Shown: positions 1 through 64,000 of the stretch, in pieces
Numbering within the stretch: the first letter of the stretch is position 1
Layout of the letters: every line of letters starts with the position of its first letter
NCBI GenBank assembly: GCA_905221615.1
Contig: CAJNDT010001282.1
Span: 1 to 64,000 of the forward strand
Reading direction: 5' to 3'
Length of the DNA stretch: 64,000 nucleotides
Origin: Symbiodinium sp. CCMP2592
Taxonomy: Eukaryota; Sar; Dinophyceae; Suessiales; Symbiodiniaceae
Translations under genes and position numbers: made by a program
Notes under the pieces: model-generated
Databases searched by the model: none
Seen by the model: the letters and a program-made list of their open reading frames with translations, nothing else
Told to the model about the DNA's origin: nothing

Positions 1-24
1 TATATATATATATATATATATATA
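1..24. repeat. TA dinucleotide microsatellite
   Basis: The window opens inside an uninterrupted run of twelve TA dinucleotides. It may extend further left, beyond the window edge. Confidence 0.95.
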
Positions 25-172
25 AGTTTACCTTTGTATTGACGAGTAGTCTTCTATATCTATGAAGACATTTTATTCATGGAATTTTCTCTCTAAAGTC
101 ATATTTCTGGAACTGCCGGTTCCAGCATCATGTTTCAGCAGGTACATTCGAATTGAATTCGAAGTTGTGCTG

Positions 173-1198
173 CTACACCTCACGCACTAAACAGCATCCA
201 GCCACGAGTGCCATAAGCAAACCCAGGAGTGCAAGAGTCAATCCAGCAGCCAATGAAAATTGCCTCAAAAGCCGCTCACAACTCTGACCATGGCAGCAAA
301 ACGTTCCCCAGCATCTAAGCGAGTCGCATCTGCCCCGCGCCCAGTGTGTGAGCAGTCGCATCCTGCAATCGAAACGTCTTGGGCAGCAGGGCTGCTAAAA
401 CAAATCATTGGCCAATCTTTCGACCGTTCTGCTCACGGCGATGCGACAGTTCTGTCCAGGATGCTGGCCGATACCAGTGCAATCACTGCGAGAGCTGCGC
501 AAGAGCAGAGCAAGACCACGTCGAGCAGCCTGGCACACACAACTTGCTCATCCTTGATCTGGTGCATCTTCTACATCGTATCTCATCTTGTGCCCTTCCT
601 CTTCGAGTATCTTTGACCAGCGAAGATGCCCAGTACAAGCTGACAGCAAGAATAGACCTTGAGTGCCGAGACATTAGGCTGGCTCGATTTCTGCCTTGGG
701 CAGGCAAGGCCGCGACAGAGACACGATTCCCGTGGCGAATTCAACTTGAAGCACGTAGACCTGGGACAGGAGTTGCCCTCGCTGAAAGTCATGTACGCCT
801 TTGCCACGATCGGATCTTGCCTGCAAGGCCCCGAAGTATCCCGTGACGAGGACAAGCACGGCCGTCAGCGCCAGGAAACAGCCGGTAGAAAGAGCACTCT
901 GCGCCCTGTCAATTGGAGGCATCTTTGTCTTAAGCTTTTTGCAATGCAAATTGCAGCAAAATTTGGACCAAGCCTGTTCGCAAAGCATCCCGCCACACGA
1001 TGCAGCTGTAAGACAGCAAAGTAAAGCACCAGCACGGACAGCTCCGTCCAACTCCAACCTTGCACTAATCTGCTGATCAGGTCCTTGATGCTGTTTCGAC
1101 ATCTTCCCACCTGGGGGATAGTCGAACTTTGCGGCTTTGCCGATCTGTAAAACCTGGTCCGAACCCAGAAAGTCATTGCGCCGATATTGATCATCCAC
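173..1198 (-). CDS. Possible exons of a membrane protein (unrecognised)
   Basis: I do not recognise this gene. Three open stretches on the minus strand encode strongly hydrophobic segments that could each span a membrane. One lies near 860-890 (LALTAVLVLVTGYFG), one near 1000-1050 (ELSVLVLYFAVLQL in one frame, a second apolar stretch in another), and one near 180-250 (LTLALLGLLMALVAG). They are in different frames, so if they belong to one gene they must be joined by splicing, and I could not place the junctions. No family motif is visible. The alternative is chance open frames in GC-balanced DNA. Confidence 0.22.
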
Positions 1199-2640
1199 CG
1201 TGCAAAAACTCAGTCCATGACAAGGGTCAGAAACCCATATGCTTGCAGCCAGTAGTCACCGAGCTGCACGGACACCTGACAAAAACTACAAAACTGCCTG
1301 GTTGGATCAAAAGCTTTCACGTGATTGTCTTGCTTCTTTGAGTTGTGCAAGGACTTGCTAAGCTTATAAGCCGAAGTTGGGCGAAGCTACCTGGAGGATG
1401 CTTGCATCATCCGTTCCTGAAACACCCCAAGCCTTAATCACGAAGCTTCTTTGCACGCTAACTGAAGTGTAAGGTCTGCGGCATCAGTTTAGGCCGTGCG
1501 CTGAGGTCCTGCGCTTCTTAAAAGAGAAAAGGACATGTCGTCCATCTAGGCGAAGTTCCGCAGTACGGTTCTGTCAGAGACTCTGTCAGCTGTTGTGACT
1601 TGGATACGCACCCCAAGCCTGTCTCATCGAAATGCCGGAAGGGTCAGGCTGACCAGAGACTCTTGTGGGGTCCAAACTTTGGCTCGGCTTCGGTTCAACC
1701 ACTTTGCGGCTTCCTTCTGCTGTAATGCCGATGCCGTATGATTCCTTACACTGCCGCAAGCCTGCAGGTGGAGCAGCCCACCAGGTGGTACTTCTTGTGC
1801 TGTGGCCTGTGGAAGAAGCAAACCCCTTGCAGATCACCAGAACCGATTGCCCTGCCTCTGCAAAAGAGCTGGTGCGATTCAGCGGCGCATCTGGTGCTTC
1901 AGCAGCTCCCTGGTCTCGTGATCCACGACATCACGGATGCTCCCTTCAGCGGACAGGATTCTGCTCTCTGCCTCTGCTGGCGGTGCCGGCGCCTCGACGA
2001 ACGAAATCGACATTAACGTACTGACGTACTGTGCAACCCCACATCCAACACGCTGCTATACGTTGCGCTTGACACTGGCACGACCTTTCAGGCTGCAACC
2101 GGAGGCACTGCGGCAGCGGAATCTCTCTCTCCCTGACCTTCAAGCTAACATCCTATTTGCTTGCAACTTTCCTGGTGCCAGCACCCAGGCCTGCCAACTG
2201 CGGAGACGCATCTTGCATGTCTACGATGCGATGATGTGCATTGCGTTCTGATGTGGCTGCTGGATGAGAATGAATACATGTGTCGTGCATCTTTCCAAAC
2301 ACTCGGACAATCACAAGCGCGATCGGCAAAGCAAATGATGTAAGACATTGTTCACGTGTGCCACAAAGATCACCTCCTCGTTGCCATAAACCGCGGCTCA
2401 ACTTAAATGAAATGGTCCAGAAGGCTTGTGACCTTGAAGCGCAGGTGGCCGAGGAAGCATGCACACTCAACAAGGACCCCGAAGGAATCAAAACCGGCTT
2501 CAATCCCAAAACACCCACAAACCCTGACAGCCCCGGCACCTGTAAGTGCTTAGACCGGTAAGCCGAACATTCAAAGACGTCCGCCATTCGAGTAGGGGAG
2601 TACAACAAGTCACAATCAGACTTGAAAGTAGCAACTCAAA
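1199..2640. other. Stretch with no recognisable gene
   Basis: Both strands carry only short, mutually overlapping open frames without recognisable motifs, and I see no strong repeat. It is treated as intergenic or intronic DNA. Confidence 0.5.
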
Positions 2641-2880
2641 GCACTCTAGCGCATCTCCGTCACACCTCAAAGACACCTCCCGCATGCCTCGCTACATCTC
2701 CGGCACATTTCCGCCACACCTTCCACACGCCATCCCCACAAATTCCTCCCCGACACCATCCACAAACATCTCAGTAGCACGCTTCCCCAACAAACGCTGG
2801 AACAGCCCCCGCACACCCTCGGTATCCAGTCCACGCACCAACCCAACACTCCGCAACACCTCCCAGACACGAAGCACTCG
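2640..2880. repeat. C-rich degenerate minisatellite-like tract
   Basis: The plus strand is very poor in G and made of loosely repeated blocks such as CACCTCC, CATCTCCG and CCACACC, about 25 to 30 bases apart. This composition keeps long frames open on both strands (proline/serine/threonine-rich on plus, cysteine/tryptophan-rich on minus). Those frames are therefore not evidence of coding. Confidence 0.5.
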
Positions 2881-2896
2881 ACCTGTCAAACTTGTG

Positions 2897-2915
2897 CAAC
2901 CCTTGTCAAGGGTTG
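2897..2915. other. Perfect 9-bp inverted repeat
   Basis: CAACCCTTG and CAAGGGTTG flank a single T, giving a perfect inverted repeat just downstream of the C-rich tract. A one-base spacer is too tight for a simple RNA hairpin without opening inner pairs. A palindromic DNA site is the simpler reading. No function is implied. Confidence 0.6.
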
Positions 2916-3682
2916 AAAACCCACATAAAGATCTGTAATTCGGATGCATCTTGTAAACCCTAAAATGCCCATAAAATGCTCAACTCTAAATCCTGCTTGG
3001 CTTACTTGTCCAGTATCACGGGGGAACTAGACGTCGCCGAATTTTGGGATTATAGGGACATGTAGTATCCAAATAAGGCTAAAGGTTGCCTACTCTACTA
3101 CTGGGTTGAAGTTTCAGCTACTCAGGGCTTACCATTGCTCTACTTTTAGGACAAATTTTCTCATGGACAAAACCTGAGCCCCGGACGATCTCTGAAAAGA
3201 CACAACAACAAAGAACACATGAACCACAATCGAGATCAAATACAAGGGGCTGGGATGTAAACCGTCTGCTGCCAAACTGAATTGCTTCATCCTGACTAAA
3301 GCCATTCAACTGCTGTTGCGAAGGACTGCAGAGATGCATTTGCGGTTGTGGCCTTTCATTTCGAACCGACTGTCAGCAACAAAACGCTCGCGATTTATCG
3401 ACTATCGATACACTGCATGGACGTGCGAAGTGAAAACATTAAAACATGGGTCACTGATTTCTTGCATCACCATTGACCAGGCTGACCAGGATATAGTCCA
3501 TTTGTGCATGCTTGTGGAGTGTACAACCAATGTACTCCAACTACTCCATAAGTAACGAGTTGTGGTTCAACCGATTTTTCCATTTATGACTACCACCATT
3601 CTTTCGAGACCAAACCAACGCCTTTGGTTCTGTATTTAAGCTCGAGAAATCAAGATCTGCCAAGGTGGGACAGGACCGCGAG

Positions 3683-3718
3683 ACCCTAAACCCTAAATCC
3701 CTAAACCCAAAACCCAAA
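3683..3718. repeat. Interstitial telomere-like CCCTAAA repeats
   Basis: About four head-to-tail, slightly degenerate copies of CCCTAAA (complement TTTAGGG) occur here, followed by further CCCAAA and AAACCCG variants to about 3,760. TTTAGGG is the plant-type telomere repeat and is also reported from dinoflagellates. An internal copy suggests an old end-joining or repair event. Confidence 0.7.
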
Positions 3719-4291
3719 TCAGTAAACCCGAAGAAGTCAGCCACCGTGAACCCTCAACCCGCAATCCTCGACACTCAACTAGGAAAGAATGAGTATAACC
3801 TATAACGCATATCCCTCACGTCTCCTGGTAATGCCTGTCTGTTGGCTCTGGGTCGTTATGACCAAGTTTGAGGCATGTATGCGGAAAGAACATCCAAACG
3901 GGCTGTACGCCTGCGCACCTGCTGTACGAAAAGTTTCCGGATATCGTCCTGTCAGAACAGCGTCTTGACGGTCTGAGTTACAACGCAAACTCCTAATGGC
4001 TCTGGCAGCAGGTGCAAATTGATTCAATGGTTGCACACTATCAAATTATAGCTGGGATAGTTCTTCGGAATCAGTGTGGGCTTCGGGATTCGGGCAACCA
4101 GGCGGGCTATTTGTGCCTGCTAAGCCAGCTGCCTGTGACTGTATGCATCGATACAATTGCCTTTGATACTCTCCTTTTGTGCTCTTTATACTCGTCGATC
4201 AACTCTCAGGTCGTATGAATCTGCTGCGAACATAGACCATCCTGCAACAAACTCTTTTCGCTTTTTTCTACTAAGTTGCAACCTGGTTGAG

Positions 4292-4474
4292 CTACAAGAC
4301 ATGCCGTATCAGCGTTGCCGTTAAATGTTCGGCTAACATATCTTGAGCCGCTTCTGCCTGGATGATCTCAGGTTCAACCTCCGGCTCCTTCTCATCGGTA
4401 AGCTTCAGCGGTCGGGGTAGTGGTTCAGGGGTTGGTGCGGAAGCTTCGTGTTTCGATCTCGTCACTTTCGCCAT
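4292..4474 (-). CDS. Small charged hypothetical protein (60 aa)
   Basis: I do not recognise this frame. From its ATG at 4,474 it encodes about 60 residues, beginning MAKVTRSKHE, followed by a proline-rich part (PTPEPLPRP) and an acidic part (EKEPEVEPEIIQAEAAQ). The frame is open further upstream, but that part looks non-coding. The biased composition is compatible with a disordered small protein, or with an exon of a larger gene. No neighbour supports it. Confidence 0.25.
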   Translation of the reverse strand: MAKVTRSKHEASAPTPEPLPRPLKLTDEKEPEVEPEIIQAEAAQDMLAEHLTATLIRHVL

Positions 4475-4582
4475 CGCTGAGCAGATAGAACGGGTGGACT
4501 TACTCAATGCTAGAAGACAGATATAGCCAGATGTTACTCTGACCCGATTAGACCAGGCAAGTATAGCTAGTGTGGGACGCAC

Positions 4583-6137
4583 CTAAATTCCCAAATCACA
4601 GACCTTAAACCTCAAAAGTCTAAACGATGAACACCGGAAGCACTAGGAGTTCTTGAATCCGTGGATTCTGTGTTTGACAGACAGGTCGTATATGGACCAG
4701 CGACCAGTTCGTGTACAGATAAGCCCGTGTGATCCCGCTCGCATGGACGTCGCCAATATTCTCTAGTCGCCAAAATGACTCGAACAACACGCGGGACCGG
4801 GGATCAGAGGAGCTGAGTTTATTTCGTGCCTGTGTGCCTTGTGAAGTTGGAGTCGAAGTAGCTGAAAACCTGCTGTCGCAGAACATGCGAGAGCATATGT
4901 GTATCCTCAGTTCTGGTGAGAGCTCTTTGGTCGAGCATCTCGAATCTCCGGTGGCCGGATGCTGCTGCTGCCGCGATTGCACATGTGAAAATGCAAATTG
5001 TTTTGCGTGCTGCTGTCCAGCACTGTGCTTGTTATCATTATTGTCATGGTCTGAATTGAAAATGTTTCTTCTTACAGCGGCTGTTCCGCTGTCGCAAGTG
5101 TTGCAATTGATATGTTCAGCCTTGCTTACCAGTCGAGCAAGCAAAGCAAGGCAGCAAATACTAATGCTCCCCAATGTGAGCCACGAGAGACTTCAAGTGC
5201 CCCTGCTGGTTTAGAGAACCTGCTTGCACCATCTTTCGGGAAGCATTGCATCCCTCAAGGGTCGACTTGGGATGCGAAACTGGAACCTGGCAGTTCCGAA
5301 CCCTGAAATAGAATCTTACAAGAAAACTGTCCAGTAGGAGGTGGGCATCTTTTGGTTCCGAGACTGGGGTTGAAAGTTGAGGGCTCTGGGATGCACAATA
5401 AGATCCATCGATTTGTGTTTCGAAAACTGCTTCACCAGCCAAAATCCTGCGTCGGTCAAGCCGGCCGCACTGCTCAAAAACGCAGGCAGTAGCTACCATG
5501 GCCTGTGAAGATTGTCTAAAGCCTCTGCTGAAGCAGATCTCCCAAAATACCGAGTCCAGACCCCAAAAACACACAGCGGACGACCTTCTGCAAAGTGATA
5601 CCTGCTTCACAGACGGTAGCCAGGCTTGCCGCTTGCACTGGTTCTAACGCTGGAAAACGAGTGGGAACCAGCGAATAGCATAGTCGGAGTGTTATTTCTG
5701 CAGTCGTTTTGTCAGGCGGCAACCAGCTCTGTGTGGAACATTTCTAAGAGCCTCCAGCATCCCTAATCCTTTTTGCAGTCCAAACGCAGTGAATGCCTCT
5801 GAATGCTCGGCTGGGGTCTTCGCCACGTCTCACCAAGCCGTTGCGCGTCACGTTTGAAGTTTGATCGGGGACCGTCGGACCGCAGCATAGAGCAATCTCA
5901 AGCAGGCTCCGGGCTGCGGCTGTGGCTTCAATGGAGGTGTAGCGAGCATGGTGAAGGGCCTTTCTGTCTGACCCAAAGCAGGCAGGTCGTGACCAGCAGC
6001 CAGTCAGGCTTGCTCCAAGGTAGTGAAGATCGGGCAGGCGGCAGGCGGTTCCGTTGCATCTCAGAGAATCAGAAGACCGAAGTCTGCCTTGCGCTGCAAT
6101 GCCACTCTCGGAAACCATCTTGACAGGCCGGTACAGA
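4583..6137. other. Stretch with no recognisable gene
   Basis: Only overlapping short frames without family motifs are present. It lies downstream of the ankyrin-repeat gene on the minus strand and could include that gene's 3' untranslated region or further exons. I see no coding signature strong enough to name. Confidence 0.4.
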
Positions 6138-8570
6138 TCAAGGCTTTGCTGCCAGTCTGTAGGCATTCCATCGCACCGCCCATCCTGCATCCGCAATTTC
6201 GTTTCTGTGCCTCCAGAAAGTGTTCTGCAGCTCTGGGAGTGGTAGCAGTTCCGCCCAGTCTCTGGGAGAACCCGGGGCCAGCAGCCCAGGGTCTGCCCGT
6301 AACGTAATCAGAAGGAGTGCCATTTCCACATGGCCTTCCATTGTCGCCCGGAGCAGTGGTGTATCGCCATCCACACCCTCTCGACACAGTATGTCAGAAG
6401 GGTATTTGGCATGCTGGAGCATCCACTCCACGGCAGGAACGGCATTTGTCATGGCAGCAGCATGCCACAACGTTGGCGTTGTGTGCTCGAAAAACTGGTG
6501 AACCAAGCAGGGTTTACCAGGAAAGAGACTTGCAAGCACTTGCTGAGCAGGTCCACTGGGAGATGAACACACGGCTTGAAAGTACGCACTTGTGCCTTCA
6601 ATATCTCGCTTCGCAGGATCACATCGTCGATCACAAAGCCAAGAGCAAACCCCAGAATGACCGCCTGCCCGTCAGGGAAATCAGTCAGTCTAATCAAACA
6701 CACTCAGAACTCAGAACTGCAAGCGGCTGAAGAAATACAGCCATGTCTTGTCAATGGAAATGAAGGGAACGACTCGAAGAGGCCTGGAAACACTGCCACT
6801 CTCGCAGAACCTACGCCAGCTCATCCTTGACTCTCTCAAGCTGCAAAACAAGCTGCTACCCTATGCTTCCAGCGCCTCGAGCAGCATACCAAAGAGGTGT
6901 TCTGCCTGAGGCTCTGAGGGAGCACAACTGAAAGAGGCGTTCGAGTGCTTCGGCTGAGGATGGCTGAGGCCTAGACCTAGCTCGTCAGCGCTGTCAAGAT
7001 GATCCAAGGCGCACTGGCCGGTCTCCGCTATCATCACCAGCAACTGCTCATCCCCTTGCAAGGCAGCATAATGGAGCGCACTGCGGCCGCTTCTGTCGCA
7101 TGTCGTAACTTTCATGCCCTTCTGCATTGCAAGCTTCATGAGGGAGCCATTGGATGTTAGAGCAGCCTCCAAAGTCAAACTCCACTGGGTTCGCGGACAG
7201 ACCACATCTTCAAACTTCAGTTTTTCTTTCCGGAGGAGGTCTTCTACCAACCAAGTGCAGCCCGTGGCAGCAGCTCGCAGACAGCGCTCCCAAGGCTTCT
7301 TGGATTTCCAGGCCTCGAAGGATTCAATTTCAACCCCGTCACGCCAAAGAATCCTGCAGACATCTTCAACATTCTGCCCATCGTGGCGATGGTCGTAATC
7401 CAGCCTGACAAGGGCTCGGTCGAGAGAGTTTTCGAGATTTGCCCGGGCTTCGACCAGAATTCTGCAAAGGTTTGCATCTCCGCTCTCGATTGCGGTCTCC
7501 AGTGCACTGAATCCGTTCGGTCCCACCGACTCCATAAGTTCTTCTTGAAGATCTCGGACGAGCGACACCAGCTCGGGCTCGGGCTCAGACTTAGCGCTCT
7601 GCGCTCTCTTGCTCCGACTCACGAGGGTCTCGCAGTCACTGTGGCAGCCAGAGTTGATTGAGCTCCACCAACATCCATGCACCAGGCGTCTGACTGAGTC
7701 TATTTGAAGTTCCAGCAAGTCCTCCAGCCACTTTGCACGCTCCTTACTTCCTGCAACATACGCCTGAAGTCTTGCAGGAAAAGAGCGGCAGACGCCCTCG
7801 TACAGCCCAAGATTTGCAGGCAAATGTTGCAGTTCTACACCCTCGCAGATCACATCAACAGCATCAACATCTACCTCCAGAGCGTTCCTGGCCGCGCGAA
7901 GGAGCTCTCCGACGGTTGATGCCACAACCTGCCAGTCTTGCGAGGGATTCAGTTCAAGCTATGTCCAGAGCTGACTCAGCCCGAGCCCCTCCAAAAATCG
8001 GGCACCTCCTTCTCCATGCGGCTCCCGCTCCACAGACACATCAAAACTGTCGCCTGCCGGGTCACCAAGGCGAAGTGGGAAGTGGACGCTCGTGCTCCAC
8101 ATTGACAAGCTGAGATACCCGAACCGGGCTTCCACGGCCTTTCGTCCCTGCAAGTGAAAGGATGTCACAAGTCCAATCGTCGAAGCAAACCTCGAAAACT
8201 GGCTCAAAGGAATGCCACAGCCTTCTTGGTGGGGCTGGATCGCGGCGAGTGCCCTGCGTGCGGCCTGTCAGCCCGGGCCACGCAAGAAGTTCGATGGACT
8301 CTGACGGTCTCGACAGCATGCCTGAACTCTTCGAAGGCTGGCGGCACGATGTCCGGGCCTGCGAAAAGATCCGAGTGAATCTCAGCATGACTTTGAAAGA
8401 CGCTCAGGCGAATACCCAGCTGCTGTGAGCTCTTCTTGAAGTTCTGGCTCTTGTGGCTGCGGCACCACATTAACGCTCGCTTCCGGCCTTGTCTGCAGTA
8501 AGTGGAGAAGACTTGGACTCAAAGTCCGAGGTTTCAGCGGACGATTCGAGCTGGAGCTGCCGCTGCCCAT
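6138..8570 (-). CDS. Ankyrin-repeat protein, multi-exon, with myristoylation-like start
   Basis: The gene starts at the ATG at 8,570 with MGSGSSSSNRP, which fits the N-myristoylation pattern (Gly2, Ser6). Exon 1 can end at 8,402. A 43-nt GT-AG intron joins it in phase to exon 2 at 8,358 (PDIVPPAFEEFRHAVETV). A third exon lies near 8,145-7,985 (GRKAVEARFGYLSLSMW). The main exon starts near 7,931 after CAG and runs to about 6,980. It contains ankyrin-type units, for example GFSALETAIESGDANLCRIL and SGRSALHYAALQGDEQLL. A later exon within 6,545-6,138 carries two more units (TPTLWHAAAMTNAVPAVEWM; DGDTPLLRATMEGHVEMALL) and ends at the stop at 6,138. Ankyrin repeats bind partner proteins, and no catalytic domain is visible. 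A lipid anchor would place it at membranes. The exon 1-2 junction is phase-checked. The others are approximate. Confidence 0.6.
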
Positions 8571-10098
8571 TGCACATGAGCCACTTCATGGAACTGTGAC
8601 TACGGAGTCAACACTTACTTCATGCTGCATGCTGAAGGAAGCAGAACTGCTCATGTCGCAATACAGTGATCCAGCCGATTGACCAGAAGCACAAGGTCGT
8701 CATGCGAGACGCTGTCTGCTCCAGGGCAAACCGCACGTGTCCATTTCAGCCCATGCTGTTTTCAAGCGTTGCGTGCGACGCTGAACTTGAAGGAGGTCCA
8801 ACCCAGTCTCGACACCTGGGCTCCCCACTTGAACGAGCTTGTGAGTCCCAAAATCTTCAGTTATCCGAGCGACCACCGCTCGAAGAGCCTGCGGTGCCCC
8901 AGCTTCCTGGAACAGACATGTCTGACCACTCCAGCACGTTCCCCGCCACCCCCCCCCCCCCCACACCCACACTTCCGGGTTAAAGTCCTTACACCCAAGT
9001 CGACGAAAAAGCTGCTGAGAAGTCTTCCGTTCCTTCGCATAACCCGGCTCCGACCAAGACATGCTTGCATAGCACATCAAGGCCTGATGTACTTCTGGGC
9101 AACCTTGGCATCACACATGCATCTACCAGTACCTGACAATCTCCCCCGGCAAGTTGACGGATAAGAATCTTGCCTCAGCCGGGGTCTGGTACTGACGAAG
9201 ACGAGCGTGATATTCCATCAAGAACCTGCCATGGACTCCAACTGCTCTGACAAAACCAGTGAGCCTGAGAATATCTGAGACGTCTGCCCGCAGGAGTCCA
9301 TGCTCAAAAGCCAGCGGCTCAAAGGCTCTGCCTCACACAAATTGCACGCCCCCCCCCCATATGCCACCATACGCCCGTCAAAGCCCCGGCCTTCATGACT
9401 GGCAGGGCACTGGACGCAATCCTTCAGAGCGACAGTCGTGCCCCCTTCCGGCATAGGGTGCTAGGAGGTGCAGGGCAGTGCTAGGCAGTGCTAGGCAGTG
9501 CCAGACTGTCCTTTGTTGTCTCATCTCATTCTCAACAGTGTACTCGACACGGCGCAAGTCCAGGTGCTGCGAGCAGGTGACGGCTGAAGAAAGCCCGATG
9601 TTGCGCTGCTCCCCACCTTGACTCGAAGGGCAGCACGCCTGACCCTGCCACGACACGATGCTGGGAGGTGTAGCAGATCAAAGCTTGTGAAACAGCTGTT
9701 CCTACGAGCACACGTGCATTGCACCGCAATACGTGCCAGGCGGGCTGCAGATTGCGAGGGTGGAACCTCATTGCCTTCACAGCTTGCGTCGATCCACGTT
9801 CCAACGTTACACAAGCTGTTGCCAAGGCTGTCCTCGTGGGCAGCATGATCAAATCCATCTGTCGGAACCACCCCTGCGACTCCAGGTGACTCCAGGTGCA
9901 GACCCACAGCACAGAACCGAGCTGAGAATGAGGCCTTTGAGAGCAAGCCTTGGGTCACACCATGGTGGTTCAGGCATTGCATCGATCACACGTTCCGCTA
10001 CATCGTAAACTTACACAGTCACCCCATTCTCTCCGCATGTCTGCAATCAGCTTTCGTGAAACCTGGAGCTTGATCCCTCACGAGCTTTCTTCCACAAA
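8571..10098. other. Stretch with no recognisable gene; C-runs and a short tandem repeat
   Basis: No frame here carries a recognisable domain. It holds a C run at 8,949-8,962, another at about 9,349-9,358, and a 10-bp direct repeat (GCTAGGCAGT and variants) at about 9,460-9,500. Confidence 0.45.
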
Positions 10099-10365
10099 AT
10101 GGTGCTGAAGATGCACTTCCACCGCACAGCTGTCGAACCAGGGCAGCTACTTCTCAAGCGCGAGAAGGGCATTGACTTGCACGAAGGAGTTGCGGCGATG
10201 GTCCTGACTGAAGGAGATGATCGAACAATGCTGGCACTGCTGAGGGATGTCCTCAACCCAACATGTATGTCTAGGGGTGCCTTCATTGCAGTGAGCACCC
10301 TCTGCAATCCGTCGGTCTGCGATGCCGGTAGCTGGATGGCAAGCAGCAAGAGACAGAGACAGTAA
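10099..10365 (+). CDS. Possible exon, unrecognised
   Basis: I do not recognise this. The plus-strand frame reads like real protein for about 60 residues (MHFHRTAVEPGQLLLKR, then EGDDRTMLALLRDVLNP), with normal charge balance and no low complexity. The reverse frame is serine-rich and less protein-like. If real, it is one exon on the opposite strand to all recognisable genes. No splice partner was found. Confidence 0.25.
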   Translation: MVLKMHFHRTAVEPGQLLLKREKGIDLHEGVAAMVLTEGDDRTMLALLRDVLNPTCMSRGAFIAVSTLCNPSVCDAGSWMASSKRQRQ

Positions 10366-13300
10366 AGCCTCGCCTCCACCACCCTTTCTGCACCAGTCGA
10401 CTGTCGCTCGGCCAGCCTGCTGGACGTCGACTTAAGAAAGCATGTCAGTCTCCACGGTGCAACCAAACAGAGGTTTCTCGGAGAAAACTAGCTGCCCAAG
10501 CAGCTAGAGGCATGTAGGGGCTTCCGCCTCCAGACAGCCACGCATGCATTGTCCTGCACGGTTCCGTCTTCTCCTGGCTACGAGGCTCTGATAAATTCTG
10601 CAACATGCACCGAAACGAACGATCCAAGGCTTGTGCTGTGCAGATCCATCAGCTTGACCAAATCCTGTACAAGCAAAGATGTTGAAAGCAAATCTCTCTG
10701 CCGTGATCAGGATAAATTCTACTATCAGCCGCAAGTAGCTGCTCAGCTGTAAAGCCCAGACTTCGTCACGGTACGTGGTCCTCGACAAATCCGGCTGCTA
10801 CCATCAATTCCGTATTATTGTCGTTTCTCCTTGGTCTGCACATCGGAGAACTGCGTGGACAAGACATCGGCCGCTCGTAATCAATGCCCAAGGTGCTGGC
10901 AGAAACCAGCAATGACACCAAACCCCAGCCCTCAGCCACCAAGGCCAGGTGCAGCTGAATAGAGCTTCCATCCAGAGGCCGCCGCTAGCAACCTCAAGGT
11001 GAGTCCCAAAGTGCCGCAGGGCTTGCAATGTACGTACCTTTTGCTGTCACGCATGCTCGCTCTCACAAGTACCGCCCTTTGCACAAATACGGAGCTGAGC
11101 CTCGAGAAGCGGGTCCAGCAGTTTCTGCACGTGAGCGAAGTCTCTGCCTGGACCCCATGGGCCCATGATGGCCCATGCCAAGTACTATACTCTTCAAGGC
11201 AAAGAAACCGCCCAAGAGCCGAGGTCGCAGCGCAGCCACTCACGCAGCTTCTCAAAAACTTCGACCTATGGTGGCAGAGAAGAGAAAAATCGCACTCAAG
11301 AGGAGGCCCTCGAGGCCGGAGCAACGAGCCAAGGATCATCCGGATCTGCGCAGCCACAAGGCATCACAAGGCATCACAAGGCACAAGGTGCAGAAAGCGC
11401 TTGTGCTTTGTGTTGAGAGCCCGACCTTCCAGAAGTTTGGAACACTGGCACAAGGCCTGCATCAGTTGATCTGTGAAGGTGTCATCACACCGTGATGCAG
11501 GGCAGCATTTTCGGCTTCTCTGACGAGGCTTCCCTTCACGGGCATCCGTACGTTCATTCTCCACTGGAGGTACTTGCTTTACTGAGTATGTATTATCCAA
11601 CCCGCTCGCCTCACCCACCCTACCATTTACGATGACTTAAGTTTCATGTCCGGCGCGGCGGCTTTCGCGGCGTTTCGGCGTGGCATGCAAGACGGTTGGT
11701 TGTCTCTGCAAGTGTGGGATGTCAGTCTAGTCGCTCGTCTCCGGTCCTTCATGTCTCACCTCGGCTTCTCGGTCGTCAGGCCTTTCGTCTGGACAGGTCG
11801 GGGTGAGGGTAATCTTCAGGGCTGCCGGCCATCAAGCACACGATTCGTGAGGTCTGGCGACGAATGTTGAAAGGACACGGTGCTTCCTGCGATGAGCGCT
11901 GTGAGAAGCGTCTAAGGCGCTTGCCTGCTCTCGCTTCGGGAGCTCAGGGTGACTGTCTTGCCCGCAAGCATTGCGGGGGGAAGCAACCGGGCCATGACTC
12001 ATGACCCCCCTCGCATGATCTCCTTCTGGGCGCGGCTGCGAGAAAATCGGATCTTGCATATCGCTACGACTGATGCTCTTGATGCTCTGTCGGTGCGAAT
12101 AGGTCATAGTTTTGGTTTGTTTAGGACCTGTTTTCAGCTAAGGAACTTTCGACGTGGGCCTTCAGGCCTCAGCTAAGGATCCGCTTGGCTTTCCCTTTTG
12201 CCGTCTTGCCCCCCTTCAGGATGTGGGCGGCGGGGTCTTCGACTTCTCGGCCCTGCCATTTATGATGGGAGTATCCAGCCGTCCCGGGATGGTTGCTGCG
12301 TTTAGGCAGTTTGGGGCAGAAAGGCTCAACGATGCATGTGCGCTGCTCTGCAAGCCGAGTACACCAAATAAGCTTGAAGTTGACTGCAATGCTTTCAATG
12401 GGAGAGGTGCGGAGGGGACAAAGCGCGAGCGCAGGGTGGGATTGATTGGAGCACCTTCGAAGGTGTGCTTGGTGCTGCTATTGCTCGCTCAGAGCAACTA
12501 TCGAATCCACCGAGCACATCCAGGACTCTGCTTTGCTGCATTTTTGTCATTGTTGGTCACCAGCACTGAGCTCGCAGCCTCGTAGGTTGCGTCTCGAAGA
12601 TCCAGCACCTCTCAAGGAAATCCCGGGTCCCGAAGCCACCTGGGAGAGTGGGCCTGGCCTGGTAAGGAAGCGTGGACATCGTGCGCCATCTTTACTACCC
12701 TTTGCCTGCCGCGCAACTACAATGCTGAAGGGTGCTGCAGCCATACATCACGCTTATCATTGAGGATGTGCGCAACCTGCAGAACTCCACCATGAACTTG
12801 CCAGCTGACAGTTTTCGGCGATTTCGCAGCATCGGAAATCAGCGGCTATCTGTCTTAGCAGCTCCACTGGAAAGCACTGCGCGCACTCCAAAAAATGCTT
12901 TGCAAAGCAAAGACAGAAGGAATGCTGCGTTGTCTCCTAAGGCCCCGATGAAACAAATGCACATTGCATATACCTCCAGGTGGCATCTTCGATGCGAAGT
13001 GTAAGCAAGCAAACCTGTCGAACCAGGATGTAGAGCGGTTGCACTGCTTTGCAGTGGCTTTGGTGCGTTGCTCCAAATATCCCACAGCTACATCCTGTCA
13101 ACAAAATACACTCTGCCGGCAAAGCACAACAAGTTGTCCTTTGCTGTTGCACACACCACAGACACAGGCTCTCCTTATAAGGCTTGTGGCATGTAAGGCA
13201 CCGGCAGCTGTTCCCACACCAGCACGGACTGCAGCTGAACAGCCCCCTAGGCTTGATAGCTGCTGGATCCTGGACGATGATGTCCTGCCCATCTGTCGCT

Positions 13301-13367
13301 GTTTGGACTTCGAAGAAAACGCACCCTGTGTGAATCACTGCTGGTGTTACCAAGGCTGGGCTGCCCG

Positions 13368-13406
13368 CCTCCTCCTCCTCCTCTTCGTCGTCGTCCTCCT
13401 CCTGCG
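13368..13406. repeat. CTC/GTC trinucleotide tract
   Basis: Runs of CTC and GTC on the plus strand would encode a glutamate/aspartate run on the minus strand (EEDDDEEEEEE). That minus frame is open for about 220 codons, but nothing beyond the acidic run identifies it. I record it as a trinucleotide repeat, possibly inside an exon. Confidence 0.6.
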
Positions 13407-16400
13407 GATGGCAACGTCTACTGCTGGAATGCTCGCTGGCCGACTCTTGAGTCATCCCAACCTCATCCGCCAACGCTCCGGGGGCTGTAAGCATATCCGG
13501 GTTGGCCCCGTCGTTGCTAGCCTCCGACACTCTGCATTCAACCAGGCAGAGTACATGCACACACAGACAGATGGATACACGTGTATACATACACATATGG
13601 TGATACACGCATATGTACGTAGCCTTCTAGTAACATGATATGTACATGCACTTGGGCCGGGGAACCTTCATGTCTGAGTTTGTAATTCCACTGGGGCTTT
13701 CTGCCGCTGCACCTTAGCTGCGTCGCTACATCGAAACGCAAAAAGTGGGAGGTGCAGCTCTGCCCGGTGGACGTGGCGTGACACGGCATGGCAAGTCAAG
13801 CTGCGCTTGGCTTCCTCTTCGGCTTGCTTGGCGGCCTTGCGCTAGCAGCCGGGCAGTCACTCGGGGCCAGCACTACTGCTACCAACAAGGCTGCCTCGTG
13901 CTGCTTCTGACAGTCTGGTGGCACCGGGATTTCGTTCTGTACGAAGAAATCGTATGCCTTGCCATAGGGAGCAGTGAAAATCCGCACAAGGCCACGCGCG
14001 TGGGCTGAATGATGACTGGCAGGCCTCTGGAGCATACTCCAAAGATGCATTCTCCTTCGAAAGTCTCTACTCAGCTCAAACCCCAAACAGTCTAACTTCA
14101 GGCAGCACTGTTCCGTCCAATTCTCAAGGCCTCTTTGGTCTTCGTGGGATCCCATATTCGGCCCCGTGCGCCCATTGCCGTCAGCAACTGTCAGAACAAC
14201 GGCGACCAGACATGTTCAGAGTCTCCAAGACAAAGAGACAAAAGTGCGCTTCAGGCCTTGTGAGTTCCCTCAAGCGGCTTGGCGGTACAACCTCGGCGAG
14301 GGCCCCTTATCGCTTCTCGTACCCTGGCAAAAGTCTTGGAGTGCGGGAGTCCAGTCTCACCTGATGCTAAGTGATGCCTGGGAAGAAACTCCAGACTCTA
14401 CTAGTTACCTCGCTGTGGTCTTTGGTGCTGCTTCGCGCACTTCGCTTTCAGTCGTGTCTTGTTTACATGGTGAGAACCAGTTTTGCGACGAGTTCCACTG
14501 GTAGAACAACAAGCTGAAGCGTGACAGCGGCTGACAACAGCCAATTCGTGGCAGCTCAAGCCCATATGCAGCACTGCAGCAAACTGCAGACATGCGGCTT
14601 TCAGTTGAGCCCTTCTCGAACGGTGGACCCTGCAGAAACACGTGGTGGCATGTGACGAAGAAGTGAACAGGAGGCAAAACGCATCAGCCTGAAGTGGGAA
14701 TGGGAAGAAGGTCTTGATAATCGGTCTCGTGCCACCTGACTCTGCAACACTGGCTTTCTGCAGCTCGCTTGCGCGCGTGGCTGAGTCATTGGCCCAAGTC
14801 CTCTTCCAGCTGATGACTTGCAAAATCCTGAATTCCAGAACCCAGGAAAGCTCCACACTTACCGACACAAGCACAAGGTCGCCTTCTTCAAATCATCTAG
14901 GTTGTCTAGCAGCTGCAGCTTCTGCCTCGAGATGGTGTCGTGCTGCTAACTAACGCGCTTCGAAACGTACTGAATCGTACTGAGCAAAGTCTGCATGGCA
15001 TGTGACAGATTGTCAAGAGCACAGAAACTCTGTGGTTTTCCACGGCCAATGTCAGCATTGCCAGCAGCTTTCATACCGGCGTGTCCCAAACCCATCCACG
15101 CACTTAGATAGCATCCATTGCGTGCAGTCTCGTGTCTGCACTACTGCACGACTCGGTATGGATCAAATGCTTTTGCATAGATCTTCAAGTGCTGGCCACT
15201 CCGCCGGTTTTACGGTGGATGCGACAGTTCGCTACGTAGAATGCAAACATCACGGGTACGTGTCCAGCCATGTTTCGAAAATGATAGGTTACTCTTGACT
15301 GGTGAAGCAGTATTTTGGCTTTTGCTTTACTCAGCTTTTGGCACTTAGTTGGCCACTTGCTTTTGGCCTTACCCCCCTTTTTCAACGCCCTTCTCCTAAA
15401 ACCCGGCGCTGCTACACTCTGGATCTTCCAAGCCTTTCGGAACCTTTCGTGGGCTCACTTTGGTCCTGCTCTTGGTTTGGTTCATACTGTTATCTTCAGG
15501 ATCCCTTCAACCATTTGTCGACAGCATGGGTCTTCTTCACAGCTAAGAATGCATCCTTCAGGTCTGGCTTCTTTGTTCCAGGTCTTGGTGTCGGCATGTG
15601 TCGTATCGGGGCATCTGAAGTCTCAAGAAACTGTCGTGAAGTGGGGCTGACCTGCACCGCAGCGATCGCAACTGGCACAATCTGAAAAGAGGAGCATTCA
15701 GCAGCCTGCCGCAAGCAATGCCGCATGGGGAGGCATGATTCAAATCACGGGCACCTCTGAACTATCTCCTCTCGTGATTATTTACGTGAAAGCCCAAGTG
15801 ACTCGGCGATGAATTCCGGGCGCTGAAATGACGTGAGTTTTCTGAGATTTCCAAGGTCTTGCATCCCTGCTTCCCATTGTGCAGCGTGACGGGATGTTGC
15901 GTGACAGTCATCTCCGGGTCAGGTGCCAGGACTAGTGCCGCTTTGAATGCAGCACTCTATAGCGTTCCTTTTAGAAAACTTGGAAAAAACAGAAGGGGGA
16001 AGGCATGTAGGTTGAAGAATGCCTCGGGACTCTTACTGCTTGGGATGGCCCCGAATGGCACTGGACTGCGGAAGCCCAAGGCGGCGACTTCTGTCGATCG
16101 GTCAACAGGCCCTTGACCTGACACAACATTTGCTAGCTCCTGCTCTCATTTCACTTCGTTATTGCAGAACCACTGGTCATCTCAACAGAGGAAGGCTGCT
16201 TATGGGGGCTTGTAGAGCAGCAGGTGACGGCCGTCAGCTCTGTGCCGAGAATGCAAGTTGCGCAAACTTGCCAGAACGGCCCAGCCAGCAATGGTGCTCA
16301 AGCCGCTGGACATGTTGACAACGTAAAACCTTTCACAAAAGGATGCTTTCCCGCTCCTTCCCAGCTGGACGCACCGCGCCTAAAGACCCGACCAATGTAG

Positions 16401-19400
16401 TGATGACTCATGACCTGCTGCGCTTCGCAACGAAAACTGCGACGCTCGAAGCGACACAATCGAAGTCGGGGGTGCCGAGTAAATCTTGGACAAGGCCGAT
16501 ATCGGAACTCCGGAGATCCCGAGACCTCGGCTGCGCTTTGACAGCTATTGGTCACAGCTTCGAATGTACTCTGGGGGCACTGCCCTTGAGATCGACCACC
16601 AGGCAATTGTTCTCGATTTTGCCAGGCCTGAGGAAGTTTCGGCCACATGCAACAGTCGTAAGCCCTGTCATCTGCCGAATCACGTTCAAACATGCATTAC
16701 AGCTTGCGCAAACCCCGTCGTTTCGAGTTTTCATCCATCAGTCTGATTAATGAGAACCACCTTACATTACACTAGCTTGCAAAACACGGGCAGTACCCGA
16801 GCTGTGCAGAGGTGCTGCCAGAGCTTCATGCAGAGTTTGCACCGAGCAGTCTCAGAGGCCGGACAGTGCGCACTCACACCTGTGCATCCGGTTCCTTTGC
16901 GAATGAAGATCAACTGCTGCGCAACTCACGCCTGTCTGGGTCTCTGCGACATTTTCATGGGAGCCGTTTGGTCAGCCTTCCACCTTCCGCCTTTTTCTTC
17001 CCTTAGCATCACGTCCAATCCGACTCCCTCGACTTTTTCCTGATTTCGGGCCTCCGCTCCAAGCGAGGAGGCTGGCAGCCGATTGTGCAACAAAGCTACC
17101 CGTTTCGATGGAACAGCAGAACCTGGAGTGGCAAGCAAAGCAGCCAAACTGTGATGCCTCAATGTGGCCAGTCATGCAACCGACGGTTCACCTCTCGAGG
17201 GAAACTGTCAATGTTTCAGGCGTCGTCGCTGTTCATGCTAGCACATGACAAACACCCTGAAAGACTTTTCAGCGTCGAGCAACCTGCCCAAGCGAAGCAA
17301 AGGTAGGACGTCCATGCGCTTAGAACTCGTTTGCTTCCCGCTGTCGCTGTGCGAGAATGCACATCGCGTTTAGTTCACGCTTGGTTCTGCTCGACAGGGT
17401 GCCAGTCTTGTTTTCGACGGCAGGGCAGGCGCACGCCGGGCATGACAAACGGCGACTCGTAGGAAGTAGGTGCCCAGCACAACCATATATCTGACCATGT
17501 ACTCCATGGAGAAAATCAGTACTCTGATCAGCCGCTCAATGCCAGCAGCCTTGTCCTGAGCAGCGCAACAGAAACCGGTGATTTCGGTGATGAGATGATG
17601 TGGCCAAGGATGCGCGGTCCTTGTACCACTCGTCTGGTATCCGATTTGCTCGGCACACAATTGTGGGCCTGTCACGAGATACAAACAACCAAAAAGTGTT
17701 GAGAAAATACAGCTCCTTACAGCTTCGAGACCTCATGCCATAATCTCGGCCACAAAAGTAAACTACGCCGTACCTTGGTGAGAGCCAACACGGAGCTGCA
17801 AGAGGCGGTCTGGCCCTACACGTCCAGAGGAATTGAGGAGAAAGCTTGAGATCATCGATCACTTGGTGATCGGAAACCGGCCCGTCCTGGAACGCGACAC
17901 GCGAACCGACTGCGACTACCACGACTGCTCCCACACGTGCCAACGAGCGGATGCCAGCGGGCCTTGAAGTAATCTGCCTTCCACTCCTGTGTGGCTAACA
18001 TGAGCTTGATGGCCTGCGACAAAGTAGCTCTCGACGAAGGCATGGGCGTGATTCCCGTGCTTTGTATCACTTTGCGGCCTTGTGAGGGTCGCCTCGAGCT
18101 CTGCTCAAAAAGCGCCCTGCCATAATTGCCTGGCAGAGGTGACTTGTCGTCACGACTTTGGCTGCACATCCACAAGCCGGAGAGGCGATGGAAGGGAAAA
18201 ACTCCAGGCCCTGGGCCTTTGCTGTTTCCTGTCAGCATCGACACTCACATACGTGTGGACTCGCAGGGCTCGGTGCAATCGATCCTGCAGAGCTTTGACG
18301 CTTGCTTTCTCCTGCCAGCGCGATGTGGTGCACCGGGCCAGGCTGATTCATTGACTTCCAGATGCCCTGTTGATACGTCGTTGGGGAGAGAGACAAGAAA
18401 AAGCAGACACCCTCAAGCATGGCGAGTCGCTCGAACATGACACATCAGAAAAGGACAGGGTCGGACACTGGAAAAGGCTGCTCCTCCTCTGAGAGCTCTA
18501 TGTTGCAGTAGATTTTGCGCTCCGTATCGCCGTTTTTAAAATGGCCTCGAGAAAGAGAAAGCTGCTGAATACAGATTTAGGCAGCCAGGCAGCGTGGTTC
18601 GAAAAAGGAGACTGAGGCTAGGACTCACGACCATGTCCGGCTCGGGTTCAAAAGTGAAGGCCTCGAGTAGTCCAACGCACTTTGCCAAGAAAAAGCAGAG
18701 ACTCAGACTTCTTGAAAGACGTTCTGCTTTGGCTTTGTGAGGGCCTCCACTGGAAGGGTGAAAGGTGCAATGTTTTCCTCCTGGCTGGGGCGGGTGCAGG
18801 AGCGACTCCTCCTGTGTCACTTTGTCACCAGGGCAGGCAGGCCTTGATGGAGAGATATGCAGGCTCCTCCACGGTCCTTCGAGACATTTCGAGACTGAAC
18901 ATTTGTCGACAGGGAAAGCCTGGGACAGAAAGCTTCGCCAGAGTGTACAAGTTACCGGCCTGAAGCCGTCCATGACTGGACCCTGACACAACGGCAGTGA
19001 AAGCGCAGCCTGTGCCATCCCCCAACAAGTGGCTGAGGCCTTCTTCAAGCCTCCTTGCAGCCCCAGGCAGATGCAAATCGCATCAAGACTCGGTGCTCAA
19101 AGAGAATTCCTGCTTTACAAAGATGAGCTCCTGTAGCATTCTTGCTCGCCTTGGACTTCTTCGGCATTTCTGGACCTCAGCTGCCACAAGCCATAAGCCT
19201 TGCCGGGCCTTGCCGCGGAAGCTTGGCCTTGGCCGGGCTGGGGCCCCCAACGCGAGCTGTTGGGGAGCCCTGAAAGGAAGGCAGAGAAGGACAGGGAAGG
19301 ATGGGGATCGTCTACGCTGCAAGTTCCCGGCCTCGCTTGCCTTGGTGCCTTCGGCAGCGGCCACTTCGAGGGGCCTTTTGGAACTCGGACCGCGGAGCCA

Positions 19401-19860
19401 GCTGAAAGACAGCGTAAAGATGTATCAACATCTGCGTTCGGAACATGCTCAGTCTGTCGAAAAAAGTCGAGCATCGGCACAGCAACGTAGCTTCCCTTGC
19501 AACTTGCACTCTGTGTCAGCATTGGCTTATTTGTGATGCAACCACACCAATACATCATGGCTACGGCACGTGGCCCAAGGCATAGCTGCAAGAGCTCTGT
19601 GCGCAGTCGTCCACACTCCACCTGCCTCAGCATTAGTTGGACCCGCCGCCGCTGTCCTCTGACCCCTGCCTGAGCTACCCTCCGCTGGGCAGCTGGGCAC
19701 TTGCACCCCTCTGCCCGAAACAGCAGGACTAAACAAGGAAGGCCTGGAGACAACGGGGCTTGGTGCTCAGGCACTGGATGCTAAGCACCGGTACTTTCAT
19801 GTTCCCAATAGAGCTCACTCGCAAAAATGTCAAGAACCCCTTGTTCATCGTTCTGATCTC

Positions 19861-19884
19861 AACACACACACACACACGCACACT
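19861..19884. repeat. CA dinucleotide microsatellite
   Basis: A run of CA dinucleotides with one interruption (CG). No coding context was recognised. Confidence 0.85.
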
Positions 19885-22752
19885 TACAGTCGGGAATGCT
19901 GCCCGCAACGAAGAACTGACTGTCTCAAGCTGCTTCGACGCTTAAGCTCACCTCATCGCTGTCTTTTTGCTTTCGTGCTGCTGACTTCATGGATCTTTGC
20001 GCATGAGAGTGATGCTCGCTGGACATAGGAAGGACAAAAATGTCCGACAGCCCGCTGGATGGAGCAGCTCTGAATGGCTCTAGAACTTGAGGGCGGGCGC
20101 AATTGTTGCTGCCCGAAATTCATGCGGCATGCGCAGCAGACTTGGCGTCACGAACACCACGAGGGCGAGGAGAAACGCCGTCAGTCGAGAGCCATGTCAA
20201 GAGAGGCCTCGGACTGTCGTGCTTCTGCTATCCGCCCGTACACTGAAGCTGACAAGCAGACAAATAAGCAGCGCCCGGACACTACGTCCACGGTGTCTTG
20301 AGTTAGACAGGCTAGGGACTGCCACTACAAAAGAGGCACATGAGATCGCTGATGGCTCAAGGCCGTGCCCTTGCCGATTTAACATGATGCCGGTCCAGTC
20401 TAGCCCTGCTACTGATTTTGCGCAGTCTGTATCCCTGGTAGTGCTCACCCCGCCCCCCTTACATTCGTACAGCTGGGATCCGCGCAGACCAAGCAGCACT
20501 TCTATGAAGAGCTGGGTCTGCACGAAGGTGTGGACCTGTGTCTATGCCCCGTGTTCATGCCGAACCAGGCGCATCCTCCAAAAACGGAATTTTCTCCGGC
20601 CTCTTTTTGCACCTCGAGGAAAGCCTGGCAAAAACCAAAAGAAGAATGTGCCGAAGATCCATGCCGCTCTCAATCCGAGTGAACAAATCTCTGCCACCTC
20701 AATGACTCTCAGGTACAGCTGCAGGTAGAGGTGGACCTGACGAAGCGCCGGAGAAAATGCACTTTCCAGTGCAGACGACGCCCCCCACCTCCTCCACGGC
20801 CTTTCTCCAGTATGCAGAAACATGCACACGCAGATGCTTCGGCAGCCTTCGTTGTGCAAGTATCCCTGCGTTGTGTGTCCTTTTCTGCTTCATATTGCTG
20901 CGACGCGCCTGAGGAGATGCCCCTGCAGGTATGCAAGGTTGTCCTGCGTACGCATGAGCCCTTCCTCAGTACTTGGCTTCCCGTCTCAAGTCGAGACGGC
21001 CTTCCACAAAAACCGTGCAGCACAGATTTCACTTAGCAAGTCGCTTTTCGAAAGCTCGCAAACTCGTCATCGTTCGCTGCCTGCGGACAGTTTCATTGAA
21101 CTTTCCAAGGAAGGGGCCGTGCCAGCGTTGTGCCTCTGGGAGGAGGAAATGCACTGCCTCCCCACTTGTCAGCAAAGCCGCCTAGAGCGAGCATGGCAGC
21201 CAATTTCCATGTGCCTTGACTGCGGCCCTGCAGTCTAAGTCCATGGCAGATGATGGTTCGGCTGCAAACCAGAGAGCGATGTCCATAAAGTCTGCCTGCT
21301 CTTGGAGTTCTGAAGATCGCTGTGGTAATGGCCGCGCGTCAAGGTCGAACCTTCTCACTCAACAAGACTTCAATGAGCCGTCTGAGAAGACGTTGAGCTC
21401 CGAGATTGGCACCTCACATACTTCACATCGAAGTCCAGCAGTGCAAGCCGAAAAGTGTCGCAGCTCTTTTCAGCACATCCCTTTGCTCTGAGCACCCAGT
21501 GGTGGCCCAGCGACGAAATGCGTCAGGGCTTCCTGAGCTCGCGAAGTACTCCTTCGATTCTGAACTTCGACTTTCTGGATTCTCCCACCTGGCCCTTGGC
21601 AACTGCCAAAGCTGACAGTTTCCAAAGCGGCAACCTTAGGCAGCCGGCTTTGTGCTGTGAGCAAAGCCCGGGACGGGGTGCAATGAGAGCTTAAAGAAAC
21701 AGTTTGCATTGAATTGAACAGAAAGTCCTGGTGAGAACACGGCATTTGCGCAGAAGATGTACTGTTGCTGCTACCAGTGCTACCATGCATGTGCAGCAAG
21801 AGCAGCCGTGGATGCCAACAAGACTCTGCAGCAATCTCAGGGAGCAGCAAGAGTAGCAAAGTGTCACCCAGAACCTGCGGCCAGGACGGGAGCTCGCCTG
21901 TTTCGCGTGCCTGAGCGGTGCCAGCAGGGTGCATCCAACTTGAACCGTTGCAGTCGGACTGATGCCTGCAACTCCGCAGTCGCTCGAACCGCTTGCCGCA
22001 CATCCTGGCGCCCAGAGCCGAAGATTTGCAGACGACATATCAAGAGTCATAGCACCACACTGTCCTCGACGAGAAGCTTCTCCTCGCCCTGCAGACTTCG
22101 GAAGTCGTGCATAAGCATCCAGAGAGGTGCTCGCAGATGCTCCTGGCCGGCTGCACTTCCAAGACAGCTTCTACAAACGAGGCTTGCCGGGGTTCGTCAT
22201 GGTCCTTGATCAGCTGTATCTGCTTGAGGACTGGCTCTTGAGAGCTCATGTGAAGCTCCAAGTTCGAACCTCAATGGTAGCAGGCAAAAAAACTCCTCGA
22301 AGTTTCCGGACAAAGGCGTCGTGAGTGAGAGACACTGTGACGGAAGCTCAGACAAAGCCTGAGTTATTGCCTCGGGAAGCATGGCAAGCTTCTGTCACCT
22401 CCGATTCTCCTCGCACATGTGACCTGAGTCTGACACTTTTGTCTGTGCTTCGAACGCCTTTTGCTTGGCAGAGTCCTGGAGGCGCAAGGAATGAGACAGC
22501 ATTACGGCCTCCAACTTTGAGAGTGCAAGCATCCTCGAACTGCATGTGTGTCAGCGGGTGAAAATTTCCACACAGGAATCTGAGATGGCTGGGCCTGAAC
22601 ACGGCACGACTTCATCATTAAGCACTGACACATTCATGCTGATGCCGTAGCCCTGAAGCTGCAGTCGAGCTGAGCACTTGGAGGCTGGCAATGGCTCCAG
22701 GAAGGAGTGGAAGAATTCGGAGTCTAAGCAGAGCGGAAAGTTCTTGAGACAC

Positions 22753-23566
22753 CTAGGAATAATTCGACACATCCCAGCCACACGGTCCCACGCAAAGATG
22801 CTTCAGGAACTCCAGGTGCAGCACTCCCGAATGACGTGAATCATGTTGTCGATGAAAGGTTTGGCCGAGACAGATCCATCTGAGTCGGAATCTTGAGAAA
22901 CGAGTATGCCCAACCTCCAGCGGACTTTCATCAGTGAACGATTCTTCAAACTCCACGGAGCCCACTTCCGAGGGGCGCGCTCGACTGCCGCAGACAAAAT
23001 GGTACGGAGCGTCAGCACCTTGATTCCGCACGTTCCCACGGCTCTTTGGATGGAAACTCACTGGAAAACAAGTCCAGACAACCACCTGGTGGACCCACAC
23101 GGACAAGTTTCATCCACATCCAATCCTGTGCGGCGTCTCTAGGATCCGGACGATGCTGCACACTGCATGCCGAATTTGTCGCAGAGAACAGTTGAATCTC
23201 GTCGCCAAAATGTAGTCCAGCACCCAGGGAAAATCCAGCAAACAAACCTGGCGTGCTCCGAGCTTCTGAGTCACAGTGCGGAGTCGGTTTAGTGAACTTC
23301 GCAAGGACAAGTCCGCTCCAAGCCTGCACCGTCATCGCGCCAGAGCGCAGCTCACCTGTCCCAACGCATGCAAACTTAAGACCTTTTGCGGCAGCCTCCT
23401 GTCTGACATGCGTGTCATGGCTTATGCGGATAACCCATAGTCGCAGAGGCATGCCAACGCAAACAGTGGTCGCTTCAGAACTTGACCCGAAAACACACAC
23501 ACACACACACAGAGAGACAGAGAGAGAGAGAGAGACTGGCAGACATGCAGACTGGATAAGCTTCAT
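22753..23566 (-). CDS. Possible exons of an unrecognised gene
   Basis: I cannot name this. Minus-strand stretches read like protein: LRLWVIRISHDTHVRQEAAA and LKFACVGTGELRSGAMTVQA near 23,455-23,325, an alternative frame VCLLDFPWVLDYILATRF near 23,250-23,200, and GADAPYHFVCGSRARPSEVG near 23,020-22,960. The frame change implies at least one intron. On the minus strand the segment is preceded by a long CT/GT-rich tract (23,491-23,535), which could act as a polypyrimidine tract before a cis- or trans-splice acceptor. The gene would lie just downstream of, and co-directional with, the glyoxalase-fold gene. Confidence 0.25.
23491..23535. repeat. Compound (AC)n(AG)n microsatellite
   Basis: About ten AC units run directly into AG units on the plus strand. 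On the minus strand this is a 45-base CT/GT-rich tract lying 5' of the possible exons at 22,753-23,566. Confidence 0.9.
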
Positions 23567-23895
23567 CCAAAAAATTCCTTGCCTGCTGCCGATGCGCCCA
23601 GGTGCAGATCGGCTTCGGCTAACAAATTTCTAGCTGTCGTTTGAATGCTTGGCTGCTGCTTGGTGCAAGTCCTCCTGCTGCTGATTCTTCTGGCAAGCTG
23701 CTGGGTGGCTCTGGCTTGTGGACTGAATGCCAGTTCGGACACTAGTAGCTGAGACTGGGCTGTGCACGACCAATGGTATCGGAAGCCGTCGTAAGGACCA
23801 CTGTCCATAAATCACTTACAGACCACTGCATGTCTGCATCTTACTGCATGTCTGCTACTTGGCTACCTTGAAATTCTAGCAGCTGCGGCTCGCAG

Positions 23896-24132
23896 CTAGG
23901 ACCTAGGAGCACACATGGCGAATGTGGGAAACTCCTCGAAGGACGTGGCACTTGGCCGCCCAGGACTCAAACGGAACATTTCGCATGACATGGCTGTGAC
24001 GAGCGGTAAGAGCTCTTCGCATGCATCGTTGGACATCTCGTACAGCACTAAGTTAGAGTCAAGAAGATTCACGAAGCACACCTTTTCGAAGTTGCGATCA
24101 GCCAGCCTGGAAAGCACAGCGCATGCCTCCGG
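23896..24132 (-). other. In-frame open extension after the VOC gene stop
   Basis: After the TAG at 24,135-24,133 the same frame stays open for about 78 codons to a second stop at 23,896. It reads like protein (NFEKVCFVNLLDSNLVLYEM, then NDACEELLPLVTAM). It could be a C-terminal part lost by a nonsense change, an exon of a downstream gene, or chance. No known domain is recognised. Confidence 0.3.
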
Positions 24133-25221
24133 CTAGATCTTCGAATCTGCAGACTCCTGCTCCAACCATGCCTTCGCACAAAATCCGCCGTGCGAAAGTG
24201 CGCGTATTTCATGCTCAACTTCGCAGAGTACCTCAGAAGACTGAGGGTCCACAAGCTTCAAGATCCGAAACTCATGATGTCGAATGGCATCTTCCTCGGA
24301 GTCATATGTTAGATTCGGAAACCGAGGGTTGTTCCACACCAGTCCAAGAGCCTTCGCCGCTCTGTAGGCGTTCACGAACGAATTTACATATATGGCAATG
24401 TGGTACCCGTCATAAGGCACTTCTCCAGCGACTTCTTGGTACACCAACCATTGTCCTGCCCCTATAGGCACCCAGCACTCCTCTCCTTCCGAGCCTTTGC
24501 GGAATTCAGACTCCGTGGCGAAGACGTGCCGATAAAACCTTGCTAGGCCTGGGCTGCTGCCTGCTGGACACTGAAGACGGATGTAAGGCATACCCATACA
24601 TTGGGAAGCCTCCTCACTGGGAAGGCCGAGCTTCTGCTTCCTGGCAGCCTCACAATCCAACCAGCCACGAGGGGTCAGCCAGCTTTCCGCACGAATGCCG
24701 TGGGCATAGATTTTCACCCCTGTCGGGCTTGTGCACTGCAACGCAACGGGTCCAACGCCAGGAAGATTACTCATGTGGTCTTTCAGGGGGACCACTGAAA
24801 AGTTCACGCCAGCCCCTCTCAGCGTGGCTCGCAAGCCCATAATGTCAGCATACGCAAGGCCTACGACGCCTGGCGGCTTCTGGGAATCCATTGGCGGCGG
24901 CTCTCCAATTGGCATATGTATCTGCTGCAGGCCAGCATTGGCCCAAACGAGCCCCTGCAGGGAACCTCCGGCTGACTGCACGTTGTCGCAAACACCCTGT
25001 GCTCGAGAATCAGGCACGAGGCCCATAGCCTTGAACCAGAAACAATCGTTTTCCGAATTCCATTCCGGTACATTCACATTCAGGTGTTCCAAAGAAACCA
25101 AAGTTGTTTTCCTACCCGACTCGCCCGCCAGCTTTAAATCAATATCTGGAAGAGGACATTTTCCTCGACTCACGCAGAAGCTGGAAGCAATGTCAACAAA
25201 TCTGCTGCTTCCTGCCCCCAT
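24133..25221 (-). CDS. Two-domain glyoxalase/VOC-superfamily protein
   Basis: This is a 362-residue intronless frame from the ATG at 25,221 to TAG. It has two vicinal-oxygen-chelate (glyoxalase-like) modules. Module 1 spans about 43-175 (SLEHLNVNVPEW, then LVWANAGLQQIHMP, GLAYADIMGLRATLRGAG, SPTGVKIYAHG). Module 2 spans about 211-340 (MPYIRLQCPAG, ARFYRHVF, WVPIGAGQWLVYQE, GYHIAIYVNSFVNAYRAAK, ending LCEVEHEIRAL). His46, the Gln/His of QQIH, His274 and Glu336 sit where VOC enzymes usually bind metal, although the exact ligands are uncertain. The family does metal-dependent isomerisation, dioxygenation or thiol conjugation, and the substrate here cannot be told. The start MGAGSSR fits N-myristoylation. 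The frame is also open both upstream, ending TGA six bases before the ATG, and downstream after TAG. Confidence 0.75.
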   Translation of the reverse strand: MGAGSSRFVDIASSFCVSRGKCPLPDIDLKLAGESGRKTTLVSLEHLNVNVPEWNSENDCFWFKAMGLVPDSRAQGVCDNVQSAGGSLQGLVWANAGLQQIHMPIGEPPPMDSQKPPGVVGLAYADIMGLRATLRGAGVNFSVVPLKDHMSNLPGVGPVALQCTSPTGVKIYAHGIRAESWLTPRGWLDCEAARKQKLGLPSEEASQCMGMPYIRLQCPAGSSPGLARFYRHVFATESEFRKGSEGEECWVPIGAGQWLVYQEVAGEVPYDGYHIAIYVNSFVNAYRAAKALGLVWNNPRFPNLTYDSEEDAIRHHEFRILKLVDPQSSEVLCEVEHEIRALSHGGFCAKAWLEQESADSKI

Positions 25222-25224
25222 GGC

Positions 25225-25458
25225 TCAAACCGCACTACGGACCTTTGATCCAAACACTGCGCTCGTGGGCCAGGGGTGCCCTAGTGCTCGGGCTTTAGAG
25301 GCTGCGCTCACTTTCCCGACCCCATCTCGAAACTCGGCATCCTGGATCGGATATAGACACAAACGCTTCAAGTGACACGACAGCAGCGGAAGCCCATCCA
25401 TGTACTCCAAGTGCGGGAAGTGATCACCTGAACTCCAAACGTTGTGAATTTTCGCCAT
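25225..25458 (-). CDS. Upstream ORF, same frame as the VOC gene
   Basis: A 77-codon frame starts at the ATG at 25,458 (MAKIHNVWSSGDHF) and ends in TGA at 25,227-25,225. That stop lies one codon before the ATG of the VOC-fold gene, in the same frame. It may be a regulatory upstream ORF, an N-terminal part separated by a nonsense change, or an exon of an upstream co-directional gene. The sequence matches nothing I recognise. Confidence 0.3.
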   Translation of the reverse strand: MAKIHNVWSSGDHFPHLEYMDGLPLLSCHLKRLCLYPIQDAEFRDGVGKVSAASKARALGHPWPTSAVFGSKVRSAV

Positions 25459-27563
25459 CAGTGAGCTCTCAGCAGCAGGACGGCAGCTATGTACAGCTAA
25501 GTGAACAGAAGTCTGGTCGATTCAACGAGAGCAATGACATGGTGTGGGAGTCTAGGACATACAGAATGGAAGCGACCAAACCTCTAGTCCAAAATCGGGG
25601 AGGTTCTCCCTTCCTGGCGACCATTTGCATGCTGTGAAAACATCATGTCAGCATGCAAACGACAGGTCACGAATCAGCAAAATTCCTACAGGCCTGTGGA
25701 ACCGCGAGTCTGCAACAATCGGTGCACTAAAAAGAGTCTTTAAACCGAAGACGTTGAAACACCAGACTCCGGTCTAACAAGCCGATTCGGTCATCCATGC
25801 CAGACTGAAGACCGCAACTAAGCGGATGAGGAAGTACTTTAATCAGAGTCGTCGACCGCTAAAGCTATGTTCATTGTGGTCATGAGTCTTGGTTGGAGAA
25901 TTGAGCGCCTCTAGCGAGCACTGTCTGTTCGCGCACGGAATGTCACGAAGGTCCCCAAAAATGCACCTCTTTGGCAAGCAGGGATTCCTGCAAGAGTGTT
26001 CAATTGCCCCAAGCGGTCGATCACCTGCCCCGTAGATCGGCAGGTCGTTTCAGTCGGCACGTCATGTGTCGAGCTTGCGTAACGGCTTACGAGATGTTGT
26101 GCCTGCTTTTCCGTTGCCCACATTGAAATCGTCATCGTGCCTTGCCAAGCAGCGTCTTTGTGCTAGCATCCGGTCCGTACGTTCTGTACCCATGTCGATG
26201 GCCGACAAAGCAAGTTAAGCGGGCCCAGCCCCGATTCGTTCAACTTTTGCACCGATCGCTCTCTGCGATTGGTTCGATTTCGCCAGAATGCTTCACGAGG
26301 ATGGCATAGGATGGCATAGAACCTCTGTGATGTTCTGTCAACTTTGTTTATCGGCTCTCTCCGCAACTTCAACTTCCTGTCTCCAAGACAGTTGAGGGAC
26401 CAGGGCGAGGAGCTTAATTGCGCACGGGATGCTGGCAGGGTGACCATTGACCATGAGGAGGTTTACAGGCTTTGCCCTTTCTTGCGGACTCGGGAGAAAT
26501 CTGCCATTGCATGCAGGACATTGCAGGACAGTACAACATTCTGAGTTTGCTGCTCGGATCCGCAAGAGATGTAACCTCAACACGACTGGCTGAAAACCCT
26601 AGCAGCTTCATGCATGCCAGGGCTGCTTGTCTGAGCATATTGCGGCCCACCTGTCGCAGTGTTCTTTGACGCGAACTGGCAAGCAATGTACAAGCCACTG
26701 AACGAGCGGCACACTTGGCTTTCGGACACGAGAACCGTCTGAAGACTTGAGATTCAGATAGCTTCCGAAGCACATTAAGCAACACCCAAAATCTGCGAAA
26801 CAGGACGATTTAACCAGACGCGTCCACGTTCCCAACTCTGACACTGGAGGCATCTAGCGGTGTCGACATGCATGCAATTCCTTTGTCAGAGGGCCCCCCG
26901 TCTTGGCAGTCAGGCTCCTGTGGCTCAACAAGGCAGAGTCACAAAAATTTGCAGGAGCAGACTGGCACTGCTTTGGCTTTAGGGCTCCGCTCCTCCATCT
27001 CATCCTCGTCCAATACAGACACAGGGGATGCTTGAGCTGTCGCAGAATCCTTAGAACAGCCGTCCAGGCAGAAATCTTCAAGGCATGGCTGACCCAGACA
27101 GCAACCTTTCGCAATGGAACCCGCGAACTGCAATAAATGCAAGCATGACAATATGCCACTGAAAGGTTTTGTTCCAGCCGAAAAGACCCGAGCCGCTGTG
27201 TTTCGTGCTTCCTGCCTGAAAACCTTTCGTTGCTGGCAGTTCCTTTTACTTCCCAACTGATGTTCCGTGCCTTCCGTGCATCGGTGCATCAGTTTCGGCT
27301 TTGACATCGGCTTCAGGCTGCCGAAAGCACGTGCTGCCCAGATTCTGCGGGAGATCCTGACAGCCTGACACCCTCCAAGATCTCAGATTAAAGCCCCTAG
27401 CATTTCCTAACAGAGGTTACCGTACCAGACCCGACACAGTTCCCTGCGAGGTCGATTGCACGTGGTTGCAGGCAAGGGCATCAAGGGCGGAAGCCCAGCC
27501 GTGCCACAGCCCGGCACAATCGGCGCTGTACGGACCTCCATGGATTCCAAACACCTGCACATA
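25459..27563. other. Stretch with no recognisable gene
   Basis: Only short frames without motifs are present. A 10-bp direct duplication (AGGATGGCAT) lies at about 26,299-26,318. It is intergenic space between the SH3-like repeat gene and the VOC gene. Confidence 0.45.
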
Positions 27564-28719
27564 TCATGCATTCCGAGTCTCTTCCGGGCCAGGGTTATCG
27601 GATTCAGGATCTGGCACCCGCTCCAACGAACTGATAGCAGCAGCCATCGCCGGACCGTTGTCGAAGGAAACAAAGACAAGAGAAGCATCGACGCCTCCCA
27701 GAATGGTACCCCTCGCGCCGGCAGGCACGATTATGGCATGGGGACTCATCAAATGGTGAAGTGCTCGGACTGTCGTTCCAGCTGGTAGCCCGGGCAACGT
27801 TTGACACCACGGCATAATTTCCAGGGGTAGCACATTACAGCAGTTAGGTGCTCCAGTCTCCGACGTTTCAAAGACAACTGTCAGCCTTGTGTCGCTGAAT
27901 TCGGCCAGAACAGTTCCACGGCAGCCAGCATGCACAACCACTCTGCTGCCCACCACAAGTGACATAGATGCTTGGACTTTCTGGGCAATGCTGAAACCGC
28001 CCACAAGGGGTCGCTTCGCAGCAACTTCACGAATGTTGACACTGACGGGATACTCTGGCACGCTCTGGTGGACTTCTCCTGGAGTGGCCGCAGGCCTTGA
28101 TAAAGACTCGAAAAGAACGGTAATTCGATCTTCTCCCAGGGATCCAATGACGTGCCCCACAGATCCTAGGGGCACCTTCATGTCTGAATTCAGCAACAGC
28201 TCGTAGAGCGCTACAACATGTTGCCGCAGGCGGAAACCACCTGGTAGTGGCAGCATCAGTGCCTCTGGGACTACCTCAGAACTAAGCGAAAACTTCGGAC
28301 TGCTTTCTGGACCTAGCCTAGCAGCCCCGGCACGACCTTGCTTTCGAGCGCAGCAGGCAGGGAACTACGGCTCGACTTTGTGGTGCTATGCTGCTGCCGA
28401 CCCCATTAATTACACAACAGGATGCAAAATTCTGTGCATTCACGCTGACGCCGGCCGCTAGCCAGTTCATGTGGCCGAACAAAGGATTCATCCAAGTGAC
28501 GTTCACACAAAGGTCGGATCCATCCTCGCGTTCGTCGAATTTGACGGTCAGGTGGACAGCATCGTCGCAGATCCCCACGACAATTCCGGGCGAGCCCTGT
28601 CGGACAATAACATTGTTGCCATACCTCGGATGAGTCAAAAGAAGCTCTAAGCCGCTCAGGCCTCCCCGGCACCCTGTGATCGGCTGGCTGCAGTATGTCG
28701 CGACTTGCAGCAATTTCAT
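27564..28719 (-). CDS. SH3-like repeat protein (KOW/SH3-type tandem units), at least two exons
   Basis: At least four copies of a unit of about 65-70 residues are visible. Each has an aliphatic start, a variable loop, a glycine turn and a strand ending in a hydrophobic/Phe motif. Unit a, within 28,680-28,480: VIVRQGSPGIVVG, then LTVKFDER and LCVNVTWMNPL. Unit b, from 28,240: FRLRQHVVALYELLLNSDMK, VPLGSVGHVIGSL, RITVLFE. Unit c: VVVHAGCRGTVLAEF, RLTVVFE, NCCNVLPLEI. Unit d: TVRALHHLMS, IIVPAGARGTILGG, LVFVSFD. The predicted fold is a small beta barrel of the SH3/KOW kind, used for protein or nucleic-acid binding. Unit a is in a different frame from b-d, so an intron lies between about 28,480 and 28,260. 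The stop is at 27,564. The upstream start was not found. I have the impression that similar arrays are common in dinoflagellate proteins. Confidence 0.6.
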
Positions 28720-29140
28720 TCCAGGCCTGGCAGGACGGGTGCCGGATCAAAAGAAGCAATCAGTATCTAAAAACACATGAGCTCCCAGGCATCAAACAAA
28801 GAACTTAATAGGATCAAAAAGAAATTTTGTCCCAATTCGGCGCCAATTCAGGCAACCGCACGGACTCCCTGACCTCTCAATCTGAGTGCCAAACACTGAC
28901 ACTTGCTTGGTCCCCCTAAACCAAACTCAAACCCTAAGCCGAGTTACAGCAAGCTTTTTGGGAATGTCCCTTTGCAAGGCCTAGTTTTGCAGTAACTTGC
29001 TGGGACCTCCACTTTGTAGGGACTGCTCTTGGTGAGCTATTCGGGCTTCCATTTTGTGGGGCCTGGCTCGTGGGAAGTTACTTAGCTGAAGGGAGCAGCC
29101 CAATTATTTTGGCTAGGCACTCGATGTCACATGATGAAAC
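28720..29140. other. Stretch with no recognisable gene
   Basis: No coding signal. Short AAACCCTAA-like motifs occur near 28,917-28,945, resembling degenerate telomere-type repeats. Confidence 0.45.
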
Positions 29141-29530
29141 GGAGGTTGATCACTTTGGGCGTCGGTGGTTGATCTTCTATCCTAAACCCGACCGCTCGCA
29201 AATGGCGGTTGATCGAATTTCTTAATACTCGCTTCGTCATGAAGCGATTGCGGTTGATCTTGTGTCAAACCCGAGCTGTCCTGTCGTTAGGCCATGGTGT
29301 TTGATCTCATATCCGGAACCCGCATCGGGCGATGGCAGTTGCTTCATATCTCAAACACGACCCCACATCAGCCAATGCCTATTGAGCCCATTTCTTGAAC
29401 CCGCCTCCTTTTTTGCGTTAGATATCTTAAATCCGACTTCTCATTGAGCCTTGGCGGTTGGTCCTGCATCTTGAACCCAATGGCAACTGGATCCACGTCC
29501 GAAACTCGCCCCCTCATTAGGCGGGTGAGA
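29140..29530. repeat. Degenerate tandem repeat with GGTTGATC and AACCCG motifs
   Basis: GGTTGATC or close variants recur at about 29,143, 29,168, 29,208, 29,253, 29,299 and (decayed) 29,337, usually 40-46 bases apart. Each is followed 12 to 20 bases later by an AAACCCG-type motif. Several units also carry a GGCGATGGCG-like piece. This is an old minisatellite, and the open frames across it are not evidence of coding. Confidence 0.55.
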
Positions 29531-30099
29531 TAGTGGCAAACATACAAAATACTCGCCAATGGTCCTAACTCAGTAACACAAGTCATACAGGTAAGAATAG
29601 TAATAAAAGCGGTCGTAGTTCGAACAGAAGTAGTGGCACGGTAGTGGTAAGAAAAGTAGTAATGGCAAGAGGAACGAAACCGTAAGAATAGCAAGAAATG
29701 TATAGCAGTAATTGTGGCGGTTGTAGTGCAAATAACTTAGAGTAATAGGGCAGGAAGCAGTGGAGCGTAGGCCTTTCTGGATCCGGGTTTAACTGTTGTT
29801 TGATCTTGATTAAACTTCTGATTTACTTTTTTGATTCGCATACCGCATGCAGGACGACTGCCACTACGCCCAGTTTCTCGACAGGTTTGACCCTTGTCCT
29901 GTGCTATTCGAGCTTCCTCCAGTCAATCTAACTGACTTTGTCTTGGCGCTTGCACTTCAGCCTCGATCTGAACCGGGGAAGACTCTGACAGAGACATGGG
30001 GCGCCTGAAAGCCACCGAGCTGTTCAGCTTCCTGCTCATCCTCAGCGGCTTCCTGAAAGGCACATCCGTTGACTCCTGTCGTCTCCGCATCCCCTTGTT
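29531..30099. other. Stretch with no recognisable gene
   Basis: It contains an A/G/T-rich stretch with repeated GTAGT/AGTAAT triplet-like motifs (about 29,590-29,740). Some downstream sequence of the RING-type gene may lie here, but I cannot assign exons. Confidence 0.4.
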
Positions 30100-30596
30100 T
30101 CAGCAAGCACATCCGGGCCAGCAGTCCTTTAGTCTCGCGGCCAAGCGTTTGGGAAGAAGAGTCTCCATAGCAACACGCAGTGCGATGGAATGCTTTGGTA
30201 AGCGATATGGAACCTGCCGGCAATTTACTGTGAATTTCCATTCGGGAACGCGACACAGGGAACCACCTTCTGCATGCAACCACCAGGGCATCGAGGAATG
30301 CCACCGGACTGGGCATTGGTCTTGATCCAAAGACGCACGCATTCCTCACAGCTCGCCCGACCAAAAAGACTAAAGAGGATGCTGATGAAGGCATCGAAGG
30401 CTGAAGGCAGTCCTTGCAAAAGGAACGACCGCAACAAACCAGCCTCGGATGGATTAGAGGCGCACACCAAAGCCTCTGACAGCTCATGAACTCTGGCTCT
30501 CGTGACACGCGGCGTTGTCGGGACAATCATCAGATCTTCGCAGATACCACAACTGAAAAGTTCAGCCGCTTCTTCTTCGTCGTCGTCTGATGGCAT
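30100..30596 (-). CDS. RING/U-box-like zinc-finger protein, at least four exons
   Basis: Exon 1 starts at ATG 30,596 (MPSDDDEEEAAELFSCGIC) and can end at 30,525 after EDLMI. A 49-nt GT-AG intron leads to exon 2 at 30,475, with LVCCGRSFCKDCL. A further exon carries VRLWIKTNAQSGGIPRC and PGGCMQK and ends at 30,267. A 53-nt GT-AG intron then joins it in phase to the exon at 30,213, which reads VPYRLPKHSIALRVAMETL, then LPKRLAARLK, and stops at 30,100. Together they give the cysteine pattern CxxC...CGRSFCxxC...CPxxC followed by the alpha-helical tail seen in U-box/RING E3 ligases. The predicted role is ubiquitin ligase activity recruiting an E2. The junction between exons 2 and 3 is unresolved, perhaps a non-GT donor. 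Substrate-binding parts may lie in unfound exons. Confidence 0.6.
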
Positions 30597-31800
30597 CGCC
30601 TTCCATGACAAAAAGTGCGAAATTTGTCTGTGTGGTTTCTGAGTGCCTCTGGGGATGACTCTGCTGGACCCAGAGGTTGCTAGATGCCTAAGCCGAAACA
30701 GCTGCATATCGCATGACCCGCCTTCATCACGAATTGCAAACAAGGCAAGAATCACGGAAGACGGCATCAATACCAGCATCTTTGTGTCTGTGCGCATGTC
30801 GTGTCGGACGACAGCAGCAAGCGAAAATCTCGAGCAAGCACCGCAGACTGCGCGGCATTAAATAGTTTGCACGGCTGAGAAGTTCGGGCCTCTGGATGAC
30901 ATGACACACTAACATCGTAGAGGACTCACTGCCTACGGGGAGAAGCTCTGCTTGGCCCTCGTCTCAGCATGAAGAGCAGCGCAGCGCTCAGATCCGACTC
31001 GCCCGGAACTTCGGCCGGCATGTGAGCATCTCACCTGCACAGGGAATCTCTGCAGTCGCAACCACGGAGTCTCCCAACCCCTTGCTGTCGTCCGGCAGCG
31101 GTCCGTCCTCCTTTGACCGGACCAAACGATCAGGCTTACCCTCAGAATCGTTCGAACATAGAATGCTTTTCCAACGTCTTGAGCGCGCTGCTCTCGCTTT
31201 CGAGTCTGGTGAGGCTTTTGCTGGGAGGGTCATGGCCATGGCTTTGACTAAGAGATCTCTGAGAAAAGCAGACTCACAGTTCACAGCAATGTGTCGCAAG
31301 TGCACGTCGCGACGTCGCCTGCATCCGACAATGTCGAGCGAGGTTCACAAAGCTCACATGACCACACCTCCCTTGGCAGCAGGTTGCTTCAAGGGAAGAA
31401 TCCTCACAAGCACTGCACTGTAGCAATCTGCAGCTCCGGCCTCCCAAACGACAGAAGCTTGCGCATGACGTTGCCTCTCATGGCCTAGGGCCTAGCAGTG
31501 CAAGGTGTCAACAACACATGCAAGGGAGATTCAACGGCCCAGAGGTGCCTTACATTACACCACACGTGCCACCACCGCTTTTGTTTGCGGGCTTATTCAA
31601 GTCCACCTTCAGAACAACGCTGCAAGCTGCAGAGATGAGAGCACAATGTTGCAGTCACCAGGCCTTGCCCTCAGTCAGCTCCATCTCAGGCTCTCCCTGC
31701 AGAGACTTTCCGAGCCAGGGCTGCGTCTCAAGCTATCGCTCGAAGTACACATCAGTCGCGAGAATGACTTCAAGTGATACGAGCGCACAGCAAGACCCAT
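30597..31800. other. Stretch with no certain gene before the retroelement
   Basis: A minus-strand frame at 30,988-31,305 reads moderately like protein (FLRDLLVKAMAMTLPAKASP, then DRLVRSKEDGPLPDDSKG), but nothing identifies it. Otherwise no features are seen up to the left terminal repeat of the element. Confidence 0.35.
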
Positions 31801-32282
31801 CACAACTGAGGAGGCTCTCTGCAGTCCCACCTTTTTGATATAGAGGTCCATATACATGACTGCTCAATGCACAAACTCTTGTGGACATGCTCAAACAGAT
31901 TGCGGCAACTGTACAAAGCTTCAAGAGACATGCCCGAGTTTTCAGAAAGAATAATAAAACTGTTTGAAACCAGCATGTTTTGAAAACACATGTTGTGGCC
32001 ACCAGCTGGAGTACTTCTCCCCAGGTGCACCACTGCAGGTACGTTTTCACTGCACTCACAGAAGCGTCTTCGTTGGCTGGAGACTTCTGTGGTGCACTCC
32101 AGCCCCCTGCAAACTTTTAAGAAATGTTCACAATGGAAAGCTTCAAGCGAACAAGCATGTAAGTCAAGGTTTTTTGCATGTACCCCTGCAAACATCAAAA
32201 GAAAACTTCAGGAAGGAAAACATCAAGCAAGCGAGCATGTAAATCAAGGTTTGTCGCATGTACAGCAGAATAACACAAACAG
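31801..32282 (-). repeat. 3' terminal direct repeat (pLTR) of the retroelement
   Basis: It matches 42,389-42,870 base for base without gaps, except at 31,849 (C/A), 32,126 (G/C) and 32,212 (G/A). Its right third contains an internal tandem duplication of about 85 bp (CAAGCGAACAAGCATGTAAG and CAAGCAAGCGAGCATGTAAA, each followed by TCAAGGTTT and GCATGTAC). A minus-strand frame of about 132 codons crosses the repeat, but it has no recognisable motif and may be chance. Confidence 0.9.
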
Positions 32283-32437
32283 CCCCCAAAGGGGGGCAAA
32301 AGATACAATCACAGCTCATCACTTCCTGCAGCAATCGATGATCATAGCACTCACAGACGTTTCTGAGACCGCATGTCGAAGCACTGCATTTGTTCCCGTG
32401 TCGCACCATCAAGTCACGTCCGGATCACACTTGCACT
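32283..32437. other. Inner flank of the 3' repeat, with a GC hairpin at the boundary
   Basis: Exactly at the inner edge of the repeat is CCCCCAAAGGGGG (32,283-32,295), a five-pair G/C hairpin with a three-base loop, extended by outer G and C. The remainder is non-coding and would be the 3' untranslated part of the last ORF. Confidence 0.6.
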
Positions 32438-32929
32438 TTACAGTGGGTGAACAATGCGACGTACATTGAGATCATCAATGAAAGCAGATCCAATACGTAA
32501 TCGGTCTTCATTGGAATGATGAATCCATTCCACCGTTGCATGACGTACTTGGGCAAGACGCCAAAGCTGTTGAATATTGAAAAAGGTACGGTCGCCAACC
32601 AATCGAATAACGGAATAATACCATTCTTTGCATACGGACGCATACACCACAATATGGGGTAAAGCTGGAGCTTCACAAGTGATTGGCGTATATACACTGG
32701 GTCCTTGCACGAGGAACTCCCACACCTCAGCACGAAGATCCATACCCTCTGTTCTGCATTGCGTAACGAACTGTTCAAGATCCTGCATCGCATGGAATCC
32801 ATGTCTTCGTAGAGTAACATCCAGGGTCTCAAGCGGGTCTAATGGAGGAAAGGTGAAGAAGAAGATAAGATGGCGTCTCGTGCTGATGAAAGTCAGCACT
32901 TTCTCATTCAGAACAGTAAGCTCCCACAT
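32438..32929 (-). CDS. Element ORF, last accessory protein (163 aa, unknown)
   Basis: I do not recognise this protein. The first ATG is at 32,929 (MWELTVLNEKVLTFIST). The frame is also open to 32,998 without an ATG. It reads like a folded protein with alternating hydrophobic strands and helices (IVVYASVCKEWYYSVIRLVG, then FFNIQQLWRLAQVRHATVEW) and few low-complexity parts. It is the 3'-most ORF of the element on the minus strand, just before the terminal repeat. The neighbouring ubiquitin-like ORF is in a different frame. Confidence 0.5.
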   Translation of the reverse strand: MWELTVLNEKVLTFISTRRHLIFFFTFPPLDPLETLDVTLRRHGFHAMQDLEQFVTQCRTEGMDLRAEVWEFLVQGPSVYTPITCEAPALPHIVVYASVCKEWYYSVIRLVGDRTFFNIQQLWRLAQVRHATVEWIHHSNEDRLRIGSAFIDDLNVRRIVHPL

Positions 32930-33089
32930 GGCATCACAGGTTTCCCTACCCCACGCAGCAAGCACTACGAGAAAGCTCGAGCTTACATTCTGCTGCAATG
33001 TATGGACAGACTGTTGATTTCACGCGCACAGAAAGCTCGTAAGATCACAAGGCAAGACACTGCATTTGTTCCGGTGGACAGCAGACTTC

Positions 33090-33428
33090 TCAAGTCCACC
33101 ACACTGATTCGTGTGGCCATGTTCGTACAAAGTGAACAGGTTGGGCGGTATGCGGAAAAGCAGACACTCGGGAAATCGATGAGGTAAACGGCAAATGGCG
33201 GCCAAACTGCCGTAATTGAAAAGCGTTCAAACGAGGTGGTATCCCCGTGCGTTCTTCAAGCTCCTGGCACAACTTCTTCTTCAGGTCATCAATTGTAGAA
33301 TCTGCTGACATCGCAATCCAGAAACTCATCTCACGTCCGCCAGAGCATATATCTGGAGGTACAACAATTGGAATCCGGACCATCGGAGCGGGGGCCGGAA
33401 GGGCCGCCATACTTGCCTTGCGCTTCAT
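33090..33428 (-). CDS. Element ORF with ubiquitin-like domain (112 aa)
   Basis: Starts at ATG 33,428 (MKRKASMAALPAPAP). Residues about 33-108 follow the order of a ubiquitin fold: a first strand (MSFWIAMSAD), then STIDDLKKKLCQELEERTG, which parallels the ubiquitin helix (TIENVKAKIQDKEG), directly followed by IPPRLNAFQLRQFGRHLP, which parallels IPPDQQRLIFAGKQLED, and a last strand (PVHFVRTW). There is no C-terminal diglycine, so it would be a non-conjugating ubiquitin-like protein unless processed elsewhere. An AG sits directly before the ATG, which would suit a trans-splice acceptor. Ubiquitin-like cargo is unusual for a retroelement. It could mimic or recruit host ubiquitin machinery (inference). 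Confidence 0.55.
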   Translation of the reverse strand: MKRKASMAALPAPAPMVRIPIVVPPDICSGGREMSFWIAMSADSTIDDLKKKLCQELEERTGIPPRLNAFQLRQFGRHLPFTSSISRVSAFPHTAQPVHFVRTWPHESVWWT

Positions 33429-33551
33429 CTTGCAGATTGAGCCGTAAAAGACTTCGCAGCTTCATGATAACATGATGCACAACCGGAACAAACAGTACAA
33501 AAGATTGCAAAAAGGTCAGGGCATCAATTTTGTCGAGCACATACAGCAAGC

Positions 33552-34184
33552 TTACCGAATGTGACGAGATCCACCGGGTGAAACAGTTGTACTTGATCTT
33601 GATCGGGACCGTGAACGAGATCTCTCACGAACTTCCGATTCACTCATGGATCTGCTTCTTCGAGCAGCATTAGCACTCTGTTGTCGTCGACGAGGTAATG
33701 CATCACGTTGGTGAGGGTCCGTCAGGGAAATATTGGATCCATCAGTCGTTGTCGGAGCAGCATCACTAGGATCGGCTCCATGAGAGACATCCAAAGGAGG
33801 AGGAGACGGAGAAAACGGGAAACGAACAGGAGCAGAAAGAGACACAGGAGGGGGAGGAGGAAAAGCAGGAGGAGGAGGAGGAGGGGAAGAACCAAGAAGA
33901 GAAGAAACGGAAGGCAGAGAGGACGTCAGAGGAGCAGAATGGGAGGGCGTACCAAGATGTTGCGCGACAAGGGTATCAGCATCACTCTGAATCCGGCGGC
34001 GAAGATGGGAAAGAAGCACTTCTGTCTGCCGTCGATCTCCCAAAATCTGAAAAAGAGCCTTGACTTGTTCTCCGTCCAGACTTCTGATTATGTCAGTGCA
34101 GCCAATCCGGACATTGATAAGTTAGGAATGGAACTCAATAGCTTGGACCAACATCTGCGGTAACTCACATTCTTGCAACTGCAT
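33552..34184 (-). pseudogene. Element ORF, SR/proline-rich, one in-frame stop
   Basis: Reading from ATG 34,184 gives MQLQECELPQMLVQAIEFHS, then TAA at 34,124-34,122. The same frame then stays open to 33,552: LINVRIGCTDIIRSLDGEQV, KALFQILGDRRQTEVLLSHL, followed by a poly-proline/serine region and an arginine-serine tail (RSRSRSRS) near the C-terminus. The coding style continues across the TAA, so this is either a nonsense mutation or a readthrough stop. RS tails are typical of splicing-factor-like or nucleic-acid-associated proteins. An RNA-binding or packaging role is possible but unproven. Downstream of the TAA there is no ATG start, only near-cognate codons. Confidence 0.45.
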
Positions 34185-34235
34185 GCACACAAGCAAGCAA
34201 AACAGCGGCTGACAATATTCTGAACTCAAAGTAAC

Positions 34236-34703
34236 CTATACAACTCTGACCTTTGCAGCAGGAAACGCACATGCCGAAAACGTGACTTGATGAAGTTGGC
34301 ACCAACATGTCTCAATGCCCATAAGCTGGTATGTACAAGATGGCTTCAGTCGAGAACCATGACAAACTCGTAGTCTCATCAGAAATTTGATATGTCGCAG
34401 GGTCAGAGTACGACACTGCACAGAGATCCGCAAAAAAGATTCGCTGCATCGTGGAAGTAGATGTGTAAAAATGAATGTGGCCGAATCATTGGACAGTCCA
34501 TGATAATTGTGTGCTCGAAAACATCGTCCCATCCCATGTATCAACCATCGCTGCCACTGAGCGAACTGCTGAGTTCGACAATAACTGGGATTGTCACATC
34601 GCTGTGTGCTGACATGCACACTGCTGCACACCATAAGAAAAGAGAGAATGCAGTAGCGGGGCGCTTCTTCCTTCCAAACATCAAGAAACAGGCGGCTGGA
34701 CAT
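34236..34703 (-). CDS. Element ORF, 155 aa, unknown
   Basis: I do not recognise this frame. It begins with ATG at 34,703 (MSSRLFLDVWKEEAPRYC) and is cysteine- and arginine-rich throughout. It has no known domain. It fills the 630-base gap between the dioxygenase ORF and the SR-rich ORF. Its composition is less protein-like than its neighbours, so it may simply be an untranslated spacer. Confidence 0.3.
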   Translation of the reverse strand: MSSRLFLDVWKEEAPRYCILSFLMVCSSVHVSTQRCDNPSYCRTQQFAQWQRWLIHGMGRCFRAHNYHGLSNDSATFIFTHLLPRCSESFLRISVQCRTLTLRHIKFLMRLRVCHGSRLKPSCTYQLMGIETCWCQLHQVTFSACAFPAAKVRVV

Positions 34704-34815
34704 GTTGTATTGAGTAATTGATCACACCCTTTCGAGCACATGCATCAAGACAAAGTAAGAAGCAATGCATGACAACCGGTGCAAGCACATTAGGCGCACT
34801 CCTCTGAAGTCTTTT

Positions 34816-35898
34816 TTACGCATCCCATGACATGTCACTCGAAAATTCGTCAGCTGAAGCATCGACATCGGGATCGGAGAGAGACACAACGAAAGAACAA
34901 GAGGACCGGAGAGAAGAGGAACAAGACCAAGACCGGGAGAAGGAAGAGCAGGAAGGAAAGGAAGACGAAGGAGGAAGACGGAAAGAAACAGACGAAGAGG
35001 CAAGGGAGGCAACAGAGGAAGCGGGAGAGAGGGGAGGGAACAGCGGGGGACGAGCGGACGGGCGAGGGGGAGCACACAAAGCAGAAGAGGAAGAGGAGGA
35101 AGGAACCGCCGGGGGGGAGGAAGGACCGGACGAGAAGAAAGGCGACGCGGACAGAGGCAGAAGAGGGGAAGAGAAAGGAAAACCACAAGAGAAGGACGAG
35201 GGAAGGGAAGAGAGGACAGGCACACGGAGTCCAAGAAAACGAGCAAAAGGAAGACACGACGCATGAGGTGAAACTGGAACGTGTTGCTTGACACAAAAGA
35301 GCACCATCATAATGCGATTTCCGGCGAAAGGCATGGTGGCATGAATCACATTCCCATCGAAGCAGCATGGTTGTCTGACATCCAAGAGTCTGCCTTGTAG
35401 CTGATCACCATAGGACGCAACAGTGCAATTGGAATCTGCAACTGTATATGTAATGCGACCTCGATCGTCCATGACGAAGAATTCTCCTCCTGTCCAATCT
35501 CCGATGGCCCAGCCAATACTTGGGCCGTGGTTGTTTGAATCTCTGTGCGGAATAGTCCGAACATTGCGATTGATCTGAATACTTGTGACGGCCAAATCTG
35601 AGAATTGGGGAGGACAATGTAACATTCGAACGATCATTTTTGTGAGTCCAGGGAATCGGAATGTGTTCTTTGTAAATTGCAGCCTTCCTCGAGACTGCAC
35701 TCCGGAATACAAGCCAAGCAAGAGCTGATCTGCATGTATCTGGTCTGTAGATCGTACCTTCTTTCGACTGTAATTCATCCAAATCCGTCGGGGAATACCA
35801 TCAAGAACATAAGATAAGCGTGCAGCCAGGTCGTCCAATGACTGAAAATGACGATCATCCACATCTACATCGAATGGGCTACGATCTATGGTCGGCAT
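34816..35898 (-). CDS. Element ORF: 2OG-Fe(II) dioxygenase-like protein with low-complexity tail
   Basis: 360 codons from ATG 35,898 (MPTIDRSPFDVDVDDRHF). Residues about 60-205 form a double-stranded beta-helix oxygenase core. SIQINRNVRTIPHRDSNNHG gives the HxD iron site (His118, Asp120). Then come GPSIGWAIGDWTGGEFFVMD, and NVIHATMPFAGNRIMMVLF with the distal His186 and Arg195, which would bind 2-oxoglutarate. The last 150 residues are serine/proline/leucine-rich and probably disordered. Related oxygenases hydroxylate proteins, nucleic acids or small molecules. The TET/JBP branch oxidises thymine or methylcytosine and is known to travel with transposons in fungi. A candidate splice acceptor (TTTTGCTCAG) lies 12 bases before the ATG, as expected if each ORF is expressed by trans-splicing. 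The substrate is unknown. Confidence 0.65.
   Translation of the reverse strand: MPTIDRSPFDVDVDDRHFQSLDDLAARLSYVLDGIPRRIWMNYSRKKVRSTDQIHADQLLLGLYSGVQSRGRLQFTKNTFRFPGLTKMIVRMLHCPPQFSDLAVTSIQINRNVRTIPHRDSNNHGPSIGWAIGDWTGGEFFVMDDRGRITYTVADSNCTVASYGDQLQGRLLDVRQPCCFDGNVIHATMPFAGNRIMMVLFCVKQHVPVSPHASCLPFARFLGLRVPVLSSLPSSFSCGFPFSSPLLPLSASPFFSSGPSSPPAVPSSSSSSALCAPPRPSARPPLFPPLSPASSVASLASSSVSFRLPPSSSFPSCSSFSRSWSCSSSLRSSCSFVVSLSDPDVDASADEFSSDMSWDA
34860..35210. repeat. 350-bp polypurine/polypyrimidine tract
   Basis: The plus strand is almost entirely A and G with blocks such as GGAGAGAAGAGGAACAAGA and GAGGAAGAGGAGG. It encodes the low-complexity tail of the dioxygenase ORF on the minus strand and keeps other frames open as an artefact. 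Such mirror-like purine tracts can form triplex structures. A smaller GGAGGA-rich tract lies at 33,795-33,920. Confidence 0.7.
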
Positions 35899-36132
35899 GC
35901 TATCATTTGACTGAGCAAAAGGTCAGTTACATGCAGGGCGAATCAAGGAAAACTGTAATGCACTGGCAACATGAGACAGCAGACCTTAGCATCGGTGTTA
36001 TTTGGTTTTCAAGCATGCGGTCCACGGCGGAGTGCAACACTCAAAATGTGGGCAAGCGATTGATCTCATCCAATATCAAAGCAGGAAGAAAGCAAGGACA
36101 TAGGCATAAACCAATGAGTTGACAACATTCAC
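35899..36132. other. Spacer between accessory ORFs of the element
   Basis: No coding frame is supported. The 3' end on the minus strand carries the pyrimidine-rich TTTTGCTCAG that may serve as splice acceptor for the dioxygenase ORF. Confidence 0.4.
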
Positions 36133-37803
36133 TTATGCATCCCGTGCCCACGATGTCCAGAAGACAGCAGTTCCTGCTAGGACACTCCGACTTGAGCGAA
36201 ACATCCAACGACCATCCTGGCCATGAATCAAATCGCAGAGATGTCCGAAGGTCTGATCGGATGCGTTAACGGCCTGGAAGTGGGCGTGTTGCCGCACAAA
36301 GGTCCATCCTAGCGCCGCACATGTGCGAGAATCAACCTGCTTTCCCCCAAAGCGTCGGGCACCGGACATAGAATTTCGCATGGCAGTCAAATGCTCCGGC
36401 TGAGAGCCGTCAAGCTTTGGAAGCCGAATAGCAGGTTTCGGCCAAGACATTCGGCCGTAAAAGCCTGTGGATGGGACCCATGTGCGATCCGCCCTGTCGA
36501 AATATGATGGCCGGACGACCTCCTGATTTATGATCGACGCCAGATCCTGGGGAACTGTGTTATGAACAAAGGGCACTGCAAAACAGGTAGCAGGGTCATC
36601 CGGAAGCCTCGTTGTCGATATGAGAAAAACTCCATGCGGAGCTTCATGCGTGCCGTCATCTGCGAGTCCAGTGTCTGGGTCCGTGCTACTCGGGAACAGC
36701 CAGTAAGATCCACGACCGGCCTGAAGATCTTCTCGAACGAACGGACGAAGACGAGGCACCGATGACAGAATGCGGGCAAGACTTTGAATCTGCTTTTTGG
36801 CGTCCGGGCCCATGGCAAAATAATCCTGAGCATCCGACCAAGAATAGTTGGCATGATGGTCGGCTCCCGCCAAAATGGCGGCTATCCATCTTTCTTGTAG
36901 ATCATAGGATCCAGTCGGGAGAACTGGAACAACAATTTCCGCGGCACTTTTGATACGGTTGGCATCCTTCATGATAGCGGTCCTGTAATGTAACAACAAT
37001 CGTTCAACTTCGTACCATTGTTTCTTCTTTTCTCTATCTGTAGCGGCGGGGTCGAAGTTCCAAACATTCATCCCAGCAACAGTCCGGATAGTGAAGAACT
37101 GAGGCCACATCGAGTGCTGAACATCAGGTCTGTCCAACTTCGTAGGCTCCAGAAACTGGACCTAGATCGGTGGCCCTGAGGAGGGCTCAACACACACCCA
37201 TTCGTCTGAGGGTGCGGGAATGTCCGGGCCGTCCGGAACGGCGTATTTGTCGGAACTTGCACCAACAATAGCGAGCTGAGCAGAAGATGAAGGCTTATCC
37301 TCAATCGGCATACGTTCATCATCAGCAAGTTGGCGACGCTTTCTCGGAAGAGGCGGACACGGCTTCAATACTGGGCTCCTTGAACGAGTGTCCCGAGTGT
37401 CCCGATTGCCAAACAACCGAACAGAGGTCAAGCTTTCGATGACCCTATTTGCCATACCCTCGTCATGAATCTGAATAGACTGAGCCGTAGATCCACTACC
37501 CTCAGTGAGAGTCAGAAAGGGCGAGGGAGGAGGAGCGCGGGGAATCGCGGAGTCCACATGTGCTTGAGGGAGCGAAGGAGTCGATGAAGAAGAAGGAGGG
37601 GCAGGAGGGGCAGGAAGAGCTCAACGGCCTCCAGAAGCGCTTCCAGCAGGCCGTGCCCATTCTGGAAGTGTGTCAGGCGGTGCAAGGGCCCGGTTCACCT
37701 CTTGGGCGACTCTTCGTCGAATATACATTTCCACAGAGCCGCTGACAGGGCCAGGAGGGCCCGAGGACTTTGGAAACAAATTGAGACTGTCCTCCGCGGA
37801 CAT
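36133..37803 (-). pseudogene. Element long ORF (557 codons) with two in-frame stops; possible ADP-ribosyltransferase-like end
   Basis: One frame runs from ATG 37,803 (MSAEDSLNLFPKSSGPPGP) to the stop at 36,133, interrupted by TGA at 37,623-37,621 and TAG at 37,164-37,162. It has coding character on both sides of each. The N-terminal 210 codons are proline/serine-rich with a basic motif (PLPRKRRQL) that could be a nuclear signal. The C-terminal about 330 residues look globular. They include FAVPFVHNTVPQDLASIINQ followed by EVVRPSYFDRADRTW and STGFYGRMS, which resembles the H-x-T...I...G/V-RPS start of ADP-ribosyltransferase or RNA 2'-phosphotransferase folds. That similarity is weak and is my inference. 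The stops may be mutations (CGA to TGA, CAG to TAG) or readthrough sites. There are near-cognate starts after each stop, but no ATG close by. Confidence 0.5.
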
Positions 37804-37944
37804 CGTCAAGTGCACAGGATGCTACAGAATGCGAAAAACACAACAAAAGATCTCGAGCAGAAAATACATAACAAGCGAACAGCTCAATGACACATGGACT
37901 GAGACACTTTGCAGACAAAGAAAGCACCGAGTGCAGAGGCTTAT
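37804..37944. other. Spacer between RT and the next ORF
   Basis: 141 bases with stops in the RT frame (TAG near 37,820). No ORF is supported. Confidence 0.5.
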
Positions 37945-39246
37945 TTACTCAGCAGTCAAGCGAGCACGAAGATTGTTAAACTGTAGCCTGACACGTCTCA
38001 GAATGGGGTACATCATTGACGGATCAAATCCCTGCCTCACATAGGACTGCAAAAGCTGATCAGGATCGACTTCACGTTGCTCCAGCGGCCAAGATGCACG
38101 TGCAATCAAGTGGGCTCTGGATCGGAAGCTGCTTAACAGCGTCCGTGTGTTGGCCGCCGAATTGGAATGCAGAAACTTCCAGGTCTCCGTAGGTTGAACA
38201 TACTGCACACGTAGCTGTTGTGTATCCACGTGGAAACCCAGGAAAAGGTCCCCATCCTCATACTCAAGTACAATGGGCGGTATGTACACATCTTGACGCA
38301 GGAAAGATTGCACCGCAACATAGCTGGCATAACGATCCAGAATCAAACTCAGTCGATTGTCCACATATCTGACAACAAGGCCGAAAGTTGGCAAGCGAGA
38401 GGACTCCAACAGACATTTGCCAAAGTACATGTGCTCATATAAGCTCACCACGGCATGGCACGCTGCCGGAGAAAAATGGCTTCCCATCGGTGCACCTCGG
38501 AGTTGTTGAATGGCCTGCTGACCTACCACAAATAGATTGAACTGGAACGACACTTGTACTGCCTCCATGAATAGGTCCATCGGGACGGCAACTCGTTTGT
38601 CGTGCAACAGACAATGTCGACCGCGAATAGTTTTCATAACAGACAAGATGTTTTCCAAGTCCACGGTCACGACAACTCCTTTCAGGGCATGATCAAGATC
38701 GGCATCCGAGACGTCGTAAAAACGACAAAGTAATATACGGAAGGTGGTCATGAACCGTTCCCTCGGGATGCTCACGAAAAAACCTGACAAGTCTTGATTG
38801 TGCATGGCAATTTGCTGTCTGTCTTCCTCACGGCTGTGGCATCGCTTCTCAAAGAAGGCATGTATATTCTGCCAAAGCAAGATTGCATCGTTGTAGGATC
38901 GGGTGTGGGGACACACCTCAGCAACAAGCATCTCCGTGACTTTCGCCATCACAACCAAGAACTGACGAGCGGGGTGAGAGGCAAAACTAACGATTGGCCT
39001 TCCCCCTTTCCATTCTTTCTTGAACTTGGGGAGAATATAAGCCCATGACACACGGGCACCGCGAGAGCCAAAGCGGAAAGGGAATGCTTCAAGAATCCGA
39101 GGTGGTACTGCATGTTCCATCTGAGCCATGATCGCTGAGGGGTTTAGCGACAGTGGCTTGAAAACTGATTCAGCAGTGAAAGTGTTCTGAAGCATCATCC
39201 AATACTTCACAGGACAAAAAACATGTGCATGAGTGCATGAGAGCCT
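37945..39246 (-). CDS. Reverse transcriptase of Penelope-like type
   Basis: The frame opens at 39,246, overlaps the GIY-YIG frame in -1, and has no ATG until 39,198 (residue 5, counting GTG at 39,210 as residue 1). RT motifs on that numbering: YILPKFKKEWKGGRPIVS (about 58-75), motif A QDLSGFFVSIP (Asp140), motif B RGAPMGSHFSP (238-248), motif C RYVDN (281-285), and FLGFHVDT. A Penelope-type tail follows: VQPTETWKFLHSNS (338-351) and RSRAHLIARASW. The wording PTxTxxxLHxNS followed by a basic RA helix is characteristic of Penelope-like RTs. The catalytic box is YVDN rather than YxDD; the first aspartate is kept and the second is Asn. It is probably made as a -1 frameshift fusion with the endonuclease ORF. 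It ends TAA at 37,945. Confidence 0.8.
   Translation of the reverse strand, partial: RLSCTHAHVFCPVKYWMMLQNTFTAESVFKPLSLNPSAIMAQMEHAVPPRILEAFPFRFGSRGARVSWAYILPKFKKEWKGGRPIVSFASHPARQFLVVMAKVTEMLVAEVCPHTRSYNDAILLWQNIHAFFEKRCHSREEDRQQIAMHNQDLSGFFVSIPRERFMTTFRILLCRFYDVSDADLDHALKGVVVTVDLENILSVMKTIRGRHCLLHDKRVAVPMDLFMEAVQVSFQFNLFVVGQQAIQQLRGAPMGSHFSPAACHAVVSLYEHMYFGKCLLESSRLPTFGLVVRYVDNRLSLILDRYASYVAVQSFLRQDVYIPPIVLEYEDGDLFLGFHVDTQQLRVQYVQPTETWKFLHSNSAANTRTLLSSFRSRAHLIARASWPLEQREVDPDQLLQSYVRQGFDPSMMYPILRRVRLQFNNLRARLTAE
39207..39246 (-). promoter_or_regulatory. Candidate -1 ribosomal frameshift window
   Basis: The endonuclease frame (ATG CAC ATG TTT TTT GTC CTG TGA) and the RT frame overlap by 40 bases. 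A run of six T (39,221-39,216) followed by G sits 9 bases before the endonuclease stop. Slipping back one base on the second TTT puts ribosomes into the RT frame. It is not a perfect X-XXY-YYZ site, because the preceding base is G, so efficiency is uncertain. Confidence 0.5.
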
Positions 39247-40805
39247 TCATGATCCCGGACATGCCACACCAATCCTTTGGTCAGTTCTCTCAACTCACGA
39301 ACCTGATCAACCGACCAATGGGTCCCGACATGCTGTAAATGTAGCTTCCATGCCTTCTCCCACACACATCGAATATCAATGGTCGGATAATGTACCAAGC
39401 CATGATGATCAATCCACTGTCTCACGTCGTCAAGAAACATCTTCCAGTGATCCGTGGCGGTCATGAATACCGGATTCGAGCAACTCGACTGAGCCAACTG
39501 AGTCAGTTCATGCGGCAACGACAGCAACGTGGCGGAAGATGCAATGTGACCCTGAACCACTGTCAGGTGTGGATGATGTCGAAGAAGCTCAGAGCAACAA
39601 CATGTGACACCGGCCTGCTGTGGGTCTTCACGCGGGTCCCACAACTGCAAGATGCGTTTGTGCGAAAACAGAACCTCCCTGATTTTGGGATGACTCTTTG
39701 CAACAAGCGAGGTCGCTGGAATATGGTATGGTAGCAGTCGATCCGACGATACATCCAGAATATCGCCCAACATGCCACGAACCAAGCGCTTGAAGCCTGC
39801 CTCCGGTAATAAGAACGGAGTTGACAAGGGACGACATGTGGTCGGGCACCTCAACTGTCGAAATTGCAGCACCGCGTTCAGTCTGGACCTACAGATCGTC
39901 TCGTAGAAAGGGTCACCCAGATGAGTGGCCATCCGAAATAGTCTGTAAAGAAAATCCGAGTCGACTCTGTTGCTGCGCAAATACTTTTGGGCAAGAAAGG
40001 ACTTTAAACCGTCAGAAGCAGCTAAATCGAACAGAATCTGATAGCTGTAGACGATGTTCTGAACAATGTGTGTTGAGCGAAAGACTGATGGAGTCAGTCC
40101 AGTGAGCTGGACGTTCTGACGTCGAAAACGTCGGAAAATTCTCCACGAAGTCACAAATCTGCGAACACATCTGACAGGGTCGGAATTGGCAATCTGCGCA
40201 TGTTTAGCTCTCACCAGAGAACGAACCCATGGAGCATTCAGGCGTGGCTGCAGCAAGTTGATGAACGTCTGCTCAATTGTATGTAGACAGTCGGCCTGTG
40301 GGACATGCATAATCAACAAAGGAATGGCCATGTGATAATTCCGCCATCGATAATGCCAGACCAACGAGAGTTCACCACATACAGACTTGCCCGCACGGAT
40401 CTGTTGGTACTTCCCCCATCTAGTACGCTCACGCTCGCCCAACGTTTGAGATGAAGATCCGACATACATGAATTTCTGTAACTCAGGCTGGAGAAACATG
40501 CGGCAATAGATCACCGACTGAGTCTGGAAGAATTTCCAGGTGTAGCTGGAACATTTTAAACGAAGCTGAGAGGTCAATGGCGACTGTACAAGCCCGAACT
40601 CACAAGCAAGCAAAAGAAGTTTTCCACGAACCCAAATAACAATGTCCATCCATTGTCGTCCGAACATGGTGGGTGTCTCGTAGACACTCTGGAAAAATAG
40701 ATGAGCATTCCGGAGCAAGTCCACTTCACTCCGGTGCTGTTTCCACCATCCTTGTGCTGGATTTCTACTGCGATATAGTTCTCGGGCATCCAATATGGCC
40801 TGTAG
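39207..40805 (-). CDS. GIY-YIG endonuclease ORF, in frame behind a UGA stop
   Basis: This frame starts directly after the TGA that ends the gag-position ORF and has no ATG near its beginning (the first in-frame starts are near-cognate, e.g. TTG at 40,793). That implies readthrough. Counting TTG as residue 1, the GIY-YIG signature is VIY (94-96) and KFMYVGSSSQTLGER (107-121, with catalytic Arg121). The conserved Glu174 lies in CLHTIEQTFINLLQPRLN, which ends in the family's P-x-L-N motif. The following 340 residues contain a cysteine/histidine cluster (TCCCSELLRHHPH) and probably include the N-terminal part of the RT (fingers). Its role is to nick target DNA to prime reverse transcription. In most Penelope-like elements GIY-YIG follows the RT. 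Here it precedes it, as in the permuted Naiad/Chlamys group. It ends TGA at 39,207 inside the RT overlap. Confidence 0.7.
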   Translation of the reverse strand, partial: LQAILDARELYRSRNPAQGWWKQHRSEVDLLRNAHLFFQSVYETPTMFGRQWMDIVIWVRGKLLLLACEFGLVQSPLTSQLRLKCSSYTWKFFQTQSVIYCRMFLQPELQKFMYVGSSSQTLGERERTRWGKYQQIRAGKSVCGELSLVWHYRWRNYHMAIPLLIMHVPQADCLHTIEQTFINLLQPRLNAPWVRSLVRAKHAQIANSDPVRCVRRFVTSWRIFRRFRRQNVQLTGLTPSVFRSTHIVQNIVYSYQILFDLAASDGLKSFLAQKYLRSNRVDSDFLYRLFRMATHLGDPFYETICRSRLNAVLQFRQLRCPTTCRPLSTPFLLPEAGFKRLVRGMLGDILDVSSDRLLPYHIPATSLVAKSHPKIREVLFSHKRILQLWDPREDPQQAGVTCCCSELLRHHPHLTVVQGHIASSATLLSLPHELTQLAQSSCSNPVFMTATDHWKMFLDDVRQWIDHHGLVHYPTIDIRCVWEKAWKLHLQHVGTHWSVDQVRELRELTKGLVWHVRDHEGSHALMHMFFVL

Positions 40806-40808
40806 TCA
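40704..40808 (-). promoter_or_regulatory. Candidate UGA-CUA stop-codon readthrough site with downstream stem-loop
   Basis: The stop is TGA at 40,808-40,806 followed by CTA CAG, the well-known leaky UGA-CUA context. The frame behind it stays open for 533 codons. About 67 bases downstream lies an inverted repeat (AGCA-CCGGAG, 13-base loop, CTCCGG-AA-TGCT; 40,738-40,704), which could form a ten-pair stem with a two-base bulge. Known readthrough elements often use a 3' stem-loop. Confidence 0.6.
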
Positions 40809-42011
40809 AGCCACAAGAATTGTTCCGACAGCTAGGATCCGCAGCAACGAATTTGCCTTGAGCTTGGGAATATCACGGATGGGCACGCCCCAGTTGGCAA
40901 CAACCTGATCCAATTCGGCCTGCTCGTTGGAAGGAAGGTCCGCATGCCATCGTTGTACAGGAGCCGTCCATGTTTGGAGCTTCTGGCGATTGTGTTTGCT
41001 CAAGGTCAATCCCTCAATCCATGTCGACACTTCCTTGTCCGACTTGCAAGTTTTCCAACTGCGTGTCAAGAAGTGGCGTTTGGACGGGTCCGTGATGACT
41101 GTCTTAACAACTTGTCCAACATGCGAGGATGTACCATACTCAAGCTGAGGAGCGGAGCTCGAACTTCCTGGACTACGACCCTGGGTCTCGACCTCACCGT
41201 TCTCAATGCTCAACGGTTCTGCCTGGCTTCCCGATGGTTTGCCTTGCTGGAAGGCCTGCAGGAGATTACTTTTGGGCTCAACGGTCTGACCACGAAGAAG
41301 ACGGGTTGCACCATCAGGAACTTTTTGAGCGGAGGGTGCTGACTCTGGCACACGTCCCGGGGAGCTTTCCTCAATCGGCAACCCTTTCTGATCTGCGACA
41401 ACCTGGTTGGAAGTGCGGGAGGGGGAGGCATTCTCGAAGTTCGCAAGTTGTTGTTGAAGAATCTGAATCTGATTCGCCATGGCTGCCTTCTCCGTGTCGA
41501 CCGAGGCCTGAGGATACAGACCTAACATGTAGTCGACAACCTTCTGCGCCAACAAATGTGTGGCATGCGACTTGGAATCCGAGCCACTGCTCTTTGAAGT
41601 GGGATCACTGGTACCAAGCACTATAGAAGCAAGCTCATCCAAGTCGACTTCTTCATCTCGCAACTTTCCGAACAGTGCATGACAGAATACAATTTCACCG
41701 ATCGATTTGAAACCTGCGAAGAAAGTCGGCTTGCCTTCTGCAATATGGCGAACCCAATACGAATTCCAACCCTGATACAGCAGCGAGTGGAGCGGTATCA
41801 TGTGCGTTGGGCATCCGTCAATCTGCTTTCGAACTGTCCAATCAGTCTTCTTGACCCAACGAGCCAAGTTCAAGCCTGCAATACAGCGGGAATCCAAATA
41901 GTTCGGATTCTGGGAGAACTCGGCGGGTAGCATCGGTCCGAAAACTCGAGGTGAGTTGGCAGCAGGTGGGGAAGGAAGTCCGGGAATGCGAGGGGTCGGC
42001 GAAATGTTCAT
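40806..42011 (-). CDS. Gag-position ORF of the retroelement (401 aa)
   Basis: ATG at 42,011 (MNISPTPRIPGLPSPPAAN), stop TGA at 40,806. I do not recognise a known capsid fold. Residues about 35-130 look globular (IAGLNLARWVKKTDWTVRKQ, YQGWNSYWVRHIAEG, FAGFKSIGEIVFCHALFGKL). A short predicted coiled coil follows at about 176-195 (EKAAMANQIQILQQQLANFE). Then comes a disordered serine/proline/glutamine region and a C-terminal helical domain (STWIEGLTLSKHNRQKLQTW). No CCHC zinc knuckle is seen. By position and by the leaky stop that links it to the endonuclease/RT, it resembles a gag protein that may bind element RNA or form particles. That role is inferred. Confidence 0.6.
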   Translation of the reverse strand: MNISPTPRIPGLPSPPAANSPRVFGPMLPAEFSQNPNYLDSRCIAGLNLARWVKKTDWTVRKQIDGCPTHMIPLHSLLYQGWNSYWVRHIAEGKPTFFAGFKSIGEIVFCHALFGKLRDEEVDLDELASIVLGTSDPTSKSSGSDSKSHATHLLAQKVVDYMLGLYPQASVDTEKAAMANQIQILQQQLANFENASPSRTSNQVVADQKGLPIEESSPGRVPESAPSAQKVPDGATRLLRGQTVEPKSNLLQAFQQGKPSGSQAEPLSIENGEVETQGRSPGSSSSAPQLEYGTSSHVGQVVKTVITDPSKRHFLTRSWKTCKSDKEVSTWIEGLTLSKHNRQKLQTWTAPVQRWHADLPSNEQAELDQVVANWGVPIRDIPKLKANSLLRILAVGTILVA

Positions 42012-42133
42012 GATCTGAGCGACACGTGGGTTAGGCTAAGATTTTGTGGCTGAAGCACTGGGGTAGGTGGGACCGAAGCAGGGAGGGAGGAGCTCCAGTA
42101 GGGATTGCGACGGGGGGAGCGCTCACGATCCAT
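42008..42133 (-). CDS. Upstream 41-aa ORF overlapping the gag-position ORF (ATGA)
   Basis: ATG at 42,133 gives MDRERSPRRNPYWSSSLPAS and ends in TGA at 42,010-42,008. That stop overlaps the ATG of the next ORF (42,011-42,009) in the sequence ATGA. Such overlaps couple termination to re-initiation. The peptide is arginine/serine/proline-rich. It could be a small protein or a regulatory upstream ORF. Confidence 0.4.
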   Translation of the reverse strand: MDRERSPRRNPYWSSSLPASVPPTPVLQPQNLSLTHVSLRS

Positions 42134-42388
42134 GGCAGGGTGCTGAAACAACACTTTAACGCGAGTCTCAAGCCAGAAAATGTCTAAACATGAATACATG
42201 TGCAATCGTCAGTGATCTCCGGACGCCACTCCACTCTGATTTCCGGAAGTGTGATTTCCGCTCAGTGATGTCCACTTGAACATGTTGTGAGACGGAAATG
42301 ATCTCCAAAACTGCTAACACAAGCACCCCGGTGGGCCGGCAACTTCGCCGAATAACGACAAGGCCCTCATGAGGGAGCTCTTGCCGAA
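42134..42388. other. 5' leader of the retroelement between repeat and first ORF
   Basis: It contains a perfect palindrome CCCTCATGAGGG (42,364-42,375) 13 bases from the terminal repeat. It also has three copies of a TGATTTCCG-like motif (about 42,217, 42,237, 42,249). No hammerhead core (CUGAUGA...GAAA) was found, although Penelope-like elements often carry one near their repeats. Confidence 0.5.
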
Positions 42389-42870
42389 CACAACTGAGGA
42401 GGCTCTCTGCAGTCCCACCTTTTTGATATAGAGGTCAATATACATGACTGCTCAATGCACAAACTCTTGTGGACATGCTCAAACAGATTGCGGCAACTGT
42501 ACAAAGCTTCAAGAGACATGCCCGAGTTTTCAGAAAGAATAATAAAACTGTTTGAAACCAGCATGTTTTGAAAACACATGTTGTGGCCACCAGCTGGAGT
42601 ACTTCTCCCCAGGTGCACCACTGCAGGTACGTTTTCACTGCACTCACAGAAGCGTCTTCGTTGGCTGGAGACTTCTGTGGTGCACTCCAGCCCCCTGCAA
42701 ACTTTTAAGAAATCTTCACAATGGAAAGCTTCAAGCGAACAAGCATGTAAGTCAAGGTTTTTTGCATGTACCCCTGCAAACATCAAAAGAAAACTTCAGA
42801 AAGGAAAACATCAAGCAAGCGAGCATGTAAATCAAGGTTTGTCGCATGTACAGCAGAATAACACAAACAG
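42389..42870 (-). repeat. 5' terminal direct repeat (pLTR) of the retroelement
   Basis: This is the 482-bp partner of 31,801-32,282, same orientation, same length, three substitutions, and the same internal duplication. It should contain the promoter of the element, but I cannot point to a specific promoter motif. Confidence 0.9.
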
Positions 42871-43168
42871 AAGCACGGTTCAGCGAAACTTGCTCAGATC
42901 TTCTCCGCGACCTGATTGTGTAGTGTGCAATTGCTGAAAGTGCTGCCTGGTCGCATTGGGCTACTGCTGCAAAGGGTTCAGAATGAATTTCGGTACAAGC
43001 TTCAGGGTGGCTCGATGCTTTTGGAAGTCCGATCCTGCTGAGTCGTGGGGAGACCCCTCACGACGATCGACAATGTTCCTAATCGCTGTTTTTCCGGAAT
43101 TCCGTGCACATAGCCACCAAGCACTAGCAAGTCACTAGTAAGGCTCATGAGTCCAGCTACTCTAGTAC

Positions 43169-43546
43169 ATGTTTATACGAGCTATCGGTTCCGGACAAGG
43201 ACTCCGCGTCAAATCCTGGGCGGCGGCGAAATGCCTCGACGTAGGTCAGGGAGAGCCCGTTGGCTCAGTGTCGCTCGCCGTTGGGGTTGTCTGGCTTGAA
43301 CGCATCAAAGAAGACGTGGCCTCCAAGCCCACACAAAGCAGCTTCGCGGCTTACGGCAAGTGGGAGTTGTCTGAGTTCTTTGCCCAAATGCGATCCGCAG
43401 CGATTACAAACAATTTCCAGGCCACCAAACTCGGACACGGTGCCCACGTGGCAGCCGTTAGCCTCCTCTCAGTGCGCATAGCTAAAGGAGCCCAGGGGCT
43501 GGAGCAAGACTCAGTGACTCAGCCTCTGAGAAGTAGCACGTCTTGA
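43169..43546 (+). CDS. Possible exon, unrecognised (125 aa open frame)
   Basis: I do not recognise this. The plus-strand frame has protein-like content: VGSVSLAVGVVWLERIKEDV, then ELSEFFAQMRSAAITNNFQA and HGAHVAAVSLLSVRIAKGAQ. It has balanced charges and no low complexity. It begins 300 bases outside the retroelement. No domain or splice junction was found. Confidence 0.3.
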   Translation: MFIRAIGSGQGLRVKSWAAAKCLDVGQGEPVGSVSLAVGVVWLERIKEDVASKPTQSSFAAYGKWELSEFFAQMRSAAITNNFQATKLGHGAHVAAVSLLSVRIAKGAQGLEQDSVTQPLRSSTS

Positions 43547-46500
43547 AAACCGGCCATCCACAGTTGCTCCGGAACTTCGAATCTGCTGAGTAAAGCCTCG
43601 GAGACCACTGGGCTTCTGCGAACTTTTCCGGCATCCTGAATGCTGCCGAGGCTCGGAAGGCCGCAGGCTCCACAAGCAAAGTGGCCCTGCGCGGCCGCAC
43701 AGCTCTTGCGCTTCATCCCCCCCTTCCCCTACTTCTCGCTTCGCATCGCTTCGCTCTAAGCGGCCTTGGTCGGCATGAACCGGTCGTACTGGTGGGACCC
43801 AGGTGGCTCCGTGCCCTGCTGCCGCAGCACCTCCGGTTCTAACAAAGAAACAGACCACGCAGCACTCGCAGCACACACAGCATGCGTCGCAGCTCAGCAG
43901 GCCCTGCAGCAAGACGGAAAGCACCCTGTACCGTTGCGGGTCCAGCTGTGCACGCCACTCTGCCTCCGCAGGGTTTCATAGAGACCTTGCCATGCACCAT
44001 AGTGCGACACATGGCAAGCCTCGGAGCGCTTAATCATGAAGGACTTCCCACTCAACACCTGCAGACTCGTCACCGTCAGTCAACATCTCACTTGTGCAGT
44101 GACAGCGCACTTGCCTGCTGCAAGTTGCCCTGCTCTTCGATCGCAAGCAGATCATCACAGCCACCGAGGCAGGCTCCACCAACGAAGATCTCGGAACGAA
44201 GCGACTCTATTCGGCGGGCGACCGCGATCGACACCCAATGAACGGACGAGGAGCGCGAGGAACTGTACGTGCCCCGGTCATCTCTGCAAATGTGTCCTGC
44301 AGGATTGTTAGAACAGTCACTGTACGTGAATTCTCTATCGCTCGGGGTCCAGCCTGCATTGCGGCAGCCTCCTGCAACACGGATTAGATACTCCGGTACT
44401 CGCAGGCCGCAGCAAACGCCAATTTTACTGTTTCCTGCGGTGGCAGCTCATCCAATTCCACCACGACGAATTTGCTTCCGCTTTTCTTCAAGACGTCCTT
44501 TGCCTTGCCACATTTTGAGCGTGTTCACGTGTTTTCATCCTTGAGGCGCAAAGAACACTGAGATGCGAACTCTGCTGCAGAAAGGGCAGGTCGTCTTCGA
44601 GAACATGATAACTTTGTGCTCCTGCATCGTCGCGTGGAAACAGTCTGGAATTACTTCAAACGATCTCTGAACAACGAATCTTCAACTACCCACCTGAACC
44701 AGATTCTTGACCTTCTGCTCTGGCGTCGTCTCCGTTGAGACGGAAGCAGCCCGTCGAGTGCTGGTCCCAGCCACTGCGGAACCTGCTGTCTTCAGTTTCA
44801 AATCTTGGCTGGAACTGCCCGATATCGTCCAACCTGTTGACTCGTGCAGGGCATGCGATCATGCTACTCCGTTCCGATGATGAGCTCCGTCTGTGCTTGG
44901 AGTCATATATGGATCTACACCGTTGTATGGGACTGTGCTCTTAACTGCACTAGGATCACTCGGGCTGAGTCGACACGGAAATGGATGTCTAACCTACTTA
45001 CTTGGTCGTGCGCGGGATATGTGCTTCGCATCTGAATTTGTCTCTGGTGAAGTGACGCATCTCTGTTTCTGTAGCTGTGCTCCTTCAAGACGCTATGACA
45101 TCTCGCAAACAGATACTCTGGCCATTTATGCCTTGAAACCAGCATGACGAACAACGCAAGCGGATGGAGTAGGTGAGGGAGGGAGATTCCGCACCGTGAG
45201 CGGGGAAACGAAATGCCTGCCGCCCTCCAGGATATTGCATGGAGCGGTTGGCTCTCCGCACCGTCCCTCCTAGTGCTCCGAAGTATCACTGCCAGCCAGG
45301 CCCCGCGGCATGGAAGGTCAGTCAGGCATCGTGGTCTAAGAGCTCAGTCCCTCCGAATCGAGAAGCTTCGCCGATTTCGGTTGGAGCTTCACATGGAGTT
45401 CTTCTTGTTGGCATTCATTGTGGGTTCCTCCCATGCCCATCCGCCACGTTCGGGAACTACCCCCTGTACTACAATCTTTAGCTTTCTGGCACCATACAAC
45501 CTTTATCGAAAACAATTCGAGCTCGAATGACAACCTTTGGCATGATTTCTCGAGGTCTCTGACTGCTGCTTGCCATATCGGTAAAAGCGGTATATGAGCA
45601 AGATCTTTCACGAGCTCCAATGCCCGGCTCGGCCACTTATCAGCCGATTGCTGGAAAGGAAGCACTTTCAAAGAAAGCTGCAAATCCGCGAAGTGTCGTA
45701 GAGTGCATAATGCTGAGTATGTCACCAGCAAAGCCCAGGAATGGGGCCACCCTCTTCATGAAGCCCTGACAGCTTTGTGCGAAGAGTTGGGACATGGAGA
45801 CGAAAGGATTGCGCCTGGCGTGGCGCCGGCTGTGCCGACTGCACGGGCTTGGCTGTGGCCAGGGCATTTGGTCGACCCGCCTCAGCTGCCCGGGTGCTGC
45901 AGATGCTGCGAAGCGAGTTCTGCGGTGGGGCCGGTGCCTGTGTTGCAGCCTTGGTAGCTATTGGACCAGATCGTCCAGGGATCATGAAGCCGGCCTGAAC
46001 ATGTCTGCGAGACCTTTGCCTTTTGCCAACACGAGGCGTCTCTCTCTCGCACGGGGCCTCGCGCTGCCTTGACATGGACAAAATGAGGACGTTTTCTGTT
46101 TCAGCCGCCTTCATTCAGGCTTTGCTTGCGATCTTCCTGTCTTTTTCTTGTCAAAGCTACCGCTTTGAGGGGTTCTTGCGATTGGAGCAAAGAGAATTGA
46201 TTGAGGTAGCCAAGCGGCAAAAAGGTATCAAAATGGCTGCCCAGGAAACGGTTCGAATTTGGTCCCCTTGTCCCATTATTTACACAGGATCCGTCCAGCA
46301 GGCATCTCTCACTGTGGTGAGGTGAGTAGCTTTCGCGCATCCTGCTATTTCCAAACGATTCGCCTGCGGCGCGTCTCCAGCGGCCTGGATTCCTTGCAAC
46401 TTACGGGGTCTGGACCACTTGTGGCTGTCGAAAACCTGGAATCGCAGCGTTACTTGCGGGAAAGGATTTAGGGTGTCCTTGTGGATCTCGATTCTCGGCA

Positions 46501-48349
46501 GAGGGAACCGTTTGGCACGTGCTGGATCACCAGTATTGGGTCAAGCCACTCTCGAATCCTCCTGAATCCCGCCAGGTCTTGGCGGAAGTATTTAGGGCAT
46601 GGTCCTGGGAGAAGCATTTTGGTGGTCTCCTGGTGCTGTCCTTGGGGCTCTCCTGGTCTTCTGATGCTATGCTGATGCCTAGTTGTTCCTGTCGCTGCAA
46701 CGGTGCCGTTGGTGGTTCACCTGGTCGTGGTCATCAGGTCGTCATTGACGTCCTATGCTCACTGGCACACTTGATTGTTCGTCTTATTATTATGCTTCTT
46801 ATTATCCTTCTTAGTTTCTGCGCGCACATCACTACGATGTTCTTAGTCACCATGACTGCAAGCGCCAAACATCAAATGCTGGGTGACTCGCGGGTAGAAA
46901 GCATACGTGTCATGTTCACATGTCCAGGCCAGTCTTAGCATAGTGCTGGTGTGGGCCCACGAGTACGGGCTGTATGGCTTCTTGTTTCTCCGGCGACTTG
47001 CCAGGAACAATACTTAATGGAAACTCTACACGTCGAACTCATCGAACACCATCGTAAACATCGAATGCCTGACAAATCCGCTGCGGAAATCCAACACGCT
47101 CACACACAAATCCTATCAGAACGACACCTAGGGACACCCCATGTACATGAGTTGCTGTATGTGACTGAAGCTGAAGGAATGCGTTTGCTTCAATGAAGCA
47201 TGGAACCGCTACTGCACTCAAGCAGAACTGTCCCTTGGAAAGGCATGACACAATGCAAGAAATACCCACAGTGTGCCAGCAAATATTCGCACAGGCAAGC
47301 GAACTGCAGCGACTCGAAAACATACCAACTGCAGCACATTACCATGGCACAGATGTCCAGCCTTGTTCCCGGCAAACAAACAAGCTGCAGCAAGAGCCCC
47401 CCTTGCGGGCCACTTGGCGGCCCTTTTCGGGGGCATCCGCTTCCGAAATCTACGGCAGCCAAACGGCTAGGGATACATACAAAAATCACGATTTTGCACT
47501 GCGGCACTTGGACACATTTCAGACTGCGACAGCTGTTTTCAGTCACCGTCGCAGGAGTCGATGTCAGCCGCTCAGCCTGAGTAAATCTGAGCTTTTCAGC
47601 AAGGATTTGTGTAGCTTCAGAGCTCAGGTCGGAACCTCATCCGAACAAGAGAGCTTGAACGTTGTAGGGACTTCCAGCGAGCTGTGCTGACAACTGCTGC
47701 ACCTCGCATAGACATCTCAGTGCAAGCCGAAGGCAAAGCTCACCTGCAAGAAAAACGGGGATCCCTGCCTTGATGGTTCTTGAACCTGCATGAGAGCAAA
47801 CCGTCAGCCTGCAGCAGGGCCGCAACGGGCCAGGCCCAAGCTACTCCAAACAAGCAACTGTTTTGAGAAATCCCTCACAGATCCCACTTCGTGAACACAC
47901 ATTGCCCCTGTTGTAAGCACAGAGCAGTTGCTGAAACAGGTTCTGCTCGTCGGTCGTGAACTCACCTAAGCAGCGCATCCAACGCGGGCACTTCTCTCTG
48001 ATGCCTGTAGGAGAACTTCTCTTGGAAGGCATGACACGACTGTGTACTCCAGTCTCGCTGAAGTTGCGAGCCCGGGGGGTGCTAGGGGCGGCCTGATGGC
48101 GGGTACTGCTGCATCATCGGATCGTCACGCTTTCAAGGGGGCGGAAATGAAACTTCCAGTTCTGCAGCCCGCACTGATCGAGTGCACACCATGTCACAGC
48201 AATGTTTTTCTCAATGTGTTCCTGCTACTTTGTGGTTGCCTTGGCACCAGCGTTGTTCACTTCCGTTCTCTGGTAGTGGAAATTTCCCACGACTCTTACG
48301 CACCTATCTTGTCCACACACACCCCTAAATTACGCGGGCGACCACTACC
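43547..48349. other. Stretch with no recognisable gene
   Basis: Many short overlapping frames and no recognisable domain. One exon-like plus-strand segment is at about 45,830-45,998 (CADCTGLAVARAFGRPASAA, then CVAALVAIGPDRPGIMKPA), unsupported by context. A hydrophobic stretch is encoded at about 46,750-46,840 plus, probably by chance. Confidence 0.4.
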
Positions 48350-48590
48350 GGAACGGTGACGACGAGGACCAAGACAACCAAGACGACCAGGACTTTAGGA
48401 CCGCAACGATGACTTCGCTGACCAGGACGATCACGATCATCACAACAGTCACGACCGACGACGACAAGCAAGACTACCCATCGGACCACCACAACCGCGA
48501 CCACCACGAGCACCAAGACGACCATGCCCATCAGGACCGCCAGAACCGTCAGGACCACCACCATCACCGCCGTCACCACTTAGAGACTTA
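48350..48590. repeat. GAC/CAC-rich low-complexity tract
   Basis: Imperfect repeats of GACCA, ACGAC and CACCAC on the plus strand. They open a valine-rich frame on minus and a histidine/aspartate-rich frame on plus. I regard both frames as composition artefacts. Confidence 0.6.
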
Positions 48591-48604
48591 GTAGTTCACA
48601 CGGA

Positions 48605-48784
48605 CGAGCCCGAGAAGCCTTATGGTGTGGCCCTGCCAGGAATTGAAGCGATTCGAGCGTTTTGTTGCTACCACCGCATAGTTGATATACCCCATGAACT
48701 GCAGTACCTGGAGGACCGTGCGGAGGAGCCCAAGTGGCCGGGAAGTGTGGCCCGGCCAAGACTTGAGACATTTGGAGCGCTTAG
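48605..48784. repeat. Two imperfect copies of a ~60-bp sequence, ~118 bp apart
   Basis: Copies at about 48,605-48,662 and 48,723-48,784 share GAGCCC-AG---CC, GTGTGGCCC-GCCA-GA-TTGA and GAGCG. On the minus strand they lie in a 292-codon frame whose composition is not convincing as a gene. Confidence 0.45.
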
Positions 48785-49640
48785 AAGGCAAAACGAAGCT
48801 AAGCATGGGAAGTTGCATTGAATCGTGCGGCATCACAAACGGCGGCCCCAGCGGGACAACTGACATCATGTCATTTGGTTCGAACATGTCTACCGCGCCA
48901 CAGCGCGAGCCGCGAAACCCCGGCGCATGCTGCCCCGGCCCGAAGCACGTGCTCGCCTGCTCAGTGCACTTTGCTCGCTTGTTCGCCAGACAGCTTTGCG
49001 CATGAGCAAAACCTACAATGCGTATGCTGCTGGACGTTTCTGCACGGTATATGACAGTGACCAAGTATTGACAGGGGAAGTTTTGGACAACAAGATTGCG
49101 AATCATAGTTTCGGACAGCAACATTCCGACTCGCAGAACTGCTATGACAAGCACAACTGTCAAACTGACCAAAACCTGACGTGCCGACAACATGAGGTGC
49201 CGACTTGACTGTGTAGCTCCATCTGGAGATCGCCGCTTCTTCTCTAGCAACTGGACCACGCCCATCAGTTCTTGGCCACCTGGCCGTGTCATCTCCGCGC
49301 TTGCTTCGTTTTTCTTCATAAGTCGAAACATGAATGAGAAACATGCGTAGAATACTGTATATAGAACAGCTGCATCTGCAATATGGATTTGTGGTCGTAA
49401 CAGAAAAGACATGTTAACGAGTTGAGATGAGAGGCATGCAGCGCTCTTGTCCGAAACCACTCGCACTCACTCAACGCCTTATGGCTATGGCAATACGAAA
49501 ACTTGGTTGGGAAGTGAGTTCACGGCTTCCGGCACGACAAACACTATTCGGCTTGATTCCAACTCAAAATGAAAATACCCTTGACAATCTTGAGAGTGAA
49601 GTTAACATGCCCGTCCTAAACCTCAGAAGCTTGACGGCTC
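48785..49640. other. Stretch with no recognisable gene
   Basis: It lies between the duplicated 60-mers and the macrosatellite. A long minus-strand open frame crosses it, but it lacks motifs and contains odd composition, so I do not call it a gene. Confidence 0.35.
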
Positions 49641-50884
49641 TCAATCGAACGAACCTTTCACACATGAGGAGCTTCAAGGAGCAACGGGCCGCCAAATCCC
49701 ACGCAGCACAGCCGATGGACCGCAGCCCCTCCAGAACCCAACGACCGAGAGACAGCGCAAGACCGCGAAAGACCAAAAAAGCAACAAAACAACATAATGA
49801 CAAGCCTCAAAACCTCACTTCCAAATTGAGGCTTAGCCCGAACCGGCCTAGCCGAAACATAAAACCTCACACAATTGGTAGAGGTGATCGCCAAACAGAC
49901 CTTTAATCACAGAAAGGGTCAGAGGGGCAAAAAACCCCCAAATGTCCACCAGGAGCATGGGCAGCACCCCATCCTACCTCAAACTATGCGTCGTCAAGCC
50001 TTGAGCCCCAGCCGCAAATCCTCGATCCTCAACCCGATAGATGAAGATTGCTTTTAAACGCGACAGCAGGAAAAGAATGACGAGGCGAGACCCCTGAAAG
50101 ATGCGCTACAAAACGTAATCCTGAAGAAGTCGTCGCAGGCAGACACCCCACTATACCTCACTGAGTGCTGGGTTGCGGAACAGAAACCTGAAGAAGAGTG
50201 AGGCGCAGCAACAACCGCAAACACGTAAATTTTTCCTTCAACCATCTTCAACGGCAAACCTCAGAAACTTTGCGAGCCATGGTTTTTCCCCAGAACGAAA
50301 CACACACGGCAAAACGTAAAAGCAAAAGAAATGATCCAAAAAAGATCCCAACCTGGAAACCAGAAACCCCAAAAAAGAAGTGATGGCCAGAAGCCACAAA
50401 CTCTAAATTATTAAACTCTGAAAGCAAAAGTCCTGAACCAAAGAACGACTGGAGGCTAAATCAATTTAAAAACTACACAACGAAACGGCACGCAATGAGT
50501 AGAAGCCCCACATTCCAACACGTGGCATGGACGGCGAAAGATTAACCCAGCAAACCCTAAAAGATAGAGGATGCAATGACCAACTCAAACATTCAACCAC
50601 TTAGCGGTGGCAAGCACCACCTCAAAACAACAACCGAGCTCCTCAAAGACCGGTCACACCAAATCACGAAACCAGCAAAAAATAGAAAGAAGTTACACCA
50701 CGAGCACCAGTTCCATCAGCCACGAGCTTCAAGGAAAACTGGGAAACATGAAACCGTCGAACCGATGAGCAAACTTTACGCACTGCAAACAAGGACGAAA
50801 ACGGCAGCAAACGCATCAAACCCTCACTTCCACATTGAGTCTTAGCCCTGACTGGCCTAGCCGAAACCAAAAGCCTCAGACAAA
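49640..50884. repeat. Macrosatellite, first unit (left of the insertion)
   Basis: The unit is anchored by GTGATCGCCAAACAGACC at 49,884 and contains the same 1-kb order of blocks as the later copies: CTATGCGTCGTCAAGCCTTG, GCAGGCAGACACCCCACTAT, AACGACTGGAGGCTAAATCA, ACCACTTAGCGGTGGCAAGC. Sequence related to the preceding unit's end starts at about 49,640. The strand is A- and C-rich with many AAACCCTAAA-like pieces. Confidence 0.85.
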
Positions 50885-51476
50885 ACCCTCTCTCCTTTGT
50901 ACTAACAGGAAGCAGCAGACGGTCGAGACTCACTTTTCTCGCCTCGACTTGCACGACTGTGTTGGCGTTCTGTCTGCGAACGAACGGGTTGGAGCAACAG
51001 GACCCTTTTCAACGGCGCGCTCGAACAAACCACTCACTGCGCGCGTTCCCCACCTTTGCGCGGTGGGAAGGCGAACAGGTTGTCAACAACTGTCTGGTAG
51101 TCCCACTCTGTTGGAGCGTGCTGTAGGCGAAGAAGATCGGACCACGCTGTCGAACGAGGGCTCCAGCCGCTGACACTGGAGCTGGTCGGCCTCCGAATAG
51201 TCTCCTCGAGACACCTTGTCGGACAAGTTGGCCTGACTGGTCACGCGCTGAAAACTTACGAACAAGCCTCGCTGAGCAGCCCACAACCGCAACCAAAAGA
51301 ACCCAACAACCAACAAAGAGCAGGGTTCTTCGAAGTTCCTTCGCAAGGATTCTGGCTTCCAATGGAAAAAACCACAAAGAAAACGCTTCTTCTGTAGCGA
51401 AACCGTGTGACACTTGCCAGCTTTGGAAGCGAATTCTGCCAAAACCGACAGATGAGGCGCAATTACACAAAGTATC

Positions 51477-52451
51477 CTACGTAAAAGCCAGGCCACAATC
51501 AGCAAACTCAAGGGAGATACAATTCGCGTCCTTTGAGCGATGTTCCCTTTCGTGGCTGTATTGTCCACGAAGCAGATCAAACAATCGAACTGGTCCCGAG
51601 CCACCACCTCTATCAGAGATCAGCTGTGCGACTGCTTCTAACCGATAGATGTAGTCTCTGGAAGAACAACACGGCTGCAGACTGGGACCTGTGCTCGAAA
51701 ACACCACCTGGCGCCTGACTGAAGCAGATTGGGCCCCCCACCCGTTGGTGGCCTGCTTGAGCTGCTGCAACGCCGAACTGGTGTCCAGCCAACGGTTGGC
51801 GCACTTCCTTCCTCCATGCACAGTGAGGAAGGCATCGGTATAGATGCGTCCGATTCGCTTCTGCACTGACTGGGAGATGCTGGGGAGGAAACTAGGCTTA
51901 AGAGCTGGCAGCAACTCCTTCACGAGTGAAAACCGACGGTGTAGTTCAACCTCAGCTGACGAACTGGACCTGGCCAGGTCGCCCAAAAACCTCAGCTTCC
52001 CCGCAAGTCTGGCGGCCAGAGGGCCCGAACAAGTACTCTTTTGTAAACACTCGGACAGGACTGTTACGAGCCTCGCCACGCGCTCAGGGCCCGGGCTGGC
52101 CCAAACGCTTTCTGGCACCAAAGCCCAAAGGACGCCAACAAGGGCGTGCGACCAGGCCGGTCTCTTTTCCTTAGGCTCGGAAGCCCAAGCCCGTATGAAA
52201 CGTTTTGAAAGCAGAAAATCCGGAAAGGGCAAGCTCGGAATCCTCGGGCGGAATGAGCTGACGGGACGATCAACAAGGAGACTGCCAGGAACGAAAGAAC
52301 GTTGGCTACCCTTAAGTAGGACCACACGCTGCCACTGCTTCCGAACGGTAGGCTGTCGACAGGGAGCACTACTCCGCCTTCCGACGGATCCCGGGCGGGA
52401 AGAGATAGGTATGCCCCTTCGTGGTTCACTGCGCTGAGGAGGTAGACTCAA
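51477..52451 (-). pseudogene. Retroelement fragment: RT thumb/connection plus RNase H-like part
   Basis: The 324-codon frame has no ATG start and no RT catalytic box, so it is a 5'-truncated piece. The middle reads LVGVLWALVPESVWASPGPE, RVARLVTVLSECLQ, then LAARLAGKLRFLGDLARSSS. This is the A-x-L-A-GKL-x-FL pattern found after the palm domain in DIRS-like or dinoflagellate-type RTs. It is followed by RIGRIYTDAFLTVHGG and NGWGAQSASVRRQVVFSS, resembling the RNase H strand with catalytic Asp (YTDA), and YIYRLEAVAQLI, resembling the helix with catalytic Glu. The integrity of the RNase H is doubtful. It is probably a dead copy nested in the macrosatellite. Confidence 0.5.
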
Positions 52452-52751
52452 CGTAACGGGCTGACTGGACGCAGCTAGCTAGCGTCGGCCGAAGCGTACG
52501 CAACGTAGGCTGGGGTGTCACACACCGACACTGCGCTATTGCGCTGGCTCCTCGTCCAGTCGTCGGCGCGCCGCACCTTGCCGGACTGGACAACTGGGAA
52601 AGCGCGAGAAGCGCAGGAGGAAGTGTGGTTGTCCGCTGCCGTAAAGCTTTTCCGAAGCCTTTTGACCCTGCCCTTCGCTCGCTCTCCCACCGCCGTCGGA
52701 ATGTCCGAGCCAACTGCGGTCACACGGCCCCGAACGTCAGTAGCCTTCGCC

Positions 52752-52817
52752 CTTGCTGTTCCGCAAGGGATATGACGGTTTGCTCTTGCTGTTCCGCAAG
52801 GGATATGACGGTTTGCT
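52752..52817. repeat. Perfect tandem duplication of a 33-mer containing an inverted repeat
   Basis: CTTGCTGTTCCGCAAGGGAT plus 13 more bases occurs twice head to tail. Each copy contains CCTTGC-TGTTCC-GCAAGG, a six-pair hairpin. Confidence 0.85.
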
Positions 52818-53320
52818 TTTCCTGGGGTGCAGGTCGAGCCCCGGGTGCTCTCGGCAAGGCAACAGCTTGCTCGTCGAACAGGGCCGAAACCAAAGCCTTG
52901 CTGTTGTACCAGGCATCAGCGCCTGTAGTGGGAGCGTCGTCATATCATAGGCATTGTAGCCCTCCGCAACGGACTGGGCGAACAGGGACGCCAGCCTTGC
53001 TCTCGCCTTCTGGCGCAGATGCTCCCTCCGTGGCGCCCACCAAGACCCGCAAAGCGGTGCTGATCACGGCCACGGACGGGGTGCGCCGCGTCTCTGCCGT
53101 TGCCGCGTCATCGGCACGCCCTTTGGTCGGTCTGCGACCGGGTGCGGAGCCGTTCCTTGGGCTGAGCCGCTCCAGCGCTCTCTGCAGCGGACGGGCTGCC
53201 ACCTTTGCTGCTTCGGCCATGGCTGTACGTGGAGCTAACTTGAAAAAGCTTGTTGCCACACCGGCAAAACTCGAAAGGTAACATCGTCAGACGGGCTTTG
53301 TCACTAGATGCACACGTGCA

Positions 53321-54375
53321 TTACCACACAACTGATAGAAGTGATCGCCAGACAGAACTTTAATCACAGAAAGGGTCAGAAGGGCAGCAAACCCGCAAAT
53401 GTCCACCAGGAGCATGGGCAGCACCCCATCATACCTCAAACTATGCGTCGTCAAGCCTTGAGCCCCAGCCGCAAATCCTCGATCCTCAACCCGGTAAATG
53501 AAGATTGCTTTTAAACGCGACAGCAGGAAAAGACTAACGAGGCGAGACCCTTGAAGGATGCGCTACAAAACGTAATCCTGAAGAAGTCGTCGCAGGCAGA
53601 CACCCCACTATACCTCACTGAGTGCTGGGTTGCGGAACAGAAACCTGAAGAAGAGTGAGGCGCGGCAACAGCCGCAAACACGTAAACCCTTCCTTCAACC
53701 ATCTTCAACCACAAACCTCAGAAACTTCACGCTCCATCGCTTTACCCCAGAACGAGACACACACACACGGCAAAACGTAAAAGCAAAAGAAATGATCCAA
53801 AAAAAGGTCCCAACCTGGAAACCTGACCTGAACCCTCACAAAAGAAGTGATGGACAGAAGCCACAAACCCTAAATTACTAAACTCTGAAAGCAAAAGTCC
53901 TGAACCAAAGAACGACTGGAGGCTAAATCAATTTAAAAACTACACAACGAAACGGCACGCAATGAGTAGAAGCCCCAAGTTCCAAAACTTGGCATGGAGG
54001 GCGAAAGATTAACCCAGCAAACCCTAAAAGATAGAGGATGCAATGACCAACTCAAACATTCAACCACTTAGCGGTGGCAAGCACCACCTCAAAACAACAA
54101 CCGAACTCCTCAAAGACCGATCACACCAAATCACCAAACCAGCAAGAAATAGAAAGAAGTTACACTATAAGCACCAGTTCCATCAGGCATGAGCTTCAAG
54201 GATAACTGGGAAAACTTACACCGTAGAACCGATGGGCAAAATTTACGCACTGCAAACAAGGACGATAGCGCAAGACCGCGAAAGAGCGAACGGCAGCAAA
54301 CCAACAAAATGACAAGCATCAAAACCTCACTTCCAAATTGAGGCTTAGCCCTAACCGGCCAAACCGAAACATAGA
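53321..54375. repeat. Macrosatellite, second unit
   Basis: Anchor GTGATCGCC at 53,341. The distance to the next anchor is 1,055 bases. High identity with units 1, 3 and 4 across most of its length. Small minus-strand frames that recur in each unit (about 67 codons, MVEGRVYVFAAVAAPHSSSG) share this conservation because the DNA is repeated, not because of proven coding. Confidence 0.9.
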
Positions 54376-55405
54376 ACCTCACACAACTGGTAGAGGTGAT
54401 CGCCAAACAGACCTTTAATCACAGAAAGGGTCAGAGGGGCAAAAAACCCCCAAATGTCCACCAGGAGCATGGGCAGCACCCCATCCTACCTCAAACTATG
54501 CGTCGTCAAGCCTTGAGCCCCAGCCGCAAATCCTCGATCCTCAACCCGATAGATGAAGATTGCTTTTAAACGCGACAGCAGGAAAAGAATGACGAGGCGA
54601 GACCCTTGAAGGATGCGCAACCAAACGTAATCCTGAAGAAGTCGTCGCAGGCAGACACCCCACTATACCTCACTGAGTGCTGGGTTGCGGAACAGAAACC
54701 TGAAGAAGAGTGAGGCGCGGCAACAGCCGCAAACACGTAAACCCTTCCTTCAACCATCTTCAACCGCAAACCTCAAAAACTTCGCGAGCCATCGCTTTAC
54801 CCCAGAACGAGACACACACACACGGCAAAACGTAAAAGCAAAAGAAATGATCCAAAAAAAGGTCCCAACCTGGAAACCTGAACCCTCACAACAGAAGTGA
54901 TGGACAGAAGCCACAAACCCTAAATTACTAAACTCTGAAAGCAAAAGTCCTGAACCGAAGAACGACTGGAGGCTAAATCAGTTTAAAATTACACACCGAA
55001 ACAGCACGCAATGAGTAGAAGCCCCAAGTTCCAAAACTTGGCATGGAGGGCGAAAGATTAACCCGGCAAACCTTAAAAGATAGAGGATGCAATGACCAAC
55101 TCAAACATTCAACCACTTAGCGGTGGCAAGCACCACCTCAAAACAACAACCGAACTCCTCAAAGACCGATCACACCAAATCACCAAACCAGCAAGAAACG
55201 GCAAGCAAACACGTCAGGCATGAGCTTCAAGGAGCACTGAGAACCGATGGGCAAAAATCAGGGACCGCAAACTGGGAATGAGAGACAGCGCAAGACGGTG
55301 AAAGAGCAAACGGCAGCAAACCCGTAGAATGACGATGATCAATACCTCACTTCCGAATTGAGTCTTATTTCTAACATGCCCTAACCGGCCCTAACCCTCC
55401 AAGCT
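54376..55405. repeat. Macrosatellite, third unit
   Basis: Anchor GTGATCGCC at 54,396. The distance to the next anchor is 1,030 bases. It differs from unit 2 by small deletions and rearranged short segments near its end (about 55,195-55,380). Confidence 0.9.
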
Positions 55406-56020
55406 GAGACATCTGATAGTAAGTAGTGATCGCCAGACAGACCGTAAATTACAGAGAGGGTCAAGTCTCCAAATGTCCACCAGGAGCATGGGCAGCACCC
55501 TATCATACCTCAAACTATGCGTCGTCAAGCCTTGAGCCCCAGCCGCAAATCCTCGATCCTCAACCCGATAGATGAAGAATGCTTTTAAACGCGACAGCAG
55601 GAAAAGAATGACGAGGCGAGACCCTTGAAGGATGCGCAACCAAACGTAATCCTGAAGAAGTCGTCGCAGGCAGACACCCCACTATACCTCACTGAGTGCT
55701 GGGTTGCGGAACAGAAACCTGAAGAAGAGTGAGGCGCGGCAACAGCCGCAAACACGTAAACCCTTCCTTCAACCATCTTCAACCGCAAACCTCAGAAACT
55801 TCACGAGCCATCGCTTTACCCCAGAACGAGACACACACACACGGCAAAACGTAAAAGCAAAAGAAATGATCCAAAAAAAGGTCCCAACCTGGAAACCTGA
55901 CCTGAACCCTCACAAAAGAAGTGATGGACAGAAGCCACAAACCCTAAACTCTCAGAGCAAAAAAGTCCTGAACCAAAGAACGACTGAAGGCTAAATCAAT
56001 TTAAAACTACACACCGACAC
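55406..56020. repeat. Macrosatellite, fourth unit (partial)
   Basis: Anchor GTGATCGCC at 55,426. It follows the unit closely to about 56,020, then drifts. Confidence 0.85.
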
Positions 56021-56710
56021 GGCAGGCAATGAGTAGAAGCCCCAGATTCCACAAGCAACAAACCAGACACATGGCGCAAAATGCAAAGGTAAAGGAAAGT
56101 AATCTCGACCTGCAAACCCGAACCGCCAAAAAAGCAGTGATGGCCGGCGGCATCAAACCCTAAGCAATCTAAAACCACAGGCAATGAGCGGAAGCCCTAA
56201 CTCCCAAACGTGCCATGGACGGCGAAACCTTAACCCGAAAAGTCAAGGAGCGTGATGGGAAGCAAACCCCGAAAGATAGAGACATGCAACGCCCAACTCA
56301 GACATTCAAACACTTAATGGTAGTAAGCACCACTCCAAGACAACCACTGGACCCCTCGAAGAACGATTGCTGAGACTCTAAACCAGAGAGAACTAGAAAG
56401 CATTCATTGGCAGCAACCAGGTAGCAAACCCTACATGAATGAGCTTGAAGGCGCACTGAACAGCGAACCTAAAACATGCTGAAACCGTAAAGACGATGAG
56501 GAGCAAACCCGAAAACGAATGAGAGGCAGCAAACCTCTTGCTGCTGACGGCAGCAAACTCCCATCCCAAGACCGGCAACGGGCAGCAAACCCTTAAACCC
56601 CGAAAAGAATGAAAAGCAAGTATCAGGCTGAACCCTCAAAACAGCCACGAGTGCAAACCATGAAGAGCGATGAAGGACAAAGCCGAAACCCGAAGACCGA
56701 AGTCGAGAGT
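56021..56710. repeat. Degenerate tail of the macrosatellite with GCAAACCC subrepeats
   Basis: Recognisable unit blocks continue with many changes. From 56,390 there are frequent GGCAGCAAACCC, GCAAACCCGAA and GATGAAGG pieces roughly 25 to 40 bases apart. This suggests the 1-kb unit itself arose from short telomere-like subrepeats. Confidence 0.6.
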
Positions 56711-57181
56711 GTTAGATTAACAGCAAGCTGATGCAGGTCCCTGGACCTATCCCACCGTCTTGAAGTCCAGCAAGGACATGTGTGTGGGCAGGCGCAGGGC
56801 ATGTCATTGCCATATGGGTAGGCCTGTCATAGGCTGTGCACCCTGGCACATTGGTCATGGTTTGCACAAATCTGTGTTTGAAGGGGTGGGTGCAGGCCCG
56901 AGAGAACTTCAGATGCAAGTACCCCCCTAGGCATTCGCACAACACACCTCGTTGATGAACACTGACGGAGAATCCAAGTGTAAGACGGCCATTGCGACTT
57001 CAGAGGTGAAGCTGTCGAAAAATCGAAAATTCGTGTTTGACCTCCCAAAATGCACCGACTTTAACCACAAGAAGAGAATGCCGGCATTGGTCTAGGACCA
57101 CCACTGCAACCAGAATCGGTAGCCTCATGTACTGGCGGATGAAGAGACCTAACCAACATAATTCCCTTTATGCGCTGGCAG
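56711..57181. other. Stretch with no recognisable gene
   Basis: No coding signal or clear repeat between the macrosatellite and the next minisatellite. Confidence 0.5.
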
Positions 57182-57410
57182 GATTCAGAGACACCTCACC
57201 ACAGTGGTGGGTGGCAGGCAAAACCTTCCGCATGCTTGCCCCCGTGAACACCCGAGATTCAGAGACATCCCACCGCGGCGGCACAAGTAGTTGGCGAAAC
57301 CTGGATTCAGAGACACGTTACAACTGTGGCTTTGGTGGAACCTTCAGGCATTGCTTCCACACATGTACCAGCGGGATTCAGAGACGCCTCACGCAGTGGT
57401 AGTTGGGGGA
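57182..57410. repeat. Minisatellite of four GATTCAGAGAC units
   Basis: GATTCAGAGAC occurs at 57,182, 57,256, 57,304 and 57,374. Each is followed by a C-rich/CAC piece, a GTGG piece and an AACCTT or AATCTT end. Spacing is 74, 48 and 70 bases. Confidence 0.75.
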
Positions 57411-60400
57411 ATCTTCCCTCGCTCGCGGGAAGATTAACCAATCCTCTTTACCCTGAACGGTATAGGAGCTTGCAGCATGGCTGTCGCACTGTTGGCGGAA
57501 ACGAGTCTCCAGGTGAAAGATCAACCAACCCAAGACTCAGCGAAGGCACCCCATTTGTCATCTCCACGCGAAGACTCCACGAGCATGGGTCCAACGAGCA
57601 TCGCAGCATGGCTGCTGACCTCTCAAGTCACACGGGCAGAAACGGAGGGATGTGGACATGATAGGACATGTCCGATTTGCTCGGGTGAGTGCCGGTTTGC
57701 CATTTCGCTGTAGCCCATCGGACACGGGCTCGACCTCGTGCAGGCTGACAGAACAAACGAAGACGGAAGTCAAAACCCTTGCTCAGGTCTTGACAAAGGG
57801 ATTCTGATGAATGTCCGGGATATGGATAACCTGCGCCATGCACCAATGCTGAAATAGACATGTTTTCTGCACTGACAAGCTCTGGTATGCCTGCTGTTTT
57901 TGCGCACATTGCCCCAGGATGCCCCTTGTCAAGCTGATGGTCGTTGCTCCCTGCGCTCGCACTCTCGAATCAAAACGGACTGTGTCACATTGCGAATTCA
58001 GAAACTTCGACTATAGCAAGTGAGTGGCCTTCTTGCGCATCTGAGACGATGAGATGAGGAGGCTCTTCGAGTCGGGATCGAAAAACAATACTCGAATCGT
58101 GTTCACCTGCAGGCCGCGACCTACGTTGACATGGCCAAGTCACCAACGCCAAAACGCCGCTAAGGCTGGAGCACAGAAGAAACCAGAGAACAAGTGCTTC
58201 ACCCGTTGCTCGAAGTCGGCAAGAGTCTTGGCCTGCAAGCACCAGCTCTCGCCCTCTCGGCATGTACCTGACTACTTCAAAGTCCCTCCGGTCGCGGAGC
58301 GTCTCGACTGTACCAAGGGTGGGTCGAGGACTACGAGTCCATTTGTGATCGGTCCAGCTCTGAGTATACAGCCGGGAAAAGGCATCTGCCTTGAGTTGGA
58401 CTGTGGGACTTGAAGGCTCCTCTCTGTACAGCCGTTTGCAGGCCTCTGACAGGGGATCATGGTCTGTACCTGTCGCTGGTGGCCTTGTTGACATCGATAG
58501 CCGCTTCCATGATGTGGCGAGTGCGGTCCACCTCGTCGTGGGCACGCGTGGCTGGTGAGCCAGAGACATAGGCCTGAGCTTCGCACGAGTTTCGCCCTCT
58601 GCTCGAGGCGCTCGACATACAAAAGAACCTGAGCATCGCTCGCGATGCAGAGTTTTCCTGAAATACGGACTGAGCAAAAGACAACGTGGATGATTCTTTT
58701 GGCGAGTGTTATGGAACCGGTAGAGGGCTGAGCTTGGGTCGCCAAAAGACTCTAGCAAGGACTTGCCACTCGAAGTGTGGACATCCATGCATGTGCTTCG
58801 TGACAACCTGCATCCTGTAAAGCTTCGCTTTCCAGCGCTCTCAAACAGCTTCAACCTACGACAAGGAAACACACATAAGAGCGTGCCAAGTCCCCGACAC
58901 CTCCGATGAAACTGCACAGAAGCTGCCTGAAACGTAGCAATGTCGGGGTTCAGGAGAACGAAGAACCATGGTCTTGGAAGCTGGGCTGCCACGCAGGTAA
59001 CTGACGTGAGCGTCCGTGAATGTAGAATGACTCGGAGCACTTTCCTGCAATTTGCACACGATGCATGAACCAGACAAGGCTTTGAACGCCTCAGGTTTAG
59101 GTAGCACAAGCTGTGGGCCATACCATCAGCATTCCTCTTTTGCCGCGGCCAGACAGTTCGGACCTTGTTCCCTTCTGAAGATCACGGGTTGAAGAGGAAA
59201 GGATGAACCATCTGCAACAGACTGGCATCCGCCAGCTGCTATGTTGAAGATGCTCACTGTTCAGTTGTCTTCGGGACGACAAGAATGGTTAACACGCCTT
59301 GAAAGCCGGTGCAATCCGGTCCTAACTGAGCCAGTTTCAAGCTTCCTGAAGCACTCGCTTGCAATTCAGGAAGGGTGCATGAGATGCATGCCATTACTCG
59401 ACACAGAATATGCATAGGTAGATTCTAACAGGGTTTCACCTGTCACAAGAAAGACCATCATGTTTGAGAACTTCGCACATCTTGTTGGTAAGACCGGGTC
59501 GCCAGATTGTCCGAGGATGATTCGGTGCCTTCAGACAATGTTTCGCAGAACGTCTGGTGCTGTGTTTGTGTAGGAATGCTAACGGGCGGTCTGGAACCAT
59601 CAGAGAACAGAAAGGCAATCGTTTGGGCATTGAAGTATGCTCTTGCCAGAAAATCTCGGACCGCTTCCGAAAGCCGGATCAAGTCTACAGTGCTTTGCTG
59701 TGTTTCCAAGCTTGGAGGACCACATGGGTCAATACGATCAGACCATCAGATGGCGGTTCTGGACTTGTTGCGGAAGATCGGGGAGAGCTGCGGGAGGTGC
59801 ATCATGAACAAGTTCATAAGATGTGAGTCAAGATCAAGAACTACAACAAAGATTCGGCACTGCTCCTTTCTGAATCCGAGATTCGGACAGGACGGAGCTG
59901 GACACTCGACGTCGGCGTTCGATCACGTTCCGTGACATCTGATCATTCAGGCAAGTCGGAGCCAGCAAGAGACGTTTCACAGTTGAGCATCGCCCACGGA
60001 AAGGCCCGTGCCCTGAATTGGCCCGGAAAAAATTCGCGATTGAGATCAATTGACACTACACGCCACGTCCAGAAGCTTCCGGCAGGAAGCCACAGATGTC
60101 CACTCTGAGCGTATGACAAAACTAACTGACCCGTGATCCGGAGACGAAATCAAGACATGTGATTACAGTAAACTTGTGTCAAGCATCTGCCAACGGTCCT
60201 GGGATACACCAGCGTCTTGAAGCACTCGGGGCACAAAGCCTGCCTTCAAAGCATGTCATTGAGCAGACACCGAGTTTTGATGCACATGCTGCTCGCGCTG
60301 GGCAGACTGCAGCGCCTCATTGTCGGATGCACGAGGCTCCTGCATTCATAATGCGAGAATTCAGATGCAAGCATTTTCGTTTTTGATCCAAATGTACTAG

Positions 60401-61090
60401 GACCGGCCCTGTACCTACTTCAGCCTGAAATCGATTACCGAATCTCGGCAGGTCCTCCAGGAGAACCTGCAAGACTGCCTGGGCTTCACTTCCAAAAAGT
60501 AAAAGCTCCGCAAGACAACATGGCACATGAAGGAAAATTCTGTTTGCCTAAGGACCAGTCCCACACTCGCGAACGATTTGGTGTCAGAACCTGAGTGAGC
60601 ATCACAGATGGTACAGCGAGTGAAGATCAGTTGCACGCGGCGTCGCCAAGGCCTGCAATTTCAAGAATCTTCACATCTTGCCGAGATCACTGCTGGCAGA
60701 GCGGCACACACCCGCGACCGAAAAGGCAATGCCTTCAACAAGCACAGACTAGCGATAATTTTGATCCATTCATGACCCAAGCCGCCGAGGCTGTGGCGTT
60801 CAAAGCTTAGGATAAAACTACAGCGAAACCACACTCTAATCTCTCCGCAAATCCCATGGCCAATTAATTCGTGATGGGCTAGGTCTGGATTTACAGAAAT
60901 GCTGCTTGGCATTGCCTGGGGACAAGCTGACCAGCCTCTCTCTACTACGGCATACTCTGGTGGTGGGCACTTCGAAGAGTGCCGTACAGGCCATGGCGTG
61001 GGCATGTACGGGGTCGTACAGCGATAGAACTATCTGTCGCAGTGGCGTCGTCAATACCATCACCAGGGCTACCGCTGCTGGTTGACGCAC
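57411..61090. other. Stretch with no certain gene; one long minus-strand open frame
   Basis: A 378-codon frame at 57,985-59,121 on the minus strand has no domain, is arginine/serine/cysteine-rich and lacks convincing coding texture, apart from a short part near 58,340-58,420 (LKADAFSRLYTQSWTDHKW). I leave it as unproven. The rest shows only short frames. Confidence 0.35.
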
Positions 61091-61228
61091 GTGGCCACAG
61101 CGCTCGTCGTCATCGTCGTCGTCGCCGAATGTGAAGTCGTGGTGAAATGCTCCTCTTTCTGTTTCTTCTTCATCCTCCTCCGTCTCGTCATCGTCGTCAT
61201 CATCATCTTAGTCTTCATCAGCTTCGTC
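61091..61228. repeat. GTC/ATC/CTC trinucleotide tract
   Basis: Imperfect runs of CGTCGTCATCGTCGTCGTC and CATCGTCGTCATCATCATC. They would encode basic or acidic homopolymer-like stretches depending on frame. Confidence 0.75.
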
Positions 61229-63670
61229 AGTGGCTCAGGATGAGGGATATCAAAAACGGAGACGCAAAAAAGCAGCAGCACTGCGGTGTGTGCACAATGC
61301 CCGAGCTCAGCAAAACTCCGAGAAATTCTGTCCTGAAGGTCGGTAAAGACGGGTGGACACACCTGCAAGAAAGCACCATCCCCAGTTCTGTGGCTTCGGA
61401 ACAGAGCGGAGCGGCAGCCTTGCTCTCCTCAAGTCGAAGCAAGGCCTCTCAGCGCATTCGGCGAGAGAGCATAACCAGCGTGGCTGAGTGGAATCTGCCA
61501 CGTTGGGTCCTGCAGCTCCGTCTTCCCCTGGCCGAGGTAGAAGATCGTGAGTTGCTCGGTCTGCATTGGTCGGGGGGAAACACCACGGGGAGGCATCTTG
61601 CTCACCCGAAGCTGGTTTCACGCACAGTGCAGCTAAAGTGATTAGAGGATCGGAGAAGATCTAAACTAGAGCCTTCTGTGTTGCTCGGATGCTCTATGTT
61701 GTCTGAAAGATTCCAGGATTCCTTCATTCAACCTTGCTTCTTGAGCTGAAGCAGGCAAGCTGGACCTGGCTACGTGCTTCGACAAAAGAGCGAGATTTCG
61801 GTAGAGGGAACTTGTCTTGCTTGAGAAACGAAACGGTCTGCATCAGAAAATAAACTGATGATTGACTAATTTTGAACTGGATGCCTTGCCTTGGTTCAGG
61901 CAGAGATCTGGCATGCAACTTCCCTATAACTTCAAACTGGCAGAGCTGTCCTGCTCTGGAGAAGTGAGCGCTCTGATAAAGCACACTCTGTGCAGATGTT
62001 GAGCCACCCACTTAACCACAAAACCAACGGGTATTGACGTTTACACCGCGGGCGGCAGGACATCATGTTTGACCTTTCGGCCATTTCCTGTCCGGTGTTT
62101 TGTTCTGAGAGTCTCGAGTGGAGATCCACGTCCACGCGTACCAGTTCTTAAAACGGCCTGATGGACCTTCGCAGGAAGTCTTCGTAATAAGCCAGCCACA
62201 GATCAGGGCCAACAGAGCCGCCTTCGCGTAGTTCCCGGAAGTCACAGCCTTCCTCAACCACGGATCTACGATGAATACCTCCAGCGTTTAGGCCATGAAA
62301 GCGCTGTGAGTCAGGTTGGACTTTTACAATCGAGGGGTGCAGTAATGTTGGACACACGGCGATCGACCAGCATGCGAGCAGAAACATCCGCCAAAGCCTG
62401 ACAAAACACAAGTCAAGCATGTAAAGCATCTTCGCTGACAAAAACCGATAGTTCAAGGCGAGTGACTCGCAGGCACGTCAAAGACGATTCAATGTCGCGC
62501 CAAAACCTGTTCCATCCGCATCGTCTTTGATGCCAGTGCTGTGCATACAAACGGGCATGACAAGCACATTCTGGCTCTGCGAGAGCTTCTCAGCGTCGAA
62601 CAAGTTCATGGAATTGATCAGCTGCGACACTCTTGAAAACGGAGGCTTTGCTTTTCGCGCCTGCCAAGCCGACAAGAGTTGAGGCCTGTGGATCAATCAC
62701 AACGGCAAGCGTGTTGTCTGTCTCCAATCTAACAGGAACTTGTCTGGAGACCTGATCTTCTTGCCTGGCGGCGTCTCAATCAAACGTGGACTGCTGGCTC
62801 TTAGGACAAGGTACACAAATGATCAAAGCTGGTCTCAACTCAAGTTGTGTGTCCAGACTGGCCTTCTAGGAGGACTCTGCGACGAGGAAGCTTCCGGATC
62901 CTGCGTTCCGAAACATCTGTGCAAACATGTCCACTGGAAAGGAATGTGCTGCAACGCCAAAGCTCTGTAATGCTACAGTGGTAAGTGGAACCTGGCAACT
63001 TGACTGACCGAAGTCTTGAAGAGCACAAGTTTGTCAACCAGAGTCGGAGAGTCGGAGTCGGTGCCAAACGCGCCACCGGCTCTCACGCATACTTTCATGC
63101 CCGAACACTCAGAGAACATCCAACAGGGTCTTTCGGAGGTAAGGACTCAGGAAACGGCCGGAGGCTCCAAGTCCGCGGCTCTCTGGTCCGAGCTCATGGC
63201 GTGGTTGAAACGTCCTGCTCTCGAGGCACCGCGGCAAGGCAGCAAGGCAGCAAGGCATGAACATGTCTGTGAAAAAAAGTCGCCTCTGCAAGTCAGCGGC
63301 GTCAGCGGCATTCTGGCCAGCAGCTCATGCCTTCCAGACTGCCTCAGTACAAGGATCCTAGTCGTCCTCGTCCGAAACCTCCCTCGCGCGCTAAGCATGT
63401 AGTGCAGCCGAGAAGCACATTCGCTGGACTTCGTGGAAATCTTGGCCATTCTCCCGGCGGCGGCGCTGTTGCAGCCAGCTGCACGAGAGCTTCCGGCTGC
63501 CTTGCATTCTGCAAGCATGCCCCACGACGCAGCATTCTCCGTGTTTGCATGAGTCGCCCAAGACACCTCGAGGGTTCAGGCTCGCTGCCTTCCAGAAGAC
63601 CCTTCAATCGCCGGTTGACCTGTGCGTTGCCACAAGCCAACCAGGGTCGAGGTTCACGGGAAGCACAGAC
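61229..63670. other. Stretch with no recognisable gene
   Basis: Short frames only. One minus-strand segment at about 62,481-62,650 reads like an exon (RVSQLINSMNLFDAEKLSQS, then QNVLVMPVCMHSTG) but cannot be assigned. Downstream exons of the coiled-coil gene may lie at its right end. Confidence 0.35.
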
Positions 63671-64000
63671 CTTCTTTAAGGAGCTGTTCTCCGATCGCAG
63701 CTTGGCCATTTCAGCCTTCAAATCATCAAGCTCCCGTCCTGTAAATCTCTGCTAATCCAGCAGTGTGACCTGTAGCTGATGTATCTTGCGATGAAGGTCT
63801 TGATTGTTCTCCAATGCCTCACAATGCGCACAAGGATTTGCCTCAAGTTTGCAAGTGACCACTTTGAACATCATGCTAAGTTTAAGGCAACTTTGAGATC
63901 TTCCGCTTCATAAGCGGATATCAATGGGCCTTACCAAAAAAACGGAACTCGGCATTTGCTTGCTCCAAAGCACGAGCATGCTCGGCCACAGTATTCAGCT
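63671..64000 (-). CDS. Coiled-coil protein, partial (exons running off the window), with an in-frame TAG
   Basis: Exon i (64,000-63,935) reads LNTVAEHARALEQANAEFRF. A 73-nt GT-AG intron (63,934-63,862) joins it in phase 1 to exon ii from 63,861: VVTCKLEANPCAHCEALENN, QDLHRKIHQLQ. The same frame then continues VTLLD, TAG (63,754-63,752), QRFTGRELDDLKAEMAKLRS, ENSSLKK up to a donor at 63,671 (AAG|GTCTGT). Heptad-like spacing of leucines and charged residues on both sides of the TAG indicates one continuous coiled coil. The TAG is either a nonsense change or lies in a very short removed segment: the 18 or 21 bases starting GTCACAC and ending TAG or CAG would restore the frame. Both gene ends are missing. 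Function unknown. Confidence 0.5.

What the first reader, a model, noticed from the sequence alone, without database searches (positions are those of the whole stretch)
31801..42870. A multi-gene Penelope-like retroelement with permuted endonuclease and host-like cargo
Seen: an 11.07-kb unit between 482-bp direct repeats (three mismatches) carrying at least eight same-strand ORFs, including a GIY-YIG endonuclease upstream of a Penelope-type RT, a 2OG-Fe(II) oxygenase and a ubiquitin-like protein. Known: Penelope-like elements usually encode one RT-GIY-YIG protein and are a few kilobases long. An N-terminal GIY-YIG is described for the Naiad/Chlamys branch. Inference: this is an expanded, virus-like lineage with a gag-position protein and nucleic-acid- or protein-modifying cargo.
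Basis: partly seen in the sequence, partly recalled or inferred. Interest (0 to 1): 0.93.

Follow-up and report, generated by a model that had tools for sequence, protein, structure and literature searches.

The report
Multi-gene dinoflagellate retroelement with TET-like oxygenase
In an alga of the coral-symbiont (Symbiodinium-like) type, an abundant and recently mobile 11-kb jumping element with a telomerase-like copying enzyme also carries an enzyme related to those that chemically mark DNA, which suggests that the parasite may edit the marks its host uses.

Summary
Window 31801-42870 is one decayed copy of a repeat family: 482-bp direct terminal repeats enclose nine minus-strand frames. In the 1.1-Gb source genome (Symbiodinium-like dinoflagellate) I counted 49 near-complete RT copies; 45 of 49 have the oxygenase gene about 2 kb downstream; 11 repeat pairs read are 97.9-100% identical. 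Other copies show that the GIY-YIG and RT frames are one 949-aa protein. New: (1) the RT model is closest to telomerase and, with its N-terminal GIY-YIG, Penelope-like; (2) a UGA, usually UGA-CUA, separates the gag-like frame from GIY-YIG-RT in all 25 copies read and in 12 of 13 sister-family copies, implying readthrough; (3) among Pfam families the oxygenase resembles TET/JBP DNA dioxygenases only, below cut-off, supported by a profile match. A 2025 study of fungal TET/JBP transposons saw no retrotransposon with one. Against: no target-site duplication in 11 copies, no hammerhead ribozyme, no tree with named Penelope clades. 'Ubiquitin-like' and 'virus-like' are not established.

The parts
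42389..42870 (-). 5' terminal direct repeat (pseudo-LTR); by comparison with other copies its sense start is the TGTTTGTGTTATTCTGC at 42869
   Evidence: ends from 10 other copies
42356..42386 (-). palindrome/hairpin (CCCTCATGAGGG core) directly after the 5' repeat; the same sequence, with small changes, follows the 5' repeat in the 10 other copies read
40806..42011 (-). ORF1, 401 aa, gag-position protein; homologous to the gag-position protein of a sister family
   Evidence: (E=2e-20 over 110 aa); dN/dS 0.092-0.105
40803..40808 (-). UGA-CUA junction: in-frame stop between ORF1 and ORF2, proposed readthrough site
39207..40805 (-). ORF2, GIY-YIG endonuclease part of the GIY-YIG-RT protein; domain about 40149-40526; no Met before residue 47
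37945..39246 (-). ORF3, reverse transcriptase, motif C YVDN; out of frame with ORF2 in this copy
36133..37620 (-). ORF4+ORF5, one frame with a TAG at 37162-37164 in this copy; conserved C-terminal region of unknown fold with an HNT..IRPS stretch
   Evidence: dN/dS 0.141 and 0.064
34816..35898 (-). ORF6, 360 aa, TET/JBP-like 2OG-Fe(II) oxygenase domain (about 35221-35898) with Ser/Pro-rich tail
   Evidence: dN/dS 0.140-0.198
33552..34121 (-). ORF7, 189-aa open frame, Pro/Arg-Ser-rich; dN/dS 0.230-0.327
33090..33461 (-). ORF8, 123-aa open frame; ubiquitin-like only by a weak 22-residue match; dN/dS 0.171-0.216
32438..33019 (-). ORF9, 193-aa open frame, unknown; dN/dS 0.155-0.218
32283..32296 (-). 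G/C hairpin directly before the 3' repeat; G/C-rich stretch at the same place in the 10 other copies read
31801..32282 (-). 3' terminal direct repeat (pseudo-LTR)

Best explanation
A decayed copy of an abundant, recently mobile dinoflagellate retroelement of Penelope-like type. Proposed working, with status. Shown in sequence: unit bounded by direct repeats of about 340-494 bp, in one case (C686) two units head to tail sharing a repeat; gag-like ORF1, then an in-frame UGA, then one GIY-YIG-RT protein; downstream a conserved ORF4/5 protein, a TET/JBP-like dioxygenase and three further conserved frames, all under purifying selection. Inferred: transcription starts in the 5' repeat and runs through the unit; some ribosomes read through the UGA (mostly UGA-CUA), giving a Gag-endonuclease-RT fusion at a set ratio; GIY-YIG nicks the target and the telomerase-like RT copies the RNA at the nick; tandem or repeat-ended templates regenerate the repeats; downstream genes are released by the spliced-leader trans-splicing that dinoflagellates use; the oxygenase oxidises a pyrimidine methyl group (5-methylcytosine, or thymine to 5-hydroxymethyluracil) in element DNA and so weakens silencing.
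Confidence: 0.7

Rival explanations
1. The core is a Penelope-like retroelement, but ORF6 is not a nucleic-acid base oxygenase: it is a 2OG enzyme acting on protein (for example a hydroxylase of Gag or of a host protein).
For: Scores against Tet_JBP stay below the curated cut-off (16.4 against 34.9 bits); 17 of 19 members, the window's own among them, have no Tet_JBP hit; the fold was not confirmed.
Against: No other 2OG Pfam family is hit; significant profile match to a TET/JBP-scoring domain.
Confidence: 0.25
2. The element is not Penelope-like but an LTR or DIRS type retroelement with a captured GIY-YIG domain; the terminal repeats are true LTRs.
For: Long near-identical direct repeats starting with TG; gag-UGA-pol layout as in some retroviruses (recalled); the fixed order in 45 of 49 copies resembles a provirus.
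Against: No integrase, protease, RNase H or tyrosine recombinase family hit in the nine window frames; no target-site duplication; RT closest to telomerase; GIY-YIG and RT in one protein.
Confidence: 0.1
3. ORF2 is made not by UGA readthrough but by re-initiation or by spliced-leader trans-splicing at the CTACAG that follows the UGA; the shared frame is inherited without function.
For: CUACAG could serve as an AG acceptor; trans-splicing is the rule in dinoflagellates (recalled); an in-frame Met exists at residue 47 of the window ORF2, before the GIY-YIG domain.
Against: The UGA and the shared frame are kept in both families although their RTs are about 27% identical; in the sister-family copy C162 no Met precedes the GIY-YIG domain.
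Confidence: 0.3
4. The accessory frames downstream of the RT are passengers: captured host sequence or a nested element carried along by chance.
For: The sister-family copy C162 lacks ORF6-9 in the stretch read; PLEs are known to capture host DNA between pLTRs (PMC3846280).
Against: Same order and spacing of RT and ORF6 in 45 of 49 copies, purifying selection on every frame, and in public data three pairs of relatives on contigs of equal length, hence probably the same contig: RT with ORF6 (41556), ORF5 with ORF6 (20605 and 59977).
Confidence: 0.07

Closest known systems
Naiad/Chlamys-type Penelope-like elements (recalled; the defining paper was not held)
   Same: GIY-YIG N-terminal to the RT in one protein; telomerase-like RT
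   Different: 11 kb, many genes, gag-UGA-pol layout, oxygenase cargo; motif C reads YVDN; not placed in a tree here
Canonical Penelope elements of bdelloid rotifers (PMC3846280, passages read)
   Same: GIY-YIG plus RT; direct pseudo-LTRs; partial tandem copies; some insertions without target-site duplication; palindromes near pLTR ends
   Different: a single RT-plus-endonuclease frame (endonuclease C-terminal: recalled); pLTRs of about 180-220 bp; inverted pLTRs and 8-10 bp duplications in several cases
Terminons (PMC6431247, passages read)
   Same: giant, multi-gene PLE-derived elements with enzyme cargo
   Different: endonuclease-deficient RT, telomere-attached, hammerhead ribozymes, GDSL/Rep/exonuclease cargo; here the endonuclease is fused to the RT and no ribozyme was found
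SymbioLINE-Dnmt and SymbioDIRS-Dnmt3 (PMC5890265, passages read)
   Same: Symbiodinium retrotransposons carrying a DNA-modifying enzyme
   Different: LINE or DIRS, methyltransferase cargo; here a Penelope-like element with an oxygenase
TET/JBP-bearing DNA transposons of fungi (PMC12730594, passages read)
   Same: transposon-borne TET/JBP dioxygenase
   Different: DDE transposons and Helitrons; [quoted passage not shown]

Membership tests
Penelope-like elements | RT of the telomerase/PLE branch | tested here: met
Penelope-like elements | GIY-YIG endonuclease in the RT protein | tested here: met
   949-951-aa frames in 24 of 49 copies; catalytic pattern conserved in 3 diverged proteins; Pfam support weak (best E 0.068, 2 of 3).
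Penelope-like elements | pseudo-LTRs, often with partial tandem copies | tested here: met
Penelope-like elements | short target-site duplications (usual, not universal: PMC3846280 describes insertions without) | tested here: not met
   0 of 11 copies; longest words shared by 60-bp flanks are 5-8 bases, control median 5, maximum 9
Penelope-like elements | hammerhead ribozyme in pLTR (found in many PLEs, not defining) | tested here: not met
Penelope-like elements, Naiad/Chlamys branch | RT groups with that branch in a tree | not tested
   no reference sequences could be obtained
Penelope-like elements, Naiad/Chlamys branch | GIY-YIG N-terminal to RT | tested here: met
Terminons | endonuclease-deficient RT protein, 3' hammerhead, telomere-attached | tested here: not met
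   endonuclease present in the RT protein, no hammerhead; telomere location not tested
LTR or DIRS retroelements | integrase/protease/RNase H or tyrosine recombinase | tested here: not met
   no such Pfam family at E<=1 in nine window frames
TET/JBP dioxygenases | HxD...H...R facial triad and 2OG arginine in a TET/JBP-type context | tested here: met
   among 19 aligned members P0042 lacks the first His, and P0045 and P0046 lack the distal part
TET/JBP dioxygenases | score over the Pfam PF12851 cut-off | tested here: not met
   best 16.4 against 34.9 bits
TET/JBP dioxygenases | oxidation of a base in DNA | not testable with these tools
   needs biochemistry
Ubiquitin family (ORF8) | beta-grasp domain similarity | tested here: inconclusive
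   PF00240 E 0.27-0.32 over 22 aa; homologue without hit

The most novel reading that the evidence does not exclude
Retroelement-borne TET/JBP-like oxygenases, carried both by this Penelope-like family and by abundant long frames (about 1283 aa, next to a zinc-knuckle-like frame) of what looks like another retroelement type in the same genome, are writers of the 5-hydroxymethyluracil that marks dinoflagellate DNA and appears enriched in its repeats: the base modification of a whole host genome would be made, at least in part, by its parasites.
Probability: 0.1. Interest if true: 0.96.

Novelty: new variant of a known kind. Interest (0 to 1): 0.8.

Why it matters
It joins three things that I found described only apart: a telomerase-related retroelement with a proviral layout (gag, UGA, pol, terminal repeats, several genes), stop-codon readthrough as its likely way to set the Gag:RT ratio, and a TET/JBP-like base oxygenase in a retrotransposon. 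[quoted passage not shown] 5-hydroxymethyluracil about two-fold enriched in multimapping reads in Breviolum, PMC11071213; abstract and passages read). A mobile element that brings its own oxygenase makes the question of who writes or erases these marks directly testable.

Tried and rejected
Structure prediction of ORF6 was too poor to use; its fold search returned nothing meaningful. Profiles of ORF6 and of GIY-YIG found no related solved structure. ORF4/5: no Pfam or PDB hit; the HNT..IRPS stretch looks like an ADP-ribosyltransferase/KptA motif to me (recalled), but the comparison with a similar stretch upstream in C162 was not significant by profile (E=0.056; tblastn E=0.007), so I do not claim it. 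Assembly duplication as the source of the repeats: rejected, since pairs recur on 12 other contigs, C686 with its triplet included. RNA-family search of repeats: only hits far below the families' own cut-offs. Viral collection: no relative. A search for canonical PLEs through the GIY-YIG family in the same genome never got an answer; a genome search with ORF5 likewise. A solved PLE was not among the listed structure rows; that shows nothing.

Rows dropped: of 100 RT matches (901 first-look candidates, 99 scored) I counted 49 at 72% identity or more covering at least 399 of 421 residues; the other 51 were shorter fragments or the 27-29% sister family. The 4 RT copies without a near ORF6 are C1187, C136 (both have one farther off on the same contig), C3336 and C349. 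One RT fragment, on C151, was listed with a 1338-aa frame, which looked like a lost UGA; its junction was fetched and keeps TGA-CTA at the expected place. Of 21 junctions fetched, 17 had the TGA at the expected place (16 CTA, 1 CTC); in 4 (C1187, C2223, C3857, C5090) it lay shifted by small indels and was read by eye in the printed stretch. Of 12 sister-family junctions one (C5007) was not located in the stretch fetched; C162 adds one located junction. Two of the 18 dN/dS pairs (C201 ORF1, C686 ORF8) held one internal stop codon, which was left out; C201 ORF5, broken in two frames, was not compared; the C686 ORF6 comparison covers 134 codons. In the flank test the 3' flank of C3724 was set wrongly; one search uses the right one.
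Full report
Setting. The window lies on contig C1282 (67,456 bp) of a genome of 1,098,105,373 bp in 5,383 contigs. Of the 28 protein relatives of the RT, the four that carry names are all Symbiodinium; the host is therefore taken to be a dinoflagellate of that kind.

Observation. Two 482-bp direct repeats (31801-32282, 42389-42870) differ at 3 positions. Between them nine minus-strand frames can be listed. None reaches a Pfam cut-off.

The family. Searching the genome with the RT gave 100 matches; 49 cover at least 399 of 421 residues at 72% identity or more, and 24 of these 49 lie in an open frame of 949-951 aa, the length of ORF2 plus ORF3; in C201 and both C686 units the two parts were seen in one frame. 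The window copy is thus a frameshifted member; relatives from other records also run through this junction. ORF4 and ORF5 are likewise one frame with an in-frame TAG here, continuous in P0047. Searching with ORF6 gave 115 matches; in 45 of 49 RT copies it lies on the same strand 1,904-2,303 bp downstream, most often 2,042 bp. C201 and the first unit of the C686 tandem carry ORF1 to ORF9 in the same order; the second C686 unit was fetched only as far as the RT and has ORF6 at the expected distance. The repeat itself recurs in pairs about 9.5-11.1 kb apart round RT copies on C4936, C5284, C3846, C1169, C1580, C1924, C5090, C4479, C151, C5243 and C3724, and three times on C686 as two head-to-tail units sharing the middle repeat. 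Ten pairs read at base level plus the window give aligned repeat lengths of 338-494 bp and identities of 97.9-100%, five of them 100%: mobility was recent. The repeats start TGTTTGTGTTAT (one 3' copy, C4479, differs by a base) and end near CA(G/A)TTGTG; a palindrome follows the 5' repeat and a G/C-rich stretch precedes the 3' repeat. No target-site duplication: the longest words shared by the 60-bp flanks are 5-8 bases in the 11 true pairs, against a median of 5 and a maximum of 9 in mismatched pairs.

Coding. Codon comparison of the window with C201 (ORF1-3, 6-9) and C686 (ORF1-9 of the first unit, ORF1-2 of the second) gives dN/dS between 0.057 (ORF2) and 0.327 (ORF7) in 18 comparisons covering all nine frames. 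The accessory frames are therefore selected proteins, not filler.

Gag-UGA-pol. ORF1 and ORF2 are in one frame, separated by a single TGA. The sequence GGCT-TGA-CTA-CAG is identical in the window, C201 and both C686 units. In 21 more copies the TGA is present in all; in 17 it lies at the expected distance from the RT, followed by CTA in 16 and CTC in one (C136); in four it is shifted by small indels. No frame among the 49 exceeds 951 aa. A sister family (RT about 27% identical) has the same layout in the copy read, C162: gag-like 608 aa, TGA-CTC, 925-aa GIY-YIG-RT in the same frame, with no Met before or in the GIY-YIG domain; TGA-CTC is found in 11 of 12 further junctions, the twelfth not located. 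The two gag-position proteins are homologous (34% over 110 aa, E=2e-20). UGA-CUA as a leaky context is recalled knowledge. This makes readthrough the simplest way to make the polymerase; it is inferred, not shown.

Oxygenase. Eighteen relatives share the stretch INRN-RTIPHRDSNN ... G-D ... FDGN-IHAT-PF-G-R with few changes (one member lacks the first His, two lack the distal part). Among all Pfam families only Tet_JBP appears from the 2OG class, in 2 of 19 members (E=0.0056 and 0.032), below the cut-off and not for the window's own copy. In the same genome Tet_JBP finds 93 weak matches at E<=1 (best E=2.2e-4, none over the cut-off), many in repeated frames of about 850, 1,283 or 3,100 aa. One of these (L063), with a zinc-knuckle-like stretch in the frame before it, scores Tet_JBP E=3.6e-6. 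The ORF6 profile matches the profile of seven such domains with probability 96.3%, E=1.4e-9, over 143 columns, aligning PHRDSNN with AHRDTHN and HATMPFAGNR with HATLPWSGRR; the one control, against the ORF5 profile, gives 0.1%. I conclude that ORF6 belongs to the TET/JBP side of the 2OG oxygenases; substrate unknown. Its next relatives in the genome (36% identity, on C5319, C5002, C2001) were not examined, so its origin, host or other element, is open.

Literature. [quoted passage not shown] PMC5890265 (passages) reports DNMT-bearing LINE and DIRS elements in Symbiodinium. PMC11071213 (passages) reports 5-hydroxymethyluracil about two-fold enriched in multimapping reads in Breviolum and reads this as preference for repeats. 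Searches for a dinoflagellate Penelope-like or TET/JBP-bearing retroelement listed no paper that names one (open-licence library only; listings seen, most listed papers not opened).

Verdict. A real, multi-copy, recently mobile family. As a Penelope-like element it meets the RT, endonuclease and terminal-repeat criteria, lacks the usual target-site duplication and the frequent ribozyme, and has not been placed in a tree; I therefore call it Penelope-like rather than a member of a named clade.

Noticed in passing
L063-L070 (G000 contigs C485, C113, C1308, C1371, C1636, C5258, C1291, C1301): Tet_JBP matches in frames of 826-1285 aa. In L063 (Tet_JBP E=3.6e-6) and L068 the domain is followed by a PPCGTASRARE stretch that looks like a cytosine-methyltransferase motif IV (recalled; no Pfam DNMT hit for L063) and preceded, in the same frame and across one TGA, by a zinc-knuckle-like frame; perhaps the SymbioLINE-Dnmt type, which would then carry both a TET/JBP-like and a DNMT-like domain.
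   Followed up: partly
window 49747-56236: Several copies of a 0.9-1.7-kb direct repeat, about 90-95% identical over the long pieces, in a stretch of strongly skewed base composition (AT skew up to 0.44 at 54-56 kb).
   Followed up: no
L071 (G000:C162:38000-47900): Sister family with the same gag-UGA-(GIY-YIG-RT) core but no ORF6-9 in the stretch read; a frame upstream of it carries a GHGTS..VRPSS stretch resembling the HNT..IRPS stretch of ORF5 (E=0.007 by tblastn, 0.056 by profile).
   Followed up: partly
RT motif C, window about 38350-38370 and relatives: Second catalytic Asp is Asn (RYVDNR) in at least 90% of the 22 aligned sequences.
   Followed up: partly
G000:C532:123162-125582 and C5012:245809-250127: Repeat pairs only about 2.2 and 3.8 kb apart: deletion derivatives or non-autonomous copies (C5012 keeps an ORF6 fragment).
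   Followed up: no
G000:C1247:2857-6295: Two RT copies in inverted orientation with identical scores, possibly an assembly palindrome.
   Followed up: no
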